A stretch of DNA of 64,000 bases from an uncultured Cohaesibacter sp. (GTDB taxonomy: Bacteria > Pseudomonadota > Alphaproteobacteria > Rhizobiales > Cohaesibacteraceae): positions 1,493,001 to 1,557,000 of the forward strand of contig NZ_OY782764.1 of the NCBI RefSeq assembly GCF_963678225.1, read 5' to 3'. Below, one piece after another: positions 1 to 64,000 of the stretch. The notes under the pieces are model-generated. The model saw nothing but the letters and a program-made list of their open reading frames with translations. It did not search any database and was not told the DNA's origin. Each line of letters begins with the position of its first letter. Within the stretch, counting starts at the first letter, position 1. The position numbers and the translations under genes are program-made.

Positions 1-625
1 ACTGGGCCTGAGTGACACGACCGCTATCCCCGCTATTGCCATGCACGGCTTTCACCACAATCGGGTTTTTGCGCACAGCGAACCATGGTTTGTGCCCAAA
101 GGTGATCTGATTGGGCTTGATCCAGCAGGAGGCCATCAGGTCTTCAATGATCGTGAGTGGATCAGATTCGGGATCGTCAAATAGGTCTGTGCCTGCCAGC
201 GTTTCAACCAGACTGTCATCATATTGCGTGGCATCAGTCACCAGATTGGCGACGCGAACCTCTCGTCCCAGGATAACGATGTCGGTCGCCCGCTCTGTTG
301 CCCGATGTTCCGGGTTGAAGCCATTCTGTTTGGCTTCATCAATGGTAACCTTGTCCAGAGGCACATCGATGCCGAAGTCATCGACCGATGAATCCTTCTC
401 GGTCCCTTCGATCTCGACCTGGTTCGGCGTTGAACGGCGACCAACCTTTGTATCCGGCAAAGTGAAGGCTTCCGCCTCATTGTAAGACTGGTATTTGAAA
501 TTGCGGACAGATGGCACACGAGGCAACACATCGTCAGCAATGAGACTGTAATCAGGGTTCCGATAGGAAACCGCAATGTTCGTGAGCGTCGGGCTCGGCG
601 TAAATTGGTCCGTAGCGGCGGCCAT
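1..625 (-). CDS. major capsid protein of Mu-like prophage, N-terminal part (cut by window edge)
   Basis: An open frame runs from an ATG at 625 down to base 1 without a stop, giving 208 codons beginning MAAATDQFTPSPTLTNIAVSY. It was found by reading the minus strand, because no stop lies in the window. The position directly after a protease/scaffold gene and a decoration protein is where transposable phages encode the main head subunit. The acidic-rich N-terminal region followed by a stretch naming position-independent strands is typical of such subunits, but the HK97-fold core lies beyond the edge. The call therefore rests mainly on gene order; the family is inferred. Confidence 0.72.
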   Translation of the reverse strand, partial: MAAATDQFTPSPTLTNIAVSYRNPDYSLIADDVLPRVPSVRNFKYQSYNEAEAFTLPDTKVGRRSTPNQVEIEGTEKDSSVDDFGIDVPLDKVTIDEAKQNGFNPEHRATERATDIVILGREVRVANLVTDATQYDDSLVETLAGTDLFDDPESDPLTIIEDLMASCWIKPNQITFGHKPWFAVRKNPIVVKAVHGNSGDSGRVTQAQ

Positions 626-662
626 AACTAAACCTTTCTAGCAAGAGTTAAGGGGAAACGGC

Positions 663-1040
663 TTAGCCGTAGAGAATGGATGGCTGAATGAAGACAGACC
701 CGATGGTGCCAACGCCACCGGCCTCCATCGCCCGACCAATGATCGGTAGAGAGGCATCAACCGCTGGCTCGGCTTTGATGGCGCAGCCATTTGCATCGGC
801 GGTCAATGGATCGCCATACGCGACACCTGCGCCATATTCCACCGGTCGGATCTGATCGTGGTAGACATCAATCCGATCACCGGCAGCAGCGGCTCCGCGA
901 ATGCCCGATGTGCCAACCAGCACATCACCAACACTGGCAACAGCCATATGGCCTTCTTCAGAACCAAAGGTGATGAGGCGGTTTTTATTGATGAGGCCGT
1001 CAGCCTCATAATTCTTGATAAAGCCCATATGCGATTGCAT
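663..1040 (-). CDS. phage capsid decoration protein (DUF2190-like)
   Basis: This 125-residue protein is rich in Gly, Ala and Val. It has the alternating 'AVASVGDVLVGTSGIRG' and 'GDPLTADANGCAIKAEPA' segments seen in small beta-barrel head-stabilising proteins of the DUF2190 type, which bind the outside of the capsid. The ATG at 1040 is chosen because an AGGAGA ribosome site lies 7 bases upstream; a second Met four codons later is less well placed. It sits between the protease/scaffold gene and the capsid gene, with 33-40 base gaps, in the late operon. Confidence 0.7.
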   Translation of the reverse strand: MQSHMGFIKNYEADGLINKNRLITFGSEEGHMAVASVGDVLVGTSGIRGAAAAGDRIDVYHDQIRPVEYGAGVAYGDPLTADANGCAIKAEPAVDASLPIIGRAMEAGGVGTIGSVFIQPSILYG

Positions 1041-1072
1041 GAGGTTTCTCCTGAAAGGTAACGGGAAAAGGA

Positions 1073-1591
1073 TTAGTCGATGGACAGGCCGTGCTTCTTG
1101 CGCACAGCCACCACAGCATCGGAGGTGGAGACTTCAATCCCGGCAGAACGCTGGCTCTCCTGAAACGCAATGGCCTCCTGCGCGATCTGATCATCGCTGA
1201 TACCATCGAGGTCCGGATCGTCACCAAGGTCCATCTCACCGAACTGGATGATTTTCGGCTGGGTCTTGAGAACGTCCTTGAGGAGATCGACCAGGTCTAC
1301 CTTTTTGGTTTCGTCTCCATCGGCAAACTCGATTTCGTCCGCATCCAGATCGGACGCCCCATCCAACAGGGCAACTACTTTTGAGCGGCTCCCTGAAGGG
1401 AGGCGACCTTCATCGACAAGACCTTCCGCAAAGGCGACATGATCTGTGTGACGTTGTTTAGTTTCGCGGCCATCAAGCTCTGCCTGTCGGGCATCCAACT
1501 CGGCTTCACGTTCAGCAAAGGCTGCAATCTGATCAGCATCACCCTGATCACGCTTGGGGGCAGTACGAGATTTTGCAGGCTTGAAAGCCAT
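1073..1591 (-). CDS. probable internal-start scaffold protein (gpZ-like)
   Basis: Inside the protease gene and in the same frame, an ATG at 1591 is preceded by GAGGA at a good distance and begins MAFKPAKSRTAPKRDQGD. The resulting 172-residue protein is the Glu/Arg/Ala-rich coiled region alone. In phage Mu the scaffold gpZ is made from just such an internal start in gene I. The nested start is seen in the sequence; its use is inferred from Mu. Confidence 0.5.
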   Translation of the reverse strand: MAFKPAKSRTAPKRDQGDADQIAAFAEREAELDARQAELDGRETKQRHTDHVAFAEGLVDEGRLPSGSRSKVVALLDGASDLDADEIEFADGDETKKVDLVDLLKDVLKTQPKIIQFGEMDLGDDPDLDGISDDQIAQEAIAFQESQRSAGIEVSTSDAVVAVRKKHGLSID

Positions 1592-2251
1592 GTCATCATC
1601 CTCACTATGTTCGTCTTCGGAAAATTCGGGGGAACTGGTCGCAGGCGGCACATCGCCAGCCTCATCAATCCAGCGAATGGAATAGTCAGGCAGGATATTG
1701 TCCGCAGTCTCGATCCCGTCCTTCTCGATCAGCCATTCGCGGAAGCGGCGAAACAGGCTGGCAACATCCTTGAAGGCGGCATCGGAGAATTCGACAGCAA
1801 TGGCATCTTCATCATCCCCGGCAAACTCAACTGGTTTGAGACCAGGAACAGCCGGAGCAACTGCCCCGAGGAACCCGACATGTTTGGGATAGAGCGCATC
1901 ACCAGCAGGATTGGACGTAGCCCCCGGCTTGTAAAAGGACATGGAAATGCGCTTGTAGCGGCCATCCTCGACCGCTTCGGAGAACTGCGGCTCCAGCTCG
2001 CCGATATCGGCATAGAGCCGGTCAGCCTCATCATCATAGGAAAAGGCTTTCACCCAACCATAAGCGGGATCATCAGTTTTGGGATGACCAACAACGACAG
2101 GCACAGGAAAGAGCTGAGGATCATAACGCTCAGCCAGATCAGCCAGCTCTTCAGCCGTCGCACTGAACGACATGCCGCCCATCGCCGTAAACGTGCCCGG
2201 ACGGAACACCTCAATGCGCTTCGTTTTGTCTTTGTCATCTACCTTGGCCAC
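1073..2251 (-). CDS. Mu gpI-like prohead protease/scaffold protein
   Basis: The 392-residue product has an N-terminal protease part (about residues 1-180, with VVVGHPKTDDPAYGWV and the RYKRISMSFY segment around the likely catalytic serine) and a charged, coiled C-terminal scaffold part. The family (Mu gpI) matures the prohead and then cleaves its own scaffold. The frame stays open up to 2332, but that extension reads through the promoter palindrome. A GTG at 2251 has GAGGAG seven bases upstream and is preferred. It lies between the inserted OLD-like gene and the decoration protein. Confidence 0.85.
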   Translation of the reverse strand: MAKVDDKDKTKRIEVFRPGTFTAMGGMSFSATAEELADLAERYDPQLFPVPVVVGHPKTDDPAYGWVKAFSYDDEADRLYADIGELEPQFSEAVEDGRYKRISMSFYKPGATSNPAGDALYPKHVGFLGAVAPAVPGLKPVEFAGDDEDAIAVEFSDAAFKDVASLFRRFREWLIEKDGIETADNILPDYSIRWIDEAGDVPPATSSPEFSEDEHSEDDDMAFKPAKSRTAPKRDQGDADQIAAFAEREAELDARQAELDGRETKQRHTDHVAFAEGLVDEGRLPSGSRSKVVALLDGASDLDADEIEFADGDETKKVDLVDLLKDVLKTQPKIIQFGEMDLGDDPDLDGISDDQIAQEAIAFQESQRSAGIEVSTSDAVVAVRKKHGLSID

Positions 2252-2305
2252 ACCGCATCTCCTCGAAACAGGTGATGGCAATTTGGCAGATAAAATGACA
2301 GCGCT

Positions 2306-2323
2306 CGCCGGAACTGTTCCGGG
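2306..2323 (-). promoter_or_regulatory. PI-like late promoter: activator palindrome
   Basis: The 18-mer CGCCGGAACTGTTCCGGG contains the 15-bp inverted repeat CCGGAA-CTG-TTCCGG (2308-2322). It lies 57 bases upstream of the GTG start of the protease gene. The same 18 bases recur upstream of the endolysin gene (12366-12383). An AT-rich hexamer about 20 bp from the centre, towards the gene (2290-2296), could be the -10 element. Gene I and lys are the genes served by the C-activated late promoters in phage Mu, so I infer a late-activator site. Confidence 0.6.
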
Positions 2324-2332
2324 CACTGTCAC

Positions 2333-2675
2333 TGCTGGTTATATCGGGAATTGATGCCCTTCTATCACCAACCGCAACGAGGGGGCAACCCATAAGCGTA
2401 GATAGCCTCTATATGGCTTTCTAACGCGCCTTTAACGCGGAGTGTTTGGATTCGGGGTATATGCGGGCGGAATGGGATGGAAAATGCGACACAGGCCGTA
2501 ACGCCAAACACGATATGCAAATGGTTCGGCGAATACAAAGCGCCCGTTCGTTGAGTTTATCATCCGAGGCCTGTTTCTGTTGACGGCATAATTTTAAATC
2601 TAGGTTGCGTCATCGGGCAGCCCCTAATACAACTATTAATAGAACACTAAATTTCTCACTAAATGGAATAAGAGA
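2333..2675. other. intergenic region upstream of the OLD-like gene
   Basis: These 343 bases separate the late promoter of the protease gene (minus) from the start of the OLD-like gene (plus). The right half is clearly richer in A and T than the phage core. It should hold the promoter of the OLD-like gene, but the candidates I see (for example TTGACG at 2579, or TTGCGT and TACAAC spaced 17 bp just before 2635) are weak. No ORF or RNA gene is supported. Confidence 0.4.
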
Positions 2676-4631
2676 TTGCCTCACCAACTTTCATTTCACC
2701 TACCTTACAAATCGATCACATCGTTCAGAGACATAGAGCTTCCCGACTTTTGTTTGGTGACCGGCAAGAACGGTTCAGGAAAGTCACACCTATTGGAGGC
2801 TATTGAGAAGGGCACAATAAGAACTTCTGTAACGGACGACTCCATCGGAATGATTGCGAGGTTCGACAGTGAGTCAATTATTCCCAAAGACACTGGCAAC
2901 TACAGCCCAGCCCATGCTGCGATACAAGAAGACGAAAAATTCAGGCAGATAAGTGAGAAACGACCGAATATAATAACAGAAGCCCAACGCACTTTATCGA
3001 ACTGGGGCTTATCTCCTAATAGCGTTGTTGACATGGGAGATGTGCTTCAGCTCGCAGATGAAGCTTCTTTTCGGGCTGCGTTTTCTCAAAATCCTAATCT
3101 GGAAAACTTTTACGATTCTTATAAAAAGCAGGTTAGTATTTGGGCTGAAAATTCAGTGCAAGCTCAAGGTCAAAACGACAAGCTTGGTAAAAAACTGAAA
3201 GAGCTGGCAAAAACCCACCCTGCCTTACTACTCACCGGTAGCCAGTCTGAAATATTCCGTCACGAAATTTTCGAGAAAACGGATGTTGGAGCTTTCCAAC
3301 AGGCATTTGGCAAAGTATTCACTGACTACCGGAAAAAATTAATTGAAAATGCTTCAAATCCACTTGAAGATGATAAGCAAATAGCGTTGAACGACAAGCA
3401 GTTTGTCATTAAATTTGGTCCCAAGCCCTGGGATTTCGTGAATGAGATTCTCGAAATTAGCAATTTGGACTTTAGGATTAACCACCCTTTACTGAATGAA
3501 CCATATGGTTCTTTTGAACCACGCCTAACCAAGGTTTCGACCGAAGTAGAAATGGGGTTCGCAGACTTGTCATCCGGAGAGCGCGTTTTAATGTCGTTTG
3601 CACTCTGCCTTTACAACTCCTCAGAGAATAGACATGCCGAAGCGTTTCCTAAGCTGTTGCTACTGGACGAGATAGACGCTCCTCTTCATCCCGACATGGT
3701 CAGATTTGTCCTCAAGACCATACGTGAGGTACTTGTTGAGAAGCATAAGATTGCTGTGATCGCGACCACGCACTCTCCTACAACTGTCGCATTATTTGAG
3801 AGCGATAGTATTTTTGAAATGAATCCAGATGGTCCATCTCTTGAAAAAATTACAAAAGATCGCGCCTTGTCGATCCTAACTGTAGGCGTACCAACGGTTT
3901 CGGTTTCATACAATCAAGTAAATCAAGTATTTGTGGAGAGCGAAACTGATGCGGTTGCCCTAAGTGAACTCTACAAGACCTTTAAATCCTCTCTTTCGTC
4001 CGAGCGTTCCGTCCAGTTCATTAAGTCAGGGCGTAAAGCCGATGCTGGAAATGAAGAAAACGCAGGCTGTGCACGCGTCAAATCGGTTGTCAAAGACCTC
4101 AGAAGCGCAGGGGTAACAACAGTCTTTGGGCTGATTGATTGGGATGGGAAAAACAAGTCCGAAGAGGGAATTTTGGTTTTATGTGAAGGCACGAGATACT
4201 CAATTGAAAACCTACTTCTCGATCCTGTCATAGCCATTGCTGCTTTAGCCAAGGAATTCACCGTCTTCGCGAAACAAAACCAACTCCTAAATGACGATGA
4301 AACATTTGTAGGATTGGTAAACTGGGATGAAGTAAGGTGGCAAAACGCTTCCGATCAATTGATGCAAATCGTGGGTATGGAAGCGGATGACAAGATAAAC
4401 GTAGACTATCGCAACGGCATGAAACTTCAATTTGCACGTTCGTACTTGGAGATGCGTGGGCATGACCTGACCGATTTGGTTTGTGAAAGAATTTTACCGT
4501 TCAAGAGCAAAAATCAGCAAGGAAAGTTGGAAGCCTTTATCGTGCAGAATGTCGTACCTGAAGTGAAGAACTTGATACCGTGCGAGATGCTAGATTTGTT
4601 CGAAAAGCTGACAACTCTAAGACCACACTAA
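2676..4631 (+). CDS. OLD-like AAA/ABC ATPase with C-terminal TOPRIM nuclease domain (candidate phage defence)
   Basis: The protein has 651 residues. Residues 1-390 form an ABC/SMC-type ATPase: Walker A GKNGSGKS (30-37), signature LSSGER (298-303), Walker B LLLLDEID (327-334) and switch His365. Residues about 415-600 look like a TOPRIM nuclease: VFVESETDA with Glu421 and Asp425, GLIDWD with Asp488 and Asp490, then the Arg-x-x-Ile-Glu-Asn segment near 507-512. This layout is that of OLD-family nucleases, known from P2 Old and Gabija GajA. No UvrD-like helicase lies beside it, so it resembles a stand-alone class 1 OLD. The start is a TTG; the next Met would remove the Walker A. Low GC and opposite strand, inserted between gpG and gpI, mark it as cargo. 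Confidence 0.82.
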   Translation: MPHQLSFHLPYKSITSFRDIELPDFCLVTGKNGSGKSHLLEAIEKGTIRTSVTDDSIGMIARFDSESIIPKDTGNYSPAHAAIQEDEKFRQISEKRPNIITEAQRTLSNWGLSPNSVVDMGDVLQLADEASFRAAFSQNPNLENFYDSYKKQVSIWAENSVQAQGQNDKLGKKLKELAKTHPALLLTGSQSEIFRHEIFEKTDVGAFQQAFGKVFTDYRKKLIENASNPLEDDKQIALNDKQFVIKFGPKPWDFVNEILEISNLDFRINHPLLNEPYGSFEPRLTKVSTEVEMGFADLSSGERVLMSFALCLYNSSENRHAEAFPKLLLLDEIDAPLHPDMVRFVLKTIREVLVEKHKIAVIATTHSPTTVALFESDSIFEMNPDGPSLEKITKDRALSILTVGVPTVSVSYNQVNQVFVESETDAVALSELYKTFKSSLSSERSVQFIKSGRKADAGNEENAGCARVKSVVKDLRSAGVTTVFGLIDWDGKNKSEEGILVLCEGTRYSIENLLLDPVIAIAALAKEFTVFAKQNQLLNDDETFVGLVNWDEVRWQNASDQLMQIVGMEADDKINVDYRNGMKLQFARSYLEMRGHDLTDLVCERILPFKSKNQQGKLEAFIVQNVVPEVKNLIPCEMLDLFEKLTTLRPH

Positions 4632-4802
4632 GAACGAGTCTCTTTTTGTTTGCTCCGAAGAAATATTGTGAAGCTCCAGCCAATGTCTGCTTTGGCGGGC
4701 TTTGCGCTGCACTGCGAACCTTTATCAATGACAGGAGCGGTACATCCTTGTGAAAGGTGGTAATTCGTTCGAAAAACCAACTTTGACTTTTGGCCAAATC
4801 GC

Positions 4803-5306
4803 TCACTCCCCCAGATACCCCTCAAGCTCCTCCCTGATCACTTCTTCATCCTGCCGCCCTATGCCGATATAAGGCCGGGCCGGGATCTTCACGCCCTTGC
4901 TGAAGACATAGCCTTCTGCACCGCCCGCAACAGGAATGCGTAGAGATTGGAACCGACGAGGTTTGATCTTGGCACCATGCTGCATGACCCAAACTTTGGG
5001 ATGGTTGAGATTGGTGCCGACCTCAGCATTGGCAGCACTGGCTGTGAAGTGGATTGAGCGGATCAGCTCGCCGCTGTCTCGGAGGATCCCTTTGGGCTGT
5101 CGACGGTTGGAGAGCGTGAGCGGCGTCAGGGGTGCCCATTTGTTACCGTCCGGATCTTCCTCCTTCTCAAAGCGATCCGTGGTCTGGTCATAGAGCGCCA
5201 TGCCAATAACACGATGAACAGCGGCCTTGTCTTCGATCCTGTCGATGAGGCGACGGATTTCCTGATCGGCGGAAGCATAGTCATATGTGAAGCTCAGGAA
5301 CGGCAT
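4803..5306 (-). CDS. Mu gpG-like virion morphogenesis protein
   Basis: The 167-residue protein has features of the gpG / phage virion morphogenesis family, which joins heads to tails or completes tails: FEKEEDPDGNKWAPLTPLT, ILRDSGELIRSIHF, and a C-terminal PARPYIGIGRQDEE. An in-frame ATG exists at 5315, but the AAGGG ribosome site is directly against it and is well spaced for the ATG at 5306. It follows the gpF-like gene as in Mu. On its left it faces the tail of the OLD-like gene across about 170 bases of AT-rich DNA with no recognisable gene. Confidence 0.85.
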   Translation of the reverse strand: MPFLSFTYDYASADQEIRRLIDRIEDKAAVHRVIGMALYDQTTDRFEKEEDPDGNKWAPLTPLTLSNRRQPKGILRDSGELIRSIHFTASAANAEVGTNLNHPKVWVMQHGAKIKPRRFQSLRIPVAGGAEGYVFSKGVKIPARPYIGIGRQDEEVIREELEGYLGE

Positions 5307-5345
5307 TTGAAACATCCCTTCAAAACTGCTATATTATAGCCAGAT

Positions 5346-5417
5346 GAAATCGGGGGCCGGTGCGGGCCTCCATACCGATTTCACTCGAAAGGCAGCTCGC
5401 ATCGGCTGCCTTTTTTA
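5346..5417. terminator. hairpin pair between gpF and gpG genes
   Basis: GAAATCGG (5346-5353) pairs with CCGATTTC (5375-5382). Directly after it GGCAGC and GCTGCC form a stem (about 5390-5410) followed on the plus strand by TTTTTT. On the plus strand this is a good intrinsic terminator and could stop transcripts coming from the OLD-like cargo. On the minus strand the stem also ends close to an A/T run and may weaken late transcription into gpG. Confidence 0.5.
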
Positions 5418-6731
5418 GTTTTCTCCGGCTGACGTTGCGCGGCGGAACAACAGCACCCCGCGACGCCATGTATTGATCTGGTTGAGGTTTGGTTTTCGCT
5501 TGCGGCCTGTTTCCGCATTGTAGATGGTGGTTCCGCTCCAACCATCCTGCCCCCATTCAAAGACACTGAGACCGGCCAGATTGGTCGAAGCCCGAAGATA
5601 ACGGCGTTTCAACACCCATTTTTTGAGATGGCTATGCCATTCCCAATCCACCCAGATTTCATCTGGATCCTTGAGAGCTTCAGCGAGGCGCAAGAGCTGA
5701 ACAGAGCGGGAGGAATTGAGTTTGATGGAGCCATCATGGCGTTTAAACAGTTCCTCGCCGACAACAAGTACTTGGCCAGCTTTATCCCTAAACAGGACGG
5801 GCTCACCTTCATCAGCACCGAACGCGGACAGGAACGCAGAAACATAATCAGCATCCTCCAGTCCCTTGGGCAGCACCTCGGCTTGCACGGGACGGGCAAT
5901 CGCACTCATCTGAGGCAAAGGATCGGTATAAGGCAAGGTGAGCTGTTTTGGGTTACTGCGCAGAAGTTCACGCGGAATGGTTCCGTCCGCCCATGTTCGT
6001 CCTGGCGCATAGGCCCAGCCCATATCGACACCGGCAGGATAATCAATCTCTTCGCCAGTACCGGGATCGCTTCTGCGTACATGCTGGATGGACGGTGCGG
6101 TATCCGGAGCCTCCTTGCCCATCCGTTTGAGCTTGGCGCGACTGACAGGGCGCACGCCGCACCCGCATTTCCAACCATTTGGTGGATAGTAGGTCTGCCA
6201 CCATGGATCATCAGCCCGGAGGATCAGGCCATCCCATCCAACATGCTCCTCACGAGGGTCTAGCGGAATGCGTTCCCAGGCGTGCTTATATTGCCAGTAA
6301 GGAAAAGCCTTAAGCGTGGCAGGATCGGTCATCTGCTTGTAGCGACCGGCAGCATAGGCGGTTTTCAGGTTGGTCTCATAGATGACACGGGCACGCCAGT
6401 TGCGGCCCCCATTGTAATCCCAGCCGTGCCTTTTGACGATCTCGTCAAAGCGATCAATGAATCCGGGATGATAGGTGTCGTCCTTATCAAGCCAACCCTT
6501 GAGCGGCATTCCCTTGGCTATCGCATCATCGATGGCCTGCTGGAAGTCTTCCAGCAGCGCGTCCTTCTGCGCACCAGCCACAACAAAAGCCCGGTCATGG
6601 CCATGATGGAGTAGATCAGACCAGGTGCGGGTTGGCAGGCGCACTTTCTGGCGATGGAAATCCAACGCCTCATCAAATGGCCCAACCTCAGCAAAGCTTA
6701 CGGGATTTTGGTCTTTTTTTTGAGCCGACAG
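5415..6731 (-). CDS. Mu gpF-like head morphogenesis protein with C-terminal PBECR nuclease domain
   Basis: The N-terminal three quarters match the gpF / minor head protein family: FDEALDFHRQKVRLPTRTW, the DRAFVVAGA segment, and the cysteine pair region GWKCGCGVRPVS. The last about 130 residues (with DEIWVDWEWH, RRYLRA and VFEWGQDGWSG) resemble PBECR2, a barnase-EndoU-colicin-like RNase domain found on phage head proteins and probably injected with DNA. The frame overlaps the portal gene and stays open further upstream, but no ATG or GTG with a ribosome site is seen. The given start (CTG at 6731) is only where similarity should begin. Confidence 0.8.
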   Translation of the reverse strand: MSAQKKDQNPVSFAEVGPFDEALDFHRQKVRLPTRTWSDLLHHGHDRAFVVAGAQKDALLEDFQQAIDDAIAKGMPLKGWLDKDDTYHPGFIDRFDEIVKRHGWDYNGGRNWRARVIYETNLKTAYAAGRYKQMTDPATLKAFPYWQYKHAWERIPLDPREEHVGWDGLILRADDPWWQTYYPPNGWKCGCGVRPVSRAKLKRMGKEAPDTAPSIQHVRRSDPGTGEEIDYPAGVDMGWAYAPGRTWADGTIPRELLRSNPKQLTLPYTDPLPQMSAIARPVQAEVLPKGLEDADYVSAFLSAFGADEGEPVLFRDKAGQVLVVGEELFKRHDGSIKLNSSRSVQLLRLAEALKDPDEIWVDWEWHSHLKKWVLKRRYLRASTNLAGLSVFEWGQDGWSGTTIYNAETGRKRKPNLNQINTWRRGVLLFRRATSAGEN

Positions 6732-8298
6732 CCTTGGAAGGATAGATACCAGTTTCGTCAATAATGTCAGATCGGCCCGTGATTTCGGAGAGAGCAATAG
6801 CATCGCCCAGAATACGGCCCATCGGATCAATTTCCAGTTCGCCAGACAGATCCAGTAGAGCCTTGGAGGCTTCACCAAAGCTGGTGACTGCGGCCAGTCT
6901 CTCGCGGATCCGCTCAAGCCAAGTCTGCTGGAGAGGTGCTGCCAGATCCTCCAACTGGTCAATCAGGTGTGCAACAGGCCCTTCATCATCGGCAAAGGCA
7001 CTCTGTTGATCATCAGCCGGAGTTGTGACCTCAACAGGGACCATTTCTTCATCGAAAACGCTCGCAAACCATTCCTGCAGGTTTTTGGGCTCGAACCCCT
7101 GTTTACGCGCAGCATCAAGGGAACGAATGTCAGACTGGCGCCGCTCGGCTGTTTTCTTCTTCTGATCTTCTTCGGCTTCTTCATTTTTCGGGCGAGGACG
7201 CCACACGGTTGGTGGTTTCGCACCCGGCCAGTTCAGTTCAGTAATCCAGGGCAGCAGGGTTGCATTCAGCGTGTCTGATAACTGATCACAATCATCGTCA
7301 ACGATACTGTCTGTTTCTTCCGCATGGGTTTGTGATGCGGCCCGAGACCCTTGCCCTTTTACGCTCGTGGACAAGGTGCTCCCAAGCACCACCTCGGAGG
7401 TCTGTTCATCCCAGAAGCGGCACCATTCCTCATAGGATGCATTGCCGGTTCGGGTTGCCTCCAGAAAGCTGACCTCTGTACCGATTGGTGCAACCAAAGC
7501 CCCTTGCTGCACCATAGCCATCAAAGAATTGAGCAACTGCTCCTGTTCCTTCTTGGGTGTGCCGACAGCATATTTGCCAAACGGAATGGGGGCGGCAAAC
7601 TTGTCCAGGAACTTCATCCAGAAGGAAACACCTTCTCGCTTGAACAAAACATGCCAGAAGAGAACGGAGCCAAGCCCCATGCCATAAGGATTATTGCCCT
7701 CCACATCAAAGCGATGAACCATGAATTTGCGAGCGGGAAGAGCAACACCATCAATCGAATTTTCTGGCGTTAGAAGGCGTGGCGTCCAGTCTTTGGCAAA
7801 ACAAAAGCGCATTTGATTGTGCGATTTGATCTTAACCGGCACCACCTGGCCGTCATCATTGCGCCCCCAGATGATTTCCGAAACCGCGAAACCCTTAAGA
7901 ATGGCTTTCGCCAGATCTTTGCAAATGGAATCGAACGGCAGGGAATTGAGAATGCCTTCCACACCATCTCTGGCCTTGATATCCTCGGGCTCTTCGCTTG
8001 CTGCTTCAACTTCCCATTCACGACGCGTAATCTTGGAATAGCGTTTGCTAAGCGTGGCCTTGGCGCGCCCGTCCTTCATAACCTCATCATAGAGTTTTAG
8101 GCCCTTGTGCGGCCCTTTCTCCTGAATGGTCGTATCTTGCGGGATCAGGATGTCTGAATAAAAGGGAACGGTAATATCATTCTCAACGGTCGCGATCAGC
8201 TGACTTCCCTGTTTGGGCAGTCTTTTCCGCACGGTTTGTTGCACAGCTTGTTGAGCCGCACGACGGCGAGCGCGGTTTTTGCGAGATTTGCGGCTCAT
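6688..8298 (-). CDS. portal protein, Mu gp29-like (DUF935)
   Basis: The 536-residue protein has the layout of the DUF935 portal family, the dodecameric ring through which DNA enters the head: a basic N-terminus (SRKSRKNRARRRAAQQ), then YDEVMKDGRAKATLSKRYSKI, an AVSEIIWGRNDDG segment, and WKMFLDKFAAPIPFGKY-like core (FWMKFLDKFAAPIPFGKY). Its ATG overlaps the stop of the terminase by four bases, so the two are translationally coupled. The extreme 3' end overlaps the gpF frame at an eight-A run. Confidence 0.9.
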   Translation of the reverse strand: MSRKSRKNRARRRAAQQAVQQTVRKRLPKQGSQLIATVENDITVPFYSDILIPQDTTIQEKGPHKGLKLYDEVMKDGRAKATLSKRYSKITRREWEVEAASEEPEDIKARDGVEGILNSLPFDSICKDLAKAILKGFAVSEIIWGRNDDGQVVPVKIKSHNQMRFCFAKDWTPRLLTPENSIDGVALPARKFMVHRFDVEGNNPYGMGLGSVLFWHVLFKREGVSFWMKFLDKFAAPIPFGKYAVGTPKKEQEQLLNSLMAMVQQGALVAPIGTEVSFLEATRTGNASYEEWCRFWDEQTSEVVLGSTLSTSVKGQGSRAASQTHAEETDSIVDDDCDQLSDTLNATLLPWITELNWPGAKPPTVWRPRPKNEEAEEDQKKKTAERRQSDIRSLDAARKQGFEPKNLQEWFASVFDEEMVPVEVTTPADDQQSAFADDEGPVAHLIDQLEDLAAPLQQTWLERIRERLAAVTSFGEASKALLDLSGELEIDPMGRILGDAIALSEITGRSDIIDETGIYPSKAVGSKKRPKSRKLC

Positions 8299-9941
8299 AA
8301 TCGATAGCCTCCTAATGCGCCCTGACTAACGGGAGCGGCAGTCGTGATAGAGGTGGCGGTCAGAGTGGTTGCTGCCATTTCAATGGCATGCTTCCAGAGC
8401 ATTTCAAGACAGTCTGGACCGTCATCGTGATCAGCCATCGGCCATTGTTGCAGTTGATCAATCAGGGTCTGCTGGCTTTTGTGCAAACGGATGGTTCCAT
8501 CGGAGATCGGGATCTGGAGCCGCTCAATGCGCAGGTTCTTATCAATGATTGGCGTTACCGGATAGGCAGGCAGAGCAAGGCCAGCTTTGGCAGCCCGCTT
8601 CATCAATTCCGTGCGCAGGAATTCCTGGAACTGCACAACCTCGGCAAACCACATCTGACATTGATAGTCCCGCTGCATGGAAATGATGTCATCAATGATG
8701 AGATCAGGCACACGACGGCGAATGGAAGCTTCAACGATATCGAGAATGGCGCTTTCCTTGTCATAGGCTCCAACCAATATGGCCGATGGGTCGCGATTGC
8801 GATTATTCTTGCCGAGGGAGGGATCGACTGCACCAAAGAACAACCAGTCCCGATTGACCCGCACCCACCATGTGATGCTTTGAAAGGGGTTATCGAGCGC
8901 AAGGGGTTTGTTCTGATATTCAGATTCAAAGGCAGCATGATCACCAGCTCGCTCTTTCATCAGGAAGAGGAGTGAGTGATTGGCCGGCCAATTGAGAACC
9001 GCCCCCTGGTCCATGGTGGCTTTGTTGGCAGCATAGAAGCTATCAGCTTCAGGCTCACCCTCATTGAGATAGATTTCTTCCCACTCATCCCAGAGCGCCA
9101 TATCATCTGGCCAGTCAAGGATGGCGCGAAACTCGGTCACATGCCATCCGGGCTTTTTGGAATAGCGGACGATAACTGCGTCAAAATGCAGAACGGTTCC
9201 GGCATAAAGTACATCCATGGAACCATCGGTTGGACCAAGTTTGAGAACAGCCTTGGCGATCCAGCTTTCCAACTTGTCGCGCTGTTTGGGACTGGCGACA
9301 TTCTCGTCATTTTCGATATCATCAAGGATAGCCAGGTCCGGGCGATAAGGACCATGGCGACGGCCTCGGATTTTCTTACCGGTACCGAAGCCCTCCACCT
9401 TGATATTGTTGCGAGTGACAATATCGCCCTCGCGCCAGACACGACCCTGCCCAAAGATTTCAGGGAAGTCATATTTGAGGCGCGGATTGACTTCCAGTTC
9501 GGCCTTGAGGGCTTCCAGCATCACGGCGGCCTGCTCGAAGGCGTCCATAATCAGGACAATATAATGCTTCAAGCCCCGAGTGATGCACCAAAGTGGGAAG
9601 ATGAGACTGATGTGGGTGGATTTGGCAGACCCTCGCGGAGCGATGACAAGCCGCTTCTGGCCATCTTTCGTGGTCACCATCATGGGCAGGTCTTCATAAA
9701 GATGCTCATGCAACATGGATGGCGCAGACGTCAGATAGTGTGGGAAATAGGTTTCGGCAAAGAAGCGATAACCAGACTCGTCTTCAGCGACCTTCTTTTG
9801 CCGTTCGGCGCGTAATTGAGGGTCAATTGGAAAGGCTTCCACCTCCAGCTCGATCTTCAGGCGGAATTCTTCCGCCAAATCAGAAAGGCGATTGAGAAAC
9901 TCTTTTGACTTCAGCTGTTTCTTCTGCGGTGATCGGCTCAT
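8295..9941 (-). CDS. terminase large subunit, Mu gp28-like
   Basis: This is the motor ATPase and nuclease that packages DNA. The 548-residue product shows a Walker A-like APRGSAKST near residue 100, a Walker B DLAILDDIENDE near 210, and the RNase H-like nuclease start FFGAVDPSLGKNNRNRDPSA near 370, all in the expected order and at normal length. The ATG overlaps the stop of the small-subunit gene (ATGA), and its own stop overlaps the portal start. Transposable phages package headful from host-flanked ends, which agrees with the Mu-type neighbours. Confidence 0.92.
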   Translation of the reverse strand: MSRSPQKKQLKSKEFLNRLSDLAEEFRLKIELEVEAFPIDPQLRAERQKKVAEDESGYRFFAETYFPHYLTSAPSMLHEHLYEDLPMMVTTKDGQKRLVIAPRGSAKSTHISLIFPLWCITRGLKHYIVLIMDAFEQAAVMLEALKAELEVNPRLKYDFPEIFGQGRVWREGDIVTRNNIKVEGFGTGKKIRGRRHGPYRPDLAILDDIENDENVASPKQRDKLESWIAKAVLKLGPTDGSMDVLYAGTVLHFDAVIVRYSKKPGWHVTEFRAILDWPDDMALWDEWEEIYLNEGEPEADSFYAANKATMDQGAVLNWPANHSLLFLMKERAGDHAAFESEYQNKPLALDNPFQSITWWVRVNRDWLFFGAVDPSLGKNNRNRDPSAILVGAYDKESAILDIVEASIRRRVPDLIIDDIISMQRDYQCQMWFAEVVQFQEFLRTELMKRAAKAGLALPAYPVTPIIDKNLRIERLQIPISDGTIRLHKSQQTLIDQLQQWPMADHDDGPDCLEMLWKHAIEMAATTLTATSITTAAPVSQGALGGYRL

Positions 9942-10438
9942 CCATAAACCTCCACCAGGCGCTCGCCAAAGGGCTCGATGATCTCCAGAAACGCGGCTGC
10001 ATGCTGGGGGTAGAATTCGCGAATGAACTCGGCCTGGCGCTGTAGGACATCGTTGGCAACGCCGAGTTCAGAGATCTTGGGAGCAACACGACCGGCACTG
10101 GCAACCATTTTGTTAAAGGCATCGGAAAGACTGGCCATGGCCTTGACGCGCTCTTCGCCGGTCAGCTTCTCTTCTTCTTTCAACTGTTCGATGGTCGCCT
10201 TGAACAGAGTGACAAATTGCTCAACGACATCGGCCACCACGGTTTCGAGACCATCTCCCGCCATAAGATGAGCAGCCCGCGCCACATCCCAATTATCACC
10301 ATTTTGCTTGGCGTCTCTTTTCCAACGGCGCACGGTGGCTTCAGACACGCCGATAGCAACAGCAATCATTGGGATAGACTGCTGATCATAGATAAAGGCT
10401 TTGCGTGCCTCTCGCCTTTTGTCGTCTTTGTGCGCCAT
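9938..10438 (-). CDS. terminase small subunit, Mu gp27-like (DUF1804-type)
   Basis: The 166-residue protein begins with a helix-turn-helix (IPMIAVAIGVSEATVRRWKRD, roughly residues 23-43) and continues with an alpha-helical region that would form the ring-shaped small terminase. Family members recognise the packaging start on the phage end. It sits just upstream of, and overlaps by four bases, the large terminase gene, as in Mu-like phages. Nine bases separate it from the upstream 72-residue gene. Confidence 0.85.
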   Translation of the reverse strand: MAHKDDKRREARKAFIYDQQSIPMIAVAIGVSEATVRRWKRDAKQNGDNWDVARAAHLMAGDGLETVVADVVEQFVTLFKATIEQLKEEEKLTGEERVKAMASLSDAFNKMVASAGRVAPKISELGVANDVLQRQAEFIREFYPQHAAAFLEIIEPFGERLVEVYG

Positions 10439-10447
10439 GTCTGGAAA

Positions 10448-10666
10448 CTAGATCCCGAGTTTGTCTTTGAAGAAGGCGATTCCGACAGCTACAACTCCCG
10501 ATGTAACGGAAGCTGTCATGAATGAGTTCTTAGAGGCTTTGACCTCAACATCGCGCAGGCGGGCATCCTGTCCATCAAGACGCCCACTGATGCCGTCCAG
10601 CTTGCTATCCATGCCAGCCATAAGGCCTTCAATACGACCCAGCCGCGTGTTGATCTCGTCGGACAT
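10448..10666 (-). CDS. small coiled-coil/one-membrane-segment lysis-cassette protein
   Basis: The 72-residue protein has a heptad-rich N-terminal half (INTRLGRIEGLMAGMDSKLDG) and one hydrophobic segment near residues 50-66 (SFMTASVTSGVVAVGIAFF). This is the plan of XhlA-like haemolysin/holin helpers. It overlaps the stop of the holin-like gene by one base (TGATG) and precedes the terminase, so it belongs to the lysis cassette. The function is inferred from shape and place only. Confidence 0.6.
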   Translation of the reverse strand: MSDEINTRLGRIEGLMAGMDSKLDGISGRLDGQDARLRDVEVKASKNSFMTASVTSGVVAVGIAFFKDKLGI

Positions 10667-11091
10667 CAGGACTTTCCTTTCCGATAATTGAGGCCGCGAA
10701 CAACCTTCTCAATTGGACGTGTGACGAAATAGGCCGCAAGGATCCAACCTGCCCAGTTGCCGATAGGGTTGGGCAACTGGGCAACACTCCAATGGAAGTG
10801 GAACAGACTGTCAGCGATGACTGCGCCATAATAGGCAATGGTGGGATAGGCAAAGAGTGGACGGATCATAGCCGTGAGCCACCAGCCCTGTTCGGCAATC
10901 ACAATGTCACGCGCGGCATTGCGGGCTGCGACATCCGCTTTGATCTCTTCTATGGTGACCTGCGCACCGATCTTGGTACGTTCTGTCAAACCATCAGCCT
11001 TATGCTCGAAATAGGACAGCACCCGGTCGACAATATCGAGCCCCAAAAAGGAAAGGAGCTTGGTGCCAAGCTTGACGATCCAGCCAATCAT
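10666..11091 (-). CDS. holin-like membrane protein (3TM type)
   Basis: The 141-residue product carries an N-terminal amphipathic or membrane segment, a charged middle (LTERTKIGAQVTIEEIKADV), then two hydrophobic segments (around FAYPTIAYYGAVIADSLF and GNWAGWILAAYFVTRP). This order resembles the three-TM holins used for phage or gene-transfer-agent release. The start at 11091 overlaps the stop of the endolysin gene (ATGA). A longer frame to 11190 exists but lies inside the endolysin gene. Confidence 0.7.
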   Translation of the reverse strand: MIGWIVKLGTKLLSFLGLDIVDRVLSYFEHKADGLTERTKIGAQVTIEEIKADVAARNAARDIVIAEQGWWLTAMIRPLFAYPTIAYYGAVIADSLFHFHWSVAQLPNPIGNWAGWILAAYFVTRPIEKVVRGLNYRKGKS

Positions 11092-12302
11092 CCCACATGC
11101 CTCCAGGTCTGAGCATCCATCAAGCGGCGCTGTTTGATCTGATGGGCAACATAAATGATGACGAGGCCGACAAGACCGAAGGCCAACCACTTATTGTCAG
11201 AAACCAGGGAGAGCAAAGGAGCCAGCTGAGTTCGAAGGCCCTGCAGAGTCGATGTGACCTGCCCCAGACCATCCAGTAATCCACCAGGATCGACACCATC
11301 AAGTCCGCTTGCGAGCGTGCCTGTTCCCAGAACTGCACCGCCAAGTCGTGTTAGCCAATCAGCCTTTTTAACGGTGTCGGAACCGGATTTGCGCAAGTCT
11401 GCGACCGTCAGGCTATCCCGGCTATTACCGAGCTGCAGGTTGATCGGTACTGCGCCTTCGAGAGCAGATTGGGTTTTGGGGCCAACCATACCGTCCGTCT
11501 TAAGGCCATGATCGACCTGAAAAGCCACCACGGCTCGGCGGGTAGCTGGGCCAAAATCGCTATCAACCTTGACATGATAACCTAACTCGCAGAGCCGCTC
11601 TTGCAAGGCCTTGACCATATAGCCTTCCGAGCCAAGCCGGAGCATGGTGAACCGAGCGGATGCTTTGCCCTTCCTTGCCCCTTCCGATCCGCCAAGACGT
11701 TCATAGGCCTTGCGCATCAGGTTTGCATAATGGCTCACCTGACTGGAGCCATTGTAGCGTCGGGCAATCCCCTCCCAGTCTTTCTCGCGCAACTCATCAG
11801 CAAGGCCGGAGTTTTCAAGGAAGGACAGGAAGGCTTCGACACAATGGGTGCTGGATTGAGCCAATGCCAAGACGAATTCGGAAACAGTGCCATAGCCGCA
11901 AAGGCGATGATTGAACCCCATCCCCTGAAAGGAAGCATAGGAGGCTGACTTCAACGCGGCCTCCTCATCGAGGCGCGCCCATTTTTCCATAAGAGCCCAG
12001 CGTTGTTCGGAGCCTTTGCCACCAAGGCCTTTATAGTTCGCACGAGACCACTTGCGCGCAGACAACCGCAAACTCAAGGCCTTCTTGCGTAGACTCTTTG
12101 GCAATTGGCGATTAAAAATGTGCTTTTCGGGAAGGATAATCAGGCGACCTTGATCATCATAATCATCACCGCCGCTCTCAACTTCAAGGATGGCTCGAAG
12201 CACGTTGACCTCACAGCCTATCCGGCTGGCAAAGGTCTCAATAGTGGCTGTAATATCGGTGACTTCGCCACCACCCTGGCGCAACTTGGCAACAACAGAC
12301 AT
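11088..12302 (-). CDS. endolysin: N-acetylmuramidase with peptidoglycan-binding domain and C-terminal membrane anchor
   Basis: The 404-residue product starts with a muramidase domain of the DUF3380 type (about residues 20-195; likely catalytic Glu in ILEVESGG, then QRWALMEKWARLDEEAA and SYASFQGMGFNH). A PG_binding_1 repeat follows (about 215-275, VKALQERLCELGYHVKVDSDFGP and VVAFQVDHGLKTDGMVGP), and then a late membrane segment (KWLAFGLVGLVIIYVAHQI). It cuts the glycan backbone at lysis. The ATG at 12302 fits the upstream promoter better than the open frame to 12341. It is the first gene of the late operon, as lys is in Mu. Confidence 0.88.
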   Translation of the reverse strand: MSVVAKLRQGGGEVTDITATIETFASRIGCEVNVLRAILEVESGGDDYDDQGRLIILPEKHIFNRQLPKSLRKKALSLRLSARKWSRANYKGLGGKGSEQRWALMEKWARLDEEAALKSASYASFQGMGFNHRLCGYGTVSEFVLALAQSSTHCVEAFLSFLENSGLADELREKDWEGIARRYNGSSQVSHYANLMRKAYERLGGSEGARKGKASARFTMLRLGSEGYMVKALQERLCELGYHVKVDSDFGPATRRAVVAFQVDHGLKTDGMVGPKTQSALEGAVPINLQLGNSRDSLTVADLRKSGSDTVKKADWLTRLGGAVLGTGTLASGLDGVDPGGLLDGLGQVTSTLQGLRTQLAPLLSLVSDNKWLAFGLVGLVIIYVAHQIKQRRLMDAQTWRHVG

Positions 12303-12351
12303 AACTGGCCTCGTGAAATTCGGGACGAATTTTGAGACCAATGTCCTCTTT

Positions 12352-12383
12352 TATATATGGGGAAGCGCCGGAACTGTTCCGGG
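12352..12383 (-). promoter_or_regulatory. Plys-like late promoter: activator palindrome plus -10
   Basis: CGCCGGAACTGTTCCGGG (12366-12383) is identical to the sequence upstream of the protease gene. On the minus strand it is followed by TATATA (12352-12357) about 20 bp from the palindrome centre, so the palindrome would cover the -35 position. That is the arrangement of Mor/C-activated promoters in Mu. The start codon of the endolysin lies 50 bases further on. Confidence 0.62.
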
Positions 12384-12527
12384 GACGAGGGGAGCGCTGA
12401 ATCTTATTCGCCCATTTGAGAGCTTTTCAATTGCAATTTTGATTTGTAGTGCAAAAATATAGGCGCTATACCTCACAGAGATCAGACAACCTGGGCGAGA
12501 AATCAGGTGCCGTTTTAGGTGCTCAGA

Positions 12528-12859
12528 ATGAAAGACCTCTTGGTTGCCAAACCGAATACGGACCAATTAGATATGAAAATTTCCCCGGCAGAATCTCAAG
12601 TTGAGCTTTATCAAGAAGGCTTCGAAGATAATGATACTCTAAAACGCGCAAGCGTTGGTAAATTCCTTTCAGAGCTAATGGAACGCATAGAAGACCCATT
12701 GATCGTTGCCGTAGACATCGGGGGGGAGCAGGGAAAACTTACTTTCTAAAGCGCTGGGTTGTTGCACATCAGTTGGACAACGGTGGCTAAGCGACGACCG
12801 TCTGCTTTGACGCCTTTGCGAACGACTATTTGAGCGATCCTCGTTCTATGCAAAAATAG
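12528..12859 (+). pseudogene. KAP-family P-loop NTPase (PifA-like) remnant, N-terminal part, frameshifted
   Basis: The first frame (ATG 12528) gives a 73-residue start ending in KFLSELMERIEDPLIVAVDIGG and a broken Walker A. Moving one frame inside the seven-G run at 12720-12726 gives GGAGKTYFLKRWVVAHQLD, a good Walker A and following helix. After a TAA at 12788-12790 the same frame reads VCFDAFANDYLSDP (12800-12841), the next KAP motif, then TAG at 12857. One missing base plus at least two stops show a dead gene. KAP NTPases include PifA of plasmid F, which excludes phage T7. It is opposite in strand to the late operon and of low GC, like the other cargo. Confidence 0.72.
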
Positions 12860-13056
12860 AAGATTTTAATTCACTCATCATCGCACAAAGCAGGGCTCAA
12901 GTTGAAAGTGCAAAGTGAGAGAGATATCATTATCGCCATAGTACTTGATACGTCAGGTATCTAGACGCTAGGTGTTTCGCTTTTCGCCCAACTGCATATC
13001 AGATGGCGCTTGACGCGAGTGACAGAAGCCGGTGCTTGTAACGTTTGGGATTTTTT

Positions 13057-13620
13057 ATGTTTAAGCGTTTTGTCAAATTCATCAAGTCCATATTTTGGTT
13101 TATCATTGAGGTAATATTCTTAATTCCATTCTCCTGTGCATTAATGCTGTTTTTTGGTGAATTGGAGGAATTAGCTTTTATTGGGCAATTTGCTAAATTT
13201 CTTTTGAAATCAGCATTTATAATTTTCTCGTTTTTTTTGATTGTCGGAGCCCTTCATAGTTTCATAACTCCAGTTGATGATGAAAATATTTCTCTGACGA
13301 CGCAGCAGCAGATCAAGAAAATCGAGCAAACTAAGACTAGCCTTAAGGGTCTTATTGTCTACCTGGAATCGCAACAGGACAAAATTGCTGAAGGCGAAGC
13401 GCTTATCAAAAGCCTTAAGGCTCAAGAAGATGCTATAAAGCCTATTTTGGGGGTGAACGAAAAGACTGTCGCAGCGATTCTTGACGCTCAGGCTAACCGA
13501 AATAAGGAAAATATTTGGAAGGAACGCTTCATCGGTTTTGGATCAGGTGTGGTCGCTTCTATTGTCGCCGCCCTGATAATCATGGTAGTTACACCCCTAT
13601 TTTCTAAGCGTGCAAAATAG
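13057..13620 (+). CDS. membrane protein with coiled coil, unknown function (cargo gene)
   Basis: The 187-residue product has two N-terminal hydrophobic segments (about residues 8-35 and 45-70), a charged coiled-coil stretch (about 85-145, QQQIKKIEQTKTSLKGLIVY onward), and one C-terminal membrane helix (SGVVASIVAALIIMVVTPLF) before a basic tail. I do not recognise the family. A TTG at 13045 would add four residues; the ATG is preferred, though its ribosome site is poor. Low GC and plus strand set it apart from the phage core. It lies just after the KAP remnant, so it may have been its partner or simply another cargo gene. Confidence 0.6.
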   Translation: MFKRFVKFIKSIFWFIIEVIFLIPFSCALMLFFGELEELAFIGQFAKFLLKSAFIIFSFFLIVGALHSFITPVDDENISLTTQQQIKKIEQTKTSLKGLIVYLESQQDKIAEGEALIKSLKAQEDAIKPILGVNEKTVAAILDAQANRNKENIWKERFIGFGSGVVASIVAALIIMVVTPLFSKRAK

Positions 13621-13865
13621 TTTGTTAAGACTGTCTTTTATTGGCCAAATCCGGCGAAAAGCTATTTTGAAGCATTTTCGGTGTCCGATCCCTAATTTTG
13701 ATATGAATTGTGATCTGCGGCCCAACTCTCTGTCTGCTTTAGGGCGCAAAACTCGACCGATGAACGTCAGGTTTGAGCTACGATTTCTTGGTGCTCTTTT
13801 CTGCGCTTGCGAAAGGCTCTCAATCTTGAATGACAAGTTGGACTCAAACTGCGCATCATTCTTAT

Positions 13866-14264
13866 CTAACCCAGACGCCCCAGGAAGTCCTCAATATCCA
13901 TTTGCCGCACGTCAACACCGCTTGGCAGTGCTTTGCCCGCGAGTAGCATGCGCACATAGCGCTCTGATATGCGCAGTGAAAGAGCGATCTCTATTGAGCC
14001 CATCCCCTCTTTATGCAGGCGCAGGGCTTCTGCCCGATTGTCAGCTTTGCGCAGGCGGGTTGGAACATAGAATTTATCGCCAGGGAATTGCTCAACCAGC
14101 AAATCGGCAGTTTTTCGATCAAGGCGAGCGAGCGGATTATCCTCGGTCCAATGCTGAGGCACCTTAATCTCAATCCCAGGAAGCGTTGCCATCAACTCGT
14201 CAACAACTTCACGCCCAACGATATCTGCAATCATGGCCATGTCTTCGGTCAAAAGCTCAGTCAT
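13866..14264 (-). CDS. Mor/C-family transcription activator of the prophage
   Basis: The 132-residue protein has the Mor layout: an N-terminal dimerisation region (MTELLTEDMAMIADIVGREVV, then a short strand around PGIEIKVP) and a C-terminal helix-turn-helix (NRAEALRLHKEGMGSIEIAL and RISERYVRMLLA). In Mu, Mor switches on middle transcription and its relative C the late promoters. Only one such gene is seen here, so it may act directly on the late palindromes at 2308 and 12368. The ATG has AGGAGAGAG close upstream and overlaps the previous stop by eight bases. Confidence 0.8.
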   Translation of the reverse strand: MTELLTEDMAMIADIVGREVVDELMATLPGIEIKVPQHWTEDNPLARLDRKTADLLVEQFPGDKFYVPTRLRKADNRAEALRLHKEGMGSIEIALSLRISERYVRMLLAGKALPSGVDVRQMDIEDFLGRLG

Positions 14265-14517
14265 GTCTCTCTCCTGTTCTAAGCCGTTTCAGATGGACCA
14301 TTTTATTCTTGGTTAGAAGGACAGTTATGACCCGACCATTTTTGATGACATAACGTTTGCCTTCAGTGGTCAGAGCATCAGCCTTTGCTTGCACCGCATA
14401 GGCGGTTTCAAACGCGATCAAGTCACGAACCGCTTCAACGTCAATGTCCAGGACACGCTCCATATAGCGAACTAGAGCATGGTCGGTGACAAAGTCTGCG
14501 TTTAGAGGCTTGGTCAT
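14257..14517 (-). CDS. small early phage protein, unknown (DHALVRYMERV type)
   Basis: The 86-residue product contains DHALVRYMERVLDIDVEAVRD and a C-terminal beta part (KRYVIKNGRVITVLLTKNK). This pattern recurs in small Mu-like phage proteins and recalls single-domain barnase/DUF4258-like folds, but I would not assign activity. The start at 14517 is used instead of the open frame to 14595, which runs into the divergent promoter. It is coupled to the Mor-like gene by an eight-base overlap. Confidence 0.65.
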   Translation of the reverse strand: MTKPLNADFVTDHALVRYMERVLDIDVEAVRDLIAFETAYAVQAKADALTTEGKRYVIKNGRVITVLLTKNKMVHLKRLRTGERHD

Positions 14518-14548
14518 CCGGCCCTCCAAATCTGAATTGGAGCAAGCA

Positions 14549-14577
14549 TTGACATAGACCGAGCAAGCGGCTTTAAA
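14549..14577 (+). promoter_or_regulatory. sigma-70 promoter for the small secreted protein gene
   Basis: TTGACA (14549-14554), a 17-bp spacer, and TTTAAA (14572-14577) form a good vegetative promoter on the plus strand. It lies 36 bases before the start of the 106-residue gene and just outside the divergent phage gene. This lets the cargo gene be expressed from the resident prophage. Confidence 0.6.
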
Positions 14578-14612
14578 AGCACTAATAGATTGCAACTGGG
14601 GAGCACAATCCG

Positions 14613-14933
14613 ATGCGTTTTATTATGATCGTTGCAGCCATGCTGCTTGCCGTTCCTGCGCAGGCTTTTGATCCAGAACCTTGGCAAACTAAATCTGTTG
14701 AAGCTGTTATGGGCTTCGGAAAAATCAAACGTGCTGAGTGGAGTCAAAACCTTAGTCTGTGGGTCTTTGCCTACACAGATGAGACTGATTGGGGAGCGGC
14801 AGGAGACATGCTTTGCAAAGCTCTGAATGGAGCAGGAAAGCCAGACGGACAATTGGCAATCATTACTATTTGGGACTACCAGGCTTCTCAATCTGGCAAT
14901 TTGAACCAACTCGGGAAATTGCCCTGTTATTAA
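14613..14933 (+). CDS. small exported protein, unknown function (moron)
   Basis: The 106-residue product opens with a clear signal peptide (MRFIMIVAAMLLAVPAQAF, cleavage after AQA). The mature part of about 88 residues is rich in Trp and has two Cys (positions near 68 and 105) that could form a disulfide. It stands alone on the plus strand inside the minus-strand early operon and ends two bases from the end of the convergent gemA gene. A GGGGAG site and its own promoter lie upstream. Exported prophage proteins of this kind can alter host surface traits or block superinfection, but this role is only inferred. Confidence 0.65.
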   Translation: MRFIMIVAAMLLAVPAQAFDPEPWQTKSVEAVMGFGKIKRAEWSQNLSLWVFAYTDETDWGAAGDMLCKALNGAGKPDGQLAIITIWDYQASQSGNLNQLGKLPCY

Positions 14934-14935
14934 TC

Positions 14936-15352
14936 TCATCTTCTTACCCTCCGTTCTATTTTCTTGAGGGCCTCGATCACCGGACTGGCTTGCTCGAACG
15001 TCAGCCATTCAGGATCATCAATGCCGGTCTCTTTCTTCACAAAGGCACGCAGGGCCTCCTTGAAGGGAAGCTCCCAGTAGCCCCTCGCGTCGATATTCTT
15101 GGCAATGGCATACATCAGCCGGATATAGGGCTTTGAAGAAGGTGGCCGATGTTTGCCGCCTGTGCTTTTGGGCTTCCAGCCCAGCCGCTTCAGCTCGCTG
15201 AGCACGGCTACCCGTTCGGGATCACTCATTCGACCAGAGCTGTCTTTGCCGGTAACACGCAGAAGCAAGGCCCGGTAGGTGGTATCATCCAACCCCAGCT
15301 CCTTCTTCGCGATATGGATTTTGGCAAGCATTGGCGCACTAGGATGTCCCAT
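14936..15352 (-). CDS. gemA: GemA-like (Mu gp16, DUF1018) regulatory protein
   Basis: The 138-residue product has the typical GemA opening (KIHIAKKELGLDDTTYRALL, RVTGKDSSGRMSDPE) and the later PYIRLMYAIAKNIDARGYW and LRAFVKKETGIDDPEWLTF blocks. In Mu the protein modulates host gene expression and gyrase-dependent supercoiling during development. The ATG at 15352 overlaps the end of the upstream 77-residue gene; an in-frame ATG at 15364 is possible. The frame stays open to 15535 but inside the neighbour. Confidence 0.85.
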   Translation of the reverse strand: MGHPSAPMLAKIHIAKKELGLDDTTYRALLLRVTGKDSSGRMSDPERVAVLSELKRLGWKPKSTGGKHRPPSSKPYIRLMYAIAKNIDARGYWELPFKEALRAFVKKETGIDDPEWLTFEQASPVIEALKKIERRVRR

Positions 15353-15572
15353 ACTGCCCTCCATCAACGGTGAGACCCCATTCACCCTTGGTGGGCTGAC
15401 AAACCAGTCCCTTGTTACAAAGACGATTGAGCGCATTGCGGGTGAAGTCCCCATCCAGATCTGCTCTCGCAGCCACATCCATTGTAGAGGCCAGAAACTT
15501 TTGTTCGTCTGGTTCGATGAGATGCTGCAAGGCATGCAGCACCTTTCTCTGAGCGTCAGAAATCTGTGTCAT
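15339..15572 (-). CDS. small phage protein with probable winged-helix fold
   Basis: The 77-residue product reads as one small winged helix: QRKVLHALQHLIEPDEQ, then DFTRNALNRLCNKGLVC as a recognition helix, and GEWGLTVDGG as the wing. The ATG at 15572 is chosen over the upstream open frame. It sits between the DUF3164 gene and gemA and overlaps the latter by 14 bases. The precise role in early development is unknown. Confidence 0.6.
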   Translation of the reverse strand: MTQISDAQRKVLHALQHLIEPDEQKFLASTMDVAARADLDGDFTRNALNRLCNKGLVCQPTKGEWGLTVDGGQYGTS

Positions 15573-15583
15573 GATCACCTCCC

Positions 15584-16207
15584 TCACGCACTGGCAATAT
15601 CGAGAGAGACAGGGCTTCGCTCTTCGCATCCAGGAAGGCGTTTGTAGGCCCGGAAATATGTTTTCGAACCAGTCACCCGGAGTGCATCAGAAATGGCTTC
15701 CATGGCCTTGAGCCACTTCTCATCCTCAATATTGAGGCGACGCAAGCCAAGGACACGCCCGGTTGAGATCTTGCCCTGCTTATCAACCTGAAAGGCATCA
15801 TCGACCAAGGCGCGCAAATTGGCGTTGGCGTCCTTGCTCCATTCCTGAATGCACTCGTCAATCAGAGCTTTGGCGGCTTCCAGCTCTGGCCCGAAGGAAA
15901 TGCTCTCATTAACAGCCACCACCAACTGGAGAGACCCGTCGTAACTGTTGAGCGTCACATTGCCTTTCTTGCCGCCGCGCTTGGCTCCGTATTTCTCGGA
16001 AATCAATTCGCGGAAGGCTTCCACATTGCCAAAGGCCTTTTGCTTGAATGCAGCCAACTGGGCATTCAATGTTTCCGCTTCAGCCATGAGGTCTCGAACC
16101 AAGGCATCCTCCTCGATATGCTCCGGTTTAACGGTCTCAATAGGGACCAAAGCTCCCTTGGCGTTTTCCATATATCCGTCCGGGATCTGCTTTTCTTGCG
16201 CTGACAT
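15584..16207 (-). CDS. DUF3164-family early phage protein
   Basis: The 207-residue protein matches the DUF3164 family common in the early region of Mu-like phages: IPDGYMENAKGALVPIE at the start, KYGAKRGGKKGNVTLNSYDG, and a conserved end around GKISTGRVLGLRRLNIEDE. The family has no established function; its place between MuB and GemA suggests a part in replication or its control. The ATG at 16207 was chosen because the upstream extension to 16312 lies over the next gene. Confidence 0.8.
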   Translation of the reverse strand: MSAQEKQIPDGYMENAKGALVPIETVKPEHIEEDALVRDLMAEAETLNAQLAAFKQKAFGNVEAFRELISEKYGAKRGGKKGNVTLNSYDGSLQLVVAVNESISFGPELEAAKALIDECIQEWSKDANANLRALVDDAFQVDKQGKISTGRVLGLRRLNIEDEKWLKAMEAISDALRVTGSKTYFRAYKRLPGCEERSPVSLDIASA

Positions 16208-16238
16208 GATAAAAATCCTTCTCAAATTAGGGTGAGAT

Positions 16239-16490
16239 TCACCCTTCGTTCTCTTTGTGATTTCCTGCTTTTTCCGGCCATGTCGGGAAAAGGATGATCT
16301 TGGGATCTTCAAGATGATCTGTGGTTAGAGGAATGGTTTGGGCTAGCAGCGCCGCTTCCAATCGCTTCGCCTTGTCCGATTGCGCACGTAGCAGATCAGC
16401 AAACCGCTGTGCGGCGACTGGCGGAAAGCCATCATTGTTGTAGGCAGCCACGAACCATTGCTGCAAAGCGAGGAGGTTTTCACTCAACAT
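16239..16490 (-). CDS. hypothetical early phage protein, 83 aa
   Basis: The product is a mostly helical, soluble 83-residue protein (LLALQQWFVAAYNNDGFPPV at the start, AQRFADLLRAQSDKAKRLEAAL in the middle). I recognise no family. It overlaps the stop of the upstream gene by seven bases and is followed by the DUF3164 gene, so it is a regular member of the early operon. Confidence 0.6.
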   Translation of the reverse strand: MLSENLLALQQWFVAAYNNDGFPPVAAQRFADLLRAQSDKAKRLEAALLAQTIPLTTDHLEDPKIILFPTWPEKAGNHKENEG

Positions 16491-16828
16491 GCGGCACTCT
16501 CTTCTCTGCCTGGATTAAGTAGACAGGTTTTGCAAGCGATCCATCGTTTAAGAAGCTCTGGATCACTCGTAGGGATGCTGGCCGTACGGCAATCCACGCA
16601 GTCGCTTTGCTTGATGTCAGAGGCCAGATGTGGACAGAACACACGATTGCTGTAAGCAGCAATGATCTTGGCTTCCAGCCGGTCCACCCGGCCTCCTGCC
16701 TGCTCATACTTACCTGCCAGATAAAGACTGATCTGGGTGCGACTGACATCCAGCTCATCAGCAACCGCTTTTTTGGAGCCCAAGCGATCCAGTTGCTCCA
16801 TGAGGAGATCCTTCGGCGTTACTGACAT
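16484..16828 (-). CDS. HTH and cysteine-rich early phage protein
   Basis: The 114-residue protein has an N-terminal helix-turn-helix (LGSKKAVADELDVSRTQISLY, about residues 16-37) with the look of a Cro/LacI-type reader. The C-terminal half carries spaced cysteines (FCPHL, DCVDC, CKTC) that could hold a metal ion. The start overlaps the end of the upstream winged-helix gene by ten bases. The likely role is a minor DNA-binding regulator of the early operon. Confidence 0.65.
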   Translation of the reverse strand: MSVTPKDLLMEQLDRLGSKKAVADELDVSRTQISLYLAGKYEQAGGRVDRLEAKIIAAYSNRVFCPHLASDIKQSDCVDCRTASIPTSDPELLKRWIACKTCLLNPGREESAAC

Positions 16829-17412
16829 GGAATGATCTCCCCGCGCTCACCAAGGTTATGATCGAAAAGACACCTCTTGTTGGCCCGATAGATCGGAGCA
16901 ATCGGACCAGTATCTTTCAACAAACGAAACCGCTTGAAGCCGTTAGACGTAAGCTTTGTACCCTTTGCCCTAACGGGCAGCACAGTCAGATAGCGTGCCT
17001 TCACCAGCGCGCAGAAATACCGCTGGAGATTATTGTCCGCACCTTTCTCGGAGCCGGAAGCTGCTGCCATGACAATGTCACCAATCGTGAAGGATCCCGA
17101 CATGCGCATGGCATTCCATGCCCGTTGGCGAAGGGTTTCGCGTGGTTTGCGGCTCAATCCGCGATCTGCTCGGATTGGCCCAGAGGTTACCTTGCCGCCA
17201 GTTGCCAAAAGTGCTTTTCCATCATCGGTAAGCTGATAGCAGCCAAGTTCCACTCGCTCGAGCAACCCGCGTATGACCAGTCGACCTGCGCATTTGACAA
17301 TCTCGCACCGTTTGAAATCAGACAGGGCATAGTCCAGATGATCAATGGTGTGGCATTGGCCATCAGATAGACGGTGCAGCACCGCGTTGGAAAGATCGCC
17401 GACCGCCATCAC
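16819..17412 (-). CDS. early phage protein with two probable winged-helix domains
   Basis: In 197 residues two similar blocks can be seen. Near 4-62 (AVLHRLSDGQCHTIDHLDYA, GRLVIRGLLERVELGCYQLT) and near 88-150 (TLRQRAWNAMRMSGSFTIGD, LVKARYLTVLPVRAKG) each reads as a winged helix. The start overlaps the MuB stop. No specific name is supported. A duplication within one chain would fit a DNA-binding accessory of transposition or replication. Confidence 0.6.
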   Translation of the reverse strand: MMAVGDLSNAVLHRLSDGQCHTIDHLDYALSDFKRCEIVKCAGRLVIRGLLERVELGCYQLTDDGKALLATGGKVTSGPIRADRGLSRKPRETLRQRAWNAMRMSGSFTIGDIVMAAASGSEKGADNNLQRYFCALVKARYLTVLPVRAKGTKLTSNGFKRFRLLKDTGPIAPIYRANKRCLFDHNLGERGEIIPCQ

Positions 17413-18176
17413 ATCACCTCTGGAACTGCAATGGGAAGATTGCGCTGGCGGTCGATCAGCAAGGTCTCGCCCACCATATCAGTCATGGTGAGACCGCCAT
17501 CATCTGGTTCATTGCGAAGGCCGAACCGTTCAATGTTAGCGATGGCCTCGAGAATTTCACGGTTATAGCCACTAGAGGCTTTGAGGACGAACTTGGTTAA
17601 GTCCGGGGCAACAGGCACTTCGCAGCGACCGGAGATCAGAGCATTGACATCATCCTCAGAGCAATTCTCGAACCGTACCTTCTGAGAAACACGCGAAGCA
17701 ACCTGAGGAAAGCGTTTGAGATTGTCATTAACCTTGCCCATGCCAACCAGAATGGTCGGCAATTCAATCATGTCCGAGATATCTCGAATGGTTTCCAGAA
17801 TGGGGGATTTGCTAGACACATGATCGGCTTCATCAATCACGAGCCCGAAGGTCTTATTGGCCATCTGGGCTGAAGCCTGACGGCTTGCCAGTTCTTCCAA
17901 GGCCAGCTTGTATTTCTTTTGGAAAGCGTGTGGTGGCGTAACACGCACATTCTCCAACAGCTCGGTCATAAACCAGTTGGGTGTCCATTCCTTCTTCGCA
18001 CGAAGATAGATACTTCCGGTTTGGGCAACCCAATGCTTGAGCGTTGTCGTCTTGCCCAGTCCTGGCGCACCATCAACAACCACAAGACAGGCCTCATCTG
18101 CGCCACGTTGGCTAAGCCGGTCCAAGGCTGAAAGAAAGCGCGAGACGTTGCTGGTCTCGACAAATACATTCCGCAT
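17409..18176 (-). CDS. MuB-like ATP-dependent target DNA activator
   Basis: The 255-residue AAA+ protein has Walker A GAPGLGKTT (about residues 36-44), Walker B TFGLVIDEADH (about 111-121) and a sensor segment PTILVGMGKVN. MuB forms ATP-bound filaments on target DNA, keeps transposase away from the phage itself, and stimulates strand transfer by MuA. It follows the transposase gene by 28 bases with AAGGAG before the ATG. Length and place are normal for Mu-like phages. Confidence 0.92.
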   Translation of the reverse strand: MRNVFVETSNVSRFLSALDRLSQRGADEACLVVVDGAPGLGKTTTLKHWVAQTGSIYLRAKKEWTPNWFMTELLENVRVTPPHAFQKKYKLALEELASRQASAQMANKTFGLVIDEADHVSSKSPILETIRDISDMIELPTILVGMGKVNDNLKRFPQVASRVSQKVRFENCSEDDVNALISGRCEVPVAPDLTKFVLKASSGYNREILEAIANIERFGLRNEPDDGGLTMTDMVGETLLIDRQRNLPIAVPEVM

Positions 18177-18204
18177 CTGGTATTCTCCTTTTCAAGTTTT
18201 GCTG

Positions 18205-20430
18205 TCAGGCGGCGGCGCGGAGGACGTTTCGAAGGGCTTCCACGTCGACACCATTGAGGCGGAACAGTTCCAAAGAGGTGCTGCGCTGGAGACATCCGGT
18301 CAGCACCTTTTTTCGTGATGGGGTTAGTTCTTCAGGATGGTCGATCACCCAAGCTGCCAGTTCCTCATCGGTTGAGAAAACGCGCTTGCGTGGTTTCGAG
18401 GGTGTGATCTCAAGAACAGGGGCTGGCTCGATCAATTCACGGGATGCATCGGCTTCACTCGATGTTGAGGCAAAGCCATCCAGCACATTGAGATTTTCGG
18501 CTGGGTTATGCTCAAGCACCAGATCCGAGCGCAACTGGTCATCGACCTTGTTCATCTTGTCTGCAAGGCGGCGTTTCTGGGCACGAGCGCGTTTTTCGAT
18601 AGCGGCCTGCTCGTAGGAAACCGAGACATAGCGCTCTTCATTGCCTGCAAACTCAGCAACACAGATCAAGCGCCCCGGTAGGAGTTCGCCATCAACTTCA
18701 TCGATTTCACGCACCCAGAGCCTGCTGGCATCTTTGATGTCATAGGCAACAATGACCTTGTCGCCGTGATACTGTTCCAGATCCTGATGGAAATACTGGT
18801 TGGTGTTCCAGTTGATGAGACACCTGCTGACAGTGCGTATTTCATGCGGTCTGAACAGGTCATCCACTTCAAACGGCTGCACAGATACTGGCTCAAAGCC
18901 CTTGGCCATCTGGGCCGCCCAGAACTCATTGGGCGACATATGCCGCTTTCTGCCGGTAATCGGGTCAGGAGTTTTCGGAAGCTCTGAGTGAGGCTTGTTG
19001 TTATAGACATCAATTGCCTTTTCGCAGTCGGCCAGAAACTCATCCCATTCAATGAGAATACGGCTTTTGCCCAGCGTCTTGATTTCGCGTCTGGTGATGT
19101 CGAAGGCCTTTTTCCGTGCCTCCTTGTCCATATCGCGACCGACATAGGTGACATAGCTGCGCGCCAGAGGGTTCCAGACGCTCCCATGAAACCGTTCGAT
19201 GATGCCGCGCGCTTGCGAATTATACGCAATAGAATGCATCTTGGAGATACCAAGACGCCCCATCATGCCCGTAGCGTCAGCATCAAATGTCTTGTTTTTG
19301 TAGCCTGGGCCGTTATCGACATAGAAAATTGCCGGGATGCCATGCTCTACGCTAGCCCTGCGTAAGGCATCGGCAACAGCAATCACATTCTCTTTGAGGC
19401 TGATAGAGAAACCGACGCACTTTCGGGTAAAAACATCTACCACTGACGTGATCTCTGGCCGGAAAGGCTGTCCGGTCAATAAGTGCGCGACCTCGGCATC
19501 AAAGGTCTTGCCATCGGCAGTGTAGATCGATGTCGGCATCAATCCGTCCGTCGACCGGCTGACATAGGCCATGCGCGCCTTGATGGTCAAAGCACCTTCA
19601 CGGCCCCGGACACGATCCACATTGCCCAACTTGGAGAGCGCAGTGCGTACCTGCTTATAAGTTGGTGCGAGGTCCCTGTTCTCCAGAGTATCAACATAAG
19701 CGCCAAGAGCTTCCGCAATGGTTGGCTTTGAAGGACGGGCATAGAATTTGAGAAAATCGCCGAACCATTCGACCTCGTTAAGGGGCTTGGCCTTTTTCTT
19801 GATCTGAGGTGCGAGAGCGGTAACACCACCCTCGTCGCGAGCCGAGAACCATCCATAGATGGAGCGCAAGGAAAGACCATTTTTCCTCTCGATGCTCTTC
19901 CGCGCAGCGTCATCGATGGCCGCGTAGTCACATTTCTGTTGGCTGTGCTCATCGCTGGTCGGCAGACCGGATCGGTACAGGGTAAGATCTTCCAGAAACT
20001 GCAAAATGGCTTTTCGGCGAGACAGGTCTATGAGAATAGAACGGCGCTCAATTTCGATCAGAAGAGCAGCCCGAGCTTCCATCATGGTGCGCTGACGAGC
20101 GTTAAGGTCATTCTCGCCTTTGACAGCAATTGCCGTCTGTCTTTGCACACGTGCTTTCTTAAGAGCGAGCTTGTCCAAAGAGATTCGCTTATCTAGATCC
20201 GCACGTGCGGGTTCAGGAAGTAAATCGATATGATATTCCCAGCCACCACCACCTTTGCGCCCAGCGCGCTTACGAGCACATGAAGTGGCTTGCCAATCCG
20301 CCCTGTCTGCGCGGCCTAGAATGCCACGCTCACTTCCCGGAAGCCCCTGCAACTTCAGCTCAGCCAGCTCCCGTGCAGTAAACCACTCACGCATGGTGCC
20401 ATTTTCAACGATGGAGATTGCTGATGTCAT
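18205..20430 (-). CDS. MuA-like DDE transposase
   Basis: The 741-residue protein has the N-terminal winged MuA-type DNA-binding domain (EWFTARELAELKLQGLPGSE), end-binding domains, and an RNase H-like core. The likely catalytic residues are Asp306 (in YTADGKTFD), Asp372 (in FYVDNGPGY) and Glu412 (in GIIERFHGS); the beta-barrel and a C-terminal MuB-interaction tail follow. It joins phage ends to target DNA for integration and replicative transposition. The ATG at 20430 is favoured by GGAGG eight bases upstream and the ATGA overlap with the previous gene. The catalytic triad is complete, so transposition may still be possible. Confidence 0.95.
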   Translation of the reverse strand: MTSAISIVENGTMREWFTARELAELKLQGLPGSERGILGRADRADWQATSCARKRAGRKGGGGWEYHIDLLPEPARADLDKRISLDKLALKKARVQRQTAIAVKGENDLNARQRTMMEARAALLIEIERRSILIDLSRRKAILQFLEDLTLYRSGLPTSDEHSQQKCDYAAIDDAARKSIERKNGLSLRSIYGWFSARDEGGVTALAPQIKKKAKPLNEVEWFGDFLKFYARPSKPTIAEALGAYVDTLENRDLAPTYKQVRTALSKLGNVDRVRGREGALTIKARMAYVSRSTDGLMPTSIYTADGKTFDAEVAHLLTGQPFRPEITSVVDVFTRKCVGFSISLKENVIAVADALRRASVEHGIPAIFYVDNGPGYKNKTFDADATGMMGRLGISKMHSIAYNSQARGIIERFHGSVWNPLARSYVTYVGRDMDKEARKKAFDITRREIKTLGKSRILIEWDEFLADCEKAIDVYNNKPHSELPKTPDPITGRKRHMSPNEFWAAQMAKGFEPVSVQPFEVDDLFRPHEIRTVSRCLINWNTNQYFHQDLEQYHGDKVIVAYDIKDASRLWVREIDEVDGELLPGRLICVAEFAGNEERYVSVSYEQAAIEKRARAQKRRLADKMNKVDDQLRSDLVLEHNPAENLNVLDGFASTSSEADASRELIEPAPVLEITPSKPRKRVFSTDEELAAWVIDHPEELTPSRKKVLTGCLQRSTSLELFRLNGVDVEALRNVLRAAA

Positions 20431-20885
20431 TTGCTCAGCCTCCATTCCTTATCACGGCTGGCGATGAACTGTTCCAATGCCTCCTTCTTCTCAAGCGCCA
20501 ATTCTCGTTCAATAAGGGGCTGATATTTTTGATCAACAACAATCATGTTGGTATCTGTAATCAGTTCGTTGAGCATCTCTGCGCTGCCCAGAATTCGGGC
20601 CAGAGCAAAATAGCGGTATGCAGAAATGTTGTTGTTTTCCCGTGCCTCCGAGGTCCAGGCATCCATGCTATCCCGGCTGATTTCTTCACCGAGAAACTCA
20701 GATAGCTGAGCGGCAATATCCTCTCGGCTCCGTCCATCCTCTTTGAGGGACTCGGCTAATACACGGCAGACTTTCCGGGCAAGGGATGAGGCACGCACAC
20801 GAGTTTCCTCAAAGCGGGGAGCTACCTTGGGGGGCTCCCAACTAAGAAGATCGCCAGTCATTTTGTCGCCACGTGCTTTTGCCAT
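20427..20885 (-). CDS. hypothetical early phage protein, 152 aa
   Basis: A soluble 152-residue protein (ETRVRASSLARKVCRVLAES, then REDIAAQLSEFLGEEISRDS, DAWTSEARENNNISAYRYFAL). It lies directly before MuA and overlaps its start by four bases. Similar proteins are found just before the transposase in alphaproteobacterial Mu-like phages, but no activity is known to me. The middle has a possible helix-turn-helix (REDIAAQLSEFLG), suggesting DNA contact. Confidence 0.65.
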   Translation of the reverse strand: MAKARGDKMTGDLLSWEPPKVAPRFEETRVRASSLARKVCRVLAESLKEDGRSREDIAAQLSEFLGEEISRDSMDAWTSEARENNNISAYRYFALARILGSAEMLNELITDTNMIVVDQKYQPLIERELALEKKEALEQFIASRDKEWRLSK

Positions 20886-20900
20886 GAGGAAAGTGGACCT

Positions 20901-21140
20901 TCAGCGTTTCGGTTTAGGAGGTTTGCTTTTGGTTTGAGCGGCTTCGATGGAACGGAGTTGAGCCACCAGATCCCCCAGCTCATGAGAGCCAGTCACTTCA
21001 AGATCGATTCTCAAGGAGCCTTTGCCGGAAAGGGACCAATTTTTGAGCCGCACGCCGTCTCGAGCGCTCCAAAGCAATGAGCGGAAGCGCAGATCTTCTT
21101 GGTTGCTTACGACTTCACCACTCGTCGTTTCAGAGGTCAT
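20901..21140 (-). CDS. hypothetical early phage protein, 79 aa
   Basis: A 79-residue hydrophilic protein with a short strand pattern (WSLSGKGSLRIDLEVTG) and a basic Pro/Lys tail. It shares a four-base ATGA overlap with the upstream gene, which supports it as a real early gene. No family is recognised. Confidence 0.5.
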   Translation of the reverse strand: MTSETTSGEVVSNQEDLRFRSLLWSARDGVRLKNWSLSGKGSLRIDLEVTGSHELGDLVAQLRSIEAAQTKSKPPKPKR

Positions 21141-21346
21141 TCATCTAGCCTCCTGAGAACTAGCCAGCCACTAAGAGACCAACAGCCCAAAATCAAAGTG
21201 CTCTGAAAAAGAACGAGAGATGAGAACGCCATCAGGTCTCGGAAAGCATTCTCTGTTCCGGAATAGTCGAAGCACCGATAAAACCATTTGAAACCGCGAG
21301 CTCCTGCATCAGTTCCGATATGAAACGCTGACAAAAACCACTTCAT
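21137..21346 (-). CDS. hypothetical one-membrane-segment early phage protein, 69 aa
   Basis: The product has an N-terminal soluble half and one hydrophobic segment (AFSSLVLFQSTLILGCWSLSGWLVL) close to the C-terminus. It overlaps both neighbours by four bases (ATGA type), so it is translated with the ner-like gene. Small membrane proteins at this place in other phages sometimes act in immunity or exclusion; nothing here proves it. Confidence 0.5.
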   Translation of the reverse strand: MKWFLSAFHIGTDAGARGFKWFYRCFDYSGTENAFRDLMAFSSLVLFQSTLILGCWSLSGWLVLRRLDE

Positions 21347-21645
21347 GCTGCGGCCTCGTTGTCAGCTAGAGTTGCAACTTTTTGACTGGTGCAAGGACCA
21401 TGACGTCTGCTATCGTAAATGCGATGAGACGTTGCTGATTTGGGGTAGCGATCAGGCCACAGCTCTTCGGCTGGAACACCAATGGCCCATGAAATGGCTT
21501 TCTCGCCAGTAGAATTGGGGCGGTCCAGTGCGACGCTGATGTTGGTTCGGTGACAACCGAACCGTTCACCAAGGGCGGTAAAGGTCCAGCCCTGTCTGTG
21601 AAGCTCGGCTTTGATGGCAAACTTGTCCCATTTACGCTTCGGCAT
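21343..21645 (-). CDS. Ner-like DNA-binding regulator
   Basis: The 100-residue protein matches the Ner/Nlp family: KWDKFAIKAELHRQGWTFTA, GERFGCHRTNISVALDRPN as the recognition helix, and GVPAEELWPDRYP. In Mu, Ner is the first early gene and turns down both the early promoter and the repressor promoter. The same place, first on the early strand and divergent from the repressor, is seen here. GAGGAG lies seven bases before the ATG. The C-terminal 25 residues are extra compared with Mu Ner. Confidence 0.87.
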   Translation of the reverse strand: MPKRKWDKFAIKAELHRQGWTFTALGERFGCHRTNISVALDRPNSTGEKAISWAIGVPAEELWPDRYPKSATSHRIYDSRRHGPCTSQKVATLADNEAAA

Positions 21646-21658
21646 AATGTCTCCTCGT

Positions 21659-21691
21659 GAAAAGCGGGCTGCGGGAACAGGCCGCTTTTTT
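21659..21691. terminator. hairpin in the early leader (attenuator or terminator)
   Basis: AAAAGCGGG and GGCCGCTTTTTT close a stem just before the ner-like gene. On the plus strand the stem is followed by six T and would stop transcripts entering the repressor region. On the minus strand it ends in a shorter T run and could damp early transcription before ner. Confidence 0.45.
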
Positions 21692-21798
21692 CTGAACTAT
21701 GCAGTTAGCTTTAGTGGCTGCCTGCTGTGATTAACGAACGAAGACAAATTCGCATAAAAGAACGAACTTATCAAGACTATAGTGCGAATTTTATTCTA

Positions 21799-21931
21799 TT
21801 CAGACCTAGAATTCATTCTATTGAGCGGATTTAGCCGCTTAATAAATTGAATTATAAGGATTTTCTCGGTGGTCTGAAGTTTAAATTAAGGTCTGAAAAC
21901 ATAGTCAGACCTTGAAAATTTGAGGTCTGAA
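21799..21931. promoter_or_regulatory. repressor operator array (GGTCTGAA repeats) at the early/repressor switch
   Basis: Copies of GGTCTGAA lie at 21871-21878, 21890-21897 and 21924-21931. Inverted copies lie at 21799-21806 (exact) and 21904-21911 (one mismatch). They fill the region between the divergent early and repressor genes, and the last touches the repressor start. This is what is expected of an immunity operator; binding by the S24 repressor or Ner is inferred. The rest of 21,700-21,870 is AT-rich and should hold the early promoter. Confidence 0.6.
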
Positions 21932-22582
21932 GTGCTTAAAGAGAGACTCAAACAGCTGGTTGGACAAGAAAGTGTCCTCTCATTCGCACAAAAGTGCGAA
22001 ATTGGTGAGAGTTCGATGCGCAAGTATTTGGATGGGCGCGTTCCTGGCCTCGATAAAGCAGCTCAGATCGCAAAGGCTTGCAATGTCAGTCTCCAATGGC
22101 TTGCCACTGGCGAGGGGGCAATGCGGCCGGAAGAACAAGTGGCTCAGAAATCTGACGAATATATCGGTATTCCGCGCTACGATGCTTCTCTATCAGCCGG
22201 AAATGGCTTCTGGAATATCGATACAGCGCATGAGCTTGATCATATTCCTTTTACCGCCGAGTTTCTGAGAAGACGCCTAGGGCGCAGCAATCCTGACGAC
22301 TTGATCATTTTAACCGCAAATGGCGACAGCATGGAGCCATTGATCGGTGATGGTGACCTGGTGATGGTTGACCAAAAGAAGAATGAACTAACTGATGGGG
22401 TGTTTGCCTTTGTTCTCAATGGCATGGCTCGCGTCAAACGCCTTAACCAGACATTGGCCGGTGATTTGGAAGTGATGAGTGAAAACCCGCTCTATCGCAC
22501 TGAAGTCTTCAGAAAAGATGACTTGATCAACTTCCAGCTAATCGGCAAAGTCGTTTGGTGTGGCCATCATTTTGCTCGCTAG
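21932..22582 (+). CDS. prophage repressor with HTH and S24 (LexA-like) autocleavage domain
   Basis: The 216-residue protein has an HTH of the XRE type (LSFAQKCEIGESSMRKYLDG, near 16-35) and a C-terminal LexA/S24 domain. The self-cleavage dyad is Ser133 (NGDSMEP) and Lys169 (ARVKRL), and an Ala89-Gly90 pair stands where cleavage occurs in this family. It keeps the prophage silent. The dyad suggests RecA-dependent induction after DNA damage, unlike Mu itself. A TTG at 21920 would add four residues, but GAGG lies at the right distance for the GTG at 21932. Confidence 0.88.
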   Translation: MLKERLKQLVGQESVLSFAQKCEIGESSMRKYLDGRVPGLDKAAQIAKACNVSLQWLATGEGAMRPEEQVAQKSDEYIGIPRYDASLSAGNGFWNIDTAHELDHIPFTAEFLRRRLGRSNPDDLIILTANGDSMEPLIGDGDLVMVDQKKNELTDGVFAFVLNGMARVKRLNQTLAGDLEVMSENPLYRTEVFRKDDLINFQLIGKVVWCGHHFAR

Positions 22583-22601
22583 CTGAACATTTCCAAACGT
22601 C

Positions 22602-22739
22602 TGTGCAAAGAAAATGGTCCTTTTCAGTGCCATTCGCTCATTCTTGTGCAAAGTCGGATTTTTAGTGTCTGTCAAAATTCACAAGTCTTTTCAAGAACCT
22701 GTTGTGTTTCTGGCGGTTTTTTCTTTGTGCAATCTGACA
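22602..22739. repeat. phage end region with MuA-binding-site-like repeats
   Basis: TGTGCAAAG occurs at 22602-22610 and 22645-22653, and TGTGCAATC at 22726-22734, all in the same direction. They lie after the repressor gene, where Mu has its left-end transposase sites L1-L3. Read from the outside, TGTCAGATTGCACAAAG would begin with the TG dinucleotide usual at Mu ends, so a terminus near 22739/22740 is my best guess. The other end is outside the window, so the 5-bp target duplication cannot be tested here. Confidence 0.5.
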
Positions 22740-22821
22740 GGTTCCCCCACAAGTGTTCGTTTGGTCTTTTGGCTGTGCCCGCAGTTTTCCCCCTCTCGTG
22801 CATTGGCAAAGTGCTTTGCCC

Positions 22822-22877
22822 AAAAAAAGACCCCGTTTCCGGGGCCAAGAGAGGCACTGGCAGAGGATTGCCAGTGC
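22822..22877 (-). terminator. double hairpin terminator of the dctPQM operon
   Basis: Just after the dctM stop, the minus strand forms a nine-pair stem GCACTGGCA/TGCCAGTGC (22854-22877), then CCCCGGAAACGGGG (22831-22844) followed by TTTTTTT. This is a strong intrinsic terminator and marks host DNA, so the prophage end must lie left of it. Confidence 0.85.
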
Positions 22878-22891
22878 ATGTGTTTTAGGGC

Positions 22892-24166
22892 TTATTTGAA
22901 GAGATACGGCAACGTGGTCGAAATCGGTTCAATCATCGTGATCATCAGCAAGGCGACGATCAGGGCGCCCAGATAGGGGGCGGTCGACTTCATGACCTTT
23001 TCCAAGGGCACCTTGGTAATGGCACTGGCCACGAACAGATCCAGCCCTACCGGAGGCGTAATGCAGCCGATGGCAAGGTTGACGACCATGATGACGCCGA
23101 AATGGATCGGATCGATGCCCATGTTGAGGGCGACCGGCAGGAAGATCGGGGTCAGGATGACCACCGCAGCCGACGCATTCACAAGGGTTCCCAATACCAG
23201 AAGTAGCACGTTCATGATCAGCAGGAAGACGATGCCTGAACTGGTGAACTGGATGATGGCTTCACCGATCATGTGCGGGATCTGCAGGTTGGTCATCAGC
23301 CAGCCGAAGACCTTGGCAGCGCCCACAAGGAACATGATGAGCGTTGTGCCGATCACCGCCTTGAAGACGATTTCAGGGAAATCCCGAATGGCCAGCTCTT
23401 TATAGATAAACAGACCGACCAGGATGCCATAGACCGCAGCAACAGCCGCCGCTTCCGTTGGCGTGAAAATACCCGAATAGATGCCGCCGATAATGATGAC
23501 CGGGGTCATCAGAGCCCAGAAGGCGTCCTTGAGGGCCAGAGCGAGGCGTTTGCAGGAAAAAGACCCGTCGGGGGGGATCTGGCCTTTCTTGGCAAGGTAC
23601 CAGCCCATGCCGCACATGGCGCCGCCCATCAGAAGGCCCGGAACAACACCAGCCATGAAGAGATCGCCGATCGAGACGTTGGCAATAACCCCATACACAA
23701 CGAAGGTGATGGAAGGCGGAATGACGATGCCCACCGTACCGGCCGCAGCCACGATGCCGGTAGCCATTTCGCGTTTATAGCCCTTCTGCTCCATTTCGTT
23801 GACCATGGTCGAGCCGATGGCCGCCGTGGTCGCAGCGGAAGACCCGGAAATGGCCGCAAAGAACATGCCCGCCACAGCCACGGCCTGAGCCAGACCTCCG
23901 GTAAAGGAGCCGACCATGGCTTGCGCCACATTGACCAGACGCGAGGTCACACCACCCGCCGACATGAAGGCTCCGGCGAGCATGAAGAAGGGCACCGCCA
24001 TGAAGGAGAAGGAATCGATGCCGGAGAAGAGGTTGTTGGTAATGAGAACCTGTGGCAGGTCCATGTAGAACGCCAGAACGAAGGAGACCGAAAGAGCCAG
24101 GGCATAAGCCACCGGCACACCGATCAGCGCCATCGCGACGAAGGAAAGAATAAGTGCAGCTTCCAT
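22892..24166 (-). CDS. dctM: TRAP transporter large permease subunit (DctM)
   Basis: The 424-residue integral membrane protein is the ion-coupled transport subunit of a tripartite TRAP system. It shows the family blocks FFMLAGAFMSAGGVTSRLV near residue 60, SGSSAATTAAIGSTMVNEM near 108, and the C-terminal AIGCITPPVGLDLFVASAI. About eleven to twelve membrane helices fill the chain. It is last in dctP-dctQ-dctM, 15 bases after dctQ. With the DctB/DctD pair next door, C4-dicarboxylates are the likely substrate. Confidence 0.93.
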   Translation of the reverse strand: MEAALILSFVAMALIGVPVAYALALSVSFVLAFYMDLPQVLITNNLFSGIDSFSFMAVPFFMLAGAFMSAGGVTSRLVNVAQAMVGSFTGGLAQAVAVAGMFFAAISGSSAATTAAIGSTMVNEMEQKGYKREMATGIVAAAGTVGIVIPPSITFVVYGVIANVSIGDLFMAGVVPGLLMGGAMCGMGWYLAKKGQIPPDGSFSCKRLALALKDAFWALMTPVIIIGGIYSGIFTPTEAAAVAAVYGILVGLFIYKELAIRDFPEIVFKAVIGTTLIMFLVGAAKVFGWLMTNLQIPHMIGEAIIQFTSSGIVFLLIMNVLLLVLGTLVNASAAVVILTPIFLPVALNMGIDPIHFGVIMVVNLAIGCITPPVGLDLFVASAITKVPLEKVMKSTAPYLGALIVALLMITMIEPISTTLPYLFK

Positions 24167-24181
24167 AAGTTCAGTCTCCCG

Positions 24182-24700
24182 CTAGTCCGTTACAACCGAT
24201 GTGTCATCGGTATTGTCGTCTTCAGCCTTGCCTGCAAGCGAGCGGAAGATGCTTATGGTGTCCTTGATGTGATACATCAACATGAGAACACCCGAGACGG
24301 GCATGATGATATAGACATAGCTCATCGATATGCCGAGGCCGGGGGAGGTTTGGAAGGTCATGGTTTGCGCCATTTTCCAGCCCTGCACGATCAGCAGTAG
24401 AATGAAGACATAGCCGCAGGCATTGATGAACAGATTGAGCAAAAAGCCGGGCTTGGTTCCGTTGAGCAGGCGTGGCACCAGCTCAACAGCGAGATGTCCG
24501 TCTTCTCCCATGATAAGCGCTGAGCCAAGGAAAACGACCCAGACGAACAGGAACCTGGCCAGCTCTTCAGACCACTCAAAAGAAAAGCCGAACACATAGC
24601 GTGTGATGACCTGTATGAAGATGATTGTCAGCATGACAAGCATCGCAATGACGGAAATCCCATACAGCAACTTGCGCAGGATTTTGAATATGGCGTCCAT
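24182..24700 (-). CDS. dctQ: TRAP transporter small permease subunit (DctQ)
   Basis: The 172-residue product has four membrane helices and the DctQ hallmark FEWSEELARFLFVWVVFLGSA near residues 43-63. It forms the membrane complex with DctM. The ATG at 24700 (MDAIFKILRK) has an AAAGG site upstream; the longer open frame to 24775 starts in the structured spacer and is not used. Confidence 0.9.
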   Translation of the reverse strand: MDAIFKILRKLLYGISVIAMLVMLTIIFIQVITRYVFGFSFEWSEELARFLFVWVVFLGSALIMGEDGHLAVELVPRLLNGTKPGFLLNLFINACGYVFILLLIVQGWKMAQTMTFQTSPGLGISMSYVYIIMPVSGVLMLMYHIKDTISIFRSLAGKAEDDNTDDTSVVTD

Positions 24701-24775
24701 GAATTGAGACCTTTTATGGGGCCGGAGAAGCTTTCGGAAACGCTCCGGGCCAAGCCTTGTTGTTGATTGGATCAT

Positions 24776-24946
24776 GAATTCGGGTGATGAGGCCCGAGGA
24801 GCCTTGCGCTGCGGACTGGCCTGATTGGCCAGAATGGATGTGCGCAGTGGGCTGACCCGGGCTCTTGCGACCGGGCCAGCCCCTGCCCAAGTTCGGCACG
24901 AGCCCTGATATTTGTTTATTTTGGGCTCTCTTGGGGCTGGCTTTTG
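24776..24946 (-). other. structured spacer between dctP and dctQ
   Basis: The 171 bases between dctP and dctQ contain several GC-rich inverted repeats (for example GGGCTC/GAGCCC around 24870-24935). Such spacers in TRAP operons often stabilise or attenuate the message so that receptor is made in excess over permease. No ORF is supported. Confidence 0.4.
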
Positions 24947-25924
24947 TTATTCGGCCAGAGCGTTGATCTTGTCGATATTGTCCTGACCAACGGTGTCGGC
25001 GAACATTTCGATCACAGGAGCCGTAGCAGCCTTGAATTTGGAGCGATCAACATCGATGACTTCCATTTTGCCAGTTGCGATGATCTGATCCCAATATTCA
25101 TTGTCCTGCTCTTCAGAGATCTGGCGCTGCCATGCAATAGCTTCCTTGGCGGCGTCCTGAATGATGGCTTTCTGCTCATCATTGAGCTTTGCCCAGCTGA
25201 TCATGGAAATGATCATCGGTTCCGGAGAATAGGCGTGTGCAGTCTTGGAGGCATATTTCTGGACTTCATAGAAGCGTTTGGTGAAGATATGCGCTGAAGG
25301 GTTTTCCTGACCGTCCACCGTGCCCTGCTGCATGGCAGAATAGAGTTCGCTGAAGGCCATGGGGGTTGGAGAAGCACCCAGAGATTTCATCATTTCAACA
25401 AAGATCTTGTTGGTCATGACGCGGATCTTCAGGCCTTCCATGTCGGCCGGTTCCTTGATGGGGCGGACATTGTTGGTAACGTGGCGGATGCCGTTTTCCA
25501 TATAGCCCAGCAGCTTGATGCCGCGGCCTTCCAATTCCTTGCCAAGCTCCATGCCGACGCTATCCAGAGACTTGTAGGCATGCGGCCGGTCGTTGAAGAT
25601 GAAGGGAAGGTCGAAAATGGAAATCTGTGGCTGGAACTGGCCCAGAACAGCGGTTCCGACCAGAGCCATGTCAACAGCACCGAAAACCATGCCTTCGATC
25701 AGGTCTTTCTGACCGCCCAGCTGGGAGCTTGGAAAAACCTTGACTTCGATGGAGCCGTTGCTCTTTTCGTTGACGAGTTTGGCGAAATAGTCAGCGCCCT
25801 TGCCATATGGATGGTCAGGCACGGCAATGTGGCCGAGCTTGAGGGTGACATCGGCAGCAAAAGTCGGGGCTGCGAGCGAAAGGGCCATAAGGCCAGCGCC
25901 GAGAATACTTGCGAGACGGATCAT
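24947..25924 (-). CDS. dctP: TRAP transporter periplasmic receptor (DctP)
   Basis: The 325-residue protein has a signal peptide (MIRLASILGAGLMALSLAAPTFA) and the DctP fold: LKLGHIAVPDHPYGKGADYF at the start, the carboxylate-binding Arg in MEGLKIRVMTN near 167, and the TPMAFSELYSAMQQGTVDGQEN block. It binds an organic acid in the periplasm and passes it to DctQM. It is the first gene of the operon and has GGAGG before the ATG. The sigma-54 promoter lies about 290 bases upstream. Confidence 0.93.
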   Translation of the reverse strand: MIRLASILGAGLMALSLAAPTFAADVTLKLGHIAVPDHPYGKGADYFAKLVNEKSNGSIEVKVFPSSQLGGQKDLIEGMVFGAVDMALVGTAVLGQFQPQISIFDLPFIFNDRPHAYKSLDSVGMELGKELEGRGIKLLGYMENGIRHVTNNVRPIKEPADMEGLKIRVMTNKIFVEMMKSLGASPTPMAFSELYSAMQQGTVDGQENPSAHIFTKRFYEVQKYASKTAHAYSPEPMIISMISWAKLNDEQKAIIQDAAKEAIAWQRQISEEQDNEYWDQIIATGKMEVIDVDRSKFKAATAPVIEMFADTVGQDNIDKINALAE

Positions 25925-26216
25925 TAGGTTTCCTCCCTATCCTGTCTTCAAAAAAGCCTGTTATTCGAATGTAGCTTCGACACCGCGAGGGTATCTGGTC
26001 TGTAAGCCGAACCGCCTTCATATCAACAAAAGCTGGATCAACCTGAGTTACTTATGGATCTTGCGATCCGTGTTTCATTTCATAATGGAGCGAGGCCTCA
26101 CCTCACTCCCTCTATGCTCCTCCTTGATGGGATCTGTTGATCCTGAGCACGCCAGTTTCCGGTTACGATTGTGGAGTTCCGCCCAATGAGCTTGCGTGCT
26201 GCTTGTACAAACATCA

Positions 26217-26231
26217 GCAAGCCCCGTGCCA
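26217..26231 (-). promoter_or_regulatory. sigma-54 promoter of dctPQM
   Basis: On the minus strand the sequence reads TGGCACGGGGCTTGC, an exact match to the -24/-12 consensus TGGCAC-N5-TTGC. It points to dctP, with a leader of about 280 bases. A gene for a sigma-54 activator of the DctD type lies directly upstream, so the two fit together. Confidence 0.8.
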
Positions 26232-26453
26232 AATAGTAGCCGAAGGCGCATAAAAACGGTGTGTCGGAAGGCGCAAGCGGAGCTTCCAGCCTGATCGCTC
26301 AATCATTAACCATTTGTGACATAAGAGCTTTCTTTCCCGTTAGGAGGAGAAGGCGTCTCATGGTGATGCTGATTGATTTTTTCAAGAAGGGCTCAAAGAA
26401 AATTAGAAGAGAGCAGCAGCCTTGATCCTTAGTCTAAGGAGAGGGTGCGGTTT

Positions 26454-26503
26454 TGTGCGGATTTCCAGACACGCTCAGGAGCGAGTGTCACGATATCCGC
26501 ACA
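26454..26503. promoter_or_regulatory. probable DctD upstream activating sequence
   Basis: TGTGCGGAT (26454-26462) and ATCCGCACA (26495-26503) are exact inverted copies. Between them GACACGCTC and GAGCGAGTGTC form a second, imperfect inverted repeat. The centre lies about 250 bp from the sigma-54 promoter, a usual distance for an enhancer. The activator gene begins 245 bp on the other side, so self-control is also possible. Confidence 0.5.
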
Positions 26504-26747
26504 GATTTGGGTGGAGTGCGGGGACAAGATGCCACATGGACATGTGAAAACCGGCAAAAAGTCAGTTTTGGCCCCTTCCTTCTATCGAGCGCCTCGACGC
26601 TTGCTCCGTTATGTGTATAAAGTTGAAGGGTTGGAGGAGGGCAAGAAGAGCGGTTCGCGGGTGGCATGGTCCGTAAAAGGAACAGCACGATGAACTGCCC
26701 GCCGTGGTGAGGACCTTGCGGTTTGCCCTGTCAGAGAGGACCAAGGC

Positions 26748-28097
26748 GTGGACCAAATCGATATTTCGATACTTTACATCGAAGACGATAAAAGCGTGCA
26801 ATTTGCGTATCAGCAATCCATGGAAATGGCTGGCTTTACCGTTCTTACGGCAGACAATGCGGAAGACGGGTTGAAGCTGGTGCGAAAGCATCCGGCCTCG
26901 GTCGTTCTGACCGACATTCGCCTGCCGGGCATGTCTGGCGTCAAGCTGATGGAAAAGGTACTCGCCATTGATCCGGCCATCCCTGTGGTGCTGATCACGG
27001 GGCATGGCGATGTGGAAATGGCGGTCAATGCCATGAAGCAGGGCGCCCATGACTTTATCGAAAAACCATGCAGCAACAAGCGCCTGACGGAAATCCTGCA
27101 ACGAGCGGTCGACAAGCGTCGGCTGGAGCTGGAGAATGTCCAGTCACGCTTGCAGCAAAAGGCGGCCAATGGTCCCGTGATGATCGGCTCGAGCAAGGCG
27201 ATGAACCGTATTCGGGAGATGATCCTGAATATCTCGGATACAGATGCTGATGTGCTGGTGCAGGGCGAAACGGGCACGGGCAAGGAAGTGGTGGCCAATG
27301 CCATCCATATGTGGAGCGATCGGCGCAATGCCAATTTCGTGCCGCTGAACTGCGCCGCATTTCCCGACAGTCTGTTTGAAAGCGAAATGTTTGGTCATGA
27401 GGCTGGCACCTTCACGGGCGCTACCAAAAAGCGGATCGGCAAGGTGGAATATGCGCACAAGGGCACGCTGTTTCTTGATGAGATTGAAAGCATGCCGCTG
27501 GATATTCAGGCCAAATTTCTGCGCGTGCTGCAAGAGCGCACCGTTGAGCGGCTGGGCAACAATATACTCGTGCCGGTCGATTGCCGCGTGGTGGCAGCCA
27601 CGAAGGAAGATCTCCAGGAACTGAGCGAAAAGAAAGCCTTTCGCTCCGACCTCTATTATCGGCTGAATGTCGTTACCATTCACCTGCCGCCCCTGCGCGA
27701 GCGGCGCGAAGACATTCCCGAGCTGTTTTATCATTTTGCCTTTCAGGCTGCCCAGCAATATCGGCGCCCGATGCCGGACATCAAGCCCGAGCTTATTATC
27801 TGGCTGCAAACCCAGAAATGGCCGGGCAATGTGCGCGAGCTGAAACACTTCGCCGACCGCTATATTCTCGGTTTTGTGCCCCCTGAGACGGACGGCTTCT
27901 CTATTTCGGATGAAAATCGCATGAGTCTCACGGAATGTCTGGATTCCTTTGAAAAGCAATTGATCGAAGACGCCCTGCGTCAGACCGGTGGTCATGTCGG
28001 CTCGGCTGCCAAGCAGTTGTTGCTGCCGCGCAAGACCCTGTATGACAAGCTCAATCGCCACGACATCAAGCCAGATGCCTTTCGCTCGGGCAATTAG
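26748..28097 (+). CDS. dctD: DctD-like sigma-54-dependent response regulator
   Basis: The 449-residue protein has a receiver domain with phosphate-accepting Asp56 (VVLTDIRLP), a sigma-54 AAA+ domain with Walker A GETGTGKE (173-180) and Walker B GTLFLDEIE (about 235-243), and a Fis-type HTH at the end (HVGSAAKQLLLPRKTLYDKL). It activates the adjacent dctPQM. The loop that touches sigma-54 reads GTFTGA (220-225) instead of GAFTGA. The GTG start is preceded by AGAGAGGA. The partner kinase gene follows, convergent. Confidence 0.92.
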   Translation: MDQIDISILYIEDDKSVQFAYQQSMEMAGFTVLTADNAEDGLKLVRKHPASVVLTDIRLPGMSGVKLMEKVLAIDPAIPVVLITGHGDVEMAVNAMKQGAHDFIEKPCSNKRLTEILQRAVDKRRLELENVQSRLQQKAANGPVMIGSSKAMNRIREMILNISDTDADVLVQGETGTGKEVVANAIHMWSDRRNANFVPLNCAAFPDSLFESEMFGHEAGTFTGATKKRIGKVEYAHKGTLFLDEIESMPLDIQAKFLRVLQERTVERLGNNILVPVDCRVVAATKEDLQELSEKKAFRSDLYYRLNVVTIHLPPLRERREDIPELFYHFAFQAAQQYRRPMPDIKPELIIWLQTQKWPGNVRELKHFADRYILGFVPPETDGFSISDENRMSLTECLDSFEKQLIEDALRQTGGHVGSAAKQLLLPRKTLYDKLNRHDIKPDAFRSGN

Positions 28098-28135
28098 ATT
28101 GGTTGGATCTGCAGGCCTTTAGAAAGCCTTGACGC

Positions 28136-29827
28136 CTAGAGCGTATCTTCAGAAGGAACTTGCGCCGCATCGATCCATTCGCGCCATTTTATGATGAATT
28201 CGGCACCGCCTGCGGCAAGATTCTGCGCCTTGATGGAGCCGCCGGAATTCTCGACGATGCCCTTGATGATCGCCAGCCCAAGTCCAGTGCCCCGTTGCTT
28301 GGTGGAGAAGTAGGACTCAAAGATCCGCGTCGGATCGGAAATACCGCAGCCATTGTCGCGCACCCGCACCTGCACCTTGCCCTCTTCTTTACTGATCAGG
28401 ATGAGCAATCTCTTCTTTTCACGATTACTCATGGCGTCAAGCGCATTGGTGATCAGGTTGCTGAAAATCTGCTCCAGACCGATGTCGTTGCAGGGCACCT
28501 GAATGACATTATGGCTGGCCTGAAACTCCAGTTGCACATTGCTCTTCTTCAGTGTGGCCTGAAACAGCTTGATGGAAGAGTTGGCCACCAACACGATGTT
28601 GGCATTGCCGCTTGAGATGCGATGGCGGCTGGCAAAGGATTTGAGTTCCGATATCTGCTGCGTCATGCGCTCGATATGAGAGGCCACCAGCGCCAGATTT
28701 TCGTCCACCTGCGGATAGAGCTTGCGCTCGAGCAACAGCCGGGAGGTGTCAAGCAGCATATAAATGGCCGAAAGCGGCTGGTTGAATTCATGCGCCAGTT
28801 CTGTCGCCATCTGGCCAATCGAGGCCAGCTTGCTGTTTTCAACCAGCTGGTTTTGCAGTTTCTGGATGCTGCGCTTGTATTTGTTGCGGAAGTTTCGATA
28901 GGCAAACAGGATGATGCCATAGATCAGCAAAGCCAGAAGGACAGCAAGTACGGCCAGCGCATAATAATAGTGTGTGCTTTGCAGGGATAGGATGGTCCAG
29001 CCATAGTCGAGAATGTCCTCTTCGATGGAGAAGATGCCCGGAAGCGCGCAGCCGAACATGGAATTGCTGTAGAAGGTCATATCGCCCACGCTGTAGCAGC
29101 GCGACAGGGCAATCGGGCTCAGCAGATGCCGGACAAACTGCTTCTCCGAGTCCACTTTGTCGATGGCTCGCTCGCTGATATCGCCAAGCGTCTTGTTCTT
29201 CCATGCCTTGTTGGAACTCAGGAAGATGATGTTATGGACGTCCGAGACGATGATTTCATCAGGGCCGGACGCCCAGACATCCTCAAGATCGGAAAGATTG
29301 ATCTCGATTGTGATGGTGCCGATGATCTCTCCGCCCGACTTCAACCCGTAAGAAATGAAGTAGCCCGGGGTGAGAGACGTGATGCCGACCCCGTAGAACT
29401 GGCCAAGTCTTCCTGCCATTGCAGCCTTGAAATAGGGCCTGAACCCATAATTTTTGCCGATATAGCTATCGGGCCTGTCCCAGTTGCTTGAGGCGATGGC
29501 CTTGCCTGATTTGTCCTGCACAAAGACGGTGGCCACGTTGGTGGCATATTTGACGCGCTGAAGGAAATAGCCGCTTTCAACCCGATCCAGATCGCCCGTG
29601 GCGATGTCGACGATCTTCTGGTTTTGCGAGAGGATGAAAGGAAGAAATTTATATTGGTAAATCGAGGATTCAAGGCTCGATTTATACATGTTGATGATCA
29701 GCTTGCTGGCATTGATCCGGTTTTTCATCTCCTCATAGAAGGGAAAGGAAATGATCAATATAAGCAGAGTGATGATGAGCAGATGAAAGGACTTGATCCT
29801 TATAAAGGGTATCAGCTTTTCAACCAT
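28136..29827 (-). CDS. dctB: DctB-like sensor histidine kinase
   Basis: The 563-residue protein has a first membrane helix (12-31), a periplasmic sensor region of about 255 residues with the double-PDC look of DctB (GYFLQRVKYATNVATVFVQD, GFRPYFKAAMAG), a second helix (288-310), a short coiled coil, and a kinase core. The kinase core has His346 in LAHEFNQPL, NLITNALDAM, DNGCGI and GTGLGLAI. It senses dicarboxylates and phosphorylates the DctD-like protein. It ends 38 bases from the end of that convergent gene rather than being in one operon with it. Confidence 0.92.
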   Translation of the reverse strand: MVEKLIPFIRIKSFHLLIITLLILIISFPFYEEMKNRINASKLIINMYKSSLESSIYQYKFLPFILSQNQKIVDIATGDLDRVESGYFLQRVKYATNVATVFVQDKSGKAIASSNWDRPDSYIGKNYGFRPYFKAAMAGRLGQFYGVGITSLTPGYFISYGLKSGGEIIGTITIEINLSDLEDVWASGPDEIIVSDVHNIIFLSSNKAWKNKTLGDISERAIDKVDSEKQFVRHLLSPIALSRCYSVGDMTFYSNSMFGCALPGIFSIEEDILDYGWTILSLQSTHYYYALAVLAVLLALLIYGIILFAYRNFRNKYKRSIQKLQNQLVENSKLASIGQMATELAHEFNQPLSAIYMLLDTSRLLLERKLYPQVDENLALVASHIERMTQQISELKSFASRHRISSGNANIVLVANSSIKLFQATLKKSNVQLEFQASHNVIQVPCNDIGLEQIFSNLITNALDAMSNREKKRLLILISKEEGKVQVRVRDNGCGISDPTRIFESYFSTKQRGTGLGLAIIKGIVENSGGSIKAQNLAAGGAEFIIKWREWIDAAQVPSEDTL

Positions 29828-30027
29828 TTGCTCTGCTCGTCAGGAAGGACTGAAAGAAGCCGCAAAGCGCATATGCGCTCAAGGCCGTTGCAACAAGCCA
29901 TTATAGGCGTGTTTGTGCCCATCTTGCCAGCCCGCTTGCGCCCGACCAAAGAAGAGCATCAAACATAATGGTGAAAAGGTCTGGATTTCATTTGGAGAGA
30001 ACGGGAAGGTTACGCGGATTGCTGACA

Positions 30028-30055
30028 TGCGAAAGGCCGCGAAACGCGGCCTTTG
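30028..30055. terminator. hairpin of unknown parent
   Basis: AAAGGCCGCG and CGCGGCCTTT form a stem with a tiny loop between dctB and the short ORF at 30160-30234. It lies downstream of that ORF on its strand, so it could end its transcript, though the T run is weak in both directions. The surrounding 29,830-30,160 shows no other gene. Confidence 0.45.
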
Positions 30056-30159
30056 AAATAGAGGTTCCTGTATGAGCGAATGTGGGCTCATTATGCTCAT
30101 TTGACAGCAGGGCCTTTACAAAGCAATGCCTGCTTTTGGTTCTGATCGAGAACCCAAGG

Positions 30160-30234
30160 CTAAAAAAGCAATGCTCCAGTAACAAGGCCGAATGTGAAGC
30201 ATACAGAGAGTATGCTCAAACCGACATAAAACAT
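30160..30234 (-). CDS. very small membrane protein, 24 aa, unknown
   Basis: A GGAGG site is followed six bases later by an ATG and a 24-codon frame, MFYVGLSILSVCFTF then GLVTGALLF, ending in TAG. The whole peptide is one hydrophobic helix. It lies alone in a 680-base gap, with a TATAAT-like box upstream (30323-30328, minus). Small single-helix proteins often tune membrane complexes. The frame is short enough to arise by chance, but the ribosome site and composition argue for a real gene. Confidence 0.45.
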   Translation of the reverse strand: MFYVGLSILSVCFTFGLVTGALLF

Positions 30235-30426
30235 CTCTTTCCTCCTTAGACTTGCTGATCATCCCGTCAAGTCACGCTTATATTAGACCGCAATAGGATG
30301 AAAAAGTCTCTTCACTCTTACGATTATAATATAATGTCGTTAACAAATAATTCAACGTTCAGAGATGCTTAAAGTTTCATATAGCCTTTTCGACTGGCCG
30401 CTGGACGCGGCATTGGGGCGGACATT

Positions 30427-30452
30427 AAAAAGGGGCTCGATGAGCCCCTTGT
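30427..30452 (-). terminator. terminator of the oxidoreductase gene
   Basis: On the minus strand AAGGGGCTCATCGAGCCCC is followed by TTTTTA, a compact intrinsic terminator about 60 bases after the stop of the Gfo/Idh/MocA gene. Confidence 0.8.
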
Positions 30453-30509
30453 CCTGTCGTTACCGCTGCAATGGATGAAGGCTTCTCCTTACGGGAAGCG
30501 AGCCTTCCT

Positions 30510-31496
30510 CTAGACGTCCACCCAGCCGTCGCTGAGATCTGCTGCATACAGCGCATCAATGGCAGCCTGATTGGCTCGTGAGCTTTCCAGCGTGAAGATC
30601 GTAGAGTCCTCACCGGCGATCTTGTCGCCGAAGGCTTCGACCTGAAGCTGGTACTGATAGGCTCCCTGGAAGGACCATTTCTTCATTTCGCTGCGGTTGT
30701 TGTTGTAAAGGCAGACATTCACTGCATCATAATTCAAAGCGTTGAACGGTGCACTCACCTCGATCAACCCCTTGTCGCCATGGAATGACATGCATTGCCG
30801 TAGGGCGAGCTGGGTTGAGCAGTAGAAGGTCATGTCAAAGCTGCCGAAATCATATTGGCAGTTGGCATAGATATCCGTCCCGAAATCAGGATCGCGCTCA
30901 ATGGAAGCTCTGGCCCGAACCGGATCCTTACCGGTGGCAAAGCGGGCAGTCACCGTTGGATAGACGCCGATGTCTGGCAGCCCGCCACCGCCCAGCTCAA
31001 CCTTGTTGCGCATGTTGTTTGGATCAACATTGTAATAGCTGAAAGCACCCTGAATGTGCCGTAAGGTGCCAATTTCACCATTGGCGATCAAATCGCGCAC
31101 CAGCTGCCATTGCGGATGGTAAGTGACCATGAAGGCTTCGCTAGCCACGAGGCCGCTCTTGTTCCGAGCCTCAATCAGAGTATCAATTTCCTTGGCATGC
31201 AGGGAAATCGGCTTTTCGCAAAGGACATGTTTACCTGCTTCCAGACAGCGCTTGGTCCACTCCACATGCTGAGATGTTGGCAGAGGAATATAGATTGCGT
31301 CCACCTCCGGGCTGCTAAGCAAGTCTTCGTAACTACCATAGGCCAGAGGCATGCCAAACCTCTCGGCAAAAGCGTCGGCACTCGCCTGACTGCGGCTGGC
31401 TACAGCCTGCAGGGTGCCGTTTCGCGATGCTTGAATGGCTGGTACCAATTGCTCTCTGGCAATTTTGGCGGTTCCTAGAATGCCCCAACGGATCAT
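30510..31496 (-). CDS. Gfo/Idh/MocA-family NAD(P)-dependent oxidoreductase
   Basis: The 328-residue protein starts with a Rossmann motif (RWGILGTAKIAREQLVPAI) and has the CEKPIS motif near residue 94 with the family's catalytic lysine. A C-terminal alpha/beta domain follows (GGGGLPDIGVYPT around 169-181). Members oxidise or reduce sugars, sugar acids or inositols with NAD(P). The start is well placed behind AAAATG-type spacing with GGGAGAG upstream. The gene stands alone between two intergenic regions, so its substrate cannot be read from context. Confidence 0.85.
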   Translation of the reverse strand: MIRWGILGTAKIAREQLVPAIQASRNGTLQAVASRSQASADAFAERFGMPLAYGSYEDLLSSPEVDAIYIPLPTSQHVEWTKRCLEAGKHVLCEKPISLHAKEIDTLIEARNKSGLVASEAFMVTYHPQWQLVRDLIANGEIGTLRHIQGAFSYYNVDPNNMRNKVELGGGGLPDIGVYPTVTARFATGKDPVRARASIERDPDFGTDIYANCQYDFGSFDMTFYCSTQLALRQCMSFHGDKGLIEVSAPFNALNYDAVNVCLYNNNRSEMKKWSFQGAYQYQLQVEAFGDKIAGEDSTIFTLESSRANQAAIDALYAADLSDGWVDV

Positions 31497-31617
31497 TTTG
31501 CTCTCCCATGTTTCTTATACAACTCTAACAGTTGATATGTGTCACTAACAAACGTCAAAGCCACAATTTTGCTCGGATTTTGACACAATTGCGATTAATT
31601 CAGACACTCCGGTATTT

Positions 31618-31953
31618 ATGACATGGAGTGTGGTGGTGCCCAAGTACAATTTATTTTTTCACTCAAAACAATTGCCTGAGACCTTCGAAGAAGGCGAAAA
31701 GGATCTTGCTGCCTTGAAGGCGTGGAGCAAGTCTTTTGACAAATTTGTCGTCAATCCAGGCAGTGTTCTGAAGCAGTCTCTGATTGTCACGTCCGATAAT
31801 GTTGAAACAGTGACGCCGGGTGAAACCTTGTCAGCCTATGCCGAGATTGAAGCTCGGAACAAGGATGAAGCGGTTAAGATAGCCAAAAGCTGGCCGATTC
31901 TCGATAGCGGGTTTGTCTTGATTTCCGAGGTCGTGGATATGGAACTTGACTAA
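31618..31953 (+). CDS. hypothetical small protein, YciI/DGPF-like layout
   Basis: The 111-residue protein has an alternating alpha/beta pattern ending in a segment like that of YCII-related proteins (SAYAEIEARNKDEAVKIAKSW, then LDSGFVLISEVVDME). In that superfamily the 'A..A..W P' block and the final strand are conserved. No catalytic role can be given. It stands alone with a weak ribosome site; the ATG at 31618 is the first in frame. Confidence 0.5.
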   Translation: MTWSVVVPKYNLFFHSKQLPETFEEGEKDLAALKAWSKSFDKFVVNPGSVLKQSLIVTSDNVETVTPGETLSAYAEIEARNKDEAVKIAKSWPILDSGFVLISEVVDMELD

Positions 31954-32101
31954 GGCAATATATCTCTTTTGAGAATTTTACCTCCTTCAAATCAAGGTTG
32001 AGGCAAGTTTACTTGCTTCTTTTTGGGTGTAGCAATACAGCTGAGACACATATGAAATGTGTTGCAATTTTTTGCATAATATTGCATGATTTTGCGGAAT
32101 A

Positions 32102-32896
32102 ATGCACTATTATGCGCGGTATATGTCCATCATGACAGACCTTACACTCAACAATCCTTCCGTCAGACAGACTTTGCTGCGATCCCGGCTGGAGAGCGGT
32201 GAGCAGCTCGTCGCTGTCGACCTAGCCAATGAATTCGGCATTTCGCTTGATACGATCCGCCGTGACCTGCTCGCGCTGGAAGATGGAGGGCTGGCGCAAC
32301 GGGTAAGAGGTGGTGCCATTCCGGTTCGCTCAGCCGCCAGGCCTTATACCGAACGACAAGCCGAACCCGCCGCCAGTCATGACACGATTGCCAAGGCCAC
32401 ATTGCCACTGATTAAAAAGGGTATGACGATTATTCTGGGAGGCGGAACGACACTTACGCATCTGGCGGCGTATCTCGAGCCGCGTAACGATCTGTTTGTT
32501 ATCACGCCCGCACCCGCCATTGCCTCGATGACGCTTCAAAAGTCGATCCAAACCTATCTCGTTGGTGGGCGGCTGAGCCCTTGGGGGGCTTGTGCTGTTG
32601 GGTGCGAAGCGGAAACGGCACTGGGCAATCTTGCTGCAGACCTTGCCTTTCCCGGTATCTGCGGTCTGGATCGGGATTTTGGTCTCAGCATGGATTATGC
32701 CGATGAAGCTGGAATGACCCGCGCGATGATCAAGGCGGCCAACGAAACCGTTCTTGTGTGCGCCAAAGAAAAGATCGGCCAGCGGGCACGGCATCGCATT
32801 TTGCCGATCCAAGACATCACCACTATTGTTACAGACGCCGACGCGCCCGCGATGCAGCCATTCGAGGATGCCGGTGCGGAGATCATTCATGCATAA
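32102..32896 (+). CDS. DeoR-family transcription regulator
   Basis: The protein has up to 264 residues with an N-terminal DeoR winged helix (AVDLANEFGISLDTIRRDLLA, then GLAQRVRGGAIP). The C-terminal sugar-phosphate sensor domain (TIILGGGTTLTHLA, YLVGGRLSPWGACAVG) follows. ATGs at 32123 and 32132 are also possible starts. It overlaps the start of the following MFS gene by eight bases, so it most likely controls that transporter in response to a sugar phosphate. The AT-rich region just upstream contains several TTGCATA-like copies. Confidence 0.87.
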   Translation: MHYYARYMSIMTDLTLNNPSVRQTLLRSRLESGEQLVAVDLANEFGISLDTIRRDLLALEDGGLAQRVRGGAIPVRSAARPYTERQAEPAASHDTIAKATLPLIKKGMTIILGGGTTLTHLAAYLEPRNDLFVITPAPAIASMTLQKSIQTYLVGGRLSPWGACAVGCEAETALGNLAADLAFPGICGLDRDFGLSMDYADEAGMTRAMIKAANETVLVCAKEKIGQRARHRILPIQDITTIVTDADAPAMQPFEDAGAEIIHA

Positions 32897-34088
32897 TCCT
32901 TCAACATTCGCCAATGCGCCTTTGCCATGGAATGGACTCCGCACGCCGAGGAAGGCTGTTTCGGCCATGTTTATGCTCAATGGGGCTTTTTTCGGCATGT
33001 GGGCTTCGCGCGTTCCCGCCATTGCGCAAATGCATCAACTCAGTGAGACCATGCTTGGCTTTTTGCTACTGAGCATGTGCGCTGGGGCTATTGTCTCCTT
33101 CCCCACAACCGGCAGCCTTGTGGAGCGCTATGGCAGCGCTTCGGTCACGAAAGTCGTGGCCCTTGTCTATAGTGCCGCGCTTGCAGGCCTCGCCTTCGCT
33201 CCCAGCGCTGTGTTGCTTGGGGCTGCCCTGTTTGCCTTTGGAGCTGCCCATGGGGCCATGGATGTGTCCATGAATGCGTGGGCCGGGGAAGTGGAGAAAG
33301 CGCGCGGCAAGCCCATCATGTCCTCCTTTCATGCCATGTGGAGTCTCGGATCGGGGCTCGGGGCCGCAACAGGATTTCTTGCAGTGCATCTGGCGCTTAG
33401 CCCGATGGCGCATTTTCTGATTGGTGGAGTAATCTGTCTGTTGCTGGCGCTTCCCTTTGGCTATGTTGCCTGGTCGTCACCGCGCATCGAGCGCAAACAG
33501 GGAGCCAAACGGGCTTTGTTCGTCTTGCCCAAAGGGGCTTTGGCACTTGTGGGCATCATGGGGCTTTGTGCCGGGCTGGGCGAAGGAGCCATGGGCGACT
33601 GGGGTGCCATATTTCTTGTACAGGTCGCCCAGACCAACGAGGGCACGGCTGCTCTTGGCTATACCTGCTTTTCTGTAGCGATGGTGGTTATGCGTCTTGC
33701 GGGCGATGTCATCATCAGTCGGCTGGGGGCGGTGAGAGCTGCGCGCATGAGTGGCCTCCTCGCCGCAAGCGGGTCGCTGTTGGCTATTTCCTTTGCAAGC
33801 CTTCCAGCGATTTTTGTCGGCTTTGCCATGATGGGGCTTGGTTATGCCTTCATTGTTCCTTTGGCCTTCTCGCGAGCTGGTAACGATGACACCATGTCGC
33901 CCGGCCCGGCCATCGCTGCCGTGGCAACTTTCGGCTATGGTGGGGGGCTGTTCGGGCCGGTGGCCATTGGCTTGCTGGCCGACACCTTTTCCATTCGCTG
34001 GGCGTTTCTGCTGCTTTCTTCTCTGGCTCTGCTGATCATTCTGCTGGCCCCCAATCTTGCTCCGCCCCAAAAGAGCACGGCGCGTTAA
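32889..34088 (+). CDS. MFS transporter
   Basis: The 399-residue protein has about twelve membrane helices in two halves. It shows the MFS motif after the second helix (GSLVERYGSASVTKV) and the inner Gly-rich helix GLGYAFIVPLAFSRAG. Related proteins move sugars or export small molecules. The ATG at 32889 is set by the overlap with the DeoR stop (ATGCATAA); an upstream open frame runs through the DeoR gene and is not used. The operon arrangement suggests a carbohydrate-related substrate. Confidence 0.87.
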   Translation: MHNPSTFANAPLPWNGLRTPRKAVSAMFMLNGAFFGMWASRVPAIAQMHQLSETMLGFLLLSMCAGAIVSFPTTGSLVERYGSASVTKVVALVYSAALAGLAFAPSAVLLGAALFAFGAAHGAMDVSMNAWAGEVEKARGKPIMSSFHAMWSLGSGLGAATGFLAVHLALSPMAHFLIGGVICLLLALPFGYVAWSSPRIERKQGAKRALFVLPKGALALVGIMGLCAGLGEGAMGDWGAIFLVQVAQTNEGTAALGYTCFSVAMVVMRLAGDVIISRLGAVRAARMSGLLAASGSLLAISFASLPAIFVGFAMMGLGYAFIVPLAFSRAGNDDTMSPGPAIAAVATFGYGGGLFGPVAIGLLADTFSIRWAFLLLSSLALLIILLAPNLAPPQKSTAR

Positions 34089-34276
34089 CAGCGCAGATTG
34101 CAACTTCTATCTGTTTTCTTGCGTATAACCCCGCAGCCAGTCTCGATAATATGCCTTTTGGGTATGAAAATTTGTCAAAAATTGCGTTTGTTTTCCGCCT
34201 TTTCCTTGCAGCCATCGGAAATTTGGCTAGTGTGGGGCCAACAAAACCAAAACTTTCCAAAATGGGAGGAAATACA

Positions 34277-35233
34277 ATGTTCAAATGGGGTGGAACTCTC
34301 CTCGCTGCCGCTGCTGTTGTTGCAACAGCAGGCCTGGCACAGGCCGAAACGCGCGTAACCTACAAATCTGCCAAGACCTCTTCATCCTACTACCAGATGG
34401 GTGTTCAGATCGCTGAAGCCATCAAGGCTGGTACCGACGGCGATATCATCGTCACGGTCGAAGAAAGTCAGGGCTCTGTGCAGAATGTTATGGAAGTGCG
34501 CGGCCGTGGCGCCGACTATGTCTTCACCACGCCGCCCGCACTGGTCGGCCTTGCGCAGGCAGGCAAAGGCGCTTTTGAAGGCAAGGCGAGCCCGAAATTC
34601 GCTGACATCCGTGCGCTCTTCCCGATCCCGAGCCTGACGATGCATTTCGTTGTTTCCAAAGACAGCGGCATTACGGATTTCGCTGGCATGGAAGGCAAAT
34701 CCATTCTGCTTGGCAAAGGCTCTTTTGGTGCGCGCGAAGGGGAAAAATATCTCAAGCTGTTCGGCCTTGAAGGCAAGATCGATCTGGCCGAGGTGGAACT
34801 GTCCAACGCAGTGCCGGCTCTGAAGAATGGCCAGATTGACGGCTTTGTCACCTCCGGTTCCTATCCGGCACCGAACGTTGTGGAAGCCGCCGCATCCACT
34901 GATGTAACCATCCTGTCCCTTTCCGAAGAGCAGATCGCCAAGACCAAACGCGCCAAGCTGGTTATTCCGGCCGGAACCTATGCCGGGCAGGACACGGACG
35001 TTGAAACCACCTCTCTGCCGGTTGTTGCCTACGCAACCGCAGCCATGGATGAAGCCACCGCTTATGAACTCACCAAGACCTTCTGGGAACAGAAAGCCAA
35101 GATGAGTGAAACCGCGCCATGGTGGAAGGGTGTCAACAAGGCACTGATGAGCAACATCACCACCAAGCTGCATCCCGGCGCCGTAAAATACTACAAGGAA
35201 GCCGGTTTCGAGCTTACCGAAAGCCAGATGTAA
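34277..35233 (+). CDS. TAXI-family TRAP transporter periplasmic receptor
   Basis: The 318-residue protein has a signal peptide (FKWGGTLLAAAAVVATAGLAQA) and the TAXI layout: VTYKSAKTSSSYYQMGVQIA, a SVQNVMEVRGRGADYVFTTP block, and the KSILLGKGSFGAREGEKYL segment in the second lobe. TAXI receptors bind substrates such as glutamate or other organic acids. GGGAGGA lies at the right distance before the ATG at 34277. The fused permease gene follows after a hairpin. Confidence 0.88.
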   Translation: MFKWGGTLLAAAAVVATAGLAQAETRVTYKSAKTSSSYYQMGVQIAEAIKAGTDGDIIVTVEESQGSVQNVMEVRGRGADYVFTTPPALVGLAQAGKGAFEGKASPKFADIRALFPIPSLTMHFVVSKDSGITDFAGMEGKSILLGKGSFGAREGEKYLKLFGLEGKIDLAEVELSNAVPALKNGQIDGFVTSGSYPAPNVVEAAASTDVTILSLSEEQIAKTKRAKLVIPAGTYAGQDTDVETTSLPVVAYATAAMDEATAYELTKTFWEQKAKMSETAPWWKGVNKALMSNITTKLHPGAVKYYKEAGFELTESQM

Positions 35234-35258
35234 GTCTGTATCTGATCAAGACAAAATG

Positions 35259-35290
35259 AAGCCGTGGCCCTTTGGTCACGGCCTTGTTAT
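35259..35290 (+). terminator. intra-operon hairpin after the TAXI receptor
   Basis: AAGCCGTGGCC and GGTCACGGCCTT form a stem followed by TTGTTAT in the 138-base gap before the permease gene. It is a partial terminator that would make receptor more abundant than permease. Confidence 0.6.
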
Positions 35291-35371
35291 ACCTGCCCTT
35301 TAAGGCTCTTGGACCTCCGTAAACCCAAGCGCCATTCAACGATAAGAAACTGATAGAAAAAGAGCTGTCCT

Positions 35372-37174
35372 ATGATGCAAGCCCCTGAAGTCAAGAGCCT
35401 GCCGATCCGCCTGATTGTAACTTTTTTGGCAATCGGGCTCGTGGTCTTTCATCTTGGACTGATCTTCTCTGGTCTGACGCCCAATCTGGTCTCACGCCCC
35501 CTTCATATGGCGCTGGCTTTGCCATGGATTCTCATCATTGGTACACGCGCCGGAGAGGGAAATCGCCTCTATCGCTATTCTGGCTGGCTGCTCGCTGCTG
35601 CCGGTATTGCGGCCTGTCTTTACATCGCGATCAATCAATCCGATCTCATCGATCAATATGGCTTTCTTGAGGGCAACGGCCAGATCCTTATGGCCAGTGT
35701 GCTGATTGTGGTCGTGCTGGAAGCTGCAAGACGCGCCATCGGCTGGCCTCTGCCCATCGTGGCTTTTCTTGCGCTGATGTATGGCCTGTTCGGTCAGCAT
35801 ATCCCCGGCGAGTTCGGCCATTCGCCCATGCCGTTGGGTTCTTTTCTGGGAACCCTCACAATTGCGGAAGGCGGCCTCTGGGGCAGCCTGACCGGTGTTT
35901 CCGTTTCGGTGGTTGCTATCTTTGTTATTTTCGGTGCAGTGCTCAATGCAGGGGAAGCGGGGCAGGGCTTCATGAATGTGGCCGCAGCCGCAGCCGGGCG
36001 GCTCACAGGTGGCGGAGCCAAGGTGTCCGTTGTTTCTTCCGCGCTGTTTGGTTCCATTTCCGGCTCGGCCAGCGCCAATGTGGCCTCTACCGGCGCAATC
36101 ACGTTGCCCGCCATGACACGCCTTGGTTATCCCAAGCGTCTGGCAGGAGCGGTTGAGGCCGTAGCCTCTTCGGGCGGCCAGATCATGCCGCCATTGATGG
36201 GGGCAGGCGCCTTCGTGATGGTCGAACTGACCGGAACGCCCTACACCTCGATCATCATGGCGGCGCTGCTGCCAGCTGTTCTTTATTTCTTTGCCGTGTG
36301 GATCGGCATCAATGCCTATGCCACCAAATTCGAGCTGTCCGGCATCGCCGAGGAAGATCGTCCGCCCTTGCGCGACGTACTGATCACGTCGGCATTCTTT
36401 CTGGTGCCTTTCTTCGTGCTTTTGTGGGGCATGTTCGTGGCAGACTATACGCCGCAATATGCGGCGAGCCTGTCCATTCTGGCAGGCGCTCTCATGCTGC
36501 TGATCAACCGCAACCTGAAGGCGGAACCGCGGCAGATCATCCGGCGCTTCGAGATCGCCTTCAACACGGCGGCCAGACAGGTTGCCATGATCGCGTCGAT
36601 CATCCTGTGTGCTTCCATCATCATCGGGGTTCTGTCTGTCACTGGGTTGGGGGTCAAGATCACCTCCCTTATCCTGTCCGGTTCATCAGGTCTGCTTTGG
36701 CCATCCCTGCTATTGACGGCGCTTGCCTGCCTCGTGCTGGGCATGGAAGTGCCCACGACGGCGGCCTACGTCATCTGCATATCCGTCGCTGGTCCGGCAT
36801 TGGTGGAATCGGGTCTTGAGCCTCTTCAGGCTCATCTGTTTGTCTTCTGGTTTGCACTTCTCTCCACGATTACGCCACCGGTCTGTGGTGCCGTGTTCAT
36901 TGCGGCGGGCATGATCGGGGAAGACTGGCTCAAGGTGGCGCTTGCGGCGATGTCCCTTGGCATTGGCCTCTATATCATCCCCCTTGGCATGATCGCCAAC
37001 CCGGAGCTGATCGAACTGGGGCAGCATCCAATTGAGGCCTTGCTGGTAGCCTGTCAGGTCGGAGCCGGTCTTGCGGCCATTTCCTATGGACTGATCGCCA
37101 ATTACCGGTTGCTGCTACGCATTGGGCTGATCCTTGGCGGGCTATTGATCGTCTTCGTGCGAGCGATGTTCTGA
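35372..37174 (+). CDS. TRAP transporter fused permease (DctQM fusion)
   Basis: The 600-residue protein joins a four-helix DctQ-like N-terminal part (residues about 1-130) to a twelve-helix DctM-like part. The latter contains VVAIFVIFGAVLNAGEAGQG, SGSASANVASTGAITLPAM (about 230-250) and SSGGQIMPPLMGAGAF, with a second MEVPTTAAYVI repeat near 455. Such fusions are standard for TAXI systems. It works with the receptor encoded upstream. Both ATGs at 35372 and 35375 are possible starts. Confidence 0.92.
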   Translation: MMQAPEVKSLPIRLIVTFLAIGLVVFHLGLIFSGLTPNLVSRPLHMALALPWILIIGTRAGEGNRLYRYSGWLLAAAGIAACLYIAINQSDLIDQYGFLEGNGQILMASVLIVVVLEAARRAIGWPLPIVAFLALMYGLFGQHIPGEFGHSPMPLGSFLGTLTIAEGGLWGSLTGVSVSVVAIFVIFGAVLNAGEAGQGFMNVAAAAAGRLTGGGAKVSVVSSALFGSISGSASANVASTGAITLPAMTRLGYPKRLAGAVEAVASSGGQIMPPLMGAGAFVMVELTGTPYTSIIMAALLPAVLYFFAVWIGINAYATKFELSGIAEEDRPPLRDVLITSAFFLVPFFVLLWGMFVADYTPQYAASLSILAGALMLLINRNLKAEPRQIIRRFEIAFNTAARQVAMIASIILCASIIIGVLSVTGLGVKITSLILSGSSGLLWPSLLLTALACLVLGMEVPTTAAYVICISVAGPALVESGLEPLQAHLFVFWFALLSTITPPVCGAVFIAAGMIGEDWLKVALAAMSLGIGLYIIPLGMIANPELIELGQHPIEALLVACQVGAGLAAISYGLIANYRLLLRIGLILGGLLIVFVRAMF

Positions 37175-37594
37175 GAGGAATATGATGCTTTTTTGACACC
37201 TGTCTGTCTAAAAATCAGAACATTTTGAAGGATTTGTGAATATTTTTCCCGAAGAACATGCCGAATACTCTTCTTTTTGAGCCAAATTAGACTTTTTATT
37301 GATTCTTTGATCGACTTTTGAGCAGCGATTGCGCAAAAAGTGTGCGCTGTTAGTCAAGTCTTAACAATTGGGACAGGTTTGTCCAATTGTGGTCGATGGC
37401 TGTTCGATGTGCCGCGCAGGGATTTCTCTAAGTCAGAGTCCTGTCCGGTTGAGCAGCTTGGTGGAGCGGCCAGTCCCTGAGGGCTTTCAGGAGAGCCTGA
37501 CGGGACGGACACGGGCACGCAGCTTGGAGCTGGTGGTCACTATCCCTTAGAGGGAACAACCATCCGATAAAAATGCTTTGGGAAGAAATCAACA
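37175..37594. other. intergenic region with a structured leader before the NSS transporter
   Basis: No gene is supported in these 420 bases. The left part is AT-rich and may hold the promoter. From about 37430 to 37550 the DNA becomes GC-rich and can fold: GTCCC (37470) with GGGAC (37499), enclosing AGGGCT with AGCCT, and CAGCTTGG repeated at 37452 and 37519. A short frame at 37368-37550 has no family features and only reflects this GC-rich part. Confidence 0.4.
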
Positions 37595-38929
37595 ATGAGT
37601 GCCAAACGAGAACACTGGGGCTCCCGCCTCGGTTTCATCATGGCGACAGCGGGATCAGCTGTCGGCCTTGGAAATATCTGGAAGTTCCCTTATATGGCTG
37701 GCGATAACGGGGGAGCGGCCTTCATCATCATCTATCTGGCTCTGGTCTTTACCATTGGCCTTTCCGTCCTTCTGGCCGAAATCATGATCGGTCGGGCGAG
37801 TCAGTCTGATGCTGTGAACGCCTTCAAAAAGCTGGGGCCGGGCTTCTTTTCTATCGTCGGTTATATGGGCATTGCCGCCGCTTTCATGATCCTGTCCTTC
37901 TATTGCGTTGTCGCAGGCTGGACCATCGATTATGTCATCAAGTTTGCTAGCGGCGCCTTTTCTGGCATGGATGCAGATGCATTGGGGCAGGCCTTTGGCG
38001 GCTTCATCTCTGACCCAGTACAGCCGATCATCTATCAGGCCATCTTTGTTGCCCTGACGGTGATGGTCGTGCTTGGCGGCGTCGCCAATGGCATTGAACG
38101 GGCAGGCAAGATCTTGATGCCGATCCTGTTCCTCATCCTGATTGCATTGGTGATCCGTTCGGTCACGCTGCCGGGCGCAGGAAAAGGACTGGCCTTCTTC
38201 CTTGCACCAGATTTCTCCAAGATCACCGGCGAAACCATCATGGCGGCGCTCGGGCAGGCCTTTTTCTCCCTGTCTTTGGGCATGGGTGCCATCCTGACCT
38301 ACGGCTCCTATCTGGATAGGGAAGCCAATCTGGGCAAATCCGCTTGGCAGGTGACCTTCCTTGACACATCCGTTGCCATTCTCGCCGGTCTTGCCATTCT
38401 GCCAGCCGTCTTTGCCTTTGGCATGGACCCGGGCGCAGGGCCCGGCCTGACCTTTGTCACGCTGCCTGCCGTCTTCATGTCGATGCCGGGTGGCATCTTC
38501 TTTGGCACGCTCTTCTTCCTGCTGCTGACGATTGCGGCGTTGACCAGCTCCATTTCGCTGCTAGAGCCGCTCGTCGCCTTCTTCTCGTCCAAAGGCTATA
38601 CCCGCAAGCAGATCACGGTTACCTCGGGCTTCCTGTCCTTCCTTCTGGGCATTCCCTGCTCGCTGGCGATGGGCATCTGGGGTGATTTTACCATCTTCGG
38701 GAAGAATTTCTTCGATCTGATGGATTTCCTGACCTCGAACCTCATTCTGCCAATCGGCGGCTTCCTGATTGCCATCTTTGTTGGCTGGGTCGTTACCCCG
38801 CGTGCTCTCAAGGAAGTGTGTGGTGATGATGCGCCTGGCCTGTTGGCCAAGACCTGGATCTTCATCCTGCGCTTCATAGCGCCTGTGGCGATCCTGCTGA
38901 TTCTTCTGTCTGGTCTTGGTCTGCTGTAA
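37595..38929 (+). CDS. sodium-dependent transporter, NSS (LeuT) family
   Basis: The 444-residue protein has eleven to twelve helices and the strongest family mark at the start: GSRLGFIMATAGSAVGLGNI then WKFPY, the unwound first helix that binds sodium and substrate. The later blocks FFSLSLGMGAILTYGSYL (near 225) and FFLLLTIAALTSSISLLEP agree. Bacterial members import amino acids or related amines with sodium. Ribosome site GGGAAG lies close upstream. It stands alone between a structured leader and a terminator. Confidence 0.92.
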   Translation: MSAKREHWGSRLGFIMATAGSAVGLGNIWKFPYMAGDNGGAAFIIIYLALVFTIGLSVLLAEIMIGRASQSDAVNAFKKLGPGFFSIVGYMGIAAAFMILSFYCVVAGWTIDYVIKFASGAFSGMDADALGQAFGGFISDPVQPIIYQAIFVALTVMVVLGGVANGIERAGKILMPILFLILIALVIRSVTLPGAGKGLAFFLAPDFSKITGETIMAALGQAFFSLSLGMGAILTYGSYLDREANLGKSAWQVTFLDTSVAILAGLAILPAVFAFGMDPGAGPGLTFVTLPAVFMSMPGGIFFGTLFFLLLTIAALTSSISLLEPLVAFFSSKGYTRKQITVTSGFLSFLLGIPCSLAMGIWGDFTIFGKNFFDLMDFLTSNLILPIGGFLIAIFVGWVVTPRALKEVCGDDAPGLLAKTWIFILRFIAPVAILLILLSGLGLL

Positions 38930-38965
38930 GTGCGAGACTGATCAAGAGCTAAGCGCTGCATAGTG

Positions 38966-39000
38966 AAAGGCGGACTGAAAAGCCCGCCTTTTTGCTTTTT
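38966..39000 (+). terminator. terminator of the NSS transporter gene
   Basis: AAAGGCGG and CCGCCTTT form a stem around ACTGAAAAGC and are followed by TTGCTTTTT, 37 bases after the stop codon. Confidence 0.82.
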
Positions 39001-39159
39001 GGCCTGTCATCAGATACTCATAATCGTCAGCTGTTTTCTCTACCGATTGCTTTGCTGTTGGTCTAAATCGGCAAAAAGTCTTCGTATAATTGTCACATGA
39101 CCGATATATGAGTTTGATCGCGCCTCTATAGGGAGGCGGCCTGGACCGGAGTTTCATGC

Positions 39160-40044
39160 ATGTCCTCTCGCAGACATGTCGCGCGTGACATAACCTATGC
39201 CTATTCTGCGGAAACAAGACGGGGCCGCGCCATTATCAAGCTGCTGGAAAACACAACCGGACGCTTGCAGCTGATCAAACGTGCCGATGGCTATGAACGT
39301 GAAGTCGCTGCTGGTCGGGATTTCTGGGAAGTGATGGTCGAGCGCTACGGGCTTTCGCTGGATGTGATCGGCGGACACCTGAGCAACATTCCGCGCAGCG
39401 GTCCACTCATCCTCATCGCCAACCATCCCTATGGCATTCTGGATGGTCTGATGATGGGGCATATCCTGTCTGAATTGCGCGGCGATTTCCGCATTCTGGC
39501 CCATAAGGTCTTCCGCAAGGCCGATGACATCAACCGCATCATCCTGCCCATTTCCTTTGAAGAAACCAAGGATGCCGTGCGGCAGAATATCGAGACCCGC
39601 AAAACCGCATTGCACTATCTCGGGGATGGCGGTGCTATTGGCATTTTTCCCGGCGGGACGGTGAGCACTGCCGCCAAACCTTTCTCCCGCCCCATGGACC
39701 CCAATTGGCGCGGCTTTACCGCGCGCATGGTCGGCAAATCGGACGCCACCGTGGTGCCGATCTTCTTTGATGGACACACCTCGCGTCTGTTCCAGATCGC
39801 CAGCCACATGCATTACACCTTACGCATGGGGCTGTTGATCAAGGAATTCAGGAAAAGGGTCGACACACCGGTCAAGGTTGTGGTTGGCGAACCGATCGGG
39901 CGCGACGTGCTTGATCCCCTGTCCAAGGACAGCAAGGCACTGATGCGCTATTTGCGCGAAGCCACCTATTCTCTTTCCCCCAACCCGCTGGAAGCCTGCG
40001 AGGTGGGGTTCGAATTCGAAGAAAAATACAGGCTCCGCGCCTGA
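39160..40044 (+). CDS. PlsC-like lysophospholipid acyltransferase family protein
   Basis: The 294-residue protein has the acyltransferase motif in the form NHPYGILDG (near residue 89), a variant with His and Asp one residue further apart than HX4D, as found in the hemolysin-like/ornithine-lipid branch of the family. The second family block, GIFPGGTVST (near 164), follows. It probably transfers acyl chains to a lysolipid at the inner face of the membrane. The start at 39160 keeps a good distance from GGAG. A gene of its own, with no operon partner. Confidence 0.82.
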   Translation: MSSRRHVARDITYAYSAETRRGRAIIKLLENTTGRLQLIKRADGYEREVAAGRDFWEVMVERYGLSLDVIGGHLSNIPRSGPLILIANHPYGILDGLMMGHILSELRGDFRILAHKVFRKADDINRIILPISFEETKDAVRQNIETRKTALHYLGDGGAIGIFPGGTVSTAAKPFSRPMDPNWRGFTARMVGKSDATVVPIFFDGHTSRLFQIASHMHYTLRMGLLIKEFRKRVDTPVKVVVGEPIGRDVLDPLSKDSKALMRYLREATYSLSPNPLEACEVGFEFEEKYRLRA

Positions 40045-40107
40045 GCTTATATTTTTGTGGCTCGCTGCGGTGGGCCAACCGTGTTCATGATTGTCTTCAG
40101 GTGCAGC

Positions 40108-41229
40108 TCATCGTGCCGTATAGACGAGCGGGAATTGTCGCGCACTGGTCTCAACGCCATCGCATGTTTGCTTTTCGCGATATTCCATCAGGAAGAATTC
40201 GAGAGCCTCCCCTTCCACAGAACGAAGCTGATAAGCTTCGAAGCTGCCGCAACTGCCATCCCCATCATAATATTCCGAGGTGACCGTACCGTTTGCGACA
40301 TTCATCTGCGGATTGCGGATCTCGTGGTTGTCTTTCCGAGAATCTATGCCGGGAAGGGAGGGGAAGGGCAGCACGGTGGCATAATCTGCATTGTCATTCA
40401 TGCTGACCACATAGGTGGAGCTTCCTGTCCGGGTATAGAGGTTGCAGGGCACTTCCCAAAGAGTGACAGCATCGCTGATAGCATAGTGGGCGCCAAAGCC
40501 GGCTGTCTGCTCCATGTCGCATTCCGGTGCGTCTCGACGGATGGCATTGCGCACGCCGCGCGGCACGGCATCGAGTCGGTCAAACGGCACAGCCCTGCCT
40601 AGTGGCACCGGATCACCGAAGGGCGGATCGACCTGAATGACGCTGTTGCTTGCGGTCTGGTTGGGCTGGGGTTGCTGGCTTGCCTGACTTTGTTCTGGCT
40701 GTTGCGGGCAGAAAATACCGCCCTTGACGGAGATAATGAACGGATAATGTTTGTTGCGCGTAATGGTCAGCTTGGCGCGGTCCACAACGATTGAGCCGCC
40801 AGATACATGCTGATCCAGAACCTCCACAAGTGTTGTGTAGGTGCCCTTGGAGGTGCGATAGAGCCGCAAGGACTCCAGCGCCTGCCCACCACTTGTGCCT
40901 TTATCCTGCCGTTGGAACTCATAGACGGTCTTGCCCACTTTCATCCATGCTGGCAACTCTTCCCCATCATTGAAAGGCGCATAGAAAACATAGGCATATT
41001 TGTCGGTCTGAGGATTTTTGTTGGCCTGCCAGAAGGCCAGATGGCAACCGTTGTGGCCTTCAATGACATTCTGTCCGAACAGCCGTAAATCAATATCGGA
41101 GCCGTCATCCGCCGCTTGAGCGTTCCCGTCGGATAGCGCGAGCAGAACTGCGACACATAGACCGAGCCAATGTCTTTTATGAGTGTTCTGTAAGGATTGG
41201 ATCAAGGAAACGGACTGTCGCAAGGCCAT
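40108..41229 (-). CDS. secreted DUF1176-like protein
   Basis: The 373-residue protein carries a signal peptide (GLCVAVLLALSDGNAQA near residues 23-39). The mature part has a Pro/Gln-rich linker (about 178-196, PEQSQASQQPQPNQTA) and a C-terminal domain with TLWEVPCNLYTRTGSSTYVV and FPLVYTAR. These match the general look of DUF1176 proteins, which are periplasmic and of unknown role. Six or more Cys suggest disulfides. The gene is convergent with the acyltransferase gene. Confidence 0.68.
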   Translation of the reverse strand: MALRQSVSLIQSLQNTHKRHWLGLCVAVLLALSDGNAQAADDGSDIDLRLFGQNVIEGHNGCHLAFWQANKNPQTDKYAYVFYAPFNDGEELPAWMKVGKTVYEFQRQDKGTSGGQALESLRLYRTSKGTYTTLVEVLDQHVSGGSIVVDRAKLTITRNKHYPFIISVKGGIFCPQQPEQSQASQQPQPNQTASNSVIQVDPPFGDPVPLGRAVPFDRLDAVPRGVRNAIRRDAPECDMEQTAGFGAHYAISDAVTLWEVPCNLYTRTGSSTYVVSMNDNADYATVLPFPSLPGIDSRKDNHEIRNPQMNVANGTVTSEYYDGDGSCGSFEAYQLRSVEGEALEFFLMEYREKQTCDGVETSARQFPLVYTAR

Positions 41230-41347
41230 AGTGTTCTCCGGCGAAGAATAAAGAAAAGTATATGGTCGCGATGCTAGGTGAAAAGCCCAATGGGGTCCAG
41301 CAGCCTTTTGGGATCATCCGGTGGGTAGACTGTAGCGGAAGACATAA

Positions 41348-41377
41348 GAAAAGGCCGGAGAAATGTCTTCCGGCCTT
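41348..41377 (-). terminator. terminator of the KDPG aldolase gene
   Basis: On the minus strand AAGGCCGGAAG and CTCCGGCCTT close a stem followed by TTCTT, 32 bases after the aldolase stop. Confidence 0.78.
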
Positions 41378-41408
41378 CACATGCTTTGCCTGCTTGGATG
41401 AGCAAAGA

Positions 41409-42056
41409 TCAAACGGCAGTGCGCCACTGTCTACCCAGATTGGCAGCATTGCGGGCGCGACGTCCGATTTCATGCCAGTCTTTGGCGCGCACCAGATCAA
41501 CAGGGGCAATCCAGCTACCACCGATGGCAAAGACATTGTCTTCGATGAGATAATCATCGGCTGTATCGGAGGTGATGCCACCCGTCGGGCAGAAGGAAAC
41601 ATCGCTCACCGGGCCGGAGATCGCGCGCACCATGGGAACACCGCCCACGATGTTGGCCGGAAAAAGCTTCTGCTCCATGAAACCAACCTCTCTGAGGGTC
41701 ATGATCTCGGATAGGGTGGAGGCGCCGGGCAAGAAGGGCCAATCATTGAGCTTGAGAGCCTGTAACAGCCTTTCAGATACGCCGGGCGACACGCCGAACC
41801 AGCCGCCAGCCGATTGGGCCGCGTTGAGCTGCATTTCCGTGAGAATGGATCCGACGCCGATTACGGCGCCTTCTACCTGATTGGCGATAATTTCGATGGC
41901 TCTGAGAGCCTCATGACTGCGCAGCGTCACTTCCAGTACAGGCAGGCCGTTATCGACAAGGCATTGCGCCAAAGGTTGGGCATCATCGGCATTCTCGATC
42001 ACAAGAACCGGAATAACCTTTGTTCCCGAAAAAAGCGGGGAGACTTTTGGATGCAT
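41409..42056 (-). CDS. eda: KDPG/KHG aldolase
   Basis: The 215-residue protein splits 2-keto-3-deoxy-6-phosphogluconate into pyruvate and glyceraldehyde 3-phosphate. It has the family blocks LEVTLRS with the catalytic Glu, the Schiff-base Lys in EQKLFPANIVGG, and SFCPTGGITS for phosphate binding. It completes the glucuronate route encoded to its right after phosphorylation of KDG. It is in the same direction as uxaC but separated by about 317 bases and has its own terminator, so it may be transcribed by itself. Confidence 0.92.
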   Translation of the reverse strand: MHPKVSPLFSGTKVIPVLVIENADDAQPLAQCLVDNGLPVLEVTLRSHEALRAIEIIANQVEGAVIGVGSILTEMQLNAAQSAGGWFGVSPGVSERLLQALKLNDWPFLPGASTLSEIMTLREVGFMEQKLFPANIVGGVPMVRAISGPVSDVSFCPTGGITSDTADDYLIEDNVFAIGGSWIAPVDLVRAKDWHEIGRRARNAANLGRQWRTAV

Positions 42057-42373
42057 GGTATATCCCTTATGGTTTTCGTTAGAAGGATTTACAATCGAAG
42101 CATCATGACAGATGAACTTGATGTCTGATCATCTTCTACCTGTGTAGAAAGATCGAATTCTGTTCCTTTGATTGGCTCTTTCTTTGTGGCTTTTGCTGTG
42201 TGCGTTTCCTCTTGATTTGAATTTATATCACAATTGAAGAAACTCTGCAGCATTTCCAGAAAATGGCGTTAATGATTTATCGCATCTTTTTGTTCCAGAT
42301 ATGCAAAAGTCCGGCGGATATCAATCCGTCGGACTATTTGATTGTGTCACCTCAATGCTATCAGCGCCAAGTC
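42057..42373 (-). other. intergenic region between uxaC and eda
   Basis: These 317 bases contain the uxaC terminator (42307-42338) on the right and an AT-rich stretch (42,110-42,290) that should carry the eda promoter. I see no UxuR-like TTGGT-ACCAA palindrome here. No gene is supported. Confidence 0.4.
42307..42338 (-). terminator. terminator of uxaC
   Basis: On the minus strand AGTCCGACGGAT and ATCCGCCGGACT pair over a short loop and are followed by TTTGC, about 36 bases after the uxaC stop. Confidence 0.72.
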
Positions 42374-43786
42374 TTACTTCTGAGGCAAGAACCAGTTTGC
42401 TGCATTCTGGTAGCAAACATCGCGCACAAGCTTGTCGAGCATTTCAGTATCATTTGGCACATGGCCATTTTCTACCCAGCGACCGACCATCTGGCAGACC
42501 AGACGGCGGAAATATTCATGGCGCGGGAAGGACAGGAAGGAACGGCTGTCCGTCAGCATGCCGATGAAGTGGGAGAAGAGGCCCATCTGTGAAAGTTGGG
42601 TCATCTGGCGTTCCATACCATCGAGCTGATCGTTGAACCACCAACCTGAACCGGCCTGCACCTTGCCTGCAATTTCGCCATCCTGGAAGTTGCCTGCCGT
42701 GGAGACGATCACTTCGTTGAAGGATGGGTTGAGGTGGTAGAGAACCGTTTTCGGCAGGTGGCCATCGCGGTCCATTTCACCCATCAGACCGTTCAGTTCG
42801 ATAGCAATCGGACGGTCATTGATGGAATCGCCGCCCACATCTGGGCCAAGTGATTTATAGAGGCGATGGTTGCAGTTGCGCACCGCACCGATATGCAGCT
42901 GCATGACCAGATCGCGTTCGTAATAGGCTTTGGACAGGTCAACGAACATGTTGGTCTGGAACTGGGCGATTTCTAGCTCACTCAGCGCTTCGCCGGAAAG
43001 GCGTTTGGCGATGATCGCATCAAGGCTGGCTTCGTCGACCGGTTTGGCATAGCGCAGAACGTCGATGCCGTGGTCGGTTGCCTTGCAGCCATGAGCCACG
43101 AAGTGATCAAGGCGTTCGATCAGCGCTTTCATCAAAGGCGCATAGCTGTCGACAGAATAGCCAACAACCTTTGCCAGATCGGCAATGAAACCGTCAAAGC
43201 CCGGCAGATCGATCTTGTAGGCAGCGTCCGGACGGAAGCTCGGGGCAACAACCATGTCGCTCAGGCTTGCATCTTCTGCCATCTGTTTGTGGAAGGCCAG
43301 ATCATCGCAAGGGGCGTCGGTAGTGCCGACAAACTCAACTTTGAACTGACGCAGCAGACCGCGTGCCGAGTGGCTGTCTTCAGCCAGCATGCCGTTTGCC
43401 TTTTCCCAGATCATGTCAGCGGTTTCTGGCGAAAGCAGCTCATTGATGCCGAAATAGCGCTGCAGTTCCAGATGGGTCCAGTGATAGAGCGGGTTGCCGA
43501 AGCATTTCGGCACGACGCTTGCGAAGGCGTCGAATTTTTCCCGGAATGTTGCCGCACCTGAGCATTTTTCTTCCGGAATGCCAGCCCAGCGCATGGCGCG
43601 CCATTTGTAATGGTCCCCTGCAAGCCAGACTTCGCCAATGGTGTCCCATTTCTTGTCATTCGCAATTTGCTCAGGAATGAGATGGTTATGATAGTCAACA
43701 ATCGGCAGACCAACTGCAACGTCATGATAAAGGTGACGCGCTGCTGCGGTGTCCAGCAGGAAATCAGGGCCTAGAAATGTTTGCAT
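42374..43786 (-). CDS. uxaC: glucuronate (uronate) isomerase
   Basis: The 470-residue protein converts D-glucuronate to D-fructuronate (and galacturonate to tagaturonate). It shows the family's FLLDTAAARHLYHDVA start, the metal-binding VDYHNHL (about residues 29-35), HLELQRYFGI, and the conserved end YNAANWFLP-like segment. Length agrees with E. coli UxaC. AGGAG lies nine bases before the ATG at 43786; the longer open frame is not needed. It follows uxuB by 96 bases with a small hairpin between. Confidence 0.94.
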   Translation of the reverse strand: MQTFLGPDFLLDTAAARHLYHDVAVGLPIVDYHNHLIPEQIANDKKWDTIGEVWLAGDHYKWRAMRWAGIPEEKCSGAATFREKFDAFASVVPKCFGNPLYHWTHLELQRYFGINELLSPETADMIWEKANGMLAEDSHSARGLLRQFKVEFVGTTDAPCDDLAFHKQMAEDASLSDMVVAPSFRPDAAYKIDLPGFDGFIADLAKVVGYSVDSYAPLMKALIERLDHFVAHGCKATDHGIDVLRYAKPVDEASLDAIIAKRLSGEALSELEIAQFQTNMFVDLSKAYYERDLVMQLHIGAVRNCNHRLYKSLGPDVGGDSINDRPIAIELNGLMGEMDRDGHLPKTVLYHLNPSFNEVIVSTAGNFQDGEIAGKVQAGSGWWFNDQLDGMERQMTQLSQMGLFSHFIGMLTDSRSFLSFPRHEYFRRLVCQMVGRWVENGHVPNDTEMLDKLVRDVCYQNAANWFLPQK

Positions 43787-43882
43787 GGTGTTTTCTCCTG
43801 TCATGAGCGATGGACCGCATGAAAATGAAGCCTTCAGATCGGTGACCTGAAGGCTCCGTGAAATTGGCATCTCTTGATGGTC

Positions 43883-45352
43883 TTAAGAGAGTGCTGCAGC
43901 CACAGTCGCCTTCGCTCCCGTCTGGACTAAAGTCGCATAGGTTGCTTTGATTCTCGTCACAAAATTGGAATCTTGCGACAGTTTTGCAGGGAAAATCGCA
44001 TCCATTTCCAGAACGCCGTTAATGTAAGCTTCCCAGTTTGGCAACTGCAGGGCCTTTTGCGCGATCTGGTCTGCGAGAGGATCATTGATCGGTGTTGGCT
44101 GGCCATTTTCGTCTTCACCGGTCATGAAGCGGAGCCATCCGGCAACGCCCAGGGCGAGCAAAGACCAGTCAGAGCCATTGTCCATATGCCACGCAATGGA
44201 AGCAAGCATACGCTGTGGCAGCTTCTGGCTACCATCCGAGGCAATCTGCGCGGTTTTGTGTTTGAGCTGGCTGTTGGAGAAACGCTTGATCAGCGCGTCC
44301 GCATAGGCATCCAGATCAACATCACCCGGCACAGATAGAGTCGGCTGCTGTTCTTTGACCATCAGGGTATGGGCGGCCTTCTTGTAATTTTCGTCACCCA
44401 TGCAGGCGTCGATGGTCTCGTAGCCCCCCAAATAGCCAAGATAGGCGAGGAAGGAATGGGCACCATTCAGGGTGCGCAGTTTCATCTCCTCGAAAGGCTC
44501 GACGTCCGGCACGAACTGTGCGCCGACTTCTTCCCAAGCGGGGCGACCCTTGACGAAATTGTCTTCGATTACCCACTGACGGAACGGTTCACAAACGATG
44601 CCGTTCGGATCTTCCATGCCGCCGAGGGTTTCCTTGATCAGCGCGCGGCTTTCGTCGGTAAGCGCCGGAACGATGCGGTCCACCATGGAGCAAGGGAAGG
44701 TCACATTCGCCTTGATCCATTTGGCAAGTTCGGCATCCAGCTTTTCAACGAAGCTCGTTACCGCCAACTGGCACAGCTTGCCGTTGGAGGGCAGGTTGTC
44801 CAGGCTAAGAATGGTGAAGCCGTCAAGACCAGCATCGCGACGACGACGCAGCGCTTCCACCAGTGCCCCGATGGCTGACTTCGGAGTATGCGGATTTTCA
44901 AGGTCATGCTTGATGGCCGGGTTGCTCTCATCCAGCTTGCCGCCCGCCAGACAATAGCCCTTTTCGGTGACTGTCATGGAAACGATGGCAACATCGGGTT
45001 CAAGGAAGGGTGCAAAGAAAGCATCCATGCCACCGCGTTCCGGATGCGCGGTTTTGACGATGGAGCCGATGATGCGCAGGTTGGAACCGGCATCGCCATG
45101 TTCCAGAACACTGTACAGATGGTCATTCTCTTCCAACTGGGCGAAACGGTCCGCTCCGAACAGGATGTCGCTGACAACGACGCCCCAGTCACTGGCTGGA
45201 TGTTTCAGCAGGAAGTCCTGATGGTAGCTCATCCAGTGTGCGCGGGCGAAGGCGCCAAAGCCCAGATGGATAAGGCGCGGACGCAGACCCTTGCGGTCAT
45301 AATCGGGCAATTGAGGATTGCCTGGCGCGTTGAGCAAATCGGAAATGGTCAT
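43883..45352 (-). CDS. uxuB: fructuronate reductase (mannitol dehydrogenase family)
   Basis: The 489-residue NAD-dependent long-chain dehydrogenase has an N-terminal Rossmann part (RPRLIHLGFGAFARAHWMSY) and the catalytic lysine block MKLRTLNGAHSFLAYLG (near 270-286), as in mannonate/mannitol dehydrogenases. In this setting it reduces fructuronate to mannonate, the step between UxaC and UxuA. It lies 14 bases after the GH31 gene and before uxaC, so the three are one transcript. Mannitol or altronate oxidation is possible but less likely from context. Confidence 0.9.
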   Translation of the reverse strand: MTISDLLNAPGNPQLPDYDRKGLRPRLIHLGFGAFARAHWMSYHQDFLLKHPASDWGVVVSDILFGADRFAQLEENDHLYSVLEHGDAGSNLRIIGSIVKTAHPERGGMDAFFAPFLEPDVAIVSMTVTEKGYCLAGGKLDESNPAIKHDLENPHTPKSAIGALVEALRRRRDAGLDGFTILSLDNLPSNGKLCQLAVTSFVEKLDAELAKWIKANVTFPCSMVDRIVPALTDESRALIKETLGGMEDPNGIVCEPFRQWVIEDNFVKGRPAWEEVGAQFVPDVEPFEEMKLRTLNGAHSFLAYLGYLGGYETIDACMGDENYKKAAHTLMVKEQQPTLSVPGDVDLDAYADALIKRFSNSQLKHKTAQIASDGSQKLPQRMLASIAWHMDNGSDWSLLALGVAGWLRFMTGEDENGQPTPINDPLADQIAQKALQLPNWEAYINGVLEMDAIFPAKLSQDSNFVTRIKATYATLVQTGAKATVAAALS

Positions 45353-45366
45353 GAAAAATCTCCAGA

Positions 45367-47751
45367 TCAGAATGGCAGCAGAGTGCCGGTTTTATAAGGG
45401 GCGCCTGAGACGGACAGCAGGCGGGAATCACGGGTGGCGACGCTGACCTTGCAGCCTTCAAGGGCCGGATCGAACTGGCCGTCATGCTGCCAGCCAAGGT
45501 CGAGGGTTGTTGCCGTTTGAGTGACCTTGAAGGTCGTCAGGCGGTGGTTGCCCGAAAGCGCATCGACATTGTCCACGTCATCTTCATAAGCCTGAGCCTC
45601 AAACGTGCAGCTGGCTTCTCCATGCAGCGGATAGATGACGATCTGGCGCAACTGCCCTGCAACAGAACCGGAGCGTTTTACGCCCGGAGACAGGGTCAGC
45701 ACGGTACCGGCCTTGACGAACAGGGGAATGGAGCCAAGAGCAACCGGAACGGTGACTTCCTGACCACCGTGGAAATAGTCCCCGGACCAGAAGTCATAAT
45801 AGCCAACGCCGTTATCCGGCAGATAGAGAGTGCGGGTCTTGGCGCCTTCTTCCACCACGTTGGCCACCAGCATGTCACGGCCGAGGAAGAAGTCATCGGT
45901 CGGCGCATAGCAGCGTTCGTCATGCTCATGATCAAGGAAAGTCGGACGGATCATGGGTTCATCATCCACCACGGCCTTATAGAGCAGGGTATAGAGATAA
46001 GGCAGCAGGGTGTAACGCAGATTGATTGCATTACGGATATGGGCTGTTACCTCAGGATACATCCATGGCTCATTGACCGTCTGGTCGTCGTTCCAGCTGT
46101 GAATGGTGAAACGCGGATGGAAGATGCCATTCTGGACCCAGCGCACAAACAGTTCCGGATCAGGACGATCGCCCGAGAAGCCGCCAACGTCATGGCCGAC
46201 ATTGTATAGGCCGGAAAGGCTCATGCCGAGGCCCATGCGGATATTGTATTTGAGGCTGTTCCAGTTGGTGCGGTTGTCACCAGACCAAGTCTGTGCATAG
46301 CGCTGGATACCCGGGCAGCCGGAACGGGAAATGAGGTAGGCCCGTTTTTCAGGTGCAAACGCAACCTGAGCATCGTTGGATGCGCGGGTCATGAGAAGGG
46401 GCTGAACCGGGCGGATCAGATTGATGTCGATCGGATCGCCAAAACCATCACATTGGGCCTGTCGGTCCCAGATCTCATATTCGTTATTGTCGTTCCAGGT
46501 GGAATTGATGCCGTAGTCCAAAAGGGCGGTTTTGACATTGTCGCGCCACCATGTCTGCGTTTCCGGATTGGTGAAGTCCAGATGGCTGCCTTCATCATCC
46601 CAGAAGACAGACCGCTCGGCCGCGCCAGTGTCACTGTCCTTGATGAAAAGGCCCAGATTGTCCACTTCACCATAACGCGGATGATCCTGCAGCAGGCAAG
46701 GCTTGATGTTTGCGATTAGCTCAAGGCCCGCATCGGCAAAGACCTTGGCCATGCCCTTGGCATCAGGCACCTTGTCGGTGTTCCAGTTGAACACATAGCG
46801 CTTGGGGCCGATAGAGGTGTAACCGGAAGAAAGCTGGAAGCTGTCGCACGGAATGTCATGCTCCTTGATCAGACGCACAAAGCCATGCAGTTGCTCCTGT
46901 GCATTGGGGGCATCCGTGTATGACATGGTCGAGCCCGAATAGCCCAGAGACCAACGCGGCAGGAAGGCGGTGCCACCTGTCAGCTGCGTGTGGGTCTTGG
47001 TCAGCTCAAGAACAGAATCGCCAAGGGCGAAATAGTAATCGAGGTCGCCATCTTCGGCGCGGTAGGAGCGGAATGGCTGGTGATAGTTGTCTAACTCGTT
47101 GCCCAGATCAAACCAGCAAGGTGCCAGGTTGTCATAGAAGAGCGAATAGGACAGACCGCTTTCAAGGCGGGTGATCGTGAAGGGCACATGTTTGTAAAGC
47201 GGGTCGGTGGAGCTTGCGTTATAGCCCATCGCATCCAGATTGCGCATTTCAAAGCGGCGACCGGAGCGTTCCAGCTCACCGGTTTTCTCGCCAAGGCCGT
47301 AGAAGCGGTCCGTCTTGGCGCGGCGCAGGAAGTGGCTGTGTGCATGATCCTTGCGGCCCAGCATATAGGCGCCAGTCGGGCGGTCTTCCGCAATCTGCTG
47401 CCATTCATCGCGGGCGCTGCTGCGCCCGAACCAGACAAGGCCCAGTGGCTGGCGAACAATCACCTTCAGCCTGTCGGTTGCGAGGATGACGGTGTCTTCT
47501 GCGGTTTCGCAGGTAAAGGCGGGGCAGGAAAATCCGTCGAGCGAGGCACGATTGCGACCTTCGAGAGGGGCGTTCCCCTTGGGGGCGACGGTCCAGCTGC
47601 GGTCAAGACGATAGCTGCCATCCTTGAGCAGCTGCACACGGGCCATGCGCTCTTCAAGAATATCTATCTGCAAGCTGTGCCGTCCTTCGACTTCGAGCAC
47701 GACGCCCGTGGAGGTCTGGCTTTTTAGCGTCCATTTTTTCAGCTGATACAT
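45367..47751 (-). CDS. GH31 alpha-glucosidase-like glycosidase
   Basis: The 794-residue protein has the N-terminal beta-sandwich and the (beta/alpha)8 core of GH31: the nucleophile Asp in STWNDNNEYEIWD, the acid/base Asp in TWSGDNRTNW, and GHDVGGFSGDRPDPELFVRW. There is no signal peptide, so it acts in the cytoplasm on imported sugars. The position ahead of uxuB and uxaC points to an alpha-linked glucose or uronate residue in the imported oligosaccharide. Exact linkage cannot be read from the sequence. Confidence 0.88.
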   Translation of the reverse strand: MYQLKKWTLKSQTSTGVVLEVEGRHSLQIDILEERMARVQLLKDGSYRLDRSWTVAPKGNAPLEGRNRASLDGFSCPAFTCETAEDTVILATDRLKVIVRQPLGLVWFGRSSARDEWQQIAEDRPTGAYMLGRKDHAHSHFLRRAKTDRFYGLGEKTGELERSGRRFEMRNLDAMGYNASSTDPLYKHVPFTITRLESGLSYSLFYDNLAPCWFDLGNELDNYHQPFRSYRAEDGDLDYYFALGDSVLELTKTHTQLTGGTAFLPRWSLGYSGSTMSYTDAPNAQEQLHGFVRLIKEHDIPCDSFQLSSGYTSIGPKRYVFNWNTDKVPDAKGMAKVFADAGLELIANIKPCLLQDHPRYGEVDNLGLFIKDSDTGAAERSVFWDDEGSHLDFTNPETQTWWRDNVKTALLDYGINSTWNDNNEYEIWDRQAQCDGFGDPIDINLIRPVQPLLMTRASNDAQVAFAPEKRAYLISRSGCPGIQRYAQTWSGDNRTNWNSLKYNIRMGLGMSLSGLYNVGHDVGGFSGDRPDPELFVRWVQNGIFHPRFTIHSWNDDQTVNEPWMYPEVTAHIRNAINLRYTLLPYLYTLLYKAVVDDEPMIRPTFLDHEHDERCYAPTDDFFLGRDMLVANVVEEGAKTRTLYLPDNGVGYYDFWSGDYFHGGQEVTVPVALGSIPLFVKAGTVLTLSPGVKRSGSVAGQLRQIVIYPLHGEASCTFEAQAYEDDVDNVDALSGNHRLTTFKVTQTATTLDLGWQHDGQFDPALEGCKVSVATRDSRLLSVSGAPYKTGTLLPF

Positions 47752-47949
47752 GAAGGTCTCCCTGTGGCTCTCTGCCGATAGAAGCTTTTGACCGGCTATT
47801 GGCTAAGAGCCGAATTGAAAGGATTTGCAGCAGCTCCTGCGCGCAGGAAATGCTGGTTCATATCGGGGAGGCGGTGCGCGACCTCTTTTCAAGGTCTGCC
47901 GAACTCTCACCCGCTGGTGTCTGACTGGGTGCGTCAGGTCGTGTCGTGA

Positions 47950-47980
47950 GATGGCGGCCCTCTTGCAAGGGGCCGCCATC
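47950..47980. terminator. strong hairpin between dctM and the GH31 gene
   Basis: GATGGCGGCCC and GGGGCCGCCATC make a stem of about twelve pairs in the 249-base gap between the TRAP permease and the glycosidase gene. No T run follows, so it may act as a message stabiliser or processing site rather than a full terminator. The rest of the gap shows no gene. Confidence 0.5.
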
Positions 47981-48000
47981 GCGTTTGTCAGTCTGTGTGA

Positions 48001-49311
48001 TCAGCCGCCATAGCCAAGGAAGAAGCGCGGCAGGACCAGGGACAGCTCGGGAATGTAGGTGACCGCCAGGAGAAGGCCAACCAGCACAGCATAGAATGGC
48101 AGCATTGGTTTCAGGACCTTGGAAATGGCAACCTTGCCAACCGAGCAACCGATGAACAGAGCCGAACCAACCGGCGGCGTGCAGATGCCGATGCAGAGGT
48201 TGAAGGTCATCATGACGCCGAAGTGAACCGGATCCATGCCCAGATCCTGAACCACTGGCAGGAAGATCGGGGTAAAGATCAACAGGGCAGGGGTCATGTC
48301 CATGAAAGTGCCGATGATCAGCAGGGCAAGGTTCATGACCAGCAGGATGACGATCGGGTTATCGGAAATCGCCAGCAGGGCATCGGAGATGTAGAAAGGG
48401 ATATCCGAGAAGGCCATGGCCTTGGACATACCGATCGAACAACCAATCATCAGCAGAACGATGGAGGTGGTGACAGCTGATTCCAGAATGATCTTGGGCA
48501 GGTCGCGCACAGTAATTTCGCGGTACCAGACCAGAGCGAGGAACAGAGTGTAGACCACAGCAACCGCAGAGGCTTCCGTCGCAGTGAAGATACCGCCGAT
48601 GATGCCGCCCATGATGATGATGATCAGGCCCAATGGCAGAATGGCTGCCTTGGTCTTTTCGCACATTTCTTTGCGGGTCGGTTTCTCCGCTACACCATAG
48701 CCACGCTTTTTGGCGATGATGCCAGCAACAACCATAAGCCCCAGACCCATCAGCATGCCCGGCAGATAGCCAGCCACGAACAAGGCGGCAATGGAAGTAC
48801 CACCGGTGATGAGGGAGTAGACGATGAAGGTGGTTGATGGCGGGATTAGAAGGCCGGTCGGGCAGGAAGCAATATTCACGGCTGCAGAATAGGCCGGATC
48901 ATAGCCTTCCTTCTTCTGCAGTGGAGACATCACGCCCCCCACAGCCGCAGCTGAAGCGACAGCGGAGCCGGAGATTGCGCCGAACATCATGTTGGCCAGC
49001 ACGTTACAATGGGCCAGCGAGCCGGGCAGGCGGCCGCCAAGAATCTTGGCAAATTCGATGAGGCGCATGGCGATACCGCCACGGTTCATGATGTTGCCTG
49101 CCAGAATGAAGAAGGGGATCGCCAAAAGGGTGAAGCTGTCAAGGCCGGAGGCCATCTGCTGGGCGACGATGAAAATAGACTGGTCGAACGACATGTCGAT
49201 CACCATGAAGGTGAACATGGTCGCGATACCGATTGCGAAGGAAATAGGAACGCTGAATGCCATCAGGACGATGAAGATCGAAAACAGCGTGATAGTTGCT
49301 TGCCATTCCAT
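48001..49311 (-). CDS. TRAP transporter large permease of the glucuronide locus (DctM)
   Basis: The 436-residue protein has the DctM blocks FFILAGNIMNRGGIAMRLIE, GSAVASAAAVGGVMSPLQKK, and GICTPPVGSALFIGCSV near the end, with about twelve membrane helices. It forms the transport channel with the DctQ encoded 28 bases upstream and works with the divergently encoded receptor. Context suggests uronates or glucuronides as substrate. Confidence 0.92.
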   Translation of the reverse strand: MEWQATITLFSIFIVLMAFSVPISFAIGIATMFTFMVIDMSFDQSIFIVAQQMASGLDSFTLLAIPFFILAGNIMNRGGIAMRLIEFAKILGGRLPGSLAHCNVLANMMFGAISGSAVASAAAVGGVMSPLQKKEGYDPAYSAAVNIASCPTGLLIPPSTTFIVYSLITGGTSIAALFVAGYLPGMLMGLGLMVVAGIIAKKRGYGVAEKPTRKEMCEKTKAAILPLGLIIIIMGGIIGGIFTATEASAVAVVYTLFLALVWYREITVRDLPKIILESAVTTSIVLLMIGCSIGMSKAMAFSDIPFYISDALLAISDNPIVILLVMNLALLIIGTFMDMTPALLIFTPIFLPVVQDLGMDPVHFGVMMTFNLCIGICTPPVGSALFIGCSVGKVAISKVLKPMLPFYAVLVGLLLAVTYIPELSLVLPRFFLGYGG

Positions 49312-49338
49312 GGTTTGGTTACTCTCTCTTCAATCCGT

Positions 49339-49863
49339 TTAGTCTTGTTTGGCAGGGGTTGGCTCGGAGGCTTCTTCGCTCTCTTCCCCGCTTTCAGGTG
49401 AAAACAGCTCAAGGATCAGCGCTGCGCAATAGAAGAGCATCATGGCGCCTGAGAAGGGGATCGCGCCGTAGACATAGCCCATCGGCAGGCGAAGAGCTGG
49501 GGTCATCTGGCCGGACTCAAGGGTCTTGAACATCAGCTCAAGGCCACCGTAAAGCATCACAACACCGGCAAAGGCGGCAACAATCAGCAGAACGGCAACG
49601 CGGATATAGCGAACCGCAGGGCCTTCAATGATCAGTGTGACGATGTCAATTGCCAGATGGCGCTTCAGGCCAAGCGTGTAAGCTGCGCCCACAAAGGCGA
49701 CCCACATGAAGAGGAAGCGTGCGATTTCGTCAGTGGTGGTGCTTGGCGTTCCAAGAATAAAACGCGAGACGACCTGCCAGACAACGCAGACGACAAGAAT
49801 GGTAAAGATCAGAACGGTCAGGGTTCCCAGAACCGCATTTACCAGGCGAACAGCTTGTTTCAT
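49339..49863 (-). CDS. TRAP transporter small permease of the glucuronide locus (DctQ)
   Basis: The 174-residue protein has four membrane helices and the DctQ block TTDEIARFLFMWVAFVGAAY. A charged C-terminal tail rich in Glu is unusual but harmless. The ATG at 49863 was chosen because the longer frame extends into the regulatory gap without a ribosome site. It is the first gene of the minus arm. Confidence 0.9.
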   Translation of the reverse strand: MKQAVRLVNAVLGTLTVLIFTILVVCVVWQVVSRFILGTPSTTTDEIARFLFMWVAFVGAAYTLGLKRHLAIDIVTLIIEGPAVRYIRVAVLLIVAAFAGVVMLYGGLELMFKTLESGQMTPALRLPMGYVYGAIPFSGAMMLFYCAALILELFSPESGEESEEASEPTPAKQD

Positions 49864-50424
49864 GGCTGCACTCCAATAGCTGTTTGTTCTCAGCTCGAAC
49901 CAATCGAGCGCGAAATGACTGCCCCTCGGAAGAGAATTGGTCGGCCAATTTATCAACAGCCGGTTCCCAGGTTGACAGCTAGTGGTTCAACCAAAAATTG
50001 GAGAACAACTTTTCTCCAGTCGGCTTTGCCACTCGAAATCGAGGGATACTGATCAGCAGCAAATCGGCCTGCATTCGTAAAGCTCAGAAGAAAGCTGCTA
50101 TAAATCAAGGGTATAGCTGGTTTCTAAAAGCGTTTCCTACAAAATGTCCGCAGACTTGGTGTGCCATTCGGCATCTCTGTTGGCTATACACATCGCTCAA
50201 AAAACAAAATTGGTCAACCAAAATAAAAATTGATTGACAAAAATTTCAAAATGGAGAATTGTTTGGTCAACCAAAAAGAAATATTGGTTAGACCGGTCGA
50301 GGCGTCTGTGGTCAGCAACTTGAACTGATTGCAAATGTGCTTTGGTTGGATGAACGGCACCCCGCTTTCCTTGGCAGGGGTGCAAGGCAAACAAACCGAC
50401 TGAGATTTCATTCGGGAGGGAAAA
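49864..50424. promoter_or_regulatory. divergent control region of the glucuronide locus
   Basis: The 561 bases between dctQ (minus) and the receptor gene (plus) carry two perfect TTGGT-CA-ACCAA palindromes at 50210-50221 and 50262-50275 and one related site, TTGGTTAGACCGG, at 50284-50296. A TTGACA at 50233-50238 lies between the first two with a weak AATTGT 17 bp later, so a regulator bound there would block the plus promoter. The E. coli UxuR/ExuR operator has the same form (TTGGT-AT-ACCAA). The left half (49,960-50,200) shows no further signals. Confidence 0.68.
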
Positions 50425-51405
50425 ATGACTCGTAAGCTTTCCATTATTAGTGCGGTCGCTGGTGCTGCTTTTGCTTTGACTGCAACCGCAGCAAGCGCTG
50501 TTACCTTGAAAATCAGCCATAACAACCCTGAAGATCATCCTGTCCATCAGTCCATGGAGTTCTTTGCAGATCGCGTGAAAGAACTGACCAATGGCGATGT
50601 CAAAGTCCGCATCTATGCAAACGCTCAGCTTGGCACCCAGCGTGAATCCATGGAGCTTGTTCAGAATGGCACGCTGGCCATGGCAAAATCCAATGCTTCC
50701 GAGCTTGAAGCATTTGAAGAATCCTACAGCGCTCTGAACCTGCCATATCTCTTCACCTCTGAAGATCACTTCTTCAACGCACTTGGTGGTGAAATTGGTG
50801 ACGACATCCTGATGTCTTCCAAAGACAAGGGCTTCATTGGTCTGACCTATTACTATGAAGGCGCACGCTCCTTCTATGCCAACAAGGCAATCAAATCTCC
50901 AGCCGATCTGGAAGGCATGAAAATCCGTGTGCAACCATCCCCTTCCGCGATCCGCATGGTTGAACTGCTTGGCGGTAACCCGACCCCGATCACCTGGGGT
51001 GAACTCTACTCTGCTCTGAAACAGGGTGTTGTTGACGGTGCCGAAAATAACCCGACCGCGATGACCACTGCGCGTCACGGCGAAGTATCCAAAGTCTTCT
51101 CCCTCGATGAACACACCATGATCCCTTCCGTTCTGGTGATGTCCACCAAGAAATGGGACAGTCTGAGCGAAGAACAGCAGAAAGCTGTCAAGCAGGCTGC
51201 TGACGAGTCGATGGACTTCCATCGTGATCTCTGGGGCAAAATCGTTGCTAAAGAAATCGAAACAGCCAAATCCGAACTCGGTGTGGAATTCGTCGAAGTC
51301 GACAAGGCTCCATTCGCTGAAGCAACCGCTCCGATGGTGGAAGAAGTCGCAGCCAAGTCCGAGCGTCTGGCTGACCTGATCTCCCGTATCAAGGCAGTTA
51401 AATAA
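50425..51405 (+). CDS. TRAP transporter periplasmic receptor of the glucuronide locus (DctP family)
   Basis: The 326-residue protein has a signal peptide (AVAGAAFALTATAASA) and the DctP fold: LKISHNNPEDHPVHQSMEFF, the carboxylate-binding Arg in LEGMKIRVQPS (near 172) and the TPITWGELYSALKQGVVDGA block. It belongs to the branch that includes uronate binders. It is transcribed away from its permease genes and is the first gene of the plus arm, with GGGAGG before the ATG. Uronate or glucuronide binding is inferred from context. Confidence 0.92.
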   Translation: MTRKLSIISAVAGAAFALTATAASAVTLKISHNNPEDHPVHQSMEFFADRVKELTNGDVKVRIYANAQLGTQRESMELVQNGTLAMAKSNASELEAFEESYSALNLPYLFTSEDHFFNALGGEIGDDILMSSKDKGFIGLTYYYEGARSFYANKAIKSPADLEGMKIRVQPSPSAIRMVELLGGNPTPITWGELYSALKQGVVDGAENNPTAMTTARHGEVSKVFSLDEHTMIPSVLVMSTKKWDSLSEEQQKAVKQAADESMDFHRDLWGKIVAKEIETAKSELGVEFVEVDKAPFAEATAPMVEEVAAKSERLADLISRIKAVK

Positions 51406-51568
51406 GAACTGACTTCAAAGTCAGTCTCCCGATCCGGCAAAAGGGGCCAACTCCTTGCCGGTCCAAACTCTCGAACATGGCGGGCGTCTATCCGCCATGT
51501 TTTTCCCGACCCTGCCCGGCACCCCTGAAAAAGAATAGGCAGGCCATCTCAATAACAGGAAGTTCCCA

Positions 51569-53383
51569 ATGGTTCTCGAGCGATCTGAATTGGCGGAAAA
51601 TGCCCTCCAGTGCCTTCATGATGAAGCCTACGACGCCCCCTACAATTGGCAGAATCTCAATCATGAAACCCTGATTTTTACTGGTGGCCGTGAAGGCGAA
51701 AGCCTCGATGGAGCTTGGAATTTCTGTGTTGACCTTCTGGATACCGGTCTTCGTCAGAAATGGTTCGAAATGGACCAGATGGACCCTGAAGAGCGTATCG
51801 AGCCTTATGATTACGATCCCTATATGGGCGAGCAGGTGGTGGTGCCTTCCAACTGGCAGATGCTGAAAGAGAAATGGTATTTCTTTGAAGGCAGCGCCTG
51901 GTATAGCCGCTCCTTCAATGCCGCATCCCTTAGTGCGGACGAACGCAAATTCCTGCGCATTGGCGCAGCGCAGTATGACTGCAAATTATTCCTCAACGGC
52001 GAGTTTCTGGGCAACCACTATGGCGGATCTACCCCTTTCTGCGTCGAGCTGACCGAAAAGCTCCGCGAGGGGGAAAACTGGCTAATGCTGTGTGTCAATA
52101 ACACCCGCACGCTGGATCGTGTGCCAATGCGCAACACGGACTGGTTCAACTATGGTGGTGTCTATCGTGAGGTTGAACTCTACACGACACCCAAAACCTT
52201 CATTCGTGATCTCTTTGTCAGCCTCGTACCCGACGGCACCTATAGCCGCATTGCCATTGAGGCGGTGCTAGATGGTCCTGATGCCAAGGGTGCACAGGTT
52301 GAAATCCAGCTCCCAGATCTCGGTATCAACACAGTCATCGCATCCTCCCAAGATGGCCTGGCAAAAGCCGAGATCGAAGCCAGCCCGGAATTATGGTCCC
52401 CCTCCACCCCGCGCCTTTATGACGTTATCGCTCGCCTCGGCGAGGATGAAGTGCGCGACCGGGTTGGCTTTCGCCAGATTGAGCAGGTCGGAGCCGGCCT
52501 GCTGTTGAACGGAAAACCGCTCTTCCTGCGTGGTATTTCCGTGCATGAAGATGACAAGGTCAAGGGCAAGGTAACGAGCAAGGAAGATCTGGAGCGCCGC
52601 TTCGCGCACGCCAAGGATCTGAATTGCAACTTCCTGCGCCTGGCCCACTATCCGCACCATGAAATGGCTGCCAAGATGGCCGATGAACTGGGTTTCCTTC
52701 TGTGGGAAGAAATTCCGGTCTATTGGGCGATCGATTTCGAAAATCCAGCCACCTTCAAGGATGCACAGAACCAGTTGATCGAACTTATAAAGCGCGATCG
52801 CAACCGTGCCAGTGTCATCATCTGGTCCGTTGGCAATGAAAACCCGGATACCGATGCTCGCCTTGATTTCATGCGCCGCTTGTCAGAAACCGCAAAGCAG
52901 GTTGACCCGACCCGGTTGACCTCAGCAGCCTGTTTGATCAACCACGCGAAGAAAAAGATCGAAGATCGCCTGTCGAATTACATCGACGTGATCGGGATCA
53001 ATGAATATTACGGCTGGTATGAGGAAAACTTTGAAGATCTCGTTGAAATCGGCGTGAACTCTTCTCCTGACAAACCGGTTGTCATTTCGGAGACCGGAGC
53101 TGATGCCGATATCAGCGCGGCGGGCCCCAAAAAAGGGCTCTTTAGTGAAGCCTATCAGACCGAGGTCTACGAAAAGCAGATCGCAACCCTGCGGGAACTC
53201 GATTACGTCAAGGGCATATCGCCCTGGATCCTGTACGACTTCCGCGTGGAGCGCCGTCAGAATGTCTTCCAGCGCGGAGGCAACAAGAAGGGGCTGATCG
53301 ACGCTGACAAGGCAACCAAGAAAGAGGCCTTCCACAAGCTTGCGGCATTCTACGCCGAGAAGCGACTGGAAGGTGAACAATAA
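51569..53383 (+). CDS. uidA: GH2 beta-glucuronidase
   Basis: The 604-residue cytoplasmic enzyme shows the GH2 layout: sugar-binding domain (about 35-210), immunoglobulin-like domain, and TIM barrel. The acid/base Glu is in SVGNENPD (near 417) and the nucleophile Glu in VISETGAD (near 510). The Asn-x-Lys pair in GGNKKG near 571, needed to hold the glucuronate carboxylate, is present, which separates it from beta-galactosidases. It releases glucuronate for UxaC. It follows the receptor gene by about 160 bases. Confidence 0.9.
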   Translation: MVLERSELAENALQCLHDEAYDAPYNWQNLNHETLIFTGGREGESLDGAWNFCVDLLDTGLRQKWFEMDQMDPEERIEPYDYDPYMGEQVVVPSNWQMLKEKWYFFEGSAWYSRSFNAASLSADERKFLRIGAAQYDCKLFLNGEFLGNHYGGSTPFCVELTEKLREGENWLMLCVNNTRTLDRVPMRNTDWFNYGGVYREVELYTTPKTFIRDLFVSLVPDGTYSRIAIEAVLDGPDAKGAQVEIQLPDLGINTVIASSQDGLAKAEIEASPELWSPSTPRLYDVIARLGEDEVRDRVGFRQIEQVGAGLLLNGKPLFLRGISVHEDDKVKGKVTSKEDLERRFAHAKDLNCNFLRLAHYPHHEMAAKMADELGFLLWEEIPVYWAIDFENPATFKDAQNQLIELIKRDRNRASVIIWSVGNENPDTDARLDFMRRLSETAKQVDPTRLTSAACLINHAKKKIEDRLSNYIDVIGINEYYGWYEENFEDLVEIGVNSSPDKPVVISETGADADISAAGPKKGLFSEAYQTEVYEKQIATLRELDYVKGISPWILYDFRVERRQNVFQRGGNKKGLIDADKATKKEAFHKLAAFYAEKRLEGEQ

Positions 53384-53516
53384 CAACAAGAAGTCCGAAC
53401 TAGGACCGGCAAGGCGCTGCATGAAGCGGGTGCCGCCGGTCAGGATCGGCAAGACGCAAGACGCAGGCGCGGCACAATATTCAAGTGCCTCCTGCTGTGG
53501 CTAGCGAGGGCCAAAG

Positions 53517-54272
53517 ATGATCACGGATACAGGTAAGAGACGCTATCAGGAAGTTGCCGAGGCGCTGAAAAAGGAAATGATTGATCAGTCTCTCTCCGTG
53601 GGGACGCGTTTGCGGACGGAAAGACAGATTGCTGAAGATTTCGATGTGTCGCGTTCGGTTGTCCGTGAAGCGATCATCATGCTGGAAATCGAGGGTCTCG
53701 TGTCGGTACGCAAGGGGTCTGGCATCTATATCGAGCGTCTGCCCAATCAATCCGAAAAGAATGCCATCGCGCGCTCGGATATAGGACCGTTCGAATTGTT
53801 GCAGGCGCGTCAGTTGCTGGAAAGCAATATCGCCGCTTTTGCCGCAACCATGGTGACCAAGAACGACATTCAGCGCATGCAGGAAGCGCTAGACATGGAA
53901 ATTCAGGCCATTGATTCTGGCAAGGCCGATTATGACGGCGACGAGTGGTTCCACCGACTGATCGCGGAATCCACTCAGAATGGCGTCCTGATCGATATGG
54001 TCAATGACATGTGGCGCCTTAGAAAAGGCAACCAGATATGGGATGGCCTGCATGCCCGCATCTTTGATGAGAGCTATCGTCAGCAATGGCTGGATGATCA
54101 TCAGCAGATTCTGACGGCCCTCAACCGCAAGGATCCGGGCAAGGCCCGTGACGCCATGTGGAACCATCTCGAGAATGTGCGCAATACGCTTCTGGTGCTC
54201 TCAGATGTTGAGGATCCGAAGTTTGATGGAGATCTGTTCAAGACGCCCAAAGTCGTCAAGCTGAACAAGTAA
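53517..54272 (+). CDS. GntR/FadR-subfamily regulator, UxuR-like
   Basis: The 251-residue protein has the GntR winged helix (RLRTERQIAEDFDVSRSVVRE, near 28-48) and an all-helical FCD effector domain with metal-binding residues (Asp/His around EWFHRLIAES). UxuR/ExuR of enterobacteria belong to this group and respond to fructuronate or galacturonate. The gene lies between the glucuronidase and uxuA. The TTGGTCAACCAA palindromes in front of the two arms are its likely targets. Confidence 0.87.
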   Translation: MITDTGKRRYQEVAEALKKEMIDQSLSVGTRLRTERQIAEDFDVSRSVVREAIIMLEIEGLVSVRKGSGIYIERLPNQSEKNAIARSDIGPFELLQARQLLESNIAAFAATMVTKNDIQRMQEALDMEIQAIDSGKADYDGDEWFHRLIAESTQNGVLIDMVNDMWRLRKGNQIWDGLHARIFDESYRQQWLDDHQQILTALNRKDPGKARDAMWNHLENVRNTLLVLSDVEDPKFDGDLFKTPKVVKLNK

Positions 54273-54379
54273 CAGGTCGGCTGCGTCAAGTTGGTGTGAC
54301 GAAGCTGGCAAGAAACCCTGTTCCCGATTGCACATGACCAGCAGTCCGGAGCACTTAAACTGGAAATAAGAGGCAAAAA

Positions 54380-55537
54380 ATGAAACAGACCTGGCGCTGG
54401 TACGGGCCTAATGATCCGGTCACCCTTGACGACATCCGTCAGGCTGGGGCCACCGGCATTGTCACCGCTCTGCATGAAGTTCCAAACGGCACCGTTTGGA
54501 GCCGCGAAGCGATTGCCGAGCGCAAAAAGATCATCGAAGACAAGGGACTTGTCTGGTCTGTTGTTGAATCCATCCCGCTGCATGAAGACATCAAGCTTCA
54601 GCGCGGTGACTACAAGACCCTGATTGCAAACTGGGGTGAATCCCTGCGCAATCTGGCCTTGGAAGGGGTCAACAACATTTGCTACAACTTCATGCCTGTT
54701 CTGGACTGGACCCGGACCGATCTGGCTTGGGAATTGCCTACCGGTGCCCGCTGCCTGCGCTTTGACGCAGACCGCTTTGCAGCCTTCGATCTGTATATTC
54801 TCGAACGTGCAGAAGCACAGGACGAATATACGGACGAGGAAAAGGCTTCGGCAAAAGCCTGCTTTGATGCGATGACAGAAGATGACAAAAATCTTCTGGT
54901 GCGCAACATGATCGCTGGTCTGCCCGGTTCTGAAGAGAGCTACACCATCGAGCAGTTCCGTGCCCAGCTCAATCTCTACAAGGAGATTGATGCGGACAAA
55001 CTGCGCGAGCATCTGGCCGAGTTCCTGAACACGGTTCTGCCGATTGCCGATGAAGTGGGCGCAGTCATGGCGATCCATCCCGATGATCCGCCCCGTCCGC
55101 TGTTTGGTCTGCCACGTATCGTTTCCACCGTAGAAGACATGCGTGCTCTCAGGGCCATCAACCAGAGCCCGGCCAATGGCTTTACCCTGTGCACCGGTTC
55201 CTACGGTGTGCGTGGCGACAATGACCTAACGGCAATGATCGACGAATTCGCCGACTTCATTCACTTCTTCCATCTGCGTTCCACCCAGCGCGACGGCAAG
55301 AGCTTCTATGAAGCCAACCATCTGGAAGGCGACGGCAATCTGGTTGAAGTCATCAAGCACTTCAAGAGCGTGGAAGACAAGGTGGGCAAATCGATTCCGT
55401 TCCGCCCAGACCACGGTCATCAGATTCTCGATGATCTGACCCGTCGCTCCAATCCCGGCTATCCGGCGATTGGACGTTTGAGAGGCCTTGCCGAATTGCG
55501 CGGCGCCATGGCCGCTCTGGGCGGTAATCTCGACTAA
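54380..55537 (+). CDS. uxuA: mannonate dehydratase
   Basis: The 385-residue protein removes water from D-mannonate to give 2-keto-3-deoxygluconate. It matches UxuA over its length (E. coli 394): [58 protein letters not shown] for metal binding, and [12 protein letters not shown] near the C-terminus. It is last in the plus arm and is followed by a strong terminator. Confidence 0.96.
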
Positions 55538-55550
55538 AAATCAAGGTGAG

Positions 55551-55600
55551 GCGCGCAGTCTCCGGTTAGCAAACCAGCCCGGAGACTGCGCGCCTTTTTC
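55551..55600 (+). terminator. strong intrinsic terminator after uxuA
   Basis: GGCGCGCAGTCTCCGG (55551-55566) pairs fully with CCGGAGACTGCGCGCC (55580-55595) and is followed by TTTTT. Confidence 0.92.
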
Positions 55601-55915
55601 TTTGCCCATTTTTCGGGCATTGACGCATGCGCTTGCTCTTTGTTTCTCCAAACCTTTTTTGAAGCACAGCGTCCGGACGCGCCCAGAATAGCCCTCTGTC
55701 AGCATGTTAATGGACGCTGAAGCGCTTGCTCTTTGGGCCAATTTTTACTATGCAGGCAAGGTCAGTTCCTAAGAAACAAAAGCTGATAAACTGTTCGCTT
55801 TCTCTATGATTCATGTAAAATTGCTTCATTTTACTTGCGGATTCGGGACCAAACGAATTAGCTTTTGACCAATAAATGGAATAAGCCTTTTGGGAACAAC
55901 AGGGAGATATTTTCT
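55601..55915. repeat. intergenic region before oppA with a 14-bp direct repeat
   Basis: GCGCTTGCTCTTTG occurs at 55629-55642 and again at 55722-55735, 93 bases apart. The rest is AT-rich and should carry the promoter of the peptide transporter. No gene is supported. Confidence 0.5.
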
Positions 55916-57502
55916 ATGATGAAAAATTCTATTGCAGCCCTCCTGCTGGCTGGAGTGTGCGCACTTCCGCTGGTTGCGACGTCTGCTTCTGCAGAGGTTG
56001 TCTATAACCGTGGTAACTCGGCTGATCCGGAAACCCTTGATCAGCACAAGACCCAGACGGTCTACGAATCCCATATCCTGCGCGATCTCTATGAAGGTCT
56101 TCTGGCCTACAGCGCAGACGGCAAATGCGTTGCCGGCGTAGCCGAATCCTGGGACATCTCCGAAGATGGTCTGGTCTATACCTTCCATTTCCGTGATGAT
56201 GCCAAATGGTCCAACGGCGATCCTGTGGTTGCTGGCGATTTCGTCTATTCCCTGCGTCGTATTGAAGATCCGGAAACGGCTGCTCAATATTCCACCATCA
56301 TGTATCCGATCCTGAATGCCGAGAAGGTCAACAAGGGTGAGCTGCCAACCGAAGAACTCGGTGTCAAGGCGATTGACGATGCCACTCTGGAAATCACACT
56401 GAATGCGCCGACCCCGTATTTCCTGGGTCAGCTCTGCCATCAGTCTGCTCTGCCAGTGCATCCGGCAAGCGTTGAAAAATATGGCGAGGATTTCTCCAAG
56501 CCGGGCAACATGGTTTCCAACGGTGCCTTCACGCTGGCCGAGTTCGTTCCGAACAGCCATGTGAAAGCTGTCAAGAACCCTATGTTCCATGACGCAGCAG
56601 ACGTTAAAATTGATGCCGTCATGTATTACCCGACCGAAGATCGCGGGGCTGCTCTGCGCCGCTTCCAGGCTGGCGAACTGGATTCCAACAACGATGCTCC
56701 GGTCGAACAGGTCGACTTCATGCGTGAAAATCTGGGTGACCAGTTCCGCGTAGCCCCATATCTGGGCACCTACTATTACGCAGTGAACACCACCGAAGAT
56801 AAGCTGGCCGACCCGAAAATCCGTCGCGCCCTGTCCATGGCGATTGATCGTGAATTCATCGCCGACGACATCTGGGGTGGCACCATGCTGCCGGGCTATT
56901 CGCTCGTTCCTCCCGGAATTGGCAACTATGGCGAACCTGCCTATGCCGACTTCAAGGATATGGACCAGTTCGACCGTGAAGACGCTGCAAAGGCCATTCT
57001 GGAAGAAGCCGGTTACAGCGAAGACAAGCCGCTCGAAGTGGAAATCCGCTACAATACGTCGGAAAACCACAAGAATACGGCCGTTGCCATTGCTGACATG
57101 TGGAAACAGATCGGTGTGAAAACCACGTTGCTGAACACCGACACCAAGACCCACTATGCGAACCTGCGTGAACATGCTCCGTTCGACTTTGCACGCGCTG
57201 GCTGGATCGGTGACTATTCAGACCCGCAGAACTTCCTGATGCTCGTAGAATCCGATTCCGGCTTCAACTATGCCCAGTGGAAGAATGCGGACTATGATGC
57301 ACTGATGGACAAAGCTGCCATGACTGTGGATCTGGATAAACGCGCTGAAATTCTCTTCAACGCTGAAAAGATCTTCATGGAAAATCAGCCTTATTTGCCG
57401 CTGCTTTACTACAGCTCTCTTAGCCTTGTTTCCGACAAGCTGCATGGCTGGGAAGATAACCTCCTGAACGTCCATCCTTCTCGCTGGATGTCCAAGGACT
57501 AA
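55916..57502 (+). CDS. oppA: oligopeptide ABC transporter substrate-binding protein (OppA-like)
   Basis: The 528-residue protein has a signal peptide (IAALLLAGVCALPLVATSASA) and the SBP_bac_5 fold: NRGNSADPETLDQHKTQTVY, WSNGDPVVAGDFVYSLRRI (the family signature, near 110) and AGWIGDYSDPQNFL near 430, which is typical of peptide binders. AGGGAG lies before the ATG at 55916, which is used instead of the open frame from 55865. A terminator follows, so the receptor is made in excess over the permease. Confidence 0.9.
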   Translation: MMKNSIAALLLAGVCALPLVATSASAEVVYNRGNSADPETLDQHKTQTVYESHILRDLYEGLLAYSADGKCVAGVAESWDISEDGLVYTFHFRDDAKWSNGDPVVAGDFVYSLRRIEDPETAAQYSTIMYPILNAEKVNKGELPTEELGVKAIDDATLEITLNAPTPYFLGQLCHQSALPVHPASVEKYGEDFSKPGNMVSNGAFTLAEFVPNSHVKAVKNPMFHDAADVKIDAVMYYPTEDRGAALRRFQAGELDSNNDAPVEQVDFMRENLGDQFRVAPYLGTYYYAVNTTEDKLADPKIRRALSMAIDREFIADDIWGGTMLPGYSLVPPGIGNYGEPAYADFKDMDQFDREDAAKAILEEAGYSEDKPLEVEIRYNTSENHKNTAVAIADMWKQIGVKTTLLNTDTKTHYANLREHAPFDFARAGWIGDYSDPQNFLMLVESDSGFNYAQWKNADYDALMDKAAMTVDLDKRAEILFNAEKIFMENQPYLPLLYYSSLSLVSDKLHGWEDNLLNVHPSRWMSKD

Positions 57503-57517
57503 GCCGGTTAAAACCAT

Positions 57518-57546
57518 GAAGGGCTGCCTTTTGGCAGCCCTTTTGT
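57518..57546 (+). terminator. terminator/attenuator after oppA
   Basis: GGGCTGCC and GGCAGCCC over a TTTT loop, followed by TTTTGTG, 18 bases after the stop. The 258 bases from here to oppB contain no supported gene. Confidence 0.8.
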
Positions 57547-57804
57547 GTACAATTGTGGCATTTGAGTTCGCTTTTTGCGGACAGATTGCTAGAATTGCCA
57601 AGCAAGAAGCGATAAAACTTCGATAAGAAAAATAAGAAGTGAACCTGGGACGCGCTTTCGCAATCTATGCGGCCGTCAGGATGTCTTCGATTTCAAAAAC
57701 TTCATTGATGTCGACGAAAAGTCAGGTCCGGGTATCCGACGAAACTGCCTCTGTGCCCCGGTTCGGGGAAGGGCTGCAGAAAACTTCATTCAGAAGGACG
57801 CATT

Positions 57805-58728
57805 ATGCTGCGATATGTGTTCAAGCGACTGCTAACCGCTATTCCGACATTGTTCATCATTGTCACGCTTTCCTTTTTCCTCATCCGCGTGGCCCCCGGC
57901 GGGCCGTTTGATCTGGAGCGTCCGCTCGATCCCAAGGTGATGGAAAATCTCAACAAGATCTACAATCTCGATAAGTCCCTGCTGGAGCAATATTTCATTT
58001 ATATGAATAACGTGCTGCACGGCAATCTGGGCCCGAGCTTCTTCTTCCGTGATTTCACGGTTGCCGAAATGTTTGGCAACGGGTTGCCTATTTCCGTTGA
58101 AATCGGCGGATATGCGCTGCTGATGGCGATTATTGTTGGCGGAGCACTTGGTGTCTGGGCCGCTCTTAAACAGAACCAGTTGCCCGACTATTCTGTGATG
58201 ACGGTTGCGACCATGGGCATCACCATTCCCAACTTTGTTGTTGCGCCAATCCTGACGCTGATCTTCGGGGTCATGCTGGGATGGCTGCCCGTTGGTGGCT
58301 GGAACAATGGGGCTTGGGAGAATAAGATCCTGCCGATTGTCACGCTCGGCCTGCCGCAGGTTGCCGTCGTGGCGCGCCTGACGCGCGGTGCCATGATCGA
58401 AGCGCTACGCTCGCATCATATCCGAACCGCCCGTGCCAACGGACTACCCGGCTGGATGGTTGTTGTTGTTCATGCCCTGCGTGGCGCCTTGTTGCCGGTT
58501 GTTTCCTATGCCGGTCCGGCCGCAGCTGCTTTGCTGACCGGCTCGGTGGTGATTGAAACCGTCTTCGGTATTCCTGGCGTTGGCCGCTATTTCGTACAGG
58601 GCGCGCTCAACCGCGACTATCCTCTGGTCATGGGCACCGTGATTGTCATTGCGGTCTTCATCATGGTCTTCAACCTGATCGTCGACCTGCTTTATGCCTG
58701 GCTCGATCCACGCGTGCGCTACGATTGA
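57805..58728 (+). CDS. oppB: peptide ABC transporter permease (OppB-like)
   Basis: The 307-residue membrane protein has six helices, the N-terminal OppB block LRYVFKRLLTAIPTLFIIVT, and the EAA loop contacting the ATPase (RGAMIEALRSHHIRTARANG). It pairs with the OppC-like subunit encoded eight bases downstream. Long frames on the other strand and at 57639-57911 are shadows. Confidence 0.93.
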   Translation: MLRYVFKRLLTAIPTLFIIVTLSFFLIRVAPGGPFDLERPLDPKVMENLNKIYNLDKSLLEQYFIYMNNVLHGNLGPSFFFRDFTVAEMFGNGLPISVEIGGYALLMAIIVGGALGVWAALKQNQLPDYSVMTVATMGITIPNFVVAPILTLIFGVMLGWLPVGGWNNGAWENKILPIVTLGLPQVAVVARLTRGAMIEALRSHHIRTARANGLPGWMVVVVHALRGALLPVVSYAGPAAAALLTGSVVIETVFGIPGVGRYFVQGALNRDYPLVMGTVIVIAVFIMVFNLIVDLLYAWLDPRVRYD

Positions 58729-58735
58729 GGGAACA

Positions 58736-59887
58736 ATGAATAATAAAACTCCAAAAACCAAAGCCGGACAGGCAGCCGAAAAGCTGGTTGAAGCGCAGGT
58801 GGGTCGCTCCCTCTGGGATGATGCATGGGCGCGCCTGAAAGCAAACCGTGCGGCAATGACGTCCTTTGTCGTGCTGTTTTTTATCGCCTTGGCCTGCTTC
58901 TTTGGCCCCTTCTTTACCGGTCACCAGTATGACACGGTCTACAGAAACTATGTGAAGGTGCCCAGCTCTCTTGCTGCCTATCCAAGGGATGACGAGATTG
59001 CGCCTGCCTTGGAAAAAGTACTCAAGCGCGCGCGGCTCACCGCAGCGGACATCAAGATCGCCGACAAGGAGGTGATCGTACAGGCCACCTCCAAACGTGC
59101 CATCAATGAAAAGGCCGTCCGCTATTTCGATCGCTCGGACCTGTTCAAGAATGCGGCTTTTTCCGATTTTTCCGATGACAAGAAGAGTGTGACCATTACG
59201 GCCAAGATTGACCGTATACATTTCTACTTCGGCACCGACGCCAACGGACGTGATCTGTTGACGCGAACGCTGATCGCCGGACGGATCTCGCTGATCATCG
59301 GTCTGCTGGCTTCCGGCGTTGCTCTGCTCATCGGAGTGACCTATGGGTCGCTGTCGGGCTATTTCGGCGGCAGGGTCGACCTCATCATGATGCGCGTTGT
59401 CGATGTGCTCTATTCGCTACCTTTCATTTTCTTCGTGATTCTGCTGGTGGTCTTCTTCGGGCGAAACTTCATATTGATGTTCATCGCTGTGGGTGCGGTG
59501 GAATGGCTGGATATGGCCCGTATCGTGCGTGGGCAGACACTGTCGATCAAGCGGCAGGAATATGTGCTCGCCGCCGAGGCTATGGGCGTCGGGGCGGGAG
59601 GTATCCTGCGCCGGCATATCATTCCCAACACATTGGGGCCTGTGGTTATCTTCGTGACCCTTCTTGTGCCCAAGGTCATCCTGCTTGAAAGCTTCCTGTC
59701 CTTCCTTGGCCTCGGCGTTCAGGAGCCCATGACTTCATGGGGCGTGCTGATTTCCGAAGGCGCGCGCAACTTGCAAGGGGCCAGCTGGATGTTGATCTTC
59801 CCATCCATCTTCCTCACAGCAACGCTGTTTGCGCTCAATTTCATTGGTGACGGTCTGCGCGATGCGCTGGACCCCAAAGATCGATAG
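58736..59887 (+). CDS. oppC: peptide ABC transporter permease (OppC-like) with enlarged periplasmic loop
   Basis: The 383-residue protein has an N-terminal cytoplasmic stretch, a first helix (SFVVLFFIALACFFGPFF), then about 130 residues of soluble loop before HFYFGTDANGRDLLTRT and five more helices with the EAA loop (RGQTLSIKRQEYVLAAEAMG). The loop (about 62-175) is longer than in E. coli OppC (302 residues). GAGGGAAC precedes the ATG at 58736; the frame to 58694 lies inside oppB. Confidence 0.92.
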   Translation: MNNKTPKTKAGQAAEKLVEAQVGRSLWDDAWARLKANRAAMTSFVVLFFIALACFFGPFFTGHQYDTVYRNYVKVPSSLAAYPRDDEIAPALEKVLKRARLTAADIKIADKEVIVQATSKRAINEKAVRYFDRSDLFKNAAFSDFSDDKKSVTITAKIDRIHFYFGTDANGRDLLTRTLIAGRISLIIGLLASGVALLIGVTYGSLSGYFGGRVDLIMMRVVDVLYSLPFIFFVILLVVFFGRNFILMFIAVGAVEWLDMARIVRGQTLSIKRQEYVLAAEAMGVGAGGILRRHIIPNTLGPVVIFVTLLVPKVILLESFLSFLGLGVQEPMTSWGVLISEGARNLQGASWMLIFPSIFLTATLFALNFIGDGLRDALDPKDR

Positions 59888-59899
59888 GAGCACGGGACA

Positions 59900-61519
59900 A
59901 TGACAGATACCAAAACACCTCTGCTCGATATCAATGATCTGCATGTGCATTTTGAAACCAACAGCGACAAGGATGTGCATGCCGTGCGCGGCATTCACAT
60001 GCATATCGAAAAGGGCGAAACGGTTGCAGTTGTTGGAGAATCCGGCTCTGGCAAAAGTCAGGTCATGATGTCGGCCATGGGCCTTCTGGCCGATAATGGT
60101 TGGGTAGAAGGCTCGGTGAAATATAATGGCACCGAAATTCTGGGGCTCTCCAAACGCAAGCTGAATAGCTATCGCGGCTCCAAGATGACCATGATCTTTC
60201 AGGAACCCATGACCTCGCTTGATCCGCTCTATACCATTGGTCGGCAGATTTGCGAGCCTTTGCGGGTTCACCAGAAAATGGACAAGAAGCGTGCGATGGC
60301 GCGTGCGCTTGAGCTGTTGGAACTGGTGGGGATTCCTGAGCCGAAAAAGCGGCTCAAATCCTATCCTCATGAGATGTCCGGCGGCCAGCGTCAGCGCGTC
60401 ATGATTGCCATGGCGCTTGCCAATGATCCTGATCTGCTGATCGCAGATGAACCGACCACGGCTCTGGATGTGACCATTCAGGCCCAGATTCTGCAGCTGT
60501 TGGCTGATCTTCAGAAAAAATTGGGCATGGCCATCCTCTTCATTACTCACGACCTGAACATCGTGCGTCGCTTCGCCGACAGGGTTTATGTGATGAAGAC
60601 AGGAGAAGTGGTGGAAGAAGGCAACACGGCTGAAATTTTCGACAATCCGAGCCACGATTATACCAGAATGCTGCTTTCGGCCGAACCTGAAGGCACAAAG
60701 GAAGCTCCTGACACGGGGGCTCCGATTCTGCTCGAAGGCAAGGGCGTCAATGTTAGCTTCAACATCACATCTGGCTTGTTCGGCTCGCAAACCCATGTAC
60801 TGCGCGCTGTCAACAATGTTGATATCCGCCTGCATCAAGGGCAGACCATTGGCATTGTCGGGGAATCTGGCTCGGGAAAATCCACCCTTGGGCGGGCGCT
60901 CCTGCGACTGACAGATATCAGCGGCGAGGTTTTGCTTGATGGGGTCGACATGAGCCAGATTGCGGGGGACGCTATGCGCGAACAGCGCAAGCGCTTACAG
61001 TTGGTCTTTCAGGATCCCTTCGGCTCCCTGTCGCCGCGTATGATGGTGGGACAGATTATTACGGAAGGTCTTCTGGTGCATCACCCTGAATTGTCGGCAA
61101 AAGAGCGTGACTTGCGTGCGATTGAAGCTCTGGAAGAAGTGCAGCTTGATCCATCCATGCGCAACCGTTATCCGCACGAATTCTCCGGCGGTCAGCGTCA
61201 GCGTATTGCGATTGCACGGGCCATGGTGCTTAAGCCAAGAATCGTGGTGCTGGATGAGCCAACATCCGCTCTGGACCGGTCGGTGCAAAAGCAGATTGTC
61301 GATCTGCTGAGGGATCTGCAAGATAAGAACAATCTTTCTTATCTCTTCATCTCACACGACCTAACCGTTGTCAGAGCCATGTCTGACTATGTGATGGTCA
61401 TGAAGCAGGGCGTCATTGTGGAAGAGGGGCTGACGGAGCAGATCTTTGATGCGCCAAGAGAGCTCTATACCAAACAGTTGATGGCGGCAGCTTTCGATCT
61501 GGAGCCGATCTCTGCGTGA
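59900..61519 (+). CDS. oppDF: peptide ABC transporter ATPase, OppD-OppF fusion
   Basis: The 539-residue protein holds two complete ABC domains in tandem. The first (1-265) has Walker A GESGSGKSQ, signature MSGGQRQR and Walker B LLIADEPTT. The second (280-535) has GESGSGKST, FSGGQRQR and IVVLDEPTS. The two usual subunits OppD and OppF are thus one chain, common in Rhizobiales. It energises the OppBC channel. It starts twelve bases after oppC with AGGAGC upstream. Confidence 0.94.
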   Translation: MTDTKTPLLDINDLHVHFETNSDKDVHAVRGIHMHIEKGETVAVVGESGSGKSQVMMSAMGLLADNGWVEGSVKYNGTEILGLSKRKLNSYRGSKMTMIFQEPMTSLDPLYTIGRQICEPLRVHQKMDKKRAMARALELLELVGIPEPKKRLKSYPHEMSGGQRQRVMIAMALANDPDLLIADEPTTALDVTIQAQILQLLADLQKKLGMAILFITHDLNIVRRFADRVYVMKTGEVVEEGNTAEIFDNPSHDYTRMLLSAEPEGTKEAPDTGAPILLEGKGVNVSFNITSGLFGSQTHVLRAVNNVDIRLHQGQTIGIVGESGSGKSTLGRALLRLTDISGEVLLDGVDMSQIAGDAMREQRKRLQLVFQDPFGSLSPRMMVGQIITEGLLVHHPELSAKERDLRAIEALEEVQLDPSMRNRYPHEFSGGQRQRIAIARAMVLKPRIVVLDEPTSALDRSVQKQIVDLLRDLQDKNNLSYLFISHDLTVVRAMSDYVMVMKQGVIVEEGLTEQIFDAPRELYTKQLMAAAFDLEPISA

Positions 61520-61544
61520 TCAATGATCCCAAGAGCTAAATATA

Positions 61545-61569
61545 GGGCGCCGGCAACGGCGCCTTTTTT
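61545..61569 (+). terminator. terminator of the opp operon
   Basis: GGCGCC and GGCGCC (self-pairing) around GGCAAC, extended by flanking pairs, followed by TTTTTT, 26 bases after the stop. Confidence 0.85.
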
Positions 61570-62434
61570 GCGCGCGACAGCAGCTGTTCCTCGTATCTTG
61601 GGAAAGAAAGAAGCAAGGGATGCCCTAAGAGGACTTTCCAAAGCCGGAATCAGCGTCTGATTCAGAGCCATTCCCAACCGACATGTGTCGGCATCACGAA
61701 TGATTGAGCTTAAAAACGCTCTCCATCTGTGGATAAAACAGCGGAAAATGCGCGCTAACCAACAGGTGCGGCAAATTTACACTATTACACACGATGAAAA
61801 CTTGTAGATGGGCTTTTCAAGGATAATTTCTGCTGATATAAATTTCGTCACGGAGCAAGCACTACCCGTCAGGTGTCGCAAGCAGTAAAGCTTAGACAGG
61901 TAACCCAACTCGCCCCGTGACGACAGTGTCCACCATGTGTCGCAAGCAGTTCGGCGGACAGACTGTAACCATTCAAGCTGTTGACGCAGCATCGAATGGT
62001 ATCTCTATGTTGCGGCATGTTCGGAATTCGCAAGTTCCAGCATGCCGCACATTGAATCTCTTCTCCAAAAATCAAGCCATACAACGTCTGTATCGATTTG
62101 ATGCAGCGTATTTTTTATTTTCAGAGCCACTGTCAGATCTCATCTTGTGTCGCTAAATCATAAGCCAGTGACAAACTGGCAACTGTGATTTATTTGACCA
62201 AAGCGTCATTACGAACTGACATTTTGTGTAATCAGAAGATAGACAAATGGACATTGATTGTCAATCTTTAAGGGGAAAAAAATTTACAGAAATCGGGATT
62301 TCGTATATTGTTTCTATTAGAAAAAAATAATTCCATCGCTAAAGCCAATATACTGTGGTGACAGGCGAGATTGCAGTCCAGATTTTTGAAGAAGGGAAGC
62401 ACATTCGTGTCGCAAGGAATGTGTCGCAAGCAAA
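61570..62434. other. long intergenic region with GTGTCGCAAG repeats before tetR
   Basis: No gene is supported in these 865 bases. GTGTCGCAAGCAG lies at 61873-61885 and 61938-61950, GTGTCGC at 62147-62153, GTGTCGCAAGG at 62407-62417 and GTGTCGCAAGCA at 62421-62432, directly against the tetR start codon. The part from 62,200 to 62,360 is very AT-rich and may hold the promoter. The repeats may be operators of the TetR protein; see findings. Confidence 0.5.
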
Positions 62435-63016
62435 ATGACGAGCACCAAAGATAAAGTTATTCAAGCCGCGCACGAGTTGATTTCGCGCTATGGCTATAAT
62501 CGTACTTCCATGACGGATGTCGCCAAGCAGGCAGGCCTTTCACGGCAAACGGTTTATGCGGTCTTTGCCAATAAGGAAGACCTGTTTGCGGAAACCTCCT
62601 ATCATGTATTTCATGAACGACTGAACAAAACGCGGGAAGAAATCACGCACTGCACGTCGCTGGGTGACCAGCTGAATACTTATTTCGAGAATATGGTTGT
62701 GCAGCCTTTTATCTTTTTGCAAAATCATCCCGAGGCGATAACGCTGTGGAATGATGCTGACATGAATAACCATCCGGCGATTGCAAAGCTCAAGCATGAG
62801 CATCGCCAGTTTCTCGCAGAGCTTTTGGTTCCTTACACCAAATATATCGGCGCCTCGGGGCAATGCCCTGCCCATATGGCCGATTTCATTATTATGACAT
62901 GTAGGGAAATGAAGTGCGGCAAGGCTGATTCCATCGAAGAATTGCACCGCCTGCTGGATACGCTATCTGCTTCAATCCTGGCTCTCACATCCCAAGGGGG
63001 CGCAGAAGCGGCCTGA
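62435..63016 (+). CDS. TetR-family transcription regulator
   Basis: The 193-residue protein has the TetR N-terminal helix-turn-helix (HELISRYGYNRTSMTDVAKQ, AGLSRQTVYAVFANKEDLF, residues about 13-51) and a helical ligand-binding domain. It follows a long intergenic region with repeated GTGTCGCAAG and is convergent with the porin gene. Target and ligand cannot be read from the context; self-control through the repeats is the simplest model. Confidence 0.87.
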   Translation: MTSTKDKVIQAAHELISRYGYNRTSMTDVAKQAGLSRQTVYAVFANKEDLFAETSYHVFHERLNKTREEITHCTSLGDQLNTYFENMVVQPFIFLQNHPEAITLWNDADMNNHPAIAKLKHEHRQFLAELLVPYTKYIGASGQCPAHMADFIIMTCREMKCGKADSIEELHRLLDTLSASILALTSQGGAEAA

Positions 63017-63067
63017 AAGGATAAGCAGGATTAAGATCCTGAATTGCACGTTGCAGAAAGTTTTATC

Positions 63068-63094
63068 GCCGGGCCCGCAGGGCTCGGCTTTTTT
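63068..63094 (+). terminator. terminator of tetR
   Basis: GCCGGGCCC and GGGCTCGGC over a short loop, followed by TTTTTT, about 50 bases after the stop. Confidence 0.8.
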
Positions 63095-63130
63095 GTAAGC
63101 AGTGTGAGCCGGTAAGATCTTGCAGATGCT

Positions 63131-63162
63131 AAAAATCCCGGAAGCAATGGCTCCCGGGATCC
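63131..63162 (-). terminator. terminator of the porin gene
   Basis: On the minus strand ATCCCGGGAGCC and GCTTCCGGGAT pair over a small loop and are followed by TTTTA, about 28 bases after the porin stop. Confidence 0.82.
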
Positions 63163-63189
63163 AATTTTCAGAAACAGTGTTAGCTGTTC

Positions 63190-64000
63190 TTAGAAGTCAC
63201 GCTGCAGACGCAGTTTGCCTTCCCACACTTCGGTGTCAGCCGTTGTAGCATAGTCGAAGTCGCGGTCGGTATACTGAATACCAGCGATCACTTTCAAGTT
63301 TTTAACTGGTTTGTAGCCAACTTCACCAGATACGCTGTAGAAATCGTAGTCTGCGTTGGTAACGCCTTTATCATTAAAGTCGCCATACCCACCGGCAACA
63401 ATCGCCCACAGGTTGTCAGCAAAAGCATATTTCAAGCTTGCAGATACACCATACAGCTCGTTGAGTACTGGTTCGCCAGCTGCATCAATGGAAACGTCAC
63501 TCATGAAGTCGCTGTCATTGATACCGTTCCAAGCCATGGCACCTTCAGTGTAGAAGCCGTTCAGAGCAATGTTGGAACCAGCAGAAAGCATATCGAGGTT
63601 GAAGACACCACCAGCAGCTACAGAATATGCAACATCACTGTCATAGCGTGCGTCAGCATAACGTGCCTGGCTTACCAAACCGCCAACAGAAACAGAACCC
63701 CAAGCCTGATCAACTTTCAAGCGAGCAACGAGGGATGGCAGGGACTGACCTGCATAAACCGCTGAGGTCGCGATACCCGTCGGGAGAAGGTGTTTGTTGT
63801 TGGCAATGCCCAGAGTAGCAGTTACGCCGTTACCGAAGGCCATGTTGTAGCCCATCTGAGGAACGTCGGTGTCGCCCAGATCATAGTCGCCGCCGTACAT
63901 GTCGCCAACATAGTCAACGATACCTGCGGAGGAGAGGAAGCCAGCGTAGAAGCCGCCCAGAGACAACCATGCTTTAGCAATGGAGATGTCGCCGTCATCT
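63190..64000 (-). CDS. outer-membrane porin, alphaproteobacterial type, C-terminal part (cut by window edge)
   Basis: The last 270 residues of a porin are present. The frame continues through the right edge, so its true start lies outside. The sequence shows alternating amphipathic strands, many Gly/Tyr/Asn, and ends in KLRLQRDF with a terminal Phe, the usual signal for outer-membrane insertion. The layout (GDISIAKAWLSLGGFYAGF early, then VDYVGDMYGGDYDLGD) resembles Porin_2-type proteins such as Omp2b. It forms a general diffusion channel. A strong terminator follows. Confidence 0.85.
   Translation of the reverse strand, partial: DDGDISIAKAWLSLGGFYAGFLSSAGIVDYVGDMYGGDYDLGDTDVPQMGYNMAFGNGVTATLGIANNKHLLPTGIATSAVYAGQSLPSLVARLKVDQAWGSVSVGGLVSQARYADARYDSDVAYSVAAGGVFNLDMLSAGSNIALNGFYTEGAMAWNGINDSDFMSDVSIDAAGEPVLNELYGVSASLKYAFADNLWAIVAGGYGDFNDKGVTNADYDFYSVSGEVGYKPVKNLKVIAGIQYTDRDFDYATTADTEVWEGKLRLQRDF

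Follow-up and report, generated by a model that had tools for sequence, protein, structure and literature searches.

A Mu-like prophage carries, between its gpG and head protease/scaffold (I) genes, a complete gene whose 651-aa product combines an ABC/AAA_15-21 ATPase with what profile comparison points to as a DUF4435/AriB-type TOPRIM domain. The gene occupies 2676..4631 on the plus strand; coordinates are positions in the window, the whole 64-kb stretch of DNA that was analysed. Its place is a variable slot that related prophages fill with mutually unrelated genes, and we consider it likely that the gene is prophage cargo encoding a one-protein, PARIS-like abortive anti-phage defence.

The reading frame has no internal stops and opens with TTG, a start that fits because in 16 of the 33 aligned relatives the first residue is the one aligned with residue 3. 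The full-length frame, the in-register ABC and TOPRIM motifs and the existence of distant full-length relatives together lie far beyond chance, and mark the gene as real rather than a chance ORF. By PHROGs, it is flanked by two head genes, a gpI-like head maturation protease/scaffold gene (1073..2332, minus strand; the ORF as listed, with the true start probably at a GTG near 2253) and a gpG-like tail completion/Neck1 gene (4803..5315, minus strand), which forms the other edge of the cargo site. DUF1804, terL, portal and gpF genes lie upstream and scaffold/cement and major head genes downstream, all on the minus strand (Pfam, PHROGs). The earlier note, made from the letters of the sequence, had described a complete gene on the opposite strand between gpG and gpI in DNA poorer in GC than its neighbours; position and strand are as it described, and the GC content of the cargo gene is 0.438 vs 0.539 in the head genes. 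Between the farthest-reaching homologous flanks, at 2525..4747, blastn finds nothing similar in the 10 related loci that were compared. By eye, the surrounding prophage looks whole: a 746-aa transposase-like ORF (18205-20445), an ATPase ORF where MuB would lie (17409-18176) and a repressor-like ORF (21920-22582) can be seen, and sheath, tape-measure and baseplate-like ORFs lie past the window start, these names coming from no family search.

The ATPase half contains a Walker A motif (GKNGSGKS, residues 30-37, 2763..2786), an ABC signature (SSGE, residues 299-302, 3570..3581), the Walker B pair D331-E332 at the end of LLLDE (3666..3671) and an H-loop histidine (H366, 3771-3773), all on the plus strand. 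In the 34-row family alignment described below, G30, K36, G301, D331, E332 and H366 are invariant, as are S299 and E302 of the signature and the TOPRIM residues E421, D488 and D490; conservation is slightly lower at D425 (33 rows), N512 (32) and E511 (30). The key residues that had been picked out by motif (Walker A 30-37, Asp/Glu of Walker B, E421, D488, D490) are all present as named. Pfam assigns the product to AAA_15 (2.1e-15, 57.6 bits, cut-off 32.1) and AAA_21 (7.5e-15, 56.2 bits, cut-off 27), both also matched in 34/34 family members. PADLOC matches are all partial and include mad3, ATPase-Toprim_I-B, AriA, AriAB and numerous further ATPase models; AriAB matches all 34 members at E ≤ 1e-5, as do many ATPase models. 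Among solved chains, sequence comparison ranks retron PtuA ATPases first and AriA lower down, in each case over the ATPase half only, and the family profile gives 3e-19 for Retron/Septu PtuA and 1.1e-11 for AriA. PtuA, the best solved relative of this half, is not known to have such a TOPRIM half. Judged by its motifs, the product is an ABC ATPase with TOPRIM-type motifs on the same chain.

The C-terminal TOPRIM region was modelled as residues 394-651 (3855..4628, plus strand). The alignment places E421 at 3936-3938, D488 at 4137-4139, D490 at 4143-4145 and E511-N512 at 4206-4211. Modelled alone, the domain reaches a pLDDT of 91.8 and a pTM of 0.86, and its elements run strand, E421, helix, strand, helix, strand, D488xD490, the order of strand-Glu-helix-strand-helix-strand-DxD expected of TOPRIM. 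The full-length model has a pTM of only 0.49, and the packing of the domains is not readable from it. A Foldseek search of the TOPRIM domain model against PDB and BFVD gave no match at E ≤ 0.001, its listing showing low TM-scores and many rmsd values of 10-25 Å, and on these values it speaks neither for nor against the TOPRIM fold that the earlier note had proposed to check in a structure prediction; with the whole model, the best 50 matches were driven by the ATPase, mainly retron PtuA and SMC/Rad50-type heads, with one Eco8 and one AriA.

Comparison of profiles separated the two candidate TOPRIM types. The DUF4435 set held 14 proteins, eight standalone and six fusions, from 16 loci (L103, L136-L150, without L146 and L149; three of the proteins used, L147, L148 and L150, fall below the Pfam cut-off), and the OLD-like TOPRIM set held 15 proteins from 20 loci (L151-L170; L165-L169 left out) and came without a positive control of its own. 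In hhalign, the C-terminal family profile scored 97.9% against the joint DUF4435 set, 96.8% against its eight standalone proteins and 96.8% against the fusions, vs 0.8% against the 15 OLD-like proteins, with reversed-profile controls at 0.0-0.3% (0.1% for the DUF4435 type, 0.3% for the OLD set). The standalone DUF4435 set itself scored 0.1% against the OLD set, and the test therefore separates types and cannot prove a common fold. In the hhalign alignment, E421 falls opposite the Glu of the FVEG motif, D488xD490 opposite IDxD and E511-N512 opposite IEN.

A plain search with the C-terminal HMM pointed in the same direction, more weakly. Its best matches were fusion L140 (4.6e-7) and the standalone proteins L145 (2.7e-6) and L147 (4.8e-6), followed by an OLD-locus protein, L167 (3e-5), and then fusions L103 and L143; six of the eight standalone AriB-type proteins scored worse than E 0.05. 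Pfam DUF4435 was matched directly in 5/34 members (E ≤ 0.01, best 6.6e-5), and in the 651-aa product itself neither DUF4435 nor an OLD-type TOPRIM family (PF20469 kind) was matched at E ≤ 0.1. In a TOPRIM tree built without fusion L143, 31 of the 34 members stand apart from the five fusions used, with a support of 89/76 that is not strong, and the other three rows (L070-L072) group with the fusions; the tree as a whole has long branches and weak deep support. By these profile comparisons, the TOPRIM half matches the DUF4435/AriB type, as in PARIS, and not the OLD type. The earlier note's term "OLD-like ATPase/TOPRIM" therefore stands as to the ABC ATPase and the TOPRIM-type motifs and falls as to "OLD-like", and an OLD/Gabija assignment of the TOPRIM half was rejected on the same hhalign contrast.

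These results bear directly on whether the gene encodes a solo nuclease of the Class 1 OLD type, such as P2 Old, an ATP-regulated DNA nuclease that would exclude particular phages via their DNA or a repair-inhibited state. Like the gene here, Class 1 OLD proteins are encoded by single genes, with P2 Old as the archetype (PMC10568477), and a single prophage-borne gene with ABC ATPase and TOPRIM-type motifs is what such a nuclease would present; the match to L167 also leans this way. Besides L167 and L168, the latter identical with L149 of the DUF4435 loci, however, no protein from the OLD loci scored better than E 0.05 in the plain HMM search, and the profile value for the OLD set lies close to its reversed control. 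P2 Old would then resemble the gene product in layout and differ in the type of TOPRIM, and we regard a Class 1 OLD nuclease as unlikely.

The layout found here, with a DUF4435-type TOPRIM joined to an ABC ATPase, is that of the PARIS ariAB fusions (AAA_15/AAA_21 + DUF4435; proposed as "Class 4 OLD"). The product is 95-118 residues longer than the fusions compared (533-556 aa). The AriAB model PDLC02981 gives it 47 bits over residues 289-538, spanning both halves, vs 74 for fusion L140 and 82 for L103, and PDLC02982, which scores those fusions at 634 and 196 bits, is not among the best 25 models here. GajA of Gabija likewise unites ATPase and TOPRIM on one chain, but Gabija has an adjacent UvrD-like GajB helicase, whereas here the OLD-type TOPRIM is unmatched, the flanks are head genes and no helicase adjoins the gene; the gene is not half of a standard Gabija pair, as had been proposed from the letters. 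The effector of Retron I-B (Eco8) is also an ATPase-TOPRIM protein and shares PADLOC model matches with the product, but a reverse transcriptase and an msr/msd RNA adjoin it, and no reverse transcriptase stands beside the gene here, which is flanked by head genes. IbfA (518 aa, plasmid pUA1135) and HEC-04 are described as ATPase-TOPRIM proteins with phage interference (PMC12111858); they were compared by description only, and IbfA sits in a plasmid operon, unlike the solo prophage gene. Solo ATPase-TOPRIM proteins (PMC10568477) and ariAB fusions (PMC9122126) are already in print.

Beyond four plasmid proteins, relatives were found by alignment rather than by single sequences. In tblastn, neither the gene product nor three further family members matched any of 50,697 phage records; the product found four relatives on plasmids. 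A single-protein search for related loci in viral and genome contigs gave none, and a five-row alignment begun from the four plasmid proteins gave at least 33 viral-contig loci and at least 7 genome loci, counts that are lower bounds and measure neither family frequency nor phage preference. The 34 rows of the family alignment are the gene itself, genome loci L073 and L074 and all viral loci but the truncated copies L052 and L069 (31 of 33); also left out were five genome loci matching partly or weakly, the full-length G116 (L011), the partial G209 (L012) and the four plasmid proteins. A class-wide search matched 225 of 385 genomes, those listed nearly all by short ATPase matches; among the matches listed, G000 and G116 are full-length and G209 is partial.

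Two neighbours on each side were collected from 35 relatives' loci, giving 123 proteins, of which 116 were scanned with Pfam (the other seven being one from L047 and six from L069-L071). Phmmer clustering of the 123 produced no cluster in more than three loci. SRAP (5), phage integrase (4) and D12 methyltransferase (3) were the commonest families in the 116, and terminase, antitermination Q, lysozyme and holin families appear among the best 25 of 49 Pfam families. The five SRAP matches probably correspond to two phmmer clusters (L041, L042, L054, L060, L062); beside the 2676-4631 gene itself there is no SRAP neighbour. Most of the relatives among the matches listed come from viral contigs, where their neighbours include integrase, terminase, lysis and other phage genes. 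Because the neighbours are varied phage genes and no cluster spans more than three loci, the family is phage-associated and has no fixed partner, and by its sequences it is a diverged family of solo genes in varied places. At tblastn sensitivity it is not seen in isolated phages, and its tie to phages rests on IMG/VR contigs and this prophage. A Y/F-x-D-D string occurs in two of the neighbours (L043, L062).

This survey also weighs on the reading of the gene as the effector of a multi-gene system, of retron I-B type or a similar kind, with a partner that has been lost or is encoded elsewhere. The PADLOC model ATPase-Toprim_I-B is among the best for the product (8.8e-19) and matches 34/34 members, but the commonest neighbour family accounts for only 5 of the 116 neighbours scanned and no reverse transcriptase is found among the best 25 of the 49 Pfam families. 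We consider such a system hardly probable at all.

A solo defence protein resembling PARIS remains our preferred reading, and known PARIS biology suggests how it may work. In two-gene PARIS, AriB is freed from the ATPase scaffold on sensing of an anti-restriction protein. Growth arrest there is reported to follow sensing of T7 Ocr, and single-gene ariAB fusions are reported as well (PMC9122126); AriB, a TOPRIM nuclease, cleaves tRNA in an E26-dependent manner (PMC12409363). By analogy, the ATPase half, as a PARIS/Septu/OLD-type ABC ATPase, would oligomerise and serve as both scaffold and sensor, and the TOPRIM half would be an AriB-type metal-dependent nuclease kept inactive by its own ATPase. 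A phage component would alter the state of the ATPase and let the nuclease fire; the nuclease would then cut an essential nucleic acid, perhaps tRNA as AriB does, and the cell would be stopped before the superinfecting phage matures. Because a fused nuclease cannot be released whole, activation would have to proceed by rearrangement or proteolysis. With its confident domain model and diverse members, the family offers a test case for a nuclease that cannot leave its scaffold.

The gpG-I junction was compared across prophages carrying a protease homologue, which was found in 8 of 101 genomes searched and in 17 of 397 in an order-wide search, the prophage's own genome being included in both; weak protease matches from the latter (G484, G492, G533) lie outside the comparison. 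Junctions were taken where both gpG and the protease could be placed, and prophages with a protease at least ~55% identical formed the related group. In this group, the gap is filled in 8 of 9 members, each time by a different insert. It holds the ATPase-TOPRIM gene in the own prophage (2.5 kb), a 1169-aa KAP NTPase (3.7e-19) in G003/L095 (4.2 kb), a Na/Ca exchanger in G001/L094 (2.8 kb), a 333-aa protein of no known family in G014/L096 (1.2 kb), and IS transposase-like and transglutaminase-like genes, both recognised by eye, with uncharacterised others in G016/L097 (5.9 kb). In G005/L098 (5.9 kb) it holds Drt3a (4.4e-97) and Drt3b (2.5e-160) with a methyltransferase and one uncharacterised gene, in G017/L099 (2.5 kb) RelA/SpoT and NA37, and in G769/L171 (2.5 kb) two uncharacterised ORFs; the ninth junction, on viral contig L093, is empty (~0.24 kb). 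No pair among 15 insert proteins compared across loci matches at E 0.01. GC content falls below that of the flanks in 8/8 filled junctions, only slightly so in L094. In six of the eight, the main insert genes are oriented opposite to the head genes; in L099 and L171 they have the same orientation. The 333-aa insert of L096 has no match in Pfam, PADLOC or PHROGs at E ≤ 0.01. By eye, it shows a RES-like pattern.

Outside the related group, the junction is empty in the more distant L100 (~0.27 kb) and L172-L175 (0.13-0.33 kb), and intermediate in L176, where a 0.9-kb gap holds a 148-aa ORF. Of the 62 isolated-phage records in which the protease was matched, 11 were examined. Ten show no insert: the protease is preceded, at 0.19-0.28 kb, by a gene occupying the position of gpG, whose annotation is virion morphogenesis or Neck1 in eight phages and hypothetical in two. 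The eleventh, phage KS10, has a different gene order. KS10, L101 and L102, where the order differs, and G008 (L177), which has a gpG-like piece and no protease in the stretch, were not counted as junctions. The comparison thus strongly supports the gpG-I junction as a cargo site with varying contents in this group of phages, which bears out the earlier suggestion of a cargo site; the alternative of a conserved core gene, raised along with it, came out clearly opposite when the junction was compared in related prophages. Different lineages of this Mu-like phage would have filled the slot with different genes. In the open PMC literature we found no account of such a slot in Mu-like phages. Pseudomonas Mu-like phages are described with other plastic regions, one of them between the protease and major head genes (PMC4378225), and defence systems in Mu-like phages are mentioned elsewhere in passages that do not name the gpG-I place (PMC9519451). 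The slot is a place to seek unknown defence genes, and uncharacterised inserts are already present in it.

Its contents are not all defensive, the Na/Ca exchanger and the transposase seen by eye being examples, and the ATPase-TOPRIM gene might by the same token help the lysogen otherwise, through DNA repair, stress or growth control or anti-plasmid action, without being aimed at phages. The transglutaminase-like insert, the four plasmid-borne relatives and the SRAP peptidase gene within two genes of probably 5 of 35 relatives all fit such a role. Described ATPase + TOPRIM proteins, however, are mostly defence effectors (PMC12111858, PMC12409363, PMC9122126, PMC10568477), one exception being an archaeal ATPase of the OLD class with a role in the cell cycle (PMC12796447), and the viral contigs and phage-gene surroundings of most relatives listed also speak against it. 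We judge a benefit of this other kind quite improbable, and anti-phage defence the better reading.

The position of the slot may be explained by a direct repeat, CGTTARA-n4-CGTYARA, found upstream of the protease gene by junction alignment (2420..2437, minus strand). It is common to ten aligned junctions, the eight filled ones and the empty L093 and L172, from which the pattern was drawn, and matches once in the 64-kb window vs 0.03 expected, allowing up to 1 mismatch. Exact copies occur in 29 of 177 loci scanned, namely this prophage group (with overlapping copies), L101/L091, L102/L087 and phage RR1-B, lying near the major head gene and in the other orientation in L101/L091 and L102/L087; the exact repeat is absent from L100, L173-L176 and the other 10 isolated-phage loci. 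It probably belongs to a P_I-like late promoter. All inserts lie on the gpG side of it save the L096 ORF as listed, which starts a few bases past the repeat (4379 vs 4388-4405) and whose true start may be further in.

The slot would then separate two late transcription units, the end of ...gpF-gpG and the promoter element of I..., and a foreign gene between two such units should not disturb the virion genes; since the inserts sit upstream of the conserved repeat, capsid expression should be spared. With this likely reason for its position, the gpG-I slot is a Mu-like counterpart of the P2 and P4 hotspots, where lineages likewise swap unrelated genes, many of them defensive, at a fixed place (PMC9122126, PMC9519451); it differs in belonging to a Mu-like phage and in lying directly upstream of an element that is conserved and resembles a late promoter. 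We tentatively suggest, as a possibility that may well not hold, that the family is a distinct phage-borne ATPase-TOPRIM branch in which the PARIS sensor and nuclease form one inseparable chain that would fire by a change of shape and be shuffled via this slot.

A promoter/terminator scan gave counts near those of shuffles, with sites all on the minus strand. Between the repeat and the protease start lies a palindrome, CCGGAACTGTTCCGG (2308..2322), whose core is unchanged in seven of the ten aligned junctions and differs in the other three.

Related Mu-like prophages carry different genes at the site that the ATPase-TOPRIM gene occupies, between gpG and the head maturation protease gene. Within the head cluster of prophage L098, the insert (3950-9860) is composed of a Drt3a/Drt3b reverse-transcriptase pair, a methyltransferase, and an uncharacterised 318-aa protein. 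The L099 insert (4560-6628) consists of two genes, encoding a RelA/SpoT-domain protein and a nucleoid-associated NA37 protein, which share a 4-base overlap and may form a toxin-antitoxin or defence pair. L171 also harbours a two-gene insert (10575-12223), encoding a 343-aa protein assigned to phrog_3482 and a 205-aa protein that appears membrane-like by eye. The 333-aa insert of L096 (4379-5380) displays a RES-like pattern by eye and matched nothing in Pfam, PADLOC, or PHROGs at E ≤ 0.01.

Two short elements precede the protease gene. The direct repeat CGTTARA-n4-CGTYARA, located on the minus strand at window positions 2420-2437, precedes the unit of head genes in this group of Mu-like prophages, on its upstream side, and is probably a late-promoter element. 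Between this repeat and the protease start, at window positions 2308-2322 and at the homologous places, lies the palindrome CCGGAACTGTTCCGG, with a core unchanged in seven of the ten aligned junctions; the versions in L099 and L171 are changed and still mostly palindromic. The palindrome could serve as an operator or a 5'-UTR hairpin.

Among 116 scanned neighbours of ATPase-TOPRIM relatives, five matched Pfam SRAP, placing a SRAP peptidase gene at most two genes from the ATPase-TOPRIM gene; the loci concerned are probably L041, L042, L054, L060, and L062. This proximity may reflect a functional link, or SRAP may simply be a common phage gene. On the Caballeronia plasmid pNK84, another relative (L005, 4410-6191) follows a gene for a large TIR-domain protein, with a second TIR-domain protein gene 1.2 kb downstream.

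Elsewhere in the window's prophage, the gpF-like minor head protein (5415-6962, minus strand) bears a C-terminal PBECR2 nuclease domain (1.3e-29). Near the prophage's other end (L178), inspection by eye revealed an FRG-like ORF (647-1564, plus strand) and a D12-type adenine methylase-like ORF (3304-4128, minus strand).
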